Source: Cliona cf. orientalis
Lineage: Eukaryota; Porifera; Demospongiae; Clionaida; Clionaidae
Direction of reading: 5' to 3'
Assembly (NCBI GenBank): GCA_963930775.1
Contig: OZ005691.1
Location: forward strand, 6,383,000 to 6,446,999
Length of the DNA stretch: 64,000 nucleotides
Made by a program: the position numbers and the translations under genes. The notes below the pieces were generated by a model. It was not told the DNA's origin, did not search any database, and was given only the letters and a program-made list of their open reading frames with translations. How positions within the stretch are numbered: the stretch's first letter is position 1; each line of letters begins with the position of its first letter. Positions 1 through 64,000 of the stretch are shown here, piece by piece.

Positions 1-906
1 TTACACATGAGTGTCCAGATTGACATTAGTGTCTATATCTTGAATTCAACCTCTGAGGAAGCTTCTATCTCACAAGGTCAGTACAGCTGTTCACAAACTA
101 TGACCAAATGAAATAATGTATATGTAGGAGCTCTAAAATTTATTATGAATACTATCCAACTCCTCATTGTACTGTCATGTGACAATCATGTAACTCACTT
201 TATTGACAGGTCCAAACTGTTTCTTGAATCTCTTTTAATGATCTTGTAGAGCCTGTAATTAAATAAAATTATCATAGATGGATAGTCCATGAAAAATCAT
301 TCCTACCTCAGCTACTATTATACGCCATACTGGTGTTCAGAATACTAGAGTAGTACAGTTATAGCTTTAGCCATGAAATATTCACCTTGCATATTTTGTT
401 GATGGAATCTAATCCTGAGCTGCTCTAGGAGTGCAGGTTAGTTGGGGTTCTTATACTCTATCGACTATCAGGTCAACCTTAACAGAGCTCGGGGCCAAGC
501 GAATTTTAACAACCTCCTCTGACTGCAAGAACAAAAAATTAATGACCAAGGTTGATACTGATAATATTATTATGTTTAAGTATAGCACCAGGGGTTCCCG
601 AAGCTTATGAAATTCAAATCTCATTGCCGTTTCTCAGATACATGTATACTGACAATCACTACTGACATCGGAAGCAGGTTGTAAAATTGGCTAGACTCAA
701 TCCAGAGCCAAAGTGAAGGATACAGTAGCAAATGGTTAGTGTGAGCATGCATCCATGGAAACCGGTTATGCATAATCAACACTGTATAATAATTCATGTA
801 AGGTACAGGGCAAAGGAGGTGGAGATTATTGAGCATATAATACTAGCTAGCTGCACTATAGACTTTTGATTAACACTGCTATTGTTACGGTTTGCATGAC
901 ATTCTA
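1..906. other. Intergenic, no gene seen
   Basis: AT-rich sequence with only short overlapping reading frames on either strand. None has a recognisable domain or convincing splice sites. No structural RNA was recognised. Confidence 0.5.
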
Positions 907-980
907 GCCTCATACCCAGGCCACTCCCACATTTTCAGCGTGTAACATTGAAAATGTGGGAGTGGTCTGGGGACGAGGCT
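907..980. repeat. Foldback palindrome with AGCCTCATACCCAGGCC ends
   Basis: The two arms (about 907-940 and 948-980) are inverted copies around a short loop. The outer motif, AGCCTCxTxCCCAGGCC, also forms the ends of the element at 6028-6383 and recurs alone near 16980, 37835 and 51975. It is probably the shortest member of that MITE family. Confidence 0.7.
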
Positions 981-1255
981 ATCTTATTTCAATGATGGTC
1001 ACTCTGATCCCTTTATACTTACATGTACTATCACTTACAGGATGTGTCCATGATCCCAGAGCATCAACATCTCTAATGATGGCAATATACCAGAGTGAGT
1101 GCTACCACTGTGAATAACAGAAAACAGTTCATAATCCTGACGACCCTTACCGACTCCCCACAAGACATATTCAGGCCAGATTTATTGGCCAATAAAAATA
1201 GTAACCACAACGAACAAACTAGTTATTTGAGTCATATTATGCCTTACTTTATCGT

Positions 1256-1531
1256 TTTTCTCGAGTTTTTCCCACCAAGCAGCAAGAGAAAGTACAGAGC
1301 TCGCGCGCCCACGTGGCATTCGAAGTTCTGTAATGGTCGTCACACTGAAATGTTAGGCCCCCGCGTACGCGTATAAGCCCGTAGTCTGGCGGGCCAGCCC
1401 TAGTTGGGCGGAGCCCAACCTTCGCTCCGCCCAACTAGGCCAGCCCCTTCGTATAAGCCCCCTCTCCGCTTTTTCCCAATGCCAGCATGCAAAGGGGGCG
1501 TAAGCTTATTAATCGCGGGATTCTACAGTGA
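1256..1531 (-). mobile_element. Truncated MITE of the CCGTAGAATCCCGCG family
   Basis: The internal sequence and right end match the complete copy at 14425-14793, including the CTCGAG stretch, the cgcgcccacgtggcattcg stretch and a GCGGGATTCTAC end. The left end is missing. A perfect 13-bp-arm hairpin at 1401-1437 interrupts it and looks like a later small insertion. Confidence 0.7.
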
Positions 1532-1652
1532 TAGCTATTATAGAAATCTCAGGAAGGCAAAGGTCAACATTTGTGGCAATTTGCGAATATGACACTTCTA
1601 TAGATAAGTGCTCCTAATATTAAAGTGCTATGTAGAATAAAATCAAACCAGT

Positions 1653-2935
1653 AAGGCCCTTTTTGCATTAATGCGGGGAGCCTCCAAACTGTCATTTCCA
1701 AAACCAAGCCTACTTTGTCACTTGTTCGATACCCTTGTCAAGCCGGTTGCCGAGTATGGCAGCGAAATCTGGGGACATGCACATGCTGAAAAACTGGAGA
1801 TCATACATAGAAAATTCTGCAAGTTTGCACTAGGTCTTCCAAGAACCACAACTAACCTGGCATGCTATGGCGAACTGGGTTGATATCCTCTTGTGATAAG
1901 ACATAAAGTGCAAATGATCAAGATTTGGCTGAGAGTCCACAGCGACTGGACCGTCTCACCACTAGTGAAAGATGCTTGCAGTCTGGCCACAAATAGCTCA
2001 CTCCCATGGGCAAACTTCATCAGTGGCGGATTTAGGGGGGTTTCGGAGGTTTCGACCGAACCCCCCTTTGGGCTGCACCTAGTTTTGATGATAGGCTAAC
2101 TGGAACCCCCCTCTCTGGCTACAGAACTAAGAAAACTGCTGTTGTGGCTCACCTTAGCATGCTTCAGCAGAAAAGTCGTTCAAAAATCGATCGGTTGGGC
2201 TGGTACCAGTGGTAGTTGCTCTCAAACGATCAAAATGGGCGTGGTTTATAGCCGAAGTGGGCGTGGCTTCTAAAATTTTGCGCGCGCTTTGCGCGCAAGC
2301 CTAAAACAGAACCCCCGTTCAGGAAATTCTAGATCCGCCACTGTTCATCAAACAAATCCTGGACAGTACAGGCCTCTCCTATATCTGGTTGAACCCAGCT
2401 ATTGTGGACCCCCAACAGATATGTATGGAACTAGCAGAGAGACTCACAGACCAGTACAAACAAAATTGGCAATCCGAACTCAGAGAGACAACAGGGAAGC
2501 TAAGAACCTACAAACTAATCAAAAAGAATTAAAAAAACGAGAGCTATCTAGAACTTCCACCACATATGAGAGTACCCGTCGCAAGACTAAGAACAAGCAC
2601 ACATGCCCTTAGGATCGAAATTGGTAGATATAACCTGCCAACACCAATCCCAGCTGAGGAACGCTACTGTTGGTTCTGCCAAAACAGCCTAGTGGAAGAT
2701 GAATGTCATTTCCTTTTGACTGTAGCCTGTATGACACATGTACAATGCAAGAGAAAAGTGCACTTCTGAATTATTGCTCACTCCTCAACCCTGCCTCCCC
2801 CCACCTAAATAACGTGGGCAAATGGAGATTCATCTCTGAGTCAGCAGCAACTGATACGCATCTAACATACATTTTTAGCAAATATGTCTCATGTGCTTTT
2901 GAACATCGCAGAAGTCATTACTATAAATAATTGTA
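1653..2935 (+). mobile_element. 5'-truncated LINE, reverse transcriptase C-terminal end
   Basis: The conceptual protein begins around KALFALMRGASKL and continues through LFDTLVKPVAEYGSEIWG, HRKFCKFALGLPR and YGELG. These are typical of the tail of non-LTR reverse transcriptases after the catalytic core. The reading continues to a zinc-knuckle-like stretch, RYCWFCQNSLVEDECHFLL (about 2668-2725), and ends near 2930. The frame is broken by a stop near 1881, by later stops and shifts, and by an inserted MITE at 2021-2343. With the MITE removed, the protein reads smoothly across the junction (PWANFI to KQILDSTGL). The 5' part with the polymerase active site is absent, as is usual for dead-on-arrival LINE copies. 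Confidence 0.85.
2021..2343. mobile_element. MITE inserted in the LINE
   Basis: Ends are CAGTGGCGGAT and ATCCGCCACTG, an hAT-like terminal inverted repeat. The flanks are TTCAT direct repeats at 2016-2020 and 2344-2348, and excision in silico restores the LINE frame. No coding capacity. The 5-bp target duplication is shorter than the 8 bp usual for hAT. Confidence 0.88.
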
Positions 2936-2981
2936 CTATGATATTGTGACTAATGGGCTTCCTGGCCTTTATTGTCATTAA

Positions 2982-3202
2982 GGTAAGGTAAACCGGGGTA
3001 ATTTCGTATGCAGGGCAATTTCATTTCTTCGTGATTTCTGCTACACAATGCACGTAGTCACCGCACTTCCAGGCGTCCTACATAGCTACCAATAGCTACT
3101 AGATATATCGCCAGCTCGCTTCGTAAATGCTCGCATTGTGGAACAGGGAACGCGGGGATATGGAATTGCCCCGCATACGAAATTACCCCGGTTTACCTTA
3201 CC
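2982..3202. mobile_element. MITE with perfect 30-bp inverted ends
   Basis: Positions 2982-3011 and 3173-3202 are perfect inverted complements starting GGTAAGGTAAACCGGGG. The interior has no coding capacity. It lies directly after the 3' end of the LINE. Confidence 0.9.
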
Positions 3203-3501
3203 ATCAAATTGCGTGGGCGTGAGGTGGGGAATGTGACACCTTATATCCCGTTACTATGTTGTTGCTAAGTAAAATATATGCCATATTGCACTAACCGCAA
3301 AGTCATATTGCACTGTCAAATGCGCTTCGGGCAAAAGTATTGCCGAGGATCAAAGAACAGCCGCTTCTTCAGCGATTCTGTGGGGCTCTGTAAAGCTGTA
3401 TTAATGGAGCGTGTAGCGGGAAGAATGGCAGGAAAAAGCACAAAGCGGTTCGAAGCGATGGGCGGAGTCGTACCGTCAATCGGTCGCGAGTCTACACAGA
3501 C

Positions 3502-4332
3502 CATAGATAATAGAGGGGGGAGGAGGGATTGGAAACGCGCGTGTACAGTGCGGGGATAAGCTCGTCACGGTCACGTGACTTCATCAAAGTTCGCGCTGGC
3601 ACAAAACCTCGCAAAGACTGTCTGGGCATGGCCTGGGATCCATCCATGCATATAGCCTTTAATACTAACCCATCAGGTATCTCTAGCCAAACATTTTAGG
3701 AAAAAATAGCACTTTTTAGAACTGTTTTGGAGACACACGATTCGCCGATTGACTTTGTGTAATTTTTACGAGACCTATGCACAATGAAGAGTTTCTTTCA
3801 ATGCCTGGCACGAACTATGGCCACCTAGAGAATGCAACCATTGCATCGAAGTAAGTTCTTTTCTTTCAAAACGACCACACTAAGCTTAGGTCTGTCTGAA
3901 CACCGGTAGACTTTGGTCTCAAAACGCTCGCTGGAGAGCACACCACATCCAGAGCTCTTATGAATTCTTCAGTTGTACTCTCTATCTGACTGTAGACCAG
4001 GTGCTGTGGACTTTTCTTCTGGGTTGGTCACCATTTGCGAAGGAAAATTACACAAAGAATTTCGGGCGTATACAACAGCAGGCGCGACAACTGAGTCTAT
4101 TCAGATCACTCTTTTCACTACATCATCTCCAGCTCCATAGCACTACACTTAGTTTGGTCAGGTTACCGTCGAATTCTAGGCCATAAGAGAGCCATAGACT
4201 ACGATACTGTGCTATGCTAGCATGTACAGCCTTGCTAAAAGGGGTGTGTCCAACGTGACAAGCTTGTTCCGTGACGTCACTATAGAGCTATATGCGCGTT
4301 TCCAATCCCTCCTCCCCCCTCTATTATCTATG
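3502..4332. mobile_element. 831-bp inverted-repeat element
   Basis: Perfect 39-bp inverted ends lie at 3502-3540 and 4294-4332 (CATAGATAATAGAGG outward, purine-rich inside). Just inside, GTCACGTGAC-like and GTGACGTCAC-like stretches face each other. Reading frames inside are short and unrecognised, so it is non-autonomous. Confidence 0.82.
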
Positions 4333-5100
4333 CACAGACTGAGAGAGCTACATACATACCAAGGTAAGCTTACCACGTAGAAGCTTTGGCATGGCAATAG
4401 GTATCCTTGCTTCTGCGCTAGGCAACAGCTTGAGCGACGAATATCAGATTCTGAACTCGGTGGTGCTTATCACGCGATCGAGTTTAGTGTCGATTTGACC
4501 ACACCCCTCAGCCACGGGGCGCTCTAAAGAACGATCGACGTTCGAGAGCTGACTCAGAGAGCGGCTAAGTAGACTGATATCATACAACCAAGATGAGTTG
4601 TTCTTTCTTCTTTCAGTATCCATGGTAGCTAAGTTATATCACGTGCACTCGGGATGTATGGCATTTATTGCACCGAGGGCGCGAAGCTCGCGCCCGTGAT
4701 ATAACTATTACTAAACCACATCAAAGTCATATGTGAGGTGCATGCTGTGTGACCACGCCCTTTTAATTGCCCAGGTCTCAGGGGTGTGGCTGCTAGAGCC
4801 GGAAGTGTTCATTTAATATCCTCAATGGACCAGAAGCCGAGCCGGAAGGGAGGGGGCAAGCCACGCCCAAAACAGCACCACCCTGTGCCTCAAGGACCAC
4901 CATTCTCAATCAAGTGCCGACTGGCCACCGGATGTCCACCAGAACCCCACAATCAATCCCAATTAAAACACACAGCTTCCTCAACACACACAAAGACTTC
5001 AAGGCTGTTCTGCCACACCGCCCACACAAGAGCTCACCTCATTTCCTGTGTGGGCGGGGTAACAACACGTCATCGAAACCACATTCACTTCAAACCATCG
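4333..5100. other. Intergenic, GC-richer, CCACGCCC-rich
   Basis: No supported gene. Plus-strand frames at 4786-5163 overlap each other and lie antisense to the doubtful frame at 5101-5394. CCACGCCC occurs at 4753 and 4861. The stretch could be promoter or CpG-like sequence. Confidence 0.4.
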
Positions 5101-5394
5101 TCAGCTTCTGTCCAGCCGTACGGTCCCCTCGATCGCACCGGCGTACAGTGCCTCATTAACTGACATGGCCTCACCTTTTACCTCCTGCCACGCCCCCAAA
5201 GCCTCCTGATCGGGTTCAAAGGTCACCACCGCATCCGGGACACGCCCACCTATCGCCGCGGCCAAGTCCCAGGCCCCGATGTCCAAGCACTGGCCCGTCA
5301 AGCCACGCCCAATCGGAAGCAACAAAACCTGCATTAACGCACACGCACACACTCCACACAGTGCCAGGAACACGCCCACATGCTTAATTAGCAT
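5101..5394 (-). CDS. Doubtful small secreted or type II membrane protein
   Basis: A 97-codon frame opens with MLIKHVGVFLALCGVCACAL, a plausible signal peptide or signal anchor (residues 1-28). A short hydrophilic remainder follows (GAWDLAAAIGGRVPDAVV, then EALYAGAIEG) and a stop near 5101. A potential donor (GAG|GTAAAA) lies in the second half, so this might be a first exon. I recognise no family. GC content is higher than around it because of GGGCGTGG motifs, which also occur outside genes and could create a chance frame. Confidence 0.28.
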   Translation of the reverse strand: MLIKHVGVFLALCGVCACALMQVLLLPIGRGLTGQCLDIGAWDLAAAIGGRVPDAVVTFEPDQEALGAWQEVKGEAMSVNEALYAGAIEGTVRLDRS

Positions 5395-6016
5395 AATTAG
5401 CTTTTTAAGTCGTTGCGGTTAATAGTTAAGAAAGAATGCTTTGATCTTGCTTTGATGTGGGCAATTACCGGTCTTTTCTTCAGGGGCCACTTCCGATCGC
5501 TAATTATACGCGAATAGTCATCCCTGGCTCTTTCTGGACACGCCCACCTTCGACCAAAAGCACTCATATGGCCTCTTCGGCCACGCCCCTTCACGATTCG
5601 CTAATTGAATTAGCCAATCCTGACGCTCACGCCCACGCACTTTAATGCTACCTTAATGCGCCATGAAAAAATAATTACGAGTGCTGGGTGGCGCGCCATT
5701 AAAGCGTGAAAATTATCCTTCGCCACCAGATGGCGCGCAAAATTTGTACACAAAAGTATAGGGACGCGTGGGTGGACGCATTTAAATAGAGCGTGAAAAT
5801 TGCGCTCAGTAGCGATTCTGGACGCCTGATTTTTCGGCTCGACGGTGCAAACTGGCGGCAATAGCAATTTATATGGTTAAGGTGTCTATAGCTTCCACTC
5901 GGTGAGGCCTATTCAGCGGATGCGTGTTTTTGTTGAAAGGTCGAAGTGTGCCCGATTTACACGCCGATTATTGTTTTTTCACGCGTTTTTCCATAGAACT
6001 AAAAATTAAATCTGCA
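5395..6016. other. Intergenic, no gene seen
   Basis: Only short frames without domains. A repeated phrase (gcgtgaaaatt...gcgcgc...tggcgcgc) around 5690-5800 suggests an old local duplication. Confidence 0.4.
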
Positions 6017-6027
6017 AGGCGTGTACT

Positions 6028-6383
6028 AGCCTCGTTCCCAGGCCCTTCAAGAGGAGGAAGAGAAAGCTTAGGGCCTGGTACACATTGCATGCGCATGCGC
6101 CGGGGGACCCCAGAAAAATGTGGGGTAATAGGATACTATCGTATACTCTCCGTTTATCGTCCATAGAACTCTACGTCATGCAGAACCCGTGAACTAAATA
6201 TTATTAGCTTATTCAGCTATTCATGTGTCCTATGTACATATTATAGTACATGAAGTATTATAGACAAAAAAAAAACGATCGCTATGGCAACGCGATCGGT
6301 CGCTATGGAGACCCCGCGCATGCGCATGCAATGTGTACCAGGCCCTTTCTCCTCCTCCTCTTGAAGGGCCTGGGTACGAGGCT
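6028..6383. mobile_element. MULE-like MITE with 11-bp target duplication
   Basis: Terminal inverted repeats longer than 60 bp begin AGCCTCGTTCCCAGGCCC on the left and end in the complement on the right (GGGCCTGGGTACGAGGCT). AGGCGTGTACT is present on both sides (6017-6027 and 6384-6394). A 9-11 bp duplication with long inverted ends is the pattern of Mutator-like elements. No coding capacity. Confidence 0.85.
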
Positions 6384-6749
6384 AGGCGTGTACTCAACCG
6401 ATTCGCTTGTTTCGAGGCTTAAATTAAAGAGAATTTCCTAAGCTCTTATGGTTTTTGTTTTTGTTGTTAATTCCCTCCATTGCTAAGTTATAGCTGCTTT
6501 TATGCGCCTAGGTCGATCGTCCGGAATCGCTAACTTCAGGCCGAGGTGGCGCATCTATTAGAGAGGCGCGTTAATTAGATTGGATACGGTGGGGTTTGAA
6601 TGTTCACAGATGGTTTTTCCACGTTTCCATCGATTATCGCCTATTTTCCTGATCTCAGTGACGTCAACCTTTCTCCCCATTGGAATATGGCTGCAAGTCT
6701 TGCTGAAAATTCGCCAACTGTTCTCTTGTATGTGGATTCTGGTAATTCT

Positions 6750-7446
6750 TTAAGTTTCTATGAGGAAGGGCATGGGCTACGTAACGGTTTTATCTATGGA
6801 CACGTTACACGCACGCGAAAAAGGGGTCTGGCAACATTGTGTACAACGAGTTGTCCCAAACTCTGGAATGTGGCGCGACCAATCAGATCGCTCCATTTGC
6901 AATCAAATCGCTATAATTATATATTCGCGTATTATAAACATATGCGTCTTTTTTCTCTTGAGCTCGTGCTCCACCAGCACCGAAGATCTACTGATCTACT
7001 CGAGAAGTGTGTGCGGCAAAGACGACAAAACGATCCGAAGGACTGATGGCAAGCAAAAATAGAACAGTCCTGGACGCTGACTGTAGTTTCAAATTCAAAC
7101 GAGAGACCGCTCGAACTCTGAAGATTTACTTCGAAATGGTGAGTGATAGAGGCAACAAAACTATCGTAGTAACGATAGCGATCGTAAAACAGGTCGTTTT
7201 GGCCAGCAAAAAGTAGAATAGTTTTCGAATTTAAAATGCGAAACCGCAAGTACGCAATTATTGCATTCCGCTGCGACAACTCGTAGTACCAGACCCCTTT
7301 TCGCGTGCGTTTAGGGGGCTGGGTCACGATACTACAAGCACCGTTGGATAGAGTTTGTGGAGAGACTTCTGATACTCGAACATTGATATTCCACTAATAA
7401 ATAATCCGCGGAAAAATCAGTGAAATTTGGAGGTTGAAAATCGATG
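6750..7446 (-). mobile_element. MITE copy split by a second element
   Basis: Sequences 6750-6810 and 7335-7446 are consecutive parts, in reverse orientation, of the MITE found whole at 7604-7951. Between them (about 6811-7334) sits another element with inverted CGCACGCGAAAA(A)GGGGTCTGG motifs at 6811 and 7292-7311. TACA flanks the junction. The longer reading frames here are formed by the repeats and are not genes. Confidence 0.72.
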
Positions 7447-7603
7447 CCAAACAGCCAGAGAGATCACGCGCCCACGTGGGCATTCGGCGGTCGGTAATGG
7501 TCGTCACACGGAAATGAAATGCTCCTCAGTATTACAGCGTTCTTGCAAAGTTTGGGTTCGAAAGCGACATGCATGCGCATGCGCAGTTTGGTGCCCCTCC
7601 TAG

Positions 7604-7951
7604 TAGCGATGTCCAACCTCCAAATTTCACTGATTTTTCCGCGGATTATCTTTTAGTGGAATATCAATGTTCGAGTATCAGAAGGTAGCCCTCCACGAGC
7701 TCTATCCAACGGTGCTTGTAACGTGTCCGTAGATAAAACCGTTACGTAGCCACGCCCACCTAAACTTTCCTCATAGAAACTTAATATAAACAAAAACGAA
7801 GCTAGCAGCGGTTCCGCGGAACCGATTTGCACGATTAAGACGTCAGTAGATAGCTCATTCAGTGAGCTATCCAGCGTCCCGTGAGTGTACTCCTAGCCAG
7901 AGCTGAGATATTTTCGATTTACTGGAGGCCCTTGGAGGTTGGATATCGCTA
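7604..7951 (+). mobile_element. MITE, TAGCGAT family, 7-bp target duplication
   Basis: Ends read TAGCGATGTCCAACCTCCAA and its imperfect complement. CTCCTAG flanks it at 7597-7603 and 7952-7958. The copy at 17348-17702 is highly similar throughout. No coding capacity. Confidence 0.88.
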
Positions 7952-8246
7952 CTCCTAGCCCTAAAAACCATGTTTAGAGGTTATTCACACTGTTTAAGTA
8001 AGTCTACCGTGAAATTCGACAAAATCGACTCCTTGTGGTCAAAATTAATAATATTACAATAATATGTAGGCGTGGCCTTCTGCTACCTAGCCTGGTATTC
8101 GGAAACATTAATTTTAATGGATTTTGTGAGAGACTCAGCTTATACATAATATTCAACCTTTTATTCAGGATCTCAAGTGGGGAAAGGGCTTAAGCTTAGA
8201 TGCAGAGCCAACGGGGCAAACCAGTGCCATCTTCAATGCGCATGCG

Positions 8247-8378
8247 CACGGCGCTCTGTTGAGTGACATTGCACGAACGTTGCAACGCGCTTAACGTCAG
8301 TCAACAGAGCGCCGTGTTGCAAGCCGCTGTAGCCCCCTCCCCACTTTTGCCCAGCGCGGGATTCTACGGTAACCCCGC
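8247..8378. repeat. Hairpin plus relic MITE end
   Basis: CACGGCGCTCTGTTGA at 8247 is repeated in inverted form, ending at 8314. It is followed (8330-8378) by a fragment matching the right end of the CCGTAGAATCCCGCG MITE family. Confidence 0.6.
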
Positions 8379-9237
8379 GCGCATGCGCAAGGGGTAATGT
8401 GATCGGTTGTGTGTGTCTGTCGACTCGTCGTCTGTTAGCACAAAAATCGCCAAATCTGGACATCTAGGTATCTGAGCGACTCATAATCCATCGAAAAACT
8501 TGCTTCATTAATATGCTTCGAATCGTTTGGTAAGCCCCATGAGCGTAGCAAGCGCTGCGTTTTGTTGACCCCGCCTATCACTACTGCACAACAGGCCATG
8601 GCCATGTGCTTTCTGATCTACTCATGCGCACAACCTGGCACAACATGTAGGTAAAGTTTGTCAATAGGGCTCGCGCTACATATAATGGATGATGGATGCA
8701 AATGCACTCTGCTGCAAGCAGAATACAACGGGCGCGCGGAGTATGTGCTCTCCAGAGCTCTAGTTCTAGAAGAGATTGTAGGTATACTAATGGCTGTCTA
8801 CATTTATTACCATTGAACTGTTTCTTCAATTTCCTTTGGTTTTTGAGTAAAGTCTATGGTCAGCCGCTATTGACTCCCAGGTAGCTATTTTTTTTCTCTA
8901 TGAAGTATAAAACGCACTAACATTCTCTGACTATTAATGAAGCACACGACAGTATCATTTGGTGTAGACAGCAGAAAGTAGGGATGGCATGATGTATATG
9001 TAGCACGTGCATTGCAAAGTGCTAAAAAAAACTCCAACAACTTGTATTATTGCGAGTAGTTACTCTTCATGCTGCATTGAGTGTTAGAACAGAATCAACC
9101 CAAGGATACAAACGATAATTATTATGACATTGTAGAAGGAAAGCAATCATCTAAAAAATAATTATAATAGTACAAAATTATCTTGTTTGTGATATAAAAA
9201 TCAATCTTGTTTGGGATAAAAATTAAGAAAGACACCC
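8379..9237. other. Intergenic, downstream of the ROCO gene
   Basis: No gene supported. The last 250 bases are AT-rich and would carry the 3' untranslated region of the minus-strand ROCO gene. Confidence 0.4.
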
Positions 9238-12200
9238 TTACATGAAGGTGGTAAAAGATTCAAAAATATTCCTTCCAGCAAAGATGCTATATTGGTCCAA
9301 TTTATCACGAATATCTTGGACTGACCGGAATTCTTCCAATAGATCCTGATTATCAGCAGATTCTTTGAAATTGCACTGATGCTCACATGCTTGTTGGAAA
9401 GGTGGTTGGCTAATGATAGCTTTGATCATTGTCTCTTTACAGTGTACTACATCCAAAATTTGATACAGAAATTGTTCTGTCACCTCTTTGCCATTATTAG
9501 TAGTGAATAGTTCTTGGAGAATGTCTTTATCAAATTGTGCATATGGCTCAAACTGAAGTACGTATTCCAGTTCCAATGTGTTCCTATCCTTAACAGATAC
9601 CGTCTTCTCTCCTTGTATCACAGCATGAACCAAATTCTCAATCGAGACGATTGCTACTTTGGAAAGATCGATAGGGTGCTGCTTTGAATCCTCTGGACTA
9701 ACTATGAACTCATGTACACACACTTTTGGACATGTTTCCTCCTTTATCTCGAAAATCTTTCGAATAATGGTGGAACGGAAATGAACCATAGCCAACTTCT
9801 CAGACTGTTTACATCGCTGCAAAAAGGTAACAGTTTTCCCGTCTACTTCAACAATCATGTCAATTCCATTGTTTGACCAAGTGATTCCATTCTTCCAGAC
9901 ATGACACTTGCGCTGTGGAGAATGAGCAGAAGGGGGGTCTGATGATGCAATGGACAAAAGATGGAGGAGGAGAATCTGAACAAATCGAGAGCTAAATAGC
10001 TGTCCTGATCCTGAACACTGGAGGACCCATCCACTGTGAACTTCCTTGTCACTGCTTTCACACTGCCACAAGTCATTAGGCGAGCTAAGCTGAATAAGAC
10101 CGGGAAAGAGGAAGTATCCCTCAGATTTCGAGTATGAAATGTCATTAGCATGCAAGCATGGAAGAAAGTGATGGTCAATCTCCTGACAGAATCCCATGTG
10201 AATGAGAAAATGAGTAAGCAAATTTGGATCAAACTTTGGAAATAGATTAATCAGATTTGATAATGGTACAATACCCATGCTATTGGCTATTCGGCAGTGC
10301 TGTTTGTAGCCTTCTGGAGCAAAAATTGTACCAAGAACATGGGAGAGAAGGACAGGTTTGTTAAGGACAATCCAACTATTGTTTGGATTGCTGTGATTTT
10401 TCAGGAACAAAATGTTTCCTCGCTCATTCAGCTTTTCACAGATCTCAAGAAGGTTGCGTGACTTCAAGAAAGTCCAATAAATTTCACCTTGTGAAGCTTC
10501 TTTAACTTTTTCCATAGCATCACCAAGAGTCAGCGCAGGTCTGACCTTAAACTTGTCAAGAAGAAATAGCAAGAAGCAGTGACTGTCAAAGTCTAACACC
10601 TGTGAATTCCTTAAAGTATGACAGCTCTGTGCAAGCATTGTGTAGAGCTCTGACATTCGAGATGACTCGGCAAAACGGCAATCAAGAATGAGCTGCCCAG
10701 CATAGGTAAGCCCATCAACCTTCGACGAACTTACAAGAGACTTCATGAGCTGAGACTTTTCTTGAACATCTTTTACCTGGTCAGCATGGCTACCAATGAG
10801 GAAGAGGTGTGGACGAGGCCCCCGTTCTGTGCACCTGTTCTTGACAAATTCCAACCAGTAGATCAAAGTTTCTTGAAATTCACTCTTTTCATCCCTCAAG
10901 TCCACCATCACCAAGACTATTGAGGGAGAATTAGCTATGGCGTTGCAAAGCACTGCATCATGACTGGCATAAAACACCTTGTCACCTGCAAAATCGAAAA
11001 TGGTGACAGATCCCAACGTTTTTTGGACGATCTCGTAGGGGATGATGCCAGCCGTCTGCTTGTCGACATTCCTGGTTTTGATGTATCGACTCACGAAACG
11101 TGAAAATCCTTTCCTTTCAGATTGGAGCGACCTTGATAAAGTGCTTTTCCCAGTTCCAGACTTTCCAAGCACAAACATCTTGATAGACATGCCAGCTGGA
11201 TCCTGCCGCAGAATAGAGGGGAAGAATTGCTCATCAAGGGTGTTGGTTGGCCTAGCTCCAAGCATGAGAAGGAGACGAGTCCCATCAGATGATCGAATGA
11301 GGTCAAACGCTGTTTGACCATCAATTGTGACACAGTCAGTGTCAACTTTAGCTTCTTGAATTAGGTATGTCAACAAGGCTGTGCGCCCATAACTGGACCT
11401 ACAAATTATGGAAAAATACCGAATACAATAATATGGAGAGATGGCACAAAGCAATAAAACTACATAGTGTATAGCGTAGTCCCAGTTTTTCAATGCTATA
11501 CACTGAGAAGGAGGGAGTAGCACGTGCAAATGAATAGAAATTAAGGTGAATATGGGCAATCCAATCATCAGTGTTTTGTGAGCACCCCCCTTCCTATATT
11601 ATGTATAATATATACATGTTGCACATGTATAATTCTATAGCTTATGCGATCATTCTAGCAAACAATTAAATTTGAAATCTATATCTAGCTGATCTATGGC
11701 TAATTAGCATGACACAGTGATCGTATCACCGACAGAATGTTGACGTAACCCTACAGTGCATATGCTGAGGATGTACACTAGTGGTAGCAAGACCTTACAT
11801 GTAAATAGTGTGTCGCTTAGCAAGAAGCTTACAATATTAATGACACCAAAACTGGTGAACAAAGCGTTTTCTCCGAAATCCATAAGGAACCTTATAACCC
11901 CGCACTTTAGACTCGCAAACGAGGTATGTAGCAGCTTAGCTTGGTAACAGGCACACAGACAGATATTCACACAAAACGACTATCATAACCCTTCACAGTA
12001 GTTTGCAAAAGCAGAAGTATAAACCTTAACTCGCTAAACTAGAACAGCATATATGCGGTCCACGGTCCAGGCATGAGAATACATAATAAAAAATATTTCG
12101 TGCTTATGTCTGCATATATTTCACATGACTGAGGTCACTAATTATGTCACGTGACCATGGTTAATTAATGAATAATATTCTCAATAATATGCTAGCTATG

Positions 12201-15200
12201 CTCTCCCCTTGCCACTGAGTAATAAATTCAAAAGGTTGTACTTTTGACCCTCACAGAGACACATCAAGCAATTTAAACACTATGCATGTAGGCGACAATA
12301 ATATTATTTTGCATTCAACATGCGTGATACCGTAAATCGCGAATATTTCGTGTTTAAAATATTTCATGCAATAAATTTTCATGTTTTCAGACAAGTGACC
12401 CTGTACCACATCATTGTTAATATTGTGCACATCTTCTATCTGCATGTGTAGCAGCTGTAAATGGATAATTATATGTACAGAAAGCAGGAATTGCCAATTG
12501 CATGATCAAACAGCATCAGTTGACGAGACAACAGCTACATGTACATCACTAAAGCTGTATCTAGAACTCTCTACAGCACATACTCCTCATGCTGCATCTG
12601 TATCCTGCAATGCATCTATCTCCACACTGCAGCAGTATGCGTGTACTTATTAACGATCTTTACCCATTTTACAATGCTAATATAAGTTGTAGCACGTGGG
12701 GATGCAGTTGATAGGTGTGGCCAATGATAAATGAAATGAAGCAAGCTTTTCAAAGATTTCGATGGATTTGTTGTGCTTGTGAACTATGTTGCCTAAATCA
12801 GCGATTTTCAAGCCAATGGCAGACAAAACCGATTCCAATTGCTTTATCCCTTGCTGCATGCACACACGGGGTAATAAATACCTACGTGTACATGAATAGT
12901 TTCATTATTATAAAAATCCACACTTGCACATGTACATTGTCTGTACATGAAAATTCAGTTGGTATATCCATCCCATTGCCAAATGTAATCCCACAAAAGG
13001 CTAGGTGTCTAGCCTTGAGAACTATAGCTCTCTAGAGCCAGACCCTGCGTATGCTGTAGCCACTGTAGCATTGCAACACTCAACTGCAGAGCTGTTATTG
13101 ACTTGATGATCCTTTCCTATACCGAGCTCGAGCATGTGCAGTCGCATCAGCACATACCAGTAGAGTGGGTGTGGTTGATAAACCACAGGCATGCCAAACA
13201 GAAATACACAATTTGTAGCACTAGTAAGCCATTTCAGTAACTTGAAGCATGTAGAAACCAGTTTCTCACCGATATCTACCAATTCGTTGTGCTTACAGTA
13301 CGCACAGACTAGAACTTGAGATCTGGCAATTTTCCTGCCGCTGATGACGACAGATGGACAAACCAATTGCTTTACACCTTGCACATGCATACGGGATACC
13401 TAGACATGTATGTCAGGCAAAATGAGGAGCACACACTAGATTTTACAGTGTAGTCCCATCAAAAGAATCATCCATCCCTCCAAACATTCCTCGAAATGTA
13501 TTAATATGATTATTTGAATAGCACAATGTAAGCAAGAACTCCTCCCCCACAGTCACATTACTCAAAACTACTAGACATTATGTCTACACTAGCCCAACAG
13601 TGACGCTGCTCAGCTGCTGTGTGCACTCATTCTGCTGGCTGCCCAGGATACACTCAACACAATATTGCGTAGATAGCATAAACAGTATATGATACACCCC
13701 TAAGCTTCTTGGAATGGAAAGTACACATACCATCAAGATAACCTCTTATTACTCCAGAACACAGATAAATCACCAACTGAAACACTACAGGACTACTATA
13801 CACCACTTGATGACATAACTCAGTGGGTATAAGCAAGAGTATAATTTTATAATAGAGGAGATAATTATAATACCGTACCCTCGCGAAAGAGGGCCCACTA
13901 CGGAATGTCGGCCCACCCCCCACTTTGGGCTCAATTTCCTGCTAAGGTCTAGTGTTTACTCGAATATGCGCCCATGTGTAGCTGCCCTTGAAATCGTAGC
14001 TCAAATGGCCCGTTCATGAGGACTGAACCTCGAATAATCTATGTAAAATAGATAACTAACCTGCTAAACAGCCGTAATACTAAGCCTAGCTAGCTCTATG
14101 CCACGTTTCAGCACAAATGAACGATCGTGCACGGATAGCGATCGTAACCACGCCCATTTAATACGGCTGCAGTCAACGACACATGGTGAAATATCGTGGC
14201 CTTCCTTGTTCTGGATTGGTAAGCGTGCTTGAATAAGGCTGAAATCAATAGTAGCCGCTGCTAGTATTCAAATTATGAAGATAGCGTGGGTAACTTACCT
14301 GGGCGCTCTTTCGCGACTAAATGCGATACTGATACCTCGAATATCGGCCCATCCCCCAATCTTGGCCCAATGAAAGGTGCACCGCCCATGGGCCCTCTTT
14401 CGCGAGGGTACGGTAATATACTAGTACCGTAGAATCCCGCGATTACGCCCCCCCCCCTCGCGCATAAGCCCCCCCTGCATTTTTAGCTCAAGTTCCTGCA
14501 TAGGTAGTTTTGTCTCGCGTATAAGCCCCCCCTCCCTGACTGTAAAATGGAGTCCATAAGTCAATAAAAACAGTAGCTACCGCTAGCAAACTAGCTATTT
14601 GTGCCACAATATGCCTTACTTTGTCGTTTTTCTCGAGTTTTGCCCACCAAACAGTCGCGCGCCCACATGGCATTCGGCGGTCGGTAATGGTCGTCACACG
14701 AAAATGTTAGGATCCCGCGTATAAGCCCCCTCCCCACTTTTGCCCAATCCTAGCATGCACAAAGGGGGGGCGTAATCGCGGGATTCTACGGTAATAGTGT
14801 AATACAGGGTTCCTAGCTATCAACACAGACATAAACGAATGTGAAGGCCTCCATATTATATTCAAACTACATGTATCATCTTCCTTAGGTTACAGGATGC
14901 ACCATCACTTAAGGTTTTACGTTGACCCTCGATCCCCTTATAACTGGACTATCCTATGATCAAACACATCCCTTTGGTAGCTGGAAATATGCGTAAAAAA
15001 CGTTTGGCTACTAAGCAAATACCATATAGTGGGTAATTTCATGGGGTGCTAATTTCTCGTTATTATCGTGGTTGCTTTCATAGTCATGACAACGTCCACC
15101 CATGATAAATAATGCCTCTACAGCTATAGTGTTAAGTGGCTGGATTGAATTGAGAGCGAGGGAGTATCACCAAAAACATTGTGGAAGCGCAGCCAACTGT

Positions 15201-18200
15201 TTCCTATGTTACTAAGTAATAATTGCTATTATCGTATATTGAACTTTGACCCGTAATACAAACATATGGGAAACGCGTGGGTGGAAACACGTATGATAAT
15301 TTCCCATATCAGTCATGTTCGTCATGTGCAAAATCCGTATCAGTCGTGTTCGTCACATGATCGCCATATATACAGTGTTGAAACGTTGAACAATGGTTGA
15401 ACGTTGAGAGCCAGAGAAGAAAGTGAGTTGCTGCTATCAGTCATTTTTGTTGCCCGAGTTAGATAAATGAGTCACGGTGCCGCTGCCCTTACCTTACTTA
15501 GCTATACGCCTTAGTCTTCGGTGCCTGAAATGACAGCGGCCATCGCCAAAACTTAACTCAGAGCAGCCTGTCCCTCTTAGCTTTGCCGCTCGAGCTACTA
15601 AAGCTCCAGTACAGACTAGGCTTCTTAAATATACGATAAATATCTTATTGCCATAGTAGAACGACGATACCTCGGAAATACCACTCGTTCATTGCCTTTT
15701 GCATTGTTACTCGTGCTTCGCACTCGTAACAATACGCGGCAATGAACTCGTGATATTTCCCGGTATCGTCGTTCTACTATAGCAATAAGTATATATTATC
15801 ATCCAGTTGCAACTATAATAATATTATATTATAATTATCTACCCTGTGCTCTTTGTTACATGCATTAATTATATCGTTGTTTGTGCAGTGCTGTGCATAT
15901 GGACAGAGCTAACTCCTGCCATACACAATACTCATGGCCAGGTTTGCCATCATTGTTCTTAGTACTTCCATGGACTCCAACATAAACTATGCATGGTTGG
16001 CTATACTTGGGTATACATTACTTGCTGCGTGAACCCAGGTAGTCCTTATTAGATGGAATCCCAAGTTTATCCAGGAAATATGATGGCAATCCTGGACAAC
16101 CCTCAAAATAATTATTAATATCGCCGTTCGGTGTTAAATAGAAAGTAAATAAATTCGGACAATGGTTTGTTCGAGTGTAAATAGAACGGATCCGGTGCAA
16201 ATGGAGAAAGCACTATTATAGCGACGAAGGAACAGCAGTCAATGTCCAACTATAGGTTTATTGTTGTCAGCTCTAGAGTTCTCAGTATCGCTGTGCTCTC
16301 AGGAGCGATCACAAAATGATCGCCGTCTGTGTCTGTGTTACCTTTCTGCTCTTATATGCTGTCCAAGATGTGGTAGCCACACTCTTCGATGAATGTGGAA
16401 GAGTTGTTTCGAGCTCCTGCCATGCCGTACTGTGTGGCTGTTCAGTTGATTTAGAGCGGATGAGAAAACTTGAAATTCAAGATATTCGACGAATAAGGAA
16501 GGAAATAAATTACTTAAACTTGCCGTTCGGGCTATTAGAATGTTCAAATAATCAGAGCGAGTATGGTAATATTAATATTATGCTAGACTTTGCTTTTATA
16601 TACCGTATAGCGGGAAACTTTCGAGGGAGAAAACTTTCACGAATTTCGCGATTTTTCCGCCATCCGCGAAAGTTTTCTCCACGAAATTCTAGGCATGCCA
16701 CACCCATTATGCGACCAATTTTAACATTCCGCGAAAGTTTTCTCCGCGAAATGCTCCTTTCCTACCGATCCGCGAAAGTTTTCTCCCTCGAAAATTTCCC
16801 GCTATACGGTATGCATAATAATATTATTATAGTGTAAAAAACAAAGCCTAGCTAATATATGGGACATTTCACTGAATCTGTTACTTAACACTCCTCGGGT
16901 TTATCTTCACACACAATAATACTGGAGAGTATCAGATGTGTGTGTGGAGGGTGAGCCAGGTGTTGCTGGATGCAGCATAGCCTCCCGCCCCTCGAGAGCC
17001 TGGGCACGAGGCTGCTTGCAAGTTATAGTTACCAATTCTGTTAATTATGCTTGGGTGGAGATGATGGAGGCGGGGCCTGACGTTCTGTGCCCCACCTCCA
17101 TCAATGGCCGAACACCTGACTCTGATCACGTCTTTTAGACGGAATTTATTTATTTGTTATTATTTTTTGGGGGTTGGGTGGGAAGGGAGTCAACTTGGGG
17201 CCTGGCTGCTTGACTCTGATGATGCGCGGCTTCTCTTTCCACTTGCAACGCCGGTTTGCGTGGCACGCAAACAGCTGATTTCTTGGCGCGTATAGCCGAG
17301 CGCATGCGCATAATCATGCAGGCGTGGCCCACCTATGAGGCTTATAGTAGCGATTACGGACCTCCAAATTTCACCAGTTTTTCCGCGGAACTTCTCCCAG
17401 TGGTATATCAATGTTCGAGTATCAGAAGGTAGCTCTCCACGAGCTCTATCCAACGGCGCTTGTAACGCGATCGTAGGTAAAATCGTTACGAAGCCACGCC
17501 CACCTAAATTTTCTCCATAGAAACTTAATACAAGCAAAAATGAAGCTAGCGGTGATTCCGCGCAACCGATTTGCAAGGTTAAGACCTCGGTAGATAGCTT
17601 TTTCATTGAGCTATCTACTGCAATTTGTTTCATGAAAGTACTCCTAGCCAGAGCCGAGATATTCACGATCTACTGCAGGCCCTTGGAGGTCCGTAATCGC
17701 TACTTATAGCATGCATTAGCATGATCGCATGTAGTATATACCGTCATGCAGCGGCGCTGCCTGGCTCACCCTCGTATGTTAACTTCGTTTAATGGATTAA
17801 ACGTCATACAATAATCTTGATACATATATTATGGTTGGGTTATTACATCGATCGTTGATTCTGTGTAGCCTATAAGAGTTTTGTACTACCTCTGCATCCA
17901 CTATAAAAGTAATCTGAAGCTAATATTACATGTGTATGCTTACCTGCAGGCCCAGTGGAGTGGAGTCAATCCCTTACTGTCTCTGCAGTTTGGGTCAACA
18001 TGGTGTTCCTCAATCAGGGTCTTCACGATACCCAGAAATCCCCACCTGTATAATAATATTATACCAATTTCATAATTCACCGATATATATTGTGTGTACA
18101 GCATGTTTACAACTTACTCGGCTGCCCAGTGCAGTAGGGTCCAGCCATTGGCCTCGCTACAATTGGCATCAATGTTTGAGGATTTCAGTAGACCCTCAGC

Positions 18201-21200
18201 AATGTCTTTGTAACCACAACTGTTCAAGGGTGGAAGTAATGGTAACATTTACGTGTACTGTACTAGTAGCTATAACATACCTACAAGCTCTGTAGAGTGG
18301 AGTCATACCAGAACTGTCAGAACAGTTTAAATCAACGTTGGAATTCTTCACAAGGTACTCGACAATCTCCTTATGGCCCCACCTACTTTGCATGTAAAAG
18401 TGCATGTATGACATTGTTACATTCATGTAAATGTAATAATAATATTATGCTGGTTGTCAATTATATCCCCAGTAGCAGTTTATAAACACTGAACTCAACA
18501 CAATGCGACAACAAACGGAATTCTGTACTGTTGGGCCGACATCCTTAGGTATGCTAGGGAGAACACTGATTATGTCAACACAGAAGAGTAAAGTTGACAA
18601 ATTATGTGCTCACCTGCATGCTAGGTGCAGTGGAGTTTCTCCTTTGTTGTCCTTACAGTTAGGATTAACAAGTCGCTCTTCTATCAAACACTTCACAATC
18701 TTCAATGAACCTATCCTGAATTGAATAAAACGGTGTTTCGATTTGTATCCTCAAGTTCTGCAGTCACAGTACACACTAACTTGCATGCAAAATGCAGTGG
18801 AGTGACTCCAAAAGTGTCCCTCATGCTTGGGTAGGTGTCTGGATTCTTGATCAGGTACTCAATAACAGCCACACGGTTCCCTCTGCAAGAGTAACGAGAG
18901 ATAATGATAAACGCTACTCTGCAATAATCCCTGTGTATGTGGATAATATACGATTACTATTAAAACTGAGCCCAAGTCAAGCATAAAGATATTATTATGT
19001 ACTGTTCATGTAACCAACACACACAGTAGATTTTGACAATCCTTTACTATCAGTCACAACTAGGGTATCGCACTAGTGTACTCCATCTTGTACTTGGCTT
19101 CATGATAGTACAACTCTGTTGTACCACTACAAAGGGACTTAACCTCACGGTGACATCAAATCTATAGAATTAAATTATAGCTGTGTTATTGCACTGTTCC
19201 AGGTAATTAGAATCCATAGTGCCCCCAGGTAAACAAGTTATGGCTGAGTGCCAATTGGTGCTTATCCGGTGTTACCATAATAATACTATTATACTAAATT
19301 TATGCACAAAATTAGTGGGTGGAATCAAAAATAGAGTCATAATTGTGATTGTGATTCAACCTTGATTACCACTATATACATGTAGCTACCAGGCCAGTAT
19401 CGTGCTTTAGGTAAGGATATGTCCAGTATCTATTATTTATTGCTTATCATATGACTTCCTTTCTCTCCCCGTGAAGCATAACTAGGGCCAATACCACATT
19501 ATCATACTATCAGTGACAAGCAGCTAAGTCATGGTAGCGGAGTAGCAGGTTTAGTGAAGCTCCTATATGTTCAATGAAGAAGCAACTGCTGGTCAAGGTA
19601 ACATCAGCACACACACCTACATGTCATAGGACAAGCTTTAGTGTTCAATTCTATGATTGCAATTGCAAGCATTGCTACATGGTGAAGCGCTACTCGAGTG
19701 ATTGAATGTTGGACCACAGCAGCCAAAGTAATCACACGTGCACATGTAACAGGAACTATTCTGATACCAAGAACTCTTTCATTCCATTTGAGCCAGATAA
19801 TCATTACAGGAACAATTTAAGGACAGGAAGGGAGAATTCAAGGAAATGTAGGCTCATACATTTTTCTTGCCTCATGCCTGTAACACTGAAGACGGAAATA
19901 GGGCTGGGCACAAGGCTATATTCTTCCTGGTTTTACATGTACTACTTATAGGCCACAAGCCAGCCTAGACATACAGAGTGAGGTAATTGGGGCGAGCCTG
20001 AGCGAGCCCCACATAAACGGGTATGAACTGCGCGAATGAGATATATATGGTACGTCGGTCTCTTCCTTAGTTACGCCCCGCCCAATGTCGGTCATTCCAG
20101 ATTCCGTATTATATACTGTTCTAATTCAGCAACTTGCAAATTTACACTCGTGTCTGTCAATGTACGGTATGTGGCGATCGACAGTTCAGTATATCAATCG
20201 GAGTCAGCTCAACAGCGCGAGGAACGGCGAAGAAGGCAAAGAGCAGAGTGTTGAATAGAGGCAGCTATAAATGAGCAGCATTTATTTTAGCTGGTCGGCA
20301 GAGAGATAGAGGCCCAGGATACGAGACTTGAGTGCTCCTTGACATGAGAGAGTCAGCTTGGACAACCAAAGATCATATCAAACGGAACACTACTTAGCAA
20401 CAAAAACATATTAAATTGTGAATCCTGCTCAGCCTATAACTAGCCTTTTTGGGGCAACGTAAATATCTGTTACTTGCTCAGGCTCGCCCCACAATGCTGT
20501 GCATTTCCCTAGTATATTATGTGGCTTATCTGCATCAAGCAGAAGCTCCTATCTTCTTCCTGGTTATTATTTATAAATTTTAGTCTTAGCCTTCTAAATT
20601 GTGACACCATACTCATGCTAATTACTCATCCATGTGTCTTAATATTTTATCACATATACGGGTAGATTTAATTGGAGCAGTGTTCTTGAGGACTTCACAT
20701 GCTTAAATCTGCATCTACAAATAATAATAATAGTAAATCTCACCGACAAGCAAGGTAAAGAGGAGTTGAGCCATCATATGAAGTACAGTTGACATCACAC
20801 AAAGCGACTTCCACCAGATATTCTACAACTGGCAGCTGGCCATACCTACATTGAAAATGAATCAGAATACACATACACACAATGAAATACATACCATATG
20901 GCGGGTAATTTTCGTGGGTGCTAATTTTCATGGAAAGTCCAAAAAGGCCCTCAAAATTAATTTTCGTGGTTTCGTGGTTTTAAATTTCGTGACAGCAACC
21001 AGTTCAGGGGCGTGGCAGTGCTGCACAAGCAATGATGTAATCGATACACGTGCTCGCGATCTTCTTTGTTACTACGCCATACCTACAGAGACTTGGACAA
21101 ATAGCATGAGATAGAAGAATATTAGTGTCGAAGATGCTACCAGCTGGATGACAGTGGCTACTGTTCCTTGCTAACACTGGGAACTGTTGGCTGCGCTGCA

Positions 21201-22341
21201 ACGATGTTTGTGGCCACACCCATCATCATGGACTCGCCAAAGGCATTAATTTTCATGGGTGGGAAAATTTCGGGACTGCCAAGTCAACCACGAAAATAAC
21301 GAATATTAGCACCCCACGAAAATTATCTGCCATACAGTAACATCATCATGTACATAATATGGGTGTTTGCATTCATGAACTGAAAAGCACAATAGTTATT
21401 GTATATACTGGCCTGTGCATTTCTGGTCTTGCTGCTATCACTAGCAGCCTTACAATTATAATTACTTAGGTGCAGGAGCCAGATCCGGATATGATCAACA
21501 GCACTACCAGGGGGGACAAGGCTCATGTCATGCATATAGTCTTTATAGCTTAGGTACTTAGTAACTCTTAGTTAGTCTGGCAGGCCAGCCCTTCACAAGA
21601 GGGAGGAGGAAGGCATGCCTATATGCGAGTTGTACCTGCTGCAGCAAGGAGTGCAGCCCAATCAGATTGCTCCACGTCATCACCAATATCATGGGGCTGT
21701 CCCAAATGCACAAGCTGACCAATCAGGTGCCAGATCTTCTTATTCGTTAATTTGTTGGGACTGTCCCTGTCATTCGCTCTGACCAACCAGGTGCTAGATC
21801 TTCACGGATGCAGTTTTGCACGCACTGTGTAACACCTAAGCCCTGGTACAACTCGCGTATAGGTATGACACCAGACCCTTCCTCCTCCCTCTTGTGAACA
21901 GACTAGCTCTTAGTATGGTGTGCTCGTGGCATGTACAAGTGTACCAATTTCAACGATACAAGGCGTAATTGAATTATAATTTCATGACATGTTGGTGGAC
22001 GCAGAAATACCAGACCAATCAATGCAGGCATACCTGGCAGCCCAGTGCAAAGCCGTTTCTCCCTTCTCAGAGTACCGCTTCTTGGGATCAGCTCCATTGG
22101 CAATCATACTGCTTACAGTTTCAACATCGCCAAACTCACAACCATCCAACAGCTCCGTTTCATATGACACCATCTTGTCCTTTTCAGACATTTTAATAGC
22201 AAGGCGAAGCTCAGTCGATCGAGAGTTTAATAGTGCCAATGAAAGATGCTCTGACGGTTGAAGATCATCAATAATATTGACATGATCCTGATGATCTAAG
22301 TTTATAAATTCCTCGGCTCTTGTGACGTCGTATCGTGTCAT
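9238..22341 (-). CDS. Ankyrin-repeat ROCO (ROC-COR) GTPase protein
   Basis: Exons (minus strand): 22341-22034, 20845-20744, 18882-18781, 18715-18614, 18382-18281, 18219-18118, 18045-17944, 11398-9238. All junctions are GT-AG, all introns are phase 2, giving 1026 codons. Residues about 63-102 and six 34-residue units (103-306) are ankyrin repeats with the TPLHxAC signature; an eighth starts the last exon. That exon then carries the ROC GTPase: P-loop GKSGTGKS (385-392), DFAG (442-445) and GSHAD (509-513). A COR-like region follows, with an unassigned C-terminus. No kinase domain. ROCO proteins are slow GTPases that dimerise through COR; DAPK1 has a similar ankyrin-ROC-COR order plus kinase and death domains. 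A second ATG lies two codons upstream (22347). The role is inferred to be signalling or innate sensing. Confidence 0.9.
12677..13400. repeat. Two diverged copies of a dispersed repeat
   Basis: The stretches 12690-12890 and 13190-13400 are similar. Both end with the phrase caattgcttta(t/c)(c/a)ccttg...catgc...ggg(g/a)ta. The same terminal phrase recurs at 34593-34633 and 58673-58720. The copies could be a SINE-like family; no polymerase III boxes were established. Confidence 0.55.
13871..14415. mobile_element. MITE, TACCGTACCCTCGCG family
   Basis: Perfect inverted ends of 26 bp (TACCGTACCCTCGCGAAAGA...) lie at both boundaries. The second and third CGGCCCA(C/T)CCCCCA blocks also face each other. 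If TA is the target site, the ends are CCGTACCC. Non-coding. Confidence 0.88.
14425..14793. mobile_element. MITE, CCGTAGAATCCCGCG family, complete copy
   Basis: Inverted ends TACCGTAGAATCCCGCGATT and complement, with possible TA target. It starts nine bases after the neighbouring MITE. Related copies lie at 1256-1531 (truncated), 8330-8378 (relic), 43689-44773 (interrupted) and 55157-55555. The frames in it are not genes. Confidence 0.9.
15646..15786. repeat. Foldback element
   Basis: The two arms (ATTGCCATAGTAGAACGACG and its near-complement at the other end) form a hairpin of about 65-bp arms around a GTGCTTCGCAC centre. Likely a small foldback MITE. Confidence 0.8.
16018..16233 (-). CDS. 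Doubtful terminal exon, unknown protein
   Basis: An open stretch reads ...TNHCPNLFTFYLTPNGDINN then YFEGCPGLPSYFLDKLG and ends with a stop at 16018. A possible acceptor (AATAG) lies near 16225. The composition is protein-like, but I recognise no family, and it lies inside the intron of a gene on the same strand. It may be a decayed insertion. Confidence 0.22.
16316..16568 (+). CDS. Doubtful first exon of a Cys-rich secreted protein
   Basis: ATG opens a hydrophobic leader (MIAVCVCVTFLLLYAVQDVVA), followed by a short Cys-rich segment (DECGRVV, CHAVLCGCS) and a charged helix-like part. It ends at a possible donor (TATG|GTAATA) just before the MITE at 16601. No second exon was found, and it lies in an intron of the opposite-strand ROCO gene. 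Unknown family. Confidence 0.27.
16601..16811. mobile_element. MITE, TACCGTATAGCGGG family
   Basis: Inverted ends TACCGTATAGCGGGAAA...; the interior is built from repeats of CGCGAAAGTTTTCTCC. A near-identical copy lies at 47303-47513. Confidence 0.92.
17348..17702 (+). mobile_element. MITE, TAGCGAT family, second complete copy
   Basis: Same family as 7604-7951. It is flanked by CTTATAG at 17341-17347 and 17703-17709. The matching 7-bp duplications at two independent sites define the ends of the family. Confidence 0.9.
18883..20743. other. ROCO intron, no exon found
   Basis: 1.9-kb intron between the second and third exons. Apart from the element at 19985-20516 it shows no coding stretch or recognised repeat. 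Confidence 0.5.
19985..20516 (+). mobile_element. GGGGCGAGCCTGAGC element
   Basis: One end reads AATTGGGGCGAGCCTGAGC, the other GCTCAGGCTCGCCCCACAAT...CCCTAGTAT. The same two ends, with opposite orientation, bound 26893-27647. A third relative is at 48359-48810. Small frames inside are not genes. Confidence 0.78.
20892..21339. mobile_element. MITE, TACCATATGGCGGG family
   Basis: Inverted ends TACCATATGGCGGGTAATTT and TTATCTGCCATACAGTA; TTTCGTGG blocks repeat inside both arms. It lies in the first ROCO intron. Confidence 0.82.
21573..21906. mobile_element. hAT-like MITE with 8-bp target duplication
   Basis: CTCTTAGT occurs at 21565-21572 and 21907-21914. The element starts TAGTCTGG and ends CAGACTAG, with inner arms TTCACAAGAGGGAGGAGGA. 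The 8-bp duplication fits hAT. Confidence 0.75.
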
Positions 22342-22533
22342 GATCATGCATAATATTATATTAATAATGCATGCGCATATATATATAGCGCATATTATTA
22401 TGATCTGATCGCGTATCGCATGCATGCTAGTCTCGATCTCGTGCCCAGAGACTACATAATACATGCATAGCAGGCTCTTACCTGGTAATGGTCGTCATGT
22501 TATTGTGTTCGAGCACCTGTATGATATGAATGT
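22342..22533. promoter_or_regulatory. Short divergent promoter region
   Basis: Only 192 bp separates the start codon of the minus-strand ROCO gene from that of the plus-strand PPR-like gene. It holds ATGCGCATATATATATAGCGCAT, a near-palindrome with an AT core near 22371, and several GCATGC motifs. NRF-1-type sites look like this. A bidirectional promoter is inferred from the arrangement; transcription starts are unknown. Confidence 0.5.
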
Positions 22534-28076
<5,543 letters not shown>

Positions 28077-29400
28077 TTTGCTGCTGTGTAATAATATTAT
28101 AGATACAGTATACTTTATTATCAATCTATATTATAATAATATTATGGCAATCCAAACATGACAAAATTATCAAATTCAAACTCAAATGTGCAAAATGCAA
28201 AGGCTCCCCTAAACTACAAAAATAGTGAAAAAGATTAATTTTATTATTAATTTTGGTTAGGAGATATTGATGGACAAACCACCCTTCGTTGAAAGGCAGT
28301 GTGAAGACTATTGCTAGCTGCTATACCAAATAAAGCAGCATAAATAATATTAGTTTGCAAGATAATATTTATTGAAAATGGCTGGGCCATGCCTACTACA
28401 AGTATTGAGGATGAAATTCTTGATAAGAGAGGTCAAAGGACCTGGTGTGACGGATGTACGTACGTACAACTGTATTAATTATTACATGATGATGTTGTGT
28501 TTACTAATTTCTAATGTACCGGTAATAGCTAAGTACTGGGAAGATATTGGTATAATATTATTTGCAGCCTTAATTCTTTCTTCAGTCCATCTTTCAGTAC
28601 ATTTCCCGACATAATAATAATATACAATGCACTATAATAATAGTTGTTTATATTCATGCATGTCTAGCACTACCCAAGCATGCAGCCAACATACAAACAC
28701 ACCTGGTGGTAGTCCAGCAGCAAGTTAGCTTTTAAAAGTGCAGCATGAAGCCCCTCTCTTGTTACCAATGTACTACTGCCACGTCCATCACCGGGAGACC
28801 ACTGCAACCACTCACTCAGCTAGAAGCACTACTGTTTGAACTACGAAAGGAGTGCAGTCAAGGTCTACAGTGCTCCTCGGGAGAAAAGTCGAGTAAATTA
28901 TAACGTGCCGTGGCCAAGTGCAATAAAGGCTGCAAACAATATCTTACCTATAGTTGGACTGCAAGACAGATAATCTGCATCTTTTTCCTTGCCATCCGCC
29001 CCCTCCACAGGTGGGTAGCTACTGGTCACAACTGATTCAGCATCAAGATCAGTTGGATAGTGGTAGCAAAGCCAAGGCTAGGTGGGAGCTTTACATGGTT
29101 TGAACTGGCAGCTTTGCTGTTTAATATCGAGGCCCCGTTGTTTGACTAGACTGAGCAGTGTTGTTGCGGCAGCCTGTTTTTGGTGCCCTTCGATATGCGC
29201 ATGCGCGTAAGCCACGCCTATAGCTGATCGATCACACCCTCACATGATTCATGTGACATGCCACCTGATTTGTGATGCGCCCCCCAATTTTTATGAATGT
29301 TCAGCATCTTTCATGAAAGTATTGTATTTTCCAGATAAGAAGTTATTTTATTTCTGAAGAAAACGGTCTTGAAAGGTGTAATCAACTTCAGCATCGAAAC
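28077..29400. other. Intergenic between PPR-like and TRIM genes
   Basis: Mostly AT-rich. A 51-codon frame at 28747-28902 (starts MKPLSCYQCTT, contains LTQLEALLFELRKECSQG, ends in a stop) is protein-like. It could be an extra 3' exon of the PPR-like gene, but its phase does not match the last confirmed exon. Nothing else seen. Confidence 0.4.
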
Positions 29401-31651
29401 ATGGCGGAATCTCAAGCTATAGACTTAGCCCAGAAGCGAAGTTAGAAGATCAACTGACCTGCGCTATCTGCCTTGATGCATTCAAAGATCCCAAAGTACT
29501 CCAATGTTTTCATGTCTACTGCAAAGACTGCCTTCAGCGACTGGTGGTCACAGATAGACAGGGACAACTCTCACTTCGCTGCCCCACCTGCCGACAATCC
29601 ACCCTCGTCCCTCCAACCGTTGGTGTATCCGGTCTCCAGTCAGCATTTTATATTCACCACCTTTTAGAAATTAAAGATACATTTGAAATGCTTAAGGAAT
29701 CAAAAAATGTACCGTGCGGGAAATGCATCCAATCTCCACAATCATCCACTTGCTACTGTCGTGACTGTGGTGAGTTCCTATGTGCCGTGTGTTATATCGT
29801 GCATAGTCAGTGGGGTGATTTTGCCAACCACGAGGTGGTTGCTATTGAGCAACTGAAACAGAAGGTGAAGCAACTCGATGCTATAAAGAAGGTGACCCTC
29901 TATTGCTCCCTGCACCAAGGTAAGGAGCTGGAGCTCTACTGTGAGACATGTGAAGAGCTCATTTGCCATAACTGTACAATCAACAAGCACTATAGACCAG
30001 AACATAAGTTCGATCTGGTGGGAGATACCATCGAGAGACACAAAGCTGAAATTGAAGCATCCCTAGAGCCAATCAAAATGCAGATGGATAGTATCAATAA
30101 GGCACTAGACCAGCTTGATTTACGGTCCCTGGAGTTGGACAATCTACAAATAACACTTGAAAGCAGTATACAACGACAGATCCAGGAGTTTCAAGAACTA
30201 CTAGAAGCAAGAAAGTCGAGCTCATTTCCCAATTGCAGCACCACATCCAAACAAAAAAGAAAAATCTTGCAGCACGGAAGGAGGAACTAGAGACAGTTCT
30301 TACCCAGCTGGCCAGTTGTTCATCATTTGTGAGGGAGAGTCTAAGGACAGGAAGCCAGGGAGAGATCATGAAGATGAAGAAAGCAGTTGTGAAGCAGGTA
30401 AAGGAGATGACAGACAACTTTGAACCAGATACATTGCCTCCCTGTGAGCTGGCTGACGTTGATTTTATAGCATCCTTCAATCTGATTGAAACCTGTCGGG
30501 AATTTACTGAAGTGTATTTACAGAAAGCATCTCCAGAGAAATGCCATGCAGTTGGAAGGGGTCTGGAATTTGCTGAACTTGGTGAGAGAGCGTTTGCAGT
30601 TCTGAATGTTGTTGATCAACACAGAAAGGCTTGCATTGTACCAGTGGAGACCCTCACATGTGAGTTTGTGTCTGTGAGCACAGGTGAAAAGTTTGACAGT
30701 TCCATAAAGAAGATAGCTACCAGCCAGTATGAAATTAGCTACCTAGCCACCAGTCGAGGAAGACACCAGCTGCACATCAAGGTAGGAGGAGGGCACATCA
30801 GAGGAAGTCCATTCCCAGTCAATGTGAAACTACCAACCCAGAAGCTTGGTACTCCCATCAAGAGCATTCAAGGAGTCCAGGGACCTTGGGGAGTAGCAGT
30901 TAACCAGAAGGGAGAGATCATAATAGCAGAGTACAGCGGTTTCCGTATCTCCATCTTCAGTCAGTCAGAAGAGAAGCTACTGCCATTTGGATCACAATTC
31001 AATTATCCCCAAGGTGTGGCAGTGGATGAACATGACAACATACTGGTGGCAGAAAAAGGTAATTATTGCTTACAAAAGTTCACTTCAGCTGGGATGTTCA
31101 TCAACACAGTTGGGAAGAAAGGGAATAAGTTGCTGGAATTTAACTACCCTCTGGATATTGCTATTCATCCCCTGAACAAGATGGTATATGTATCTGATAG
31201 AAGTAATCACCGTATTCAGATCCTGAATCCTGACCTGACATCGACAAGCTGTTTTGGCAGCTTTGGAAGTGACAATGGAAAATTCCAATGGCCCTGGGGC
31301 GTGACTTTTGATAGCACTGGGAACGTGTACATAGCTGATAGTGGTAACCATCGTATTCAAGTATTCAACGCTGAGGGAGAATTTTTAAGGAAGTTTGGGA
31401 AGTATGGCCGTGGCAATGGAGAATTGAACTTTCCTGCCAGTATCTGCATTGACAGCTATGATGTATTATACGTTTCTGAATGGAGCAACCATCGTGTTTC
31501 AGTATTCACGTGTGGGGGCAAGTTTCTGACATCATTTGGCACAAAGGGAAGTGGACCTGGACAGTTTAAAAATCCATGTGGAATTGCATTGGATAAGAAT
31601 GGAATTATTTACATCAGTGACTATGACAATAATCGTTTGCAGTTATTTTAG
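29401..31651 (+). CDS. TRIM-NHL protein (TRIM2/3/71-like), frame slips twice
   Basis: Single-exon gene, about 750 codons if continuous. Order: RING finger (CAICLDAF, CFHVYCKDC, CPTC), first B-box (CGKC, CRDCGEFLCAVC), second B-box (CSLHQGKELELYCETC, CHNC), coiled coil, filamin-type Ig repeat (ending GGHIRGSPFPVNVK) and six NHL repeats (WGVAVN, YPQGVAVD, SDRSNHRIQI, ADSGNHRIQVF, SEWSNHRVSVF, SDYDNNRLQLF). Such proteins are E3 ligases that also bind RNA or partners through NHL. The ATG at 29401 begins MAESQAID; the frame then shifts near 29425 (TT) and again at 30212 (AAA). Each needs one base more in the same homopolymer. Everything else is conserved, so sequencing or assembly error is more likely than decay, but a young pseudogene is possible. 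Confidence 0.88.
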
Positions 31652-32222
31652 GAGTGTATTATTGTTTGATGTTAACAAAGATTTTGAACCTTTGACTCGG
31701 ACCTGAAGTCTTAATGGGTATTAATTGTCTTGTATATATATACGAAATGCCATACTTGTGATAACAACACTCAAGTTCATGCATGCATAGGCTATGCTGA
31801 TGTGTCATAATACTATCAAAACAACTACTCCTTTGTAGCCATATAGTGCAATCCTAACAATTGAGTAGCACTATAGCTAGCTATAGTGCCTGCCACCTAA
31901 TAATGGCCCCTAGCTGTAGCTGGCATAGATGTATTATTATATCACTACAAAAAATTTTAGAGGCTGGGACAAAATATATCTCCCAATTTTGTTGGTCAGG
32001 TATAGTTTGATTTAAATTTTAACATGATATTGAACGTAGTCTAGCTAGTTACAGTTGTAATATAACTATTATTACCAATTAAGTGATCTTTCTCTCATAT
32101 CTAATCCATGAGAATTGAACAAGCTGTCCAAAGAACATCCCGCATCATGTTCAGAGATCAAAATAATTATTATAATAAAAAGAGACTAATAGAGGATTGT
32201 ACACACACTGCCATGGTACATG
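31652..32222. other. Intergenic, convergent 3' ends
   Basis: AT-rich spacer between the 3' end of the TRIM gene (plus) and of kinase-like gene A (minus). No coding stretch or repeat recognised. Confidence 0.5.
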
Positions 32223-35200
32223 TCATTGTAATTCAGGTACTTTTGTTGTCAAGTTGAAGTGATAAGGAATAGTTTCATAAGTTTGAATCTTTTCGTAACG
32301 CCGTACTTGATCATACGTCCGTTCCTCTGTATTGTGCACAACTGCTGAACAACTGAATGTAGATGGCAGATTATAGTAGTGTGCAGGAACCAGCTTATCA
32401 TTGGGGGATGCCCACAATAATTTATCGAGACATTCTTGGTCACAAGTGTCAATACTCTCATAGTTTTCGAGGTGATCATAGTGATCGATGGATGCAGTAC
32501 GAACAAGGCGTTTCCGAGGAGCTGCCTTTGGAAGGAGTGAGGGTGCCGATGAGGAAGTGGTCATGGTTGTTTCAGTTGGTGATGAATGAAATGTCTGTAA
32601 TTGATTGCTAGTAGTATTTGTAACTTTCGGAAGCTTTTTCCTAGGTTTAATTGGAGGTTTAGGTCTTGATACTTTAGCTTTAGGATTGTACTTCTCACTA
32701 CTGATATCCATTTTGACCTCACTTGGAGATAGATCTAGTGAGCACAAGTTATTACGATTTGATAGTGCTCCAAATCTGAGTGGGGCTTCAAACTGGTTGG
32801 TCTCACTTTTGGCACTGTAGCAGCTTTCTATTTGTTCAGTATCACTGTCATCATCAAATTCACTCCATCTTATCCCTATTGGTGTTGCTACAGTGTTATT
32901 CTGTGACAAACCACCAGACTGATAGAGAAAATTGTCACTTTCAATTCTCCTTGGTGTCAAAGGAGTTGGAGTATGACTATGTGTACTCTGGTATTCCTGA
33001 AGTGGTAGAGACATAGGTTGGCGTTTCCTAAAAGCTGATATGTCTTCCTTCAAGCTTTCTGATTCCTCCATGTTAAAGTTTGGCTCGCTTCCTCTTGTTG
33101 ATAAACTCCACCTACCATCCAAATTGGTGGCCAATGCTCTCCGCATCTCCACCAGTTTACCATTGCCACCAATGGGCACCCTGATGGGGGAGACTGCTGA
33201 GCTGTTCAGCTGACTATCTTCCCTCACATAGGTGTATTCATCATCGGATCCCAGTGGTTCAGCACGGTGATAATCGTTCATATCTTCTCCACTACTATCT
33301 TCCTCATCGTCTGAGAAGCTCCACCGCCTATCGAAGTTAACCTACAGGTATCAATAATAGTATAGGCATTCACATAGCAATTGAGGAATAATTGCATTTT
33401 TAGCAGGAAAGCAACTTATACAAGGCATGCAAAGCTGAGTGCAATTAATACATCACAAAAATTACGACAGTTGACTATACTACTAGATGATTGCATTTTT
33501 TGTTAGCTTAAGCTCGAGCTATGCTTTCACATAATAGAGAGATGCTTACATCCAAATAAGAGAGGAAGGGTCCAGCTTGATAGACTATCATGAAGCTTTC
33601 CATCTCTATAACACCATGATAGTTTAGCCATTATTCAAAGCTACATATAGTATGGGAACGTTTTTATAGAATTAATTTTGTTTTCATTATACGTGGTTTT
33701 AGATGCCTTGTTCACAATAATTATAGTGCAAGGACCTGAGTTGCATTGATACTCATCACAGTGCAAAATAATACAAGGATAAGATCCGTAATGCAAGGAT
33801 AGACTATTTTTGTGTTCCTCTGCTATGTATTCTTGCATCTGGACATCACCAAACTTCTAATATTTCACAAGCTCGATGAAACGCAACACAAGTCCCTTAC
33901 ATTATAATATTATTGTGATGTAGTCATAAAACTGGGGATAAAATTTAAGGCTGAATTATTGCCTAAGGGAGCAGATGATGGGATTCAGTGATTAGTGTAG
34001 GTATGAATTTGAGTGCAATTTGGGAAACAATTGCATGAGTCTACGTATTAAAAGGAAAATAATTGCATGAGGAAAAACTACAGCTCATAGAACACATACC
34101 CTGCGTGCCATGGCAATATCACCCATGGCCATGCCTCTTCCTAGAGGCCTCCATTTTTTGAAGTTCAGCCTCTTGCTACTCACAAACTTTAAGTGATCTC
34201 TTTTGTTCCATTCTGAGCCTCTTCTTAGAGGCCTCTATAGCTATTCTTTGAAGTCCAGCCTCTTTCTACTCACGAACTTTAAGTGATCTCTATCATTCCC
34301 TTCTGAGATTCATGACATTAATTTTGTGCTAGAAGCATGCTGTAGAGAAGCTTGAGCATGTGCAGTAGTCTCCCTATAGTAGAGAAGCTCAAGCATGCTC
34401 AAGTTCATAGGTACTAGGTGGGCGTGTCTGATGTAGACATACTCGCATGATTTGTAGTTTCCCTGGCAATTGCCTAGAGTTAAGAACGAGACAGAAGGTG
34501 TTTTTTCACTGTCTTACATCATTTTATCGATCATAAATTCACTTAAGCTTAAATGTTGAGATTTGACGATTACAGACGACAGACGACAAACAGACAAACC
34601 AATTGCTTTACCCCTTGCTGCGCATGCGGGATAATGAGAACTACATGTTGATCATAGTAGAATTAGCCATGAAGCCATTGCTGTAGCTGAGAGACCTTGG
34701 TAAATAAGGCTAACCACAGGAATGTCACTGTGCATAGGTCAGGGTTGGTAAGTGGTTGAGCTATTGATCCACGCAGCTAGTATGGTCAATCGTGTGTCAT
34801 TTCATTACAGAAGTCTGATTCTTGACAGCAGAGAGACGCATAGATGCATCCGAAGAGGGTGGGTCTAGCTTGAGTAACTACCACAAAGCCCATCTCCATA
34901 CCTTACGCTAGTTTGTTGCTGGGCCAGTGCTTGTTGCTATGACTATGGAGTACCTACAATCATGATTGGTCCTATCCAGCGTGCACACCACCCTTAGTAA
35001 TATGCTTACTGTACGCATGGCCTCAACCCCCGGTCTAAACTGGGGGGACAAGGCTAAGCTGACTGTTTTGCTAATTATATCTACTTGCTTTGATTTGTTT
35101 TAGTTGTACCTGTTTTGATGCTGTAGATCTTTTTATGTTGCCTTCACTAATAACGTCCTTGTTCACAGCTGAATTGGCATAGCGGAGATACGTCTCTTGT

Positions 35201-38200
35201 AGGTCAGGGTGGAGATACTGACCAGCACTCACGTCGACACCTAGCTCACGAGCTACTCTAGGAATTTCATGTGTTTCCAGTGAATACAAAGCTTGAGATC
35301 CTCCTAACTGAAGCATATGTCTAAGGATGGTTGACGGCTCTGGCCTCATCTCGGAATCAGGATGCCTACGTGCAGGGAAGGAGATAATGAATCATCTCAA
35401 GCATGACTATGCACTAATGATGTAGCACTCACCAGCAAGCAATCATTATTTCATATATACTTCTGAAGCAGCCTGATGGAGGGGAGAGGCGATGGCCCTC
35501 TTGTAACCAGTCCATTATCTACGAAACAGGAAGTTTTACTAATAATAGTTCACAAACATACACGTAATTATGTGGTATTTCAGCATGGTGTAGCAATCTA
35601 TACTGTGATCTACGTGCATGAGTACCAGTATCATTGCGCCACCTGTAAGTTTGTCATCTGTCTGTATGGCTCTTGTCCAAGGCTCCAAATCTCATATAAG
35701 ATCACCCCAAAGCTCCATACCATACTTGCTGGTGTAAACCTCCAGTACATGGTAGCCTACGGTGAGCAATAATATTGTAAGTTATGCTGTTAATATTGAA
35801 AGTATACTGTTTCAGTGAGGATCCCAAAAGATAGTGTGTATATGCAATACCATAATATTGCTTAGGAACTCATCACATTATGGTTTGTCTACAAATTAAG
35901 AAAAATTGGCAACATTATCATGAACCAATGCCAGTGTCAGTCAGTACTTATGGCCAGTGCCCACTTTTAGCACACTGGCAACTTTTGATCAGCTAGCATG
36001 ATGCACACCTATCAAGGGAGTGCCTATAAATAAGTAAGCAATTAGGTACATGTATGCAAAGTTGTAAGATACACCCATTCAACAAACAAAATTAATGGTA
36101 GTCTGCACTGTGCTACATATCATAGTGTCCTGGGTAAGCATAGCCTCTCATCCCCAGGCCCTCTCTCGATCTCCCAGCTTTTATGTTGCATACCTTTTGC
36201 ATGCAACATTAAAAGCACCTAAACATAACTCACAATTTTGGCCCGCATGGATGCTTACCCAGGATATAATTTCCATATGCTTGTATAGAAGCTGCTACAT
36301 TGACCCCTTGAAATTAGCTACATGGGCACATACCCGGGAGTGGGTGTTTGCCCCGGGACACCACAGTAATCACTTAGCAAGATCATCTACTTCCAACTCT
36401 GACATAATATTATAATCTGAGAGCTAATTACCAATGCACAAGCAGAGTATTGTCATAAGTATAATGATACAAATACATAGCTATGTGCACATCTTCTTAG
36501 AGGGACAGAGTGTCACAGAACTAGGCCACTTTATGATTCTGCCACAGTCGCACAATAATTGCACTACAAGTGCTTTATTGCTAGAAAGCTAGGCAAACAA
36601 TAGTAAAAGTAGACTAGTGGCATGGATATGACTTCTATTGATAGAAAGCATCCCAAGTCTCCATGGTGAGAAACTATCTTCATAAAGAACCACATGGAAT
36701 ATGTGTATTGTTTGCGAATTGCCCATCCCTAAACCAAGTACATATTATGTAGTCTGCATAACAGACATTTAATTACTATTTTACTCCATAACTGAATAAA
36801 ACCGTGCATACCTCTGGTGCTGTCCACTTCACGGGAACATTGGCATCCCTATCCAATATAAATTCTCTCTCATTTGACAGGAGTGATGAACATGCGAATC
36901 CAGAAATCTGTAGATATCAATTTTATACTAATTTTCACATAGCATCAGCTTTAATATAATTTGCTGTGGGGATAACTTTGTACCAATTGGGAACTTTAAG
37001 TTATAACTATGTTTAAAGGTGTCCTCGATAGGGAAGGGTTCATAACACTACATATATACAATCCACATACTTTGCAGACACCTTGATCAGTGACCAGAAT
37101 ATGCTTTGCAGTGAGGTAGCGATGGACAAAGCCCTTCTCCGTGAGATAGTTCAGTCCTAGTAAGATGTGTTCACCATACTTCAATAAGAAAGACGGTAAA
37201 TCCGGCAGAGTAACAACTCTAAATAAAGAGAAATAACAATATTATGCTGGGTCATCACATGTACAGATTCAACATTGCCATTGTTTATCATAACATTATA
37301 AAACTAATTGGGCATGTACATATCACAGAATTAGAGCTAGACATACCTCTGTGCACCCACCCACTATTTCCACGAAATTGGCAAAGTAAAATTTTTAGCA
37401 ATTAAAAATTAAACTTCCTGGGGTCATGCTAAATTAATAGATCCTGATGGCTATTTCACTGACAGGTGTATAGCAAGCAATCAGCTCACCTAGATCTCAG
37501 TGCCCTCAGCAGATATATCAGATTGCCCTGAGTGCACATTTCAGTCACAAGGGTGGTCTGCGTATGTCAGAAATAAGTACATGCATGAAATTTGATGTGC
37601 CTGCATGCGTAAAACATGTACCAATAGTTATTTGGGAGGGGGAGGGTGGCAGCCCCTCACCATACCTAAGAGTAGCAAAACAAGTTAAGTGAGGTTGAAG
37701 GATAAGACTTTTCATCCGAAATATCACGTAGTGACCTCATAATTCTCTGACACATGTACCAGGATAGCACCAAATGAAGAGCATGCAGGGTGTGCTATAA
37801 AACAATAAGGCTACCTGTGGCTTGCTCTGTCGTAGCCTCATTCTCACCAGTATTTCAATGGAACATGCTAGGAATGGGCCCAGGAATGAGGCTATGATTA
37901 TTATGTTGTAAAGATTCATTACTACGTATTGAACTATGTTTGAACGTTCATGAACTTCATCGTAGTAAAACTTCAACGAAACATTGAAATGTTTCAGTCT
38001 GTGGACCTTCATCAGTTGAAAACTGAACTCATACAATGCACAACTGTACTTTAGTAATAATACACATTTCTTTCTATCCATGCCTGGCACTAATGCTAAG
38101 GCCCAGTGTAGTTATATTCGTCAGGAAAATTAGGAAATGACACCTGTCTCTATCACTATGAAAGCCTTTGTGACTTGTATAACTGAATTAAGCACTTGAG

Positions 38201-41200
38201 AGCCACTGCCTATTTACCCTTTCCACTGGATAACTGATTTGCAAAGCACAGTCGTAGTCGACAGGGCCGGGGAAAGGTAGAAAAATATGGTGAGGCTAAA
38301 GTGGTAGCATATTAGCTAATGTGCAAGGGGTTATACGGGGGCATAGCATCCCCTTCTCCCAGAATATTTCTGAGATGGACATTTTCAGCTATATTAAACC
38401 TTCAATACCTCTCAGTTCATGGATGATGCCTGGTTGCTAAGATCTCTAAGATCAGGACTACAGCTTCTATTATAATAGTTGCGCTTGTGCAGAACACACA
38501 GTAGGTGTGGTTCATAATTTCAGCATTGCAGGAATGCCCAACTGACGCATAACTATGAAAATCAGGCCAAATATTACTCAGGCCATGGCCTGAGCAGCCG
38601 GAGCGGCTCCTCCGGCTCTGGTAGAGTGGTATTTCATACTAAAATAACACACTAAGCGTGTAGCCCCAAGATCTAGACTGGGTGAGGGAAATGTTTTCCT
38701 GGAGCATATATCTCACTTGAGCTGTACAGTGAAGCTACTGTACATGTACACGTGGTACAAGACAATTAAATTTACATGACATCAAAATTTTTATTTGTAC
38801 TCCTGACTATAGAGTGCTACAGCTAAGGTATATAGGTGCTCACAGATTTCTGTGGTTCCAACAGTCCCAGCAGGTTGACAATGTTAGGATGCCATAGTTG
38901 AACCATAACCACAGCTTCCTGCAACATCCTCAGTGTTGCATTATTACCTGAGGCATGTTTGATGGCCACCATACAGGGACCACTTGGTGTGCTCCACTCT
39001 CCCTTACTCACCAGGCTGAAGTTCCCACTCCCTATCACCTCTGAGTTGCTGCAGGGATGGAATAAGGCACAAACATGAGAAATTCACTTTTTAGGTAGTG
39101 TATACACCTCATCACTTTCAGTATAGTACTCAGTGGTACTGGATAGCAACCAATAGTAAGACAATGAGTGTATACAATTGGCAGTCATTGCACTGGTGCA
39201 TGATGTGTGTTTCCTGATTCTGGGACCACCCCACTAGCATGCAATGATCATGCCACATTTGGACATTAGCTGTGCATAAACATACACAATGTCATACATA
39301 TTATACCAACTGAAAGTGGTGCTGTTACCGTATGTTATCAGGTGGTATCTCAGGGACATAGCGCAGAGCCAGCTGCTGCTGGAGTGATGGGATATCCTGA
39401 GCGGGGTTCTCAATGTGCATCACATGCTCACTGGTCGCGATTGAGACATCGTTCGCTGATAAAAATCTGCGGATTGAGTCTCGTGAAGTCTTTCTCACAC
39501 TTTGAGTGGAGTCCTTTACATGGATAAAGTCATCGTCCATTGCATGCACCGGGAGGTGGTTGTAGCTGTACTCCAGGCTGAGGTCGCTGTGGGAACTGGC
39601 AGTAGAGTGGGTAGAGTGGGCCCTACTTATGGATGGGTATGGACCTGTCCTCTGTAGTATATATATAGAAATGTTTTCTTATCATTAGGACAGTATGGTA
39701 TAATAATATTATTACATGTATGTATTACCTCATCCCAAGCCCCTTTGCTCCTCCCTTCAACAGGGCCAGGGATATACCGTAGATCTGGAAATTTTCGTGT
39801 AAAGAAACTTTCGTATGATAAATTTTCGTGTAATAAAATTTTCGTAGGAACGACCCCTTACCGCACTAGCGTTAATAGTGCATGCTAATTTTTGTAAGAT
39901 TAATTTTCGTAGCCACCATCGACTACGAAAATATTTTTACAACGAAAATTTCCAGATTTATGGTATTATGTTTTTAGACTGGCTAAGAGATCAACAGGTG
40001 TACAAGCTTAAGCTCATTACTATTTCAATTGTAGAACACTTAATGTAGCTCAAATATTTGAGTGGGAAATAGATTGCAAAGCAAACTTTCACAGATATAA
40101 TAATATTATGATTAATAAAATTTAATTTCGGAAGATAGTACCTTAATCTCACCCATTATTATAGAAATTTTCATAGCAGAGGTCAATGTGAAAGCCACCT
40201 TAGTGTCCACCGCAAACTATACTACCTATATATGACTAAAGGTTGTATGTATACTATTGGTAAACATGAGGCTTGGTGAAAGAGCCCTGCTGAGAGCCTT
40301 AGATTGATTACCAGCACCCACCAGGTCTGCTGGCTCACCCATACACATAGGTCTATCCCGCTCCTCTGGCTGCTATCACATACATACTAGTCTCATAGAG
40401 CCAGAACCTTACGCAGGGGGAGGGGGTCTGGTGACTTACTACACACGGAGTTGTTCTGCTGGAATGCAATAATTATTGGCCATTTATGTGACACCACGTT
40501 GTTACATTACACAGTGTGTGTTTGCCTATCATTTCAAAGGGCACGTAATGTTTAATGACATGTGATTATTGTGGAGGCGCGTGACTATGGTAATGCAGTG
40601 AAGCTGCAATCTGATTGGTGCCGGTGTGTACAGCCCGGTGAAACAACTCCGTGTATTGCAAGTCACCAGACCCTCTCCCCTCGCGTAAGGGTCTGGCTCC
40701 GCAAGATCGACTACATACATACATTATTATCTGGATTGGCACAGACATAGATGTGACAGTTACTCATTAAAATTAATGTAAGCTTAGTCTTCACTAGCGG
40801 TAATTGCGTCAAAAATGGAAGTTTACATAATACGCTGTGTCTACAGTGCCGGCACCGGCACCGCAATTTAAGCGTTATAGTGCCGGTAAGTCCATATAAA
40901 ATACTGTACTCTTACGTAGCCCTAGTCCCCGCCCCCTCCTGCATATGGCAATATAAATTTGTACATAAATTTGCCAGCACTCTAGACACTGTGTACATAA
41001 TAATGATCCATAGTATATACATGTGGAACGTACTGCTTTCTTTGTGAAGAGAAACTCGTGCAAAGCCATTATCCATTCGTCTCTCTCATGCAGAGATTCT
41101 GCAGCAAAGTGATGGGCTGGACTGGAACCAGTGATGATATCAAATCTGAACTTCTTGGATTTTTCATTCTTGGATGGCTGAACAGCTATGCAGAACCGCA

Positions 41201-41549
41201 GATCAATAACACCTATGTGGAACAATTCACAGAGATCTGCATACACGTACTGTATACCCTAGTATATTATTTCAGAATTCTTGAGTGATAATTTGCATGT
41301 ACCTTTGAGCTTCAAGGCTGAAAGCTTGGTGGTCTTATCCCGGCACCACCTGCTGTTTTCTGGTACATCATAGTACTCCATCCTGGCGTATCTCTCGTAG
41401 CCAGCGTTTGGACAGGGGACAATGGAATCGACCAGCATGATCCATCTCTTCCTCCACCTGCCCATCTTGCCGCTGGTCGGACTCTTCACAAGGTAACCAG
41501 TCTTCTTGATGCACTGGTAGAATCTACTATGGTGGCTAGCTTCGGCCAT
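32223..41549 (-). CDS. PH-tyrosine pseudokinase, gene A, with long docking tail
   Basis: Exons (minus): 41549-41303, 41236-41034, 39651-39329, 39048-38844, 37557-37490, 37218-37071, 36907-36812, 35756-35643, 35518-35433, 35365-35110, 33603-33550, 33341-32223; 972 codons. PH domain at residues about 17-148 ([33 protein letters not shown]). A Ser-rich linker follows. Kinase-like domain about 260-520: [18 protein letters not shown] hinge, [26 protein letters not shown] and [10 protein letters not shown] are normal. But HRD is HRY (381-383), the catalytic-loop Asn is His388 and DFG is GFA (401-403), so phosphotransfer should be lost. The tail has [15 protein letters not shown] (SH3 ligand type) and Tyr sites YESI, YDQV, YEKI, YETIP. 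Inferred to be a cytosolic scaffold in tyrosine-kinase signalling. Confidence 0.88.
33604..35109. other. Intron of gene A with tandem repeat and relic exon
   Basis: Contains an 84-bp tandem duplication (34134-34310; units start GCCTCTTC(C/T)TAGAGGCCTC), a copy of the dispersed repeat ending AATTGCTTTACCCCTTGCTG (34593-34633) and a degenerate copy of the next exon at 34847-34893. Confidence 0.65.
34847..34893 (-). pseudogene. Relic duplicate of the 54-bp exon of gene A
   Basis: Reads ATGGGCTTTGTGG..., translating [15 protein letters not shown]. The real exon at 33603-33550 translates [18 protein letters not shown]. The bases are alignable over the whole exon and into the acceptor (TATGGAG versus TATAGAG), but there is no GT donor. 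Confidence 0.5.
36230..36372. repeat. Dispersed repeat, CCCGGGAGTGGG family
   Basis: Shares with 45936-46037 and 54915-55050 an order of motifs: CAGG(G)ATATAA, CCATA, TACATTGA(C/T)(C/T)CC, ATGGGC, CCCGGGAGTGGG(T/C)G, GGACAC(C/T)AC. The last end in one copy reads CACTACGGTA. Probably a small MITE or SINE. Confidence 0.65.
37838..37905. repeat. Short AGCCTC...GAGGCT palindrome
   Basis: Ends match the AGCCTCxTxCCCAGGCC family (6028-6383). Intronic in gene A. Confidence 0.4.
39775..39965. mobile_element. MITE, TACCGTAGATCTGG family
   Basis: Ends TACCGTAGATCTGGAAATTT and the complement of TACCATAAATCTGGAAATTT. The interior is made of repeated TTTTCGTA/TACGAAAA words. In an intron of gene A. Confidence 0.85.
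40398..40701. mobile_element. Inverted-repeat element, GAGCCAGACCCTTACGC family
   Basis: The left arm (gagccagaaccttacgcaggg, then ggtctggtgactt) and right arm (aagtcaccagaccctctcccc, then cgtaagggtctggctc) are inverted complements. A single arm recurs at 54124-54190. Confidence 0.8.
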
Positions 41550-42105
41550 AACCTCGCATGCATAGTACGTGATTACGATTAATGCTCTGTACGTAAAAAT
41601 TTATCAGCTAAAACGACTATTGTACTGCATGCACCGTCGCCTCCTGGTATACATGCACCGTCTAATACTGTTTGTACACGTACTTCCTTTAATGGTCTGG
41701 TCAGCAGTGTAGCAAATGCAGGATGTGGTAGTGTGTACAGTTCTGTCGGTCACTAGATCCAAGTGTAGGTCACGCTCTTACCCAAGGCAGTACAATCCCG
41801 GGGGGGGGGGGGGGGGGGGGGATCATCAAGTATAATAGCAGGGGAATATTTATGATAATAGCTATCCTCGATCATCCCCATATTAATAATCATCAGAGTT
41901 CAGGGTCTACTGGCCTTTGTCAACAAGAAAGTATCCCATCACTATAATATTATACCCCCTCTCCACTTGAGAACAATACTCAGGCCACTCCCACACTATT
42001 CAATGAACAACTACCAAATTCCAACAAAATCATTGTATTATCCAATCACAAACAGGAAGTGATCAATTGGACATGATGTAGTGTGTGCAATAGGATAATA
42101 AATAA
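41550..42105. other. Spacer between the two kinase-like genes
   Basis: 556 bp between the 3' end of gene B and the start of gene A, both on the minus strand; it must include the promoter of gene A. It contains a 22-G run at 41800-41821. Confidence 0.6.
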
Positions 42106-45100
42106 TTAATCAGTGCCCTGTCTGGTAGAGTGTTCAAGTTCTTGTTCAAATTCACTTGGAGAGAAGCTCACTTTGTCTTGTGGTGCTGGGCTAAACACAG
42201 CCCAGTCATACGACAATTGCTGTAGCATAACAAAAGTTCGTTTATATAGTAAGATAATTTAATGTCACCATTAAATTTAATATTAAATTTTGTCAAGTTA
42301 AGGGTGAAACTAGTTTCATTTAGCTTGGATACCATTCCCAGATCCCACCAAGAGTATACATCAATGGAGTAGGAACCATTCGAACATTAGGGGGGGCTTC
42401 CCAACCAGTATAAGTGGGTGTGGTTTTGACAATTGATTTGTCCTTGTGTCGTTCCAATAATATTAATTTGCTGACATGCACTAATTAAGTGTCTTCAAGT
42501 CATTTTCTCATTGTGTAATATATAGTATGCCCCAGGGTTTTTTTGTTGTTGTTTTGGAGGTGGGAGGGGGCAGGCCACTCTGCTGAATTATTGGCCCCCT
42601 CTCCCCCAGTTCTACTTTAATTCTAGTCATGGCTCTTAGCTGGTCTAATGGCACAAGGCTAGTTGTTACTGACATTTATGTAACAAAACGCAATGAGAGT
42701 ATGAATGCACAAATATAGCATAGTAGATTAGGAACTGATGGGTAAAGGCTAAAATAAATTAGTACACGTAGGTGCAAAAAGCAATCAAAGTTGGTGGGAT
42801 GGTTCCAACAAAACAAGGCATAAAAGGATATCGCTTTGACACCTATTTGGTAGAGTCCAACCACCCAGACAAAACAAACCCCATATCTAAATTTGGCTTC
42901 ACCAGTTGTGACCACAACAATTTAGCTACCGTATCGACAGTAACCCAAGTACCTTGTGATGGGGATGGAGCGACACCAACTGGTGGTACTCCTCCTGCAC
43001 ATCCTTGTATAGATTAATAGTAGATTCCAGTGGACCGCCCAGCAGGAACCCATCACGAGGAATAAAGTCATCACCCTCGTGTAACTCTGCTTGAAGCACT
43101 AGCTCAGGGTCTTTGAGGTTTTGGTCAATTTTCAACCACGTGGGCCTAGCCACAGATACAGCGTTCCTACATGGTGCATTTTTAATGAATCCTGATTAGC
43201 AAAGGGTGAAGGAAACAGTCATGCTAACCAGCATTGCATCATAAGTTTGTAGATGGTTCTAGGGCATCCTGGAGGTGGTGGAACCAACACACTGGACAAA
43301 GTTTCTAGCTTCTGAAGGGTTGCAGGAATAGAGCAATTATCATGGAACCCTCACAAAGAACACTCCCAATCTAAGCTAATAACAAGAATACAATGTGATT
43401 GTACCTTGTGGGATTCATTGTCCTCTAAAGGACTGCGACCGACACTCCAAATCTCATACAAAACTATACCAAAGCTCCAGACATCTCTTTCAAAACGAAG
43501 TATATCCTCATCTTGGCACATCTGCAGGTCAACGGTAGTTAGTATTAATTATTAATAACGCATTAGTAACTCACAGCTGATGAAAAAGCTTGTTCACGAC
43601 AGAGTCTGTATGAAGGGCACTCTACTCCAGTTATCTATGATACATCAAAAAATAATTTCATCTACATATACCTCCCTTTGAATCTAAGTACCGTAGAATC
43701 CCGCGATTACGCCCCCCCCCCTGTGCATGCTAGCATTGGGCAAAAGTGGGGAGGGGGCTTATATGCGGGATCCTTACATTTCCATGTGACGACCATTATC
43801 GATCGTCGAATGCCATGTGGCCGTGGGCGTGCGATCTCTGTACTTTCTCCGGCTATTAAATTTTGATGGGCAAAACTCGAGAAAATCAACAAAGTAAGGT
43901 ATACTATGGCACAAATAGCTAGTTTGCTAGCTGTAGCTACTGTTTTATTGGCTTTTAGATCCTACTTGTAACAAATACTGTAATCTGATTGGTTAAACTG
44001 AAGTATCTATCCTTCATAGAAAATCATGTAAGCTCTGTAGAAAATCATGTAAAGCTCTGTAGAAAATCATGTAAATTTTCTTGCCTATGGTTAGGGTTGT
44101 TGCTAGGCAGCAGTTTATGTATCAAGCTTTTGGGCATTGTTGCTAGGATCTAAACAGGTTAGACACTGTTTAGTTGGTTTCTACGTGATTTAGAAGACCT
44201 CAGGGCTCAATAGAACCCTCGCTTCACTCGGGATTCTACACAGAGCCCTTCAGTCTTCTAAATCACGTAGAAACCTCCTAAACAGTGTCTAACTATTATT
44301 TAGATCCTACTTGTAACAAATACTGTGATCTGATTGGTTAAACTGAAGTATCTATCCTTCATAGAAAATCATGTAAGCTCTGTAGAAAATCATGTAAATT
44401 TTCTTGCCTATGGTAGGGTTGTTGCTAGGCAGCAGTTTATGTGTCTAGCTTTTGGGCATTGTTGCTAGGATCTAAACATGTTAGACACTGCTTAGTCGGT
44501 TTCTACGTGATTTAGAAGACCTCAGGGCTCAGTAGAACCCTCGTTTCGCTCGGGATTCTACACAGAGCCCTTCGGTCTTCTAAATCACGTAGAAACCTCC
44601 TAAACAGTGTCTAACTATTACATAGACTCTAATATTTACATTTTACAGTCAGGGAGGGGGGACCTCATACGCTAGACAAAACTACCTATGCAGGAAGTTG
44701 AGCTAAAATTCCAGGGAGCTTATGTGTGGGGGGGGGGGGGGGGGGGGCGTATTTGCGGGATTCTACAGGGGTATGTGCATGAACACGACCTACAGCACAC
44801 ACATACACACACACAAAGGATACCAAGTAATTCATGTCACAAGATCTTGATCACAACCATCAATCATAATTCACAATATGAACTACACACAAGTATTTAC
44901 GCTATTGATATAATACCTCAATATCTACTTAGTACATGCATACATGTTCCTTTGTTATAATTATTTATTATTTGCTCCCAGAGCTACCTGTTGGCAACCC
45001 TGCCCCTGACCACCACCACCTGGATCACATATCATCTCAATTAAACTCTAATTATGCCCAGGATGTAGTGGCTCCCAACATGATTGACAATAGGGATTTA

Positions 45101-48100
45101 CCTTACACACTTCCCCTTCTGACAGAAGAATGTACTTGGTTGCCAAGGTTGAGACAACACACCCCCTGTCGACCAAGAAGGCCATACCAGTGGCTATCTG
45201 CTGGCAGTAGGACAGCAGTGTGGTGGGAAGACTCTCCCTCGCTCTCTTCTCTCCCAGCCTCACATGGAAATTGACAACACACATGTAGTACCAAACACAA
45301 TCATATCAACAGCCAAAAGCTGGTTCTATAGCAAGCATCAAATATAGTACTATGACCTACTGTAGACTCAGGAGATGGTTTTGGAGATCACCTTCAGGCA
45401 GGTGCTGTAAGATAATCAGTTTCTGAAATAAAAATGTACATGGTGTTGTGACTCAAATGCTCATTGTATGGCTGGTTGCTGGTCAGCTGGCAGTATTGTC
45501 CCAGTATTATAACGGCACTGCATATGTGCATATACATAATGCCATGCTGGAGACTTAAGCTCATTCATTCCCAGGTTTCAGTGATAATCTCTACTGAAGT
45601 GTACATTAAGACACCAAAATTTTTAATGATATGACAATTACTGATCAACAGATTTAATTTATCTTGTAGCTTTCAAAACAGCCCGATATCGCAATGCATA
45701 TGTATAGTGAATATGCACTCATCAGGCTAATCAAATGACAAACCACATGTTCAGTAATAGTAAGCATACATTCTTAACTAACTTTAATTTACTACTATGT
45801 AATATGCAGTGTACATTCAGGTATTGATATCCCTGGCAAGTGCCCATGTGGGCCAAGCATTGGAGCACTGATGGGCACTTTACTACTATGTAATATGCAG
45901 TGTACATTCACGGGTAAGTGCCTATTGGTACTCCAATGCCCACATGGGCACTTACCAGGGATATAAATACCATACATTTGTATGGAGGCTATTACATTGA
46001 CCCCATGAAACCCAGTGCATGGGCACTTGCATGGGACACTACGGTAATAATAATAATTATTGTACAATAATAGTTTAATAATAATAATAAATCCCTTAAT
46101 ATCAAGCACTGAAGATAGAAAGGGCCAGAGGAGGTCGGACATGCATAGTGCAATACATAAAGACAAAAATCTTTGAATTGTGGGATAATACTTTATCAGT
46201 GACTCCATAATGATGAAACATCGCATCCTGGCCTATTGTGATCATCAAGAATTTTTAATAGTGTTACTTATATGATGGGGTGCATATTTACAATATATTC
46301 CATCGCATTCCATGTACGTAAAGGAGCTCAAAGGTATCCCGTGGTTGATTTTCTCACGGGGCACAGGTTGGGCACAGATATCTCTTCTGAACATAGACTA
46401 TCTGGCCAAGTTTTATTACCCAATTCCAAAAATTCCTCAATCATGTATGAGACCTTGTCCAACCTCCTCTGAGAAAGGGCACCATGACAAGCAGGCTGAC
46501 GGGAATGCAAGTAAAAGAAGCTGTCATAAATGTATCTGTCAAAAGTGTGTACATGCAAGATAGGAGCTGCAGTTGTGAGCCGGCCCTACAGGTATGGCAT
46601 GCATAATACTGTAGATATGTGCTGTACAAGCACACTGCAATTCACTGAGAACATATTATGTGCACTGTACATAAGCTTGCATAGGTGCTTTTGCAAGTTA
46701 TAATTTTTGAGTAAATGTATTTACTACTAGAAGCAAGTCATCTTACCGGCTGCTGAGATAAAGTCATTCCTAATACAGTGGCAACGTTGGTGTGGTTGAA
46801 CTGTGTCATGATGCATGCCTGCTGTAGCATTCTAACCGCCTCTCTCTCCGGACAGTGAGAGCCAACCACTCGAACGCTGACAGTACGAAGAGTTGGCCCG
46901 CTGGAATGTGAGAGCAGGGTGGCTTTGTGGACGGCACCAAAGTGACCACCTGATAGAGTCTCAGAGGACAGGCTGTGGAGTCAAATATGTACCGTAAAGA
47001 TACACGCACATGCTTATTAAGCGCACACTTTCTTCCTATTGTTAAATAATAAGTGCATGCGCTCGATAAAGATGACTATATATTCATTGATCCAATCAAG
47101 AGTTGTCATGCTCTGCATGGCTACATAAAATTTATTCATCAACCCTATTTTCGGATAGCCAGCTGCATGAGATCGGCTACACTCAACACTGCAATGCTCC
47201 ACTGAGACGGGATTGGACTCTTGACCTCGACCACCAAGCAAGTCTCGCCCAAGAAGTCGGCTGTTTTCTCCAGCAAAGGCTTCCAATCATATTTCCACGA
47301 ACTACCGTATAGCGGGAAACTTTCGAGGGAGAAAATTTTCACGAATTTCGCCCTTTTTCAGCCATCCACAAAAGTTTTCTCCACGAAATTCTAGGCATGC
47401 CACACCCATTATGCGACCAGTTTTAACATTCCGCGAAAGTTTTCTCTGCGAAATGCTTCTTTCCTACAGATCCGCGAAAGTTTTCTCCCTCGAAAATTTC
47501 CCACCATACGGTATTATAGAGCTTTTTCAAGAATCGCTGTGTTGATAACTTGCTAGCTTTGTGATTGAGCGTGTGAATGTACTGGCAGTGGGCGGGCCCA
47601 AAACATCACTCTACTATTAAGCGCACCTAATTATTTCCTTACCACCGAGTGATAACTGCATATGTTACTTTACGGTAATACATGTAGTATTACATACCAA
47701 ACACTTTATGTTCAGTACATCATACAACAGGCTCTGGGCTCAAAGCATCATACCTACGTAGTACATATCAGGATTTTATCTGGCCCAAAAATTGTTTGTT
47801 TTTTTTTTGGGGGGGGGGGCGGGGGGAAGAAGTGTTGATCTAACTACAAGTCTAAACCATAACCATATGCATGCATGCCTGATACAGTAGCTAAAATCGT
47901 TGTCAACAATTCAATATTGTTACTACAGTGAAGTACTATACTCACAATACTTCATCCTGGTTGAATTGTGTGACATATGGAAGAGACTCCAATTGCTTGC
48001 TGACGTTGTGGAGGTCACTGGCTAATGGCTGATCACTATGACCATCAAGCAGGGAGTAAGCCAGCGAGCTGCCAGCACTGGCTCTAAAGAAATGTCTGGA

Positions 48101-51023
48101 GTCATCAGTACCGCAGCAACAAGCAACCTAAACACATACATAATGTTATGGAATGTTATAATTTTTACATAATAATATTATTCCCCTACTGCAGCCTTCC
48201 AAGAAAGCATCTATGGTCACTTAACTATGTTATTTCAGTGCTGAGAGTTCTTTCCCATGTGGATGCTCACAGTTACTTGGGATCCTGTAAGCAGCTTCAG
48301 TGACCCTTTCCAATTAAATATTTTGGTAAATGCATGGTTCCTCGGATACTACATCACTAATTCGGGGCGAGCCTGAGCAAGCCCCGAATAATATATATAT
48401 TATATATATATTCTTGTATGTTTGTGGGGTGATCATTTCAGTGAGGAGAGAGTTAAATTTTGAACGCGTTAGGTAATGGTCATCACACGCATGCACACGC
48501 ACTCTGCACTGCACTCGAGCTGCGGGTACTGAGATGACTTGACCAGTGTAGGCAAAGGCATGAAGCTGGAAAAGGTGAGTGCTGGACTACACTGGGAAGG
48601 TTCAGGTCCACAATTAACATCATGCATGTAGACTACACTATTATAGTACATTATTGGACTACTAGCAATCTATAATGCTTTCACTCTCAAGGTAGCTATT
48701 TTTAGGCCCAGCTATGCTATTACTTGTGCAACTGACTGACTGATACTATACTAGCTCCGTGCCTTTATGCTTTCAAAGTGATCTTGACTTTCGCGAAGGC
48801 TCGCCCCACACAGATGATTTTTCATCACCACTAGTATGTAATAATTATTATATCCTACCCCAGTGCCCTATCACACGGGACATGCAAGGGCCAAACGTGC
48901 CCCAGTCATAGCATACAATCAACTTAGGCAAGCATTAGAGTGGAGGCAATTGTACCAACCAACACAATAGAAATTCGACATAATTATCTTTGTACTGTGG
49001 AGTTCCTCCAGCAACGTATTGTACATGACTATAGTTGCCATTCATGGGCATCACACTACAATGTAGGGAAGCTAAGAGTATAGACAAATGCCACCTGTTC
49101 ATATGTGATGGCAGACCAGGTGGCATTAGGTAGTTAACGCAAATACATAAACCCATTGCATGGAGTAAGCTATTAGTTGCCATTATGTTGTACCTGATCA
49201 GATGATGGTCTGTAATCACATAGGTCTTCACAGGAGTGATCCTACATACACAAGATAATCATCACATACGTACGTACACACAAGTACTGCTTACATGAGC
49301 GGTGAGTACGTGAGCACTGCTGGTTAGCAAGTCCCTCCCACCGCTGCTCAAGAGCTCAGACCATGCCACATCTTCACCAGCACAGCTAGCAAACGTCATG
49401 CCCCCTGGAACTACACAGATTACCATAAATGCCTGATACATCCTAAATAGACAGGTCAGGTCACACTACTAAATTTGCCATCAGCAGTTTCACACACATG
49501 CAGGTTGAGATCACTGTATTGAGGGAAATATTTCGCACAAGTGTTCTATATGCGAAAATAAAACTACAAAATTCCAACGTTCAAAATCTTGTATCAACTA
49601 TGATCTCACAAGAAACAGTAACTATTGGTACTATGTTAGTGATCATGCTTTGATCAGCTTGATCTGTTAGCCTCAGTCCTTCAATCATAACGGAAGCTAA
49701 AAAAGTTCATAAACCTGGTATTCTGACAGTAGGTGATCATGAACTGGTCTGGCATACAAAATAAAAACATACAAAATTCTGTGGGCTTGCTGAAATAAGA
49801 CAGATGACCAATGAAATGTCCCCACTATAACACTATTAATTTTGGACAATAGGTTGGCACTATCAGCAACGTGCATTGTACTTTCCACTAATATGAAACT
49901 ACCTATATCTATGCAAGGGGGGGGGGGTTCTGACAAGAGGAGGGTAAGTTAGCCAAGAGCCAGGCATGCAATTACCTTACCAGTTTCTGCTAAGTCAGTG
50001 GGTGAGTGTACTGCTTGGGGAACTGGAATAGCACTTGATAAATTAGTCAATGACTGTTCCAAATCATTGGTTGAGTCAGCATCGGCCAGGTAGAAGGTGG
50101 GTTTGGCATGCACCGGGTCAGCCTACAGATTGGTGATACGAAAGATGAACACACATGCATGTACAGTTATAAACTAGGAAGAAGACTGTAAAGACCAATC
50201 TAGCTATCAAGGGCATTATAACTAGATATTGTACAGACAGTCGATATGTAGTGATGTTATTAGCTCACCTCACCGCCACAATCTCCACTCCCAATCCTCA
50301 AGTCTTTAAATACAATTTTTTTTCCTTTTTTTGGGGGGGGGGGGGGGGGTGGTTGGAGAAGACCCCTCTATTTCCTATAGTAATCATGGAATAACCATAC
50401 CTCCTTCTCAGTCTTGAGAACACTGACACCACATTGTTGAAATGCTTCCAGCCATGACTGCTTCTCTTCAGTAGAGCCAGCTTGGAGTTGAAAGCGGCTT
50501 GCAAATGCCTCCCTCCCAGACTTGATCTTTGAGGTTTCCTTCATCAGGATGAGGTTGAAGCAAGGAGTGGACTGCCTTCGCTTCTTACCTCCAGGAGCAT
50601 AAACATGATCTGGATCCTCAAGCATCAAACACCGAGTGCTCAGATCAATTGATCCTGGTGCATGAATCAGTGATGATATTTATATATATATAGATATGTT
50701 CTCTTTCTCTTGTTCTTCGGTATTCTCTCCCTTTGACCTTTCTCTCTCTCTCTCTCTCTTTCACTATCTCTATTACCCTTGCCCACATAATATATCATGT
50801 AAGATTGTTCACCTTTTCTACCAAAATTTTCCTTCTCGTAGTAGTCCAGTCGTGAAAAGGAGCTGAGAGCACTGGCTCCATTGCCACTGGCAGGGTGGCA
50901 GTCTTGCCTGGAGCTAGACAGCACAAACCACCTCCTCCTGGATCGACCCCTCCCACCACTCGAGGGACTCTTGGTCAGGTAACCACTCTTCACTACTTCA
51001 CCTTCACAATAGCTGGTTGCCAT
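42106..51023 (-). CDS. PH-tyrosine pseudokinase, gene B, heavily degenerate
   Basis: Exons (minus): 51023-50813, 50654-50401, 50122-49981, 49410-49295, 48127-47946, 46972-46747, 45422-45361, 45258-45102, 43634-43575, 43521-43405, 43311-43229, 43166-42953, 42219-42106; 643 codons. N-terminal PH (GEVVKSGYLTKSPSSGG, RRRWFVL, LDYYEKENF, SWLEAFQQCG), close in style to Gab proteins. Kinase-like region from residue about 300: SGGHFGAVHKA loop; VSVR (Arg334) where VAVK is expected; Gln instead of the helix-C Glu; VST (431-433) for HRD; Tyr438 for the loop Asn; GVE (451-453) for DFG; no APE. DVWSFGIVLYEIWSVG is intact. Exon phases equal those of gene A. The tail is short and ends SPSEFEQELEHSTRQGTD. 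A structural or adaptor role is inferred. Confidence 0.85.
43689..44773. mobile_element. MITE, CCGTAGAATCCCGCG family, interrupted
   Basis: The outer ends (TACCGTAGAATCCCGCG on the left; GCGGGATTCTACAG after a 20-G run on the right) match 14425-14793. The copy is split at about 43957/44620 by the tandem element listed separately. In an intron of gene B. Confidence 0.82.
43958..44619. mobile_element. Tandem pair of foldback elements nested in a MITE
   Basis: Two head-to-tail units of about 330 bp. Each starts TAGATCCTACTTGTAAC and ends in a long palindrome, TTAGACACTG(T/C)TTAGT...GTGTCTAACTA, with arms of about 50 bp (TTTCTACGTGATTTAGAAGAC). The first unit has three copies of AGAAAATCATGTAA. 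A third unit lies alone at 53687-53970 in the opposite orientation. Confidence 0.82.
45800..46040. repeat. Dispersed repeat with local duplication
   Basis: TACTACTATGTAATATGCAG is present at 45790-45809 and 45882-45901, and GGGCACTT blocks face each other. The right half (45936-46037) is the CCCGGGAGTGGG-family repeat. Confidence 0.6.
46041..46740. other. Intron of gene B, no exon
   Basis: Overlapping frames on both strands at 46272-46563 are open but not needed by the gene and match no family I recognise. They could be a decayed insertion. Confidence 0.4.
47303..47513. mobile_element. MITE, TACCGTATAGCGGG family, second copy
   Basis: Nearly identical in length and sequence to 16601-16811, in the same orientation. 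In the intron just before the exon that begins the kinase-like region of gene B. Confidence 0.92.
48359..48810. mobile_element. GGGGCGAGCCTGAGC element, diverged copy
   Basis: Left end TTCGGGGCGAGCCTGAGCAAG, right end AAGGCTCGCCCCACA. Internal sequence differs from the other two copies. In an intron of gene B. Confidence 0.62.
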
Positions 51024-51540
51024 GGCTACACTAATATCTAAAGACTAACTATTGACTGGCTAGGATCAACAAGAAGCAAGAGTGGATGGATATGCATGCT
51101 ACAGACTATAGACTGCTGACTAAGATTACACTATTTAATGCACAGCAAGCAGATGCCTTATACAAAGAGTTCCTGTACAGACAGTACACTTGTGCTGCAC
51201 TCAGGCCATATAGGACACAGTACAATGGGCAACACACACAAGGGCAATGTACACATGAATGGACAATGAAATGAGTAGCCATGTAGTGAGACAGTGTACA
51301 TAATGCGCATGTAGTAAATAAAGAAATTAATAATACTCGTTAAGTCAATTCCTGCTGGCATGTTTCAGAGCTGCAGGTAGTCCTTGTTGGCAATGGCAGC
51401 GTATCTCCCCACTCACTCTGTCGCCCTTCCTTGTACAGTGACCTGCACGTGTCAGCAATATCCAAGCAAAGCATTATCATAGCATGCACATGACTATTCC
51501 AGTCCCACACAATAATTAATTAATACAAACATAAAAAACA

Positions 51541-51875
51541 ATTGAAGGATGATCGAAGTAGGGATGGCAATGCCAAAAAATACACAAACAAGATTTGTTG
51601 GGATAATATATCACATCCACTACACATCCCTACGCTTACTTTACTCGATAATATCATACACTTCTAATTCAGTATGTAAAGTGTCGCTATATTTTGATAT
51701 TGATCCACGAGTATACAGTATTGATTTTCCATTCCTGCATGCATGTGCCCCATATATAATAATGTGTGTGTGCATGGCTACTCAAAAAGCAAGCATAGGG
51801 ATGTGATACGTTATCCCTACAAATCTTGTTTGTGAATTACTTAGCATTGCCATCCCTACTTCATCGGACTTCAAT
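51541..51875. mobile_element. Long-TIR MITE, GTAGGGATGGCAATGCC copy
   Basis: Inverted arms of about 100 bp start ATTGAAGGATGATCGAAGTA; the arms also pair at CAAACAAGATTTGT and CATCCCTA(C/T)GCTTGCTTT. Upstream of gene B. Same family as 52611-53007. Confidence 0.88.
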
Positions 51876-52610
51876 TTTATTCTATGCTTGTTACTGTTCT
51901 TTTTTTATTGCTCTCAGGGCCTGGTAGTTCATAATTATCATTAGTTTTCATCAACGGCACCTAGCTGACCAATCTCGTGGGGCCTGGGCACGAGACTATG
52001 CATAATATCATGGCAACTGGTTTGCCTACCCAGTATTCGTTGTTGAATATTAAAAATTTAATGCATGGAACTAGTTACAACTTCAAAATTTTTTCTGGAA
52101 GTTGCTGAATCATGGGTTTATGCAGTGCGTTTAATTAGTGGGTGTGTCCGCCACGCCATTTTGTCATATAATGCGCATACTCCGACAATTCCCCGCTTCA
52201 TGTCGGAAGTATGACCACACCCACCAATTAACGGTTTGCTGCCCCACCCCATTCAGCACTTCCAATACTATCAATCTCTACTACTCCAGATCTCTTGCTG
52301 ATCAGTGAAAAGCGCAGGTACACATGCATTCGTTCAATCATGCTGTTGCAATCATAGAATCGACTGTGTCTTATTTATCTATGGTGCAATTAGATTCTTC
52401 TGAGATAGTTATAGTCCCCATAATAACGGTATCCTGTCCAGGTACACGACAGTCGAGTCCAACTTAATGTCAGTAACATGTTTATGTCATTCTGAATACA
52501 TATGACAGTACCATTCATGGGCATCTGTGATTCAACACAGGTACACGCCTGAACTCCTGAATCTTGTGATACCATTACTTTAATATTGACTGTCCACTAC
52601 AGAACAGTCA

Positions 52611-53007
52611 CAAGTATAAAAAAGAATTGAAAATTAAAGGATGAAGGACTAGTAGGGATGGTAGGACCAAAAAATAAACAAGATTTGTAGGGATAATCAC
52701 GTCAACTATACATCCCTATGCTTGCTTTTCTCGATTATCATGCGTGCATACACCTAATTTGTCATTGATGTCAATATACTATTCTTGGGTCTTCTTGATT
52801 CAAATTGTTTTGATATTGTATGTGAAAGAAAATTCTGTTATTTTGTGATGATGGTTAGTTTAATATCTATATAATTAAAGCTACTCAAAAGCAAGCGTAG
52901 TGATGTATAGTTGATGTGTTTATCCCTATAAATCTTGTTTGTGTATTTTTGGTCCTACCATCCCTACTAGCCCTTAATCTTTAATTTTCAATTCCTTTTT
53001 ATACTTG
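52611..53007. mobile_element. Long-TIR MITE, GTAGGGATGGTAGGACC copy
   Basis: Inverted arms of about 120 bp begin CAAGTATAAAAAAGAATTGA. A solo end (GCCATCCCTACTTAG) survives at 53515-53529. If transcribed the copy would fold into a long hairpin. Confidence 0.88.
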
Positions 53008-53347
53008 GATCATCTATGACTGAGCTGATCAACCTTAGTTCGAGTATAAATCCACTCCATTTTGGAGTGCGCATGTCTGTGGCACACTCATTTTGTGTTA
53101 TCAGGGTAGTGATTTAATTGTGGGTGTGTATATAGCACATTTTGCGAGTGGGTGTGTCTGATTAGCCATTTTGTCATATAATGCGCATGCTCATACGGTG
53201 TTGCCATGATGATGTCATGTGACCGATGTCGAGCAATCATGGTAGTCTTGAGTTAGCCCAGGAAAACAAAGAAAGAAAGAAAGAAAGATTGACAAATTTT
53301 TTTGAACATCTGGTTCTGGCATAAGTTAAGTTGATGGATGATCTTGG

Positions 53348-53452
53348 TCTTGTTAGATGGATAATTTGCTGTAGATTCTGATTTTGACACTTAGAAATTT
53401 CACAAAGATAATTTGCTGTAGATTCTGATTTTGACACTTAGAAATTTCACAA
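53348..53452. repeat. Tandem duplication, about 51 bp, two units
   Basis: GATAATTTGCTGTAGATTCT... ending in GAAATTTCACAAA occurs twice in direct succession without differences. Confidence 0.92.
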
Positions 53453-53686
53453 ATTAAGTTACCTGTTTTGAGATATTTGGATTTTTGTAATGTATTATAT
53501 ATATGGAGTATCTGTGCCATCCCTACTTAGCCATATGGCATGTCAAAATTGTGTATCAACATGTATGGAGTAATTTGGATTGAGGGGGAATGGATGTTCC
53601 TCTCAAACTTCCAAACTCTTTAACCTTCTCCACTTTGCTAGTTTGTTGTTATGACAATCACAAGTCTTATGTAATTTTTAATATAA

Positions 53687-53970
53687 TAGTTAGACACTGT
53701 TTAGTCTGTTTCTACGTGATTTAGAAGACCGAAGGGCTGTATGTAGAATCCTGAGCAAAGCGAGGGTTCTACTGAGCCCCGAGGTCTTCTAAATCACGCA
53801 GAAACCGACTAAACAGTGTCTAACTACTTTAGATCCTAGCAACAAACTGGCTATAGGCAAAAAATTTACCATGCAGGTTTTTTATGGAGCTTACAAGGTT
53901 TTTTTTATGAAGGATAGATACTGCAGTTCAACCAATCAGATCACTATATTTGTTACAAGTAGGATCTAAA
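53687..53970. mobile_element. Foldback element, single copy
   Basis: Reverse-orientation relative of the units at 43958-44619: palindrome TTAGACACTGTTTAGTC...GTGTCTAACTA, then TAGATCCTAGCAAC...CAAGTAGGATCTAAA. Confidence 0.82.
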
Positions 53971-54117
53971 TCGCTATAAAGATGATGGACATCATATACT
54001 ACTAAATTGACATCATAACTTCCACGCATGGCACTATGCTACTACACCCTATGCTCCCTACCATATGGCTGCATGTGGCTATAGTAAGACGTACATCAAG
54101 TGTTTAGTGCCTGACTA

Positions 54118-55050
54118 GTCTCACTGAGCCAGACCCTTACATGGGAGAGAGTATCTGGTGACTTGCTATACAGAGTTGTTCCACCACCAATGACCCTCAT
54201 CCTCCCCTCCACTGGTCAGTGGTCAGTACAGTGCTCTTCTATTCTAGCGAACTTGAACTAGTCTTTGTTCCTGCTTGCTGTCGCTGACTAATCTGACATA
54301 ATTTGTCTATGAATTTTGAATATTTAAACTGGAGTGACCCGTGGCCCAGGCATGAGGATGTGCCATAGAATATTTCTTGCCTACACCTATAGAGCCATGC
54401 TGGGCTACTATTCAGTCAGTGAGTGGCTTACCCATGCTTTTTCTTTGTATAAATGTACCGCTTGGCTTCACCTACAATAAAGAAAAATTATGCAAATATC
54501 AATATCACAATATTCCACATACACTACAATGTCATAGAAATAATCTCAATGTCACGAATTTCTTGCATGGGGGAGAATGGTTGCCTAAAAATACTAAGCT
54601 TACTATAGATATGCATGTCAAGAACAGAGCCACATGGCATATGTCACCATTACTAGCAAGCTAATTAAAATTAATTATTAAGATTTTGGGAGGGGGGAAG
54701 GAACCCCTGCCCCTTGAGTAAAAGATAACACTGTAGGATGGGGACACTATTTGCATTGTTTCAAAAACCAGCATACACAATAATTGTGAACTTTGACCAT
54801 GAATTGTACTATAGTATAGTATTGTAGTATAATATTATGTTAGAATCTAGTAATTGCAAACATAGGGGAATTATGCAATCAATAGACACTAGTAATAAAA
54901 AAAACAATCCTATATAAATTGTGATTTTGGCCTGTATGGGTGCTTATCCAGGATATAACTTCCATACGTTTGTACTACATTGATTCCTTGAAATGCGGTA
55001 CATGGGCGCTTACCCGGGAGTGGGCGCTTGCCCAGGACACTACAGTAGGG
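54118..55050. repeat. Relic repeats in intergenic DNA
   Basis: 54124-54190 is a single arm of the GAGCCAGACCCTTACG element. 54915-55050 is a CCCGGGAGTGGG-family repeat. The rest shows no gene. Confidence 0.6.
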
Positions 55051-55156
55051 TACAGTAACTGCACACAGTACACATAAAAGCTGTATATGCAACGTAGAAC
55101 TATTATCATCTTGACAAACTTCCATCCAAGGCTAACGATATACAGTATAAAATTAA

Positions 55157-55555
55157 TGCTGTAGAATCCCGCGATTACACCCCCACCCTTTCATGCTAGC
55201 ATTAGGCAAAAGTGGGGAGGGAGCTTATTCGCGGGATCCTTACGTTTCCACGTGACGACCATTACTGACCATCGAATGCCACGTGGGCGTGCAATCTCGG
55301 TACTTTCTGTGGCTGTTTGATGGGCAAAACTCAACGACAAAGTAAGGCACGATATGACACAAATAGCTAGTTTGCTAGCTGTAGCTACCATTTCTGTTGG
55401 CCTATGGACTCTAAATATCTACATCTTACTGTTAGGGAGGGGGCAGGGGGGGGCTTTATATGCAAGACAAACTACTTATGCAGGAACTTGAGCTAAAAAA
55501 ATGCAGGGGGCTTATGCGTGAGGGGGTGGGGGTGTAATTGCAGGATTCTATGGTA
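55157..55555. mobile_element. MITE, CCGTAGAATCCCGCG family, diverged copy
   Basis: Ends GCTGTAGAATCCCGCGATTA and GCAGGATTCTATGGTA; internal sequence follows 14425-14793 in reverse orientation, including GCTAGTTTGCTAGCTGTAGCTAC. Confidence 0.82.
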
Positions 55556-56228
55556 GTATCCTCTTAGGCAAAACCTTACACAAACAGGATGTAGCTAGTT
55601 TGCCTGCCCAGACTGCCATAGCAAGACAAGTGCTTTCAACTACAGTGGCTAGCTTCATCCAAGATTCTGTACCTTATTCTTTGCGGGTACCAGTGTTCGA
55701 TACTTATGCAGATTGGTCCATAAATAATAAATTTTGTACCCACTAGCATTAGCTATATACTCTATAGTAGTCAAGAGTGTCAAATTTGTCTACCCTGTAC
55801 TATTTCTGAATAAATTTAATATTTGCAAAACATGTTTTAAGCAATAATCGTAGAAAAATGTCCTTTCCTGTGATACAGCCTTAAGCCCGCAATACAGCAT
55901 TAAGCACACTTGTTACTAAGGATCAATACAGATGTGCTACACATAGCATCATATCTATAATCAGATACCAGAATGAAAAATACATTGGCCTGATCATGAA
56001 TTGATCCCCACACAGAGAAGTCAACAAGGATCTTATTGTTGCCATATCATTTCACATATACCTTAGATTGAATACAGCCAGCTAAGACTATGCACTTCTA
56101 CTAAGGACCAAAACTATGCTATAATAGACCAACTCTTCGATAGCTATCAACTTGATCATAATATTATTTCAACTTCTGATATTATTTCATGCTGAGTATC
56201 AATGCAGTAAAGGTAACTGTGGCAACGT

Positions 56229-56831
56229 TTATCTGCCATGAGGATCAGTCTGGCCTGGTAGTTTTGGTATATCCTTGAAGGAGTTGACATCAGGATGGAC
56301 TAGATGATCAATAAACTCCGGGAAGACGATGGTTCCCCTGCTGTCGGAACTGTCAGCACCAAACGATGGTGGAGCAGGAGCGGCAGGGTAGACAGAGGTT
56401 CCCCCACTACCAGAACTGATCAGTGATGGTGAAGGAGAGTAGGCAGTGCCAACATCAGTATAATAAGTCTGCTGCTGGCCTGTTGGTTGATGTGCCCAGC
56501 TATGAACAGGGAGAGAAAATCATCTAAATTGCACTGCATGTACTAATTGCATTGCAGAATGAGTTGTTGACTGGGAACATTCCACAGTAGAAGTTGAATA
56601 GCTACATTTTGCACTATTCCTCAACTCCCACAACTTTAGCATGAAGATAGTTTCCCATCTCATTACGATCCTTAACTTCCAGTTATTACTGCATACTTAC
56701 CAAGCTGCATCTCCTCCAGTTGGTCCACCTTGGCTTTGTGCAGTTGTTGTAGACTGCAGTGCTCTTGCAAAGTGCTGGTCCACTTCATCAGCCAGGTTGC
56801 TGTAAAATGTCTTCACTTGGCTCTTTTCCAT
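56229..56831 (-). CDS. Vestigial-like transcription cofactor (TDU motif)
   Basis: Two exons: 56831-56701 and 56499-56229 (GT-AG, phase 2), 133 codons. Residues 4-24 read SQVKTFYSNLADEVDQHFARA. This follows the TONDU motif of Vestigial and VGLL1-3 (V-x-T-x-YS, then VDEHFSRAL), which binds TEAD/Scalloped factors. The rest is Gln/Ser/Pro-rich, as in other Vestigial-like proteins, and ends with a conserved-looking block, DSRGTIVFPEFIDHLVHPDV. The frame is open upstream of the ATG back to an acceptor-like site near 56886, so a further 5' exon cannot be excluded. Predicted nuclear; partner TEAD is inferred from the motif. Confidence 0.72.
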
Positions 56832-57283
56832 CTCTGCTGTCAATACTCGGACTGTTAGTCTGAGGTCAAGCTACGGTAATGCAACTAAATGGCTCTTGAT
56901 GAGCTGTATTTATACTGAAGACTCTTCATTAATTTTAATGTAGTAATTGCGCATCAGTCTTTGAACTATGGCTCTGGTCAATTACAATCCCTCCTTGTAG
57001 AATAGAAGTATATGCTTTATAAGGTCACTACACAATCATTGAACAAAGTTAGATTTTGCTAATTGACATGATATGACAGGAATTTGGTATTTGTAATATT
57101 CACACTTGCATTAGCTCAGAGAGTGGTCAAAGAGCCATCAAAGCACTTTCGATTATCACCATGTTTGAACCTGCTCACCTATAATGGACTCAAATATGTT
57201 AAATAGGTGGCTGCATATTAATAGTAACTATTATTATAGGAAAAACAGCAGGAATCCCTTATCTAGCTTGAGTCTATCATCCA

Positions 57284-57473
57284 TCAGGTGCCCCCAGATG
57301 CTAGTTCATTCGTCGTTCCTCCACCACCATTCACCCCATCACTCATCCCTGGTCGCCCTAGCAGCAGAGGAACCATCGTCTCCAGCCATCATCTAGTTCA
57401 CATGGATGCTAGTTCTTTCGCTGGCTCAGTATTTCATAGTAAACTACTGTATGCATCTCAAGACTCATTATAG
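57284..57473 (+). pseudogene. Inverted partial copy of the Vestigial-like last exon
   Basis: Plus-strand frame contains PSSRGTIVSSHHLVHMDASSF, alignable with DSRGTIVFPEFIDHLVHPDVNSF of the gene at 56229-56831; the DNA shares AGCAG(A/G)GGAACCATCGTCT. No TDU part was found beside it. It is preceded by a possible acceptor (CATCAG). Probably an inverted duplication that has decayed. Confidence 0.5.
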
Positions 57474-58445
57474 TTCAACATTAAAATTTGATATCTCCAG
57501 GCAATCTCTAGCTACTCAATAACTCTTTAGAGGTTCAACCTTCTCAGTCATGTATCACTACCTCCTAGTAATAACAGTACTATTGAGGTATGCAAAGACA
57601 TAAATGAAGAAAAAAGCACTACTCAGCAAAAAAGCAGGATTGATAAAGAAAGTACAAGCTATTCTTTAATCCATCAGATGATTTCTAAAGCTCATATGAC
57701 CTATGCATCCAATTTCAGCAGAGACTGTTGCAGAACCGCCCTTCAATGCTACACTAACTTCAAGTGTGAAAGCAAGATCATCAACAACTTGTATAGGAGC
57801 AGTTGAAAGTGTGGATTGGACAAGCTGCAGTGCATTCTTATATAGTGCAGGAACTATTGCAAACATTGTCTATTCAATCTCTGAGTCACTTGTGCATCAT
57901 AAGAGGCAGGTACATGTCAAGAACGTGGTATGTCATGGCTTAAGATCAGATTTGTGCACTTCTTGTTCTTATGTTGGGAACATCTCCATCTTCAGGAGTT
58001 GAAATAAAATTATCAGCTCAACTAATACATGCAGAAAATCAAGTATAAGAGTGGCCAAAGACATTGTGAATTTATACTATGAAAGTAGTGAAGAAAAGTA
58101 TAGTAAAAAAGTTAATTACTGCAAAGAGAAAGAAGAGAAAAACCTCTGAATACCAAAGTGCTGTGCACTACAGCCACCGAGATCTTGGGCATCCCAAGGG
58201 CTGTGAAAGTGAAGTTGGGCAGGTGTTTCCGTATCTCTATAGGAACTCTTCAATAAATTGCCAGCCTAACATCTGGGCAAACCACATCATTACAAGCTTG
58301 TATAGCAGTGTAATGGTGCTAGAAATTGAGGACTTTTGAGAAGTATGTTATCATGTTGCTGATGTACCAATCTTCAGTATAAGCAGAGTGAAATATTACT
58401 AACACAACAGAAGTTGTAATCTGTAAGCTACACATTTGCACATAC

Positions 58446-58604
58446 CAATATCCTACGTTCAAGAAGCTGGGTCGAGGACCTAGAGATGGCAAAGATGGTA
58501 TTTGTGCTATATAGTAAAGTGGCTGACCATCTGGCAGACAATTTTCTTGCTCCTCCTGCTCCTCTCTGAAGAGCACCACATCCTCCCTGGAGAAGGATAT
58601 CACA
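58446..58604 (-). CDS. Orphan exon, unknown protein
   Basis: Clean 159-bp frame between acceptor (CTTAG) and donor (TTG|GTATGT). It encodes VISFSREDVVLFREEQEEQE, NCLPDGQPLYYIAQIP and SLGPRPSFLNVGYW. Phase 2 at both ends. It does not join in frame to the Vestigial-like exons. Composition argues for a real exon; neighbours were not found. Unknown family. Confidence 0.38.
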
Positions 58605-58672
58605 CTAAGAAAAGGGAGATTCTACAATTAACAGTTACAATTAAATTTTAGCTACAGATGAAGCACTACTCG

Positions 58673-58720
58673 ATTGCTTTACCCCTTGCTATGCATGAGT
58701 GCATGGGATAAATATAGGCA
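58673..58720. repeat. Dispersed repeat terminal phrase
   Basis: CGATTGCTTTACCCCTTGCT then CATGGGATAA, as at 12690-13400 and 34593-34633. Confidence 0.55.
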
Positions 58721-59649
58721 CTAATCCATGCATGTAACACTTCCCCTGCCTTCAGATCAGCATCCACGGGTCTAATTCCTCCAGCTAAGTGTCCGGATAG
58801 TCAGTATATGGCGCCATAATTTCGTTTTTCTAAAGCATCCCAGATGAGCATGAGCACAACTTATGGCTCAAGAACTACGAGAGGCAAAGCTGAGGGTCTA
58901 GGCCCAGGTCATGTACATGAGGAACTGTGCAAGCAACATCAAGATATAGCATCTACTAGCTGGGTACAATCTGGTAGGTTTCGTGAAGGTGATACCTTCG
59001 CCACAAAGAGGATTCACAGTTTGTTTAATTACTTGGATAACTATGTCAGAGCATCCAGGAAGCAATCCGAGTAGATCCCTCTCCAACAGAAGGGGGAAAA
59101 TGAGAACTACAGAACTCCTTCAAAGCGGTGGCTATACTGCAAAAGACCTACAATGCAAAATAGTGCTCTATCATTTTGAGTGAAAAAATTATTTGTATCA
59201 TGCCATGGTCCTAGGACTATAATTAATGCACATCATGTGTCGATTGGCTCCAATAGATGATGACAAGAGTATACTATTATAGTGCAGGACATCATGAGCT
59301 TCCAAAATTTCAGCAAAATTTTCAACTAAATAGAGAGTGCCGTAAATTGCTGTACTTGTTCCTTGTAGTCTAGTTAGCACTGTATCCAAATTTGGAGGCA
59401 CTAGCTTTAACAGTACAGGAGATACAGTATTACAAAAATGGACCAATCGCAATGCAGCGCTTCCTTTGATGTAGATGCGTTGCCATAACATTCCGTGACG
59501 TCACGGACGCAACTATCGGCTCCACGCGTTGATCGCGACGTGCGGAAAAAGACACCCAAAGAGATGATCGAACTCGCAACGAGTGAAAGAGAACCTAAAA
59601 GAGAAGAGTAAGCTCTGTGGTGTTCAGCTGCTGTTTGGAAGTGTTCTTG

Positions 59650-61410
59650 ATGGCATTTGTGTTTAAACCATCACGCAAACGCAAGCGTGTTTTGAAGGAA
59701 TAGGCAGCGTGGATGCTCCAGGCTAAGACAATTACCAACGTCGACGATTCTGAGGACAGCGACGACAGTTTGGAGCTTCCACGACCGTCTGACGGTTCGG
59801 ACGAAGACTCTGCTTCGAGATAGAGTCCGACAACGATGACGACGCTTGGGCCCCGAACAACGGTGTGTACGGTGCTTAGGAGGACTGGTTGTTTCACCTC
59901 GAGCGAGATGATAAGATGTTGGCGATGCTGCTTTATGACAATTATGTTGATAGGTTTAAGCTACTAAAGACTGCTGCAGCTGCTGAAGTGTCACCTCTTA
60001 TTGGCATGAGTGAGCATACCATTCGTCAGTGGAGAAAGGACTTTGTCTTAAATGGTGGTGAGTTCAGTGAGTATCGTAGAGGAAAGCACCAACACTATTT
60101 GGTACTGGAGGATGAAGAATATAAAGAAATGGCTGTCACGTGGGTCAGGGCCAACGTCGTCGTCAAAGGGCATCCAAACATGACAGCTGCCGCGTTTCAC
60201 TCTTGGGTCGTATCAGTGCTCTTATCTCAGGTTAGCATCACCCTGAAGTGCCTGCTGATGTCTCCACTCACACGACGGCATGCTGGCTTCACCAGCTCGG
60301 TTTTGCACCATCGTCGACAAAGAAAGGTGTTTACATCGATGGGCATGAGCGGAGTGACGTGGTTGATTATCGAAAGGTTTACTTGAGAACGTTGGAAGCA
60401 CTGGTCCATCCATGTACCACACCCACCAAACAGCGACGAGCCTCCACCTGAAACATCGGATCGTAGGAACTTGTGCTGATATTTCATGATGAGAGCACAT
60501 TTCACTCCAATGACGATCAAGGGTGGATGTGGGCTGAAAAAGGCAAGCAACCAATCAAACCAAAAAGTCAAGGACGAGGAATTATGGTGAGCGAGTTCGT
60601 GGATGAACACAATGGCTATCTCCGCTTGACTGATGCAGAGTTTGACAGGGAGAAAAATTCACATCCTGGACTGTGAAAGGAAGCGCGATGTTTTTTGAAG
60701 ATCGGAGCTGAGTACGAGGGATACTGGGACAGTGAGAAATTCCTTAACCAGGTGGATCATAGCATCACCATCGCCAAGCTGAAGTATCCAAAGGAGACAT
60801 ACAGCCTGGTTTTCTTGTTCGACCAAAGCAGTGGGCACGCTGTATTTGCCAGCAACGCTCTCAACATCAATCAAATGAACGTCAACCCTGGTGGGGCTCA
60901 ACCACAGCTACGAGACACCATATGGAATGGAAGGTCTCAGAGAATGGTGTTTAGCAACGACACTCCAAAAGGAATGAGGCAAGTCCTCAACGAAAGGAAG
61001 TGGACACGAAAGGAATGAAGGCTGCTGACATGCGTAAAGCACTTGGAGAGATGCACGATTTCAAGTACGAAAAGACAAAGGTTGAGCACTTGGTCAGTAA
61101 CCGTGGATATTGTGCTATTTTATATCCCCAAATTCCATTGTGAATTGAATCCGATCGAAGCTTGCTGGGGACAGGCTAAACGCTACACGAAGGCCCATTG
61201 CGATTACAGCTTTCAAGGTCTCGAAGGACCATTGATCCAGGCTTGAACAGTGTCACACTCGACCATATTCGGAAGTTCTACCGTAAAGTGAGGGACACAA
61301 TGCATGCCTATCGTGAAGGTGTTTCTGCCGGTCCTGATTCGAAGAAAGCGCTGAAACAGTACAAGAGTAATCGCCAAGTTTCAGAAGCGGGACTAAGTTC
61401 ACTTGTGTAA
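59650..61410 (+). pseudogene. Broken IS630/Tc1-like DDE transposase
   Basis: Begins MAFVFKPSRKRKRVLKE, then an acidic stretch. Next come a helix-turn-helix region (59920-60110; TIRQWRKDFVLNGGEFSEYR), KGVYIDGHERSDVVDYR (60325-60375), then the DDE fold: first Asp in LIFHDESTFHSNDDQ (60476-60520), second Asp in LVFLFDQSSGHAVF (60808-60849) and the Glu in HCELNPIEACWGQAKRYTKA (61136-61195). The C-terminus ends near 61408. The reading needs at least five frame or stop repairs (for example TAG at 59698 and 59821), so it is dead. Terminal repeats were not found. Confidence 0.82.
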
Positions 61411-62630
61411 TTTCTAAAAATTTTCTGTTTTGTTCATTTCTTCCTTTCATTGATATGTTCACTTTTTTCTCTTCATTTGAATTTTAAAACATAGCATGTA
61501 ATTAATAAATGGCTTTATTTGAAATAATAAAAAAAATCATATAAAATTCAGTATCCATCAATAAAGAAATCTGCTTTTTGACACTTTGTAGATAATTGGA
61601 TTTTATGGTCAAATGTACACCGGATGTCCATTACCATGGATACACACAAAAATTTAATCTTAAAAAAATCTATTCATGTTGGGGGTTGTGCTGTACAAGT
61701 TTGAGAAGGAAGCCACTGACCTCTTCCAAGGTATGAATTTTGTAAGAGGAGACCTCCAAATACACAGATTTGGAAAAATAATATGATGACTTGCACTATA
61801 TAAGAGGGAGACGAGTGAATAGATATTTTTGAAGTACAAAGGTCACCAGACATAAGTACCTAAAGGACACTATTGTTAGTGGGCACTAAATTTAGTAAAT
61901 TTAACAAAATTAATTGCAAAAAAATCACTAATTACATCGGCCACAGCACAATATTATATTATCTGGACGATTATACCTCAGGAGCTACGACTATCAATCT
62001 TGCACCAAAATATAACCCAGGCCCATGCCAGTGCTAATTGCACCAATTGCGAACTAAACAGGTCCCTAATTGTTGGTGCTATTGCTGGAAATGTGTCTCT
62101 GTCCGATAATAGCAAAACAAGAGTGCCAACTTTAGGATGATTGCTCCCAAAGCATCCACAAGAGCACACACAGCACATTAGCACGCAGAATGGATTGCAC
62201 CTGGAAAGAGGGAAAAAGAGAACAGTCTGTCGAAGATATGATCCCACAACCAAAGTATTTTATGAAGACTTTGAGAGGACTAATGAGTGAATACACAGAC
62301 AGAAAACCTAACCAGAACAATCAAAAATGGAGACGGACCCGCAGGAAACATTTCAAACAGAGGCAAAGGACCAGCCAATGGCCGAAACTACGCATGTAGC
62401 CAACTGGTGCTTTTGACTAGTTTACTGAAAGAATCATCATCCTGGATGCATCTTTGGTCAATCAGTGATGGCCTGTCTCAGCTCCTCCACATTCCAGTGG
62501 GTCACTGGTTGAGGATAAGTCAGCCTAGTAACAAATACCTGCAAGACAATGCAGTAAGATAATAGAAAAAGGGACCACATCATGCATTCTGTTGCTGTGA
62601 TCGTTTAAATTGTAGTTAGGTATGTACATA
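61411..62630. other. Intergenic / decayed transposon DNA
   Basis: AT-rich after the transposase. Overlapping plus-strand frames at 62190-62562 may belong to the pogo-like element that follows, but no motif was secure. Confidence 0.4.
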
Positions 62631-62639
62631 CACATGGCA

Positions 62640-63052
62640 TATAACCTTTACGGCCGACACAACACTACTCAGTTCCAACCACCACTTTTGCTACCACTCA
62701 AGCTACTTGGCAATTCTCAAAGATCCAAAGCTCACTTTCCGCACACCACAATCTCTGTCTTACTGCAGGGCCTTGTGTTGGCAATTTTTTCAAAGCTAGG
62801 AGCCGTTAATGGAGAAACTCGATCTCTTTATTAAGCCAAAGCAAGTCTTGAATGTTGATGGGTCAGGGGTTTCAATTGTGCATAAACCAAGCAAAGTCTT
62901 GGCTGAGCTTGGCAGAAGAAATGTCTATGCACTTGCGCCGTTTGTTCATGAATGCGTCTCTATGGCCACCCTTGTTTGTGTACACGGCACTGCAATTCTG
63001 ACCAATCATGAATCTTCTAAACTTGTAGCAGAATGCATGTTTTATGCCTAAA
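62640..63052 (+). pseudogene. Pogo/Tigger-like transposase fragment
   Basis: The frame at 62809-63052 reads MEKLDLFIKPKQVLNVDGSG then VSIVHKPSKVLAELGRRNVY. This matches the start of the DDE_1 domain of pogo-like transposases (FNVDETG...VxKPxKVxAxxG), including the first Asp; Gly replaces the following Glu. The upstream part of the domain is in another frame, and the downstream catalytic residues are missing. Confidence 0.7.
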
Positions 63053-63401
63053 GGTAAGGATACTGACTATATAAGAAAAATGATCGTCTGAAAAATATTT
63101 ATAATAATAAATATTATATAATATAAAAAATAAATGTGATAATAATCAAGAGCATGCAGTATTATCTAAATACAGGTAGAAAACATGTGCTAAAGGGACT
63201 ATCATTATACCTAAACCAAAAAAATTCAACATTCACCAATTCTAAGGCAATTTGTAAAATGCAGACTTGAATAGGCAAATGAAACACCTTTCTGGATTCT
63301 GATTATTTGTATCTAGTGAACAAACACTTTTTGTTTCAGCTTTCTGTTCTTCAGGCCTCCTTGTCAATTCTTTGATACATCCTCAGTGTATTGCAAGTAT
63401 G

Positions 63402-63842
63402 ATCACTCTCCTAGCCACTCAATAAGTTGAATCTGGGATTGATGAAAGCGTAGTTGTCTGTGCTCCTCTCTACTTTTAAGTGTGAAGTAAAGCCCACACA
63501 TGTACAGCATAGAGTCCACCAATAATTAGATCCAAAAACACCTTTTTGTCACAGAACTTCCACTTCTTTAGGCTCTTAATTCTTGGTAGCTACACCGCAT
63601 CTCAGGAGATGTTTCATTTCTGCATCTAGACCCATTCTAAATTCTACAAATGGGGCATCTTTGAAAAAATCTATCTCTGGCTTTCCATGGAATCTAAGGT
63701 GACGCTGGATTTCACAAATGATATGGTGCAGACTCTCTGAGTGAAATTCAGTTCCATCTTTCTTTCTCACCTCTAAAATGAATCTGCTTAGGTGATAACC
63801 AAGAGGAAGGTGTTGTGACAAAGATATTTATCGAGGTATACT
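63402..63842 (-). pseudogene. Crypton/QRICH1-like recombinase-domain fragment
   Basis: Minus strand reads LSRFILEVRKKDGTEFHSES, then HLRFHGKPEIDFFKDAPFVE and LDAEMKHLLRCGVATKN, a stop, then (another frame) SMLYMCGLYFTLKSREEHRQ and LRFHQSQIQLIE. The order LxxFVxEVRKKDG - PEINFF - LDAEMKxLxxxG - GLYFxLRxxxEHRQLR is typical of the KCTD1/QRICH1/ZMYM domain, derived from Crypton tyrosine recombinases. Stops and a shift make it a pseudogene. Confidence 0.75.
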
Positions 63843-64000
63843 TGGCCCATGCAGTCACCAAGATTCTGGCTTAGTTTTTGGTCATGAATGACCATTGCTT
63901 TTTCTGCACATTTTTAAACAGCGAAGTGATGCTCCACTCGGCTGAGCTGGACATACGGGAGGGGGCGAGGGTGAAACTGCTAGATGAAATCATCTGTGGC
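63843..64000. other. Window end
   Basis: Probably the continuing upstream part of the same decayed element; too short to call. Confidence 0.35.

Follow-up and report, generated by a model that had tools for sequence, protein, structure and literature searches.

Two neighbouring genes on the minus strand of the 64,000-nucleotide stretch of DNA analysed here (the window, whose coordinates are used throughout) are predicted to encode proteins with an N-terminal PH domain followed by a degenerate tyrosine kinase domain. Gene A (41549-32223) and gene B (51023 to ~42926) probably belong, in degenerate form, to a receptor tyrosine kinase (RTK) family that is expanded in the same genome. This probable RTK origin is the main new result, and it was absent from the earlier, unaided reading of the window (the original prediction). 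Because of the grouping of their kinase domains in trees, the phases of their kinase introns and a shared C-terminal tail segment, both genes look like RTKs in which a PH domain has replaced the ectodomain and membrane helix. At a probability of roughly 60%, we favour the reading that A and B are RTKs turned into PH-anchored pseudokinases that act as docking or decoy partners of the RTKs of their own family.

Structure of the two genes

All exons of both genes were rebuilt from the sequence, every intron used GT-AG and the phases are consistent, so that two adjacent minus-strand genes with matching splice phases, as originally proposed, are confirmed as a gene prediction. Gene A has 11 coding exons and 946 codons. 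The PH domain, identified by Pfam, is encoded in two halves by exons 1 (41303..41549, phase 0 to 1) and 2 (41034..41212, 1 to 0), and is followed by a linker or juxtakinase exon 3 (39329..39651, 0 to 2) that is free of Pfam domains and matches only itself in the genome. The kinase domain begins with the N-lobe in exon 4 (38844..39048, 2 to 0), where the VAIK lysine is retained, and continues with the hinge in exon 5 (37490..37557, 0 to 2), the catalytic loop in exon 6 (37071..37218, 2 to 0; HRD replaced by HRY) and exon 7 (36812..36907, 0 to 0), which has GFA for DFG and an activation loop without the YY of the RTKs, and retains APE. Helix alphaF lies in exon 8 (35643..35756, 0 to 0; DVW replaced by MVW). 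Exon 9 (35433..35518, 0 to 2) leads to exon 10 (35110..35365, 2 to 0), which holds the kinase end and an RTK-type C-tail segment.

The predicted last exon of gene A (32223..33341) encodes a tyrosine-containing tail with a PPIKPRK motif. That one given frame should stay open over its 372 codons by chance has a probability of ~1e-11, and the exon is therefore very likely coding; phase, strand and proximity suggest that it belongs to gene A. With this exon the protein has 946 amino acids, and a read-through after exon 10 to an alternative stop at 35071 would give a short form of 586 (574 + 12). A scan for poly-A hexamers found none after either possible end of the gene. Adjoining this end, at 29382-31651 on the plus strand, is a TRIM-type gene with RING, B-boxes, a filamin repeat and NHL repeats, in which two overlapping open frames imply an intron or a frame change near 30161-30290. 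The window further contains a possible ROCO-type gene, a large minus-strand open frame (9238-11598) in which a Roc/Ras-like GTPase domain is recognised, an ankyrin-repeat match (21982-22494) and, on the plus strand, an open frame (59880-60386) that may be a transposase fragment, as judged by weak helix-turn-helix matches that stay below the cut-off.

Gene B has 12 coding exons, with 606 codons up to the last donor-like site and 614 amino acids with the read-through end. Its PH domain, again identified by Pfam, is encoded by exons 1 (50813..51023, phase 0 to 1) and 2 (50401..50654, 1 to 0), after which come two linker exons (49981..50122, 0 to 1; 49295..49404, 1 to 0) and a linker or juxtakinase exon (47946..48127, 0 to 2). 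The kinase part comprises the N-lobe (46747..46972, 2 to 0), the hinge (45361..45422, 0 to 2), the catalytic loop (45102..45258, 2 to 0), a short activation exon (43575..43634, 0 to 0), the alphaF exon with DVWSFG retained (43405..43521, 0 to 0), a further exon (43229..43311, 0 to 2) and the probable last exon (42926..43166), which encodes the kinase end and an RTK-type C-tail segment, stops at 42926 and has a donor-like site after 42953. Between its catalytic-loop and activation exons, gene B has an intron with a duplicated 227-nt element (44092-44640; 93% identical, with strong inverted repeats) of MITE-like appearance. The kinase junctions built by hand were reproduced by an automatic splice solver at six of six positions in gene A and at two of six in gene B, and the junctions of gene B thus rest on hand-building.

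The two genes share the intron phases of the PH part (1, 0), as had been noted. The claim of identical phases across the kinase part stands for seven of the eight introns; the eighth is unconfirmed in gene B, which can end at 42926. A shared eighth intron was dropped from the comparison as unneeded, given that gene B can end within its C-tail exon.

The models would join the PH exons to the kinase exons in one transcript. Alternatively, the two sets of exons could form separate transcripts, giving rise to short PH-only proteins and to truncated receptor pseudokinases that start in a linker exon; the 1.4-kb intron after the PH domain of gene A, the internal Met within A's linker exon and the three linker exons of gene B would all fit such an arrangement. 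We consider it unlikely, since the two neighbouring copies agree in the order of the exons, the PH intron phases and the donor at the PH end, the phase-0 donor that closes PH exon 2 is followed by a phase-0 compatible linker exon in each gene, and the same separation would be required twice. The lack of in-frame stops across the exons adds little to the case for joining, because the exons were picked as open and the result is partly one of construction.

Domain content and loss of catalytic residues

Pfam searches place a PH domain at residues 15-135 of A (2e-11) and 10-145 of B (1.1e-7), and a PK_Tyr_Ser-Thr domain at residues 251-505 of A (1e-62) and 304-552 of B (3.1e-41), all above the curated cut-offs. 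The linkers of both proteins returned no Pfam family at E<=10, and SH2 and SH3 domains were undetected there. The originally proposed combination of a PH and a tyrosine-kinase-like domain, with neither SH2 nor SH3 in between, is thus upheld.

The lesions in the kinase domains were read from an alignment with seven intact relatives; the functions of the altered residues are textbook knowledge. In A, HRD has become HRY, DFG has become GFA, the alphaF Asp is replaced by Met and the activation-loop YY by EF, and the beta3 Lys, the alphaC Glu and APE are retained. In B, the beta3 Lys is replaced by Arg, the alphaC Glu by Gln, HRD by VST and DFG by GVE, and APE is unrecognisable; these five catalytic features are gone and the alphaF Asp is kept. 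The activation exon measures 60 nt in B against 96 nt in A. As neither protein has the HRD Asp or the DFG Asp, both are predicted pseudokinases, and the early view that catalysis had been lost in both genes, in different ways, agrees with the alignment, although the ways differ only in part.

Such damage could also mean that A and B are decaying pseudogenes of the RTK family rather than genes for working proteins. Both have long branches, B has lost its five catalytic features, and the duplicated 227-nt repeat sits inside one of its introns. Against this, the exons are open (having been picked as such) and bounded by GT-AG with consistent phases over 11 and 12 exons, a gained PH domain scores above the Pfam cut-off in both genes, and the structural kinase segments YEIWS.G and PP.GC.R.IY..M..CW are retained where catalytic ones are gone; B in particular keeps structural segments despite its five losses. 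Decay is, on this evidence, slightly less likely again than separate transcripts, and we read A and B as probably functional pseudokinases.

Neither predicted protein has the transmembrane helix and ectodomain of an RTK. No membrane-helix-like stretch occurs in A or B, whose best hydropathy values are 1.19 and 1.28 compared with 2.9-3.6 in receptors, and between the PH and kinase parts there is no open frame of at least 30 residues above a hydropathy of 2.2.

Receptor-type relatives in the same genome

The genome searched comprises 216.8 Mb in 149 contigs and contains at least 155 matches to tyrosine kinase (TK) domains (family search, with 119 of 2511 candidates scored). The window lies on its contig C3, where gene A spans 6,415,222-6,424,548 and gene B 6,425,925-6,434,022. 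Ten intron-bearing kinase loci were sampled from it, and their introns were located by a profile exon scan and a splice search in which the rows of the splice-site profile included A. The kinase introns of A recur, in position and in phase, in kinases of loci L009, L010 (two), L012, L013 and L014. Single introns are missing from some members of the family, and one junction of L011 was scored as phase 1. At the junction of the juxtamembrane and kinase parts, a phase-2 solution like that of A and B was present, among other candidates, in all four loci examined (L009, L011, L012 and L014). The introns of loci L015-L017 differ from those of A's family. Identical kinase intron phases had been put forward as proof that A and B arose by duplication; they fail to show this, since the phases also occur in intact receptor-type kinases of this genome.

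An unrooted tree built from 32 TK domains of this genome groups A and B with seven intron-bearing kinases, apart from the 23 others, with a branch support of 100/99. HRD and DFG are intact in all seven. The trees were built without L043, the partial L018 and additional kinases of L012, L014 and the start of L010; the row L012a has an 11-residue insert beside APE, taken as a splice-choice artefact, and L015a was cut at a stop. Among single-domain solved structures, the best relatives of the L013 kinase are a reconstructed Src-Abl ancestor and Eph receptors, followed by FAK.

A smaller tree of 12 rows pairs A with B at 81/76, with both branches flagged as long, and a topology in which just the seven receptors form a group also stands (p-AU 0.14). 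Identity to the seven RTKs is 38-43% for A and 31-38% for B, and 30% between A and B. Since each is closer to the RTKs than to the other, the two may have gained their PH domains independently.

Upstream of six of the seven grouped kinases lies a same-strand open frame in which a 20-residue stretch reaches a hydropathy of 2.9-3.6 and is followed by basic residues; these membrane stretches are read from unspliced open frames and not from spliced models joined to the kinases. The seventh kinase, L014a, has no membrane-helix-like stretch up to the end of the examined locus; one is present with the second kinase in L014 (hydropathy 3.52). Seven frames on the ectodomain side of the family, among them L009 4282-6302, L011 5634-7036, L012 4459-5463 and L013 4967-5659, were compared with Pfam and none matches a family over the cut-off; the expanded receptor family perhaps carries an undescribed ectodomain. 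Elsewhere in the genome, a single open frame of 2925 codons (G000:C17:2316562-2324877) contains ten consecutive TK-domain matches.

The receptors end in a C-tail segment of the form G.PLEAG..LY.DLQ..Y. Scored with a profile built from nine copies in five loci, A reaches 16.9 bits and B 23.6 bits, and none of 2000 shuffles of each sequence came up to its value. No copy was found in L011, one of the six family loci. By eye, a homology of A and B with the RTKs had also seemed to extend into the juxtamembrane part; it was dropped, as 136 and 42 of 1000 shuffles matched a four-receptor profile equally well. Such a juxtamembrane segment is not known to define the family.

An N-terminal PH domain ahead of a TK domain also brings to mind the Tec family, whose PH-SH3-SH2-kinase architecture is described as anciently conserved (PMC8662651), and A and B could in principle be Tec-like remnants that have lost SH3 and SH2. 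BTK is among the PDB matches of the A kinase, with 158.7 bits not far below the 173 bits of EphA3. Yet the kinases group with RTKs of their own genome at 100/99 (in a tree without Tec sequences, and hence as indirect evidence), their introns and C-tail segment are those of the RTK family, and the linkers hold no Pfam trace of SH2 or SH3. A Tec origin therefore seems very improbable, and derivation from the RTK family is the reading we retain.

PH domains, linkers and the tail of A

Between the PH domains of A and B, identity is 36%, and both have the same phase-1 intron, placed between KG and xIDL. From the linker into the C-tail, the proteins are similar over 371 residues (31%, 3e-36). The originally proposed common origin of A and B thus finds support in the identity and intron of the PH domains, in the adjacency of the genes, in this extended similarity and, weakly, in the pairing of the 12-row tree; it draws none from the kinase intron phases. 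The 'Gab/Dok style' proposed for the PH domains found no confirmation. For A's PH domain, PLEKHA6 is the best solved relative (1e-6), with pleckstrin also among the PDB matches, and the PH domain of B has no solved relative at E<=0.1.

Genome searches with the PH domain and linker of A and with the PH domain and linkers of B returned self matches only, as did a search with the tail of A, at cut-offs of 0.01, 0.1 and 1. For the PH domains and linkers, scoring covered 76 of 1109 candidates and, in a further search, 72 of 596; for the tail it covered all six. The PH searches are limited in sensitivity, because the PH domains of A and B miss each other, and within that sensitivity no PH donor gene was found in this genome by protein comparison. 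PH domains occur at no fewer than 91 places (at least 91 matches, 150 of 161 candidates scored), none of which lies beside the sampled receptor loci when coordinates are compared.

The tail of A contains eight YxxPhi motifs, seven of them within the last 100 residues, where 4.1 would be expected in the whole tail (5000 shuffles, p 0.022, for a motif picked after inspecting the tail). We take its PPIKPRK motif to resemble SH3-binding motifs. In B, no exon for such a tail was recognised.

Proposed origin and function

In the favoured reading, the ectodomain and transmembrane-helix exons of an ancestor of A and B would have been swapped for PH exons. The kinase exons, inherited together with the introns of the family and its C-tail, would then have lost catalytic residues, partly in different ways in A and B. 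The PH domain could anchor the protein at phosphoinositide-rich membrane, where the dead kinase domain may keep a protein-binding surface and pair with intact RTK relatives or with substrates. Phosphorylated by a partner kinase, the tyrosine- and proline-containing tail of A might recruit SH2 and SH3 proteins, and A would therefore work as a docking scaffold. B, in which no such tail was found, would be a tail-less partner or a decoy. A fuller version is possible and is held more tentatively: an RTK lineage whose outer exons were replaced, yielding cytosolic docking pseudokinases that are anchored by PH and now modulate their parent receptors, with A as a scaffold through its tyrosine tail and B as a tail-less antagonist.

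Relation to known systems and significance

A and B resemble the RTK family of their own genome (L009-L014) in kinase grouping, intron positions and phases, and C-tail segment, and differ from it in the PH domain that replaces ectodomain and membrane helix and in their broken catalysis. With the Tec family they share the N-terminal PH and tyrosine kinase domains, whereas SH3 and SH2 are undetected, the kinase groups with the genome's own RTKs and the domain is that of a predicted pseudokinase. The docking proteins Gab, Dok and IRS have an N-terminal PH domain and a long tail that bears tyrosine and proline motifs. With its predicted tail A would be alike in both respects, and B in having a PH domain; both differ in having a pseudokinase domain after the PH domain, which itself is assigned to PF00169 only.

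ErbB3, ROR and EphB6 are receptor pseudokinases, a class of transmembrane proteins. Like these and CCK4 (mentioned in PMC8662651), A and B have an RTK-derived domain, lost catalysis and a presumed allosteric or docking role; unlike them, they are predicted to be cytosolic proteins with a PH domain. Titles and opening lines of abstracts in the literature searched, with kinome papers incompletely covered, mention no sponge protein that combines a PH domain and a tyrosine pseudokinase without SH2. The architecture of A and B is unusual, and we regard it as a variant of known pseudokinase scaffolds and not as a new kind of system.

Should the exon joins hold, A and B would represent a traceable conversion of a receptor kinase into a membrane-docking pseudokinase by domain replacement, probably in an early-branching animal. 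The source RTK family is still intact in the same genome, so that both this conversion and the idea that its products regulate their parent receptors can be tested there. The two genes suggest that receptors can become membrane-docking scaffolds.
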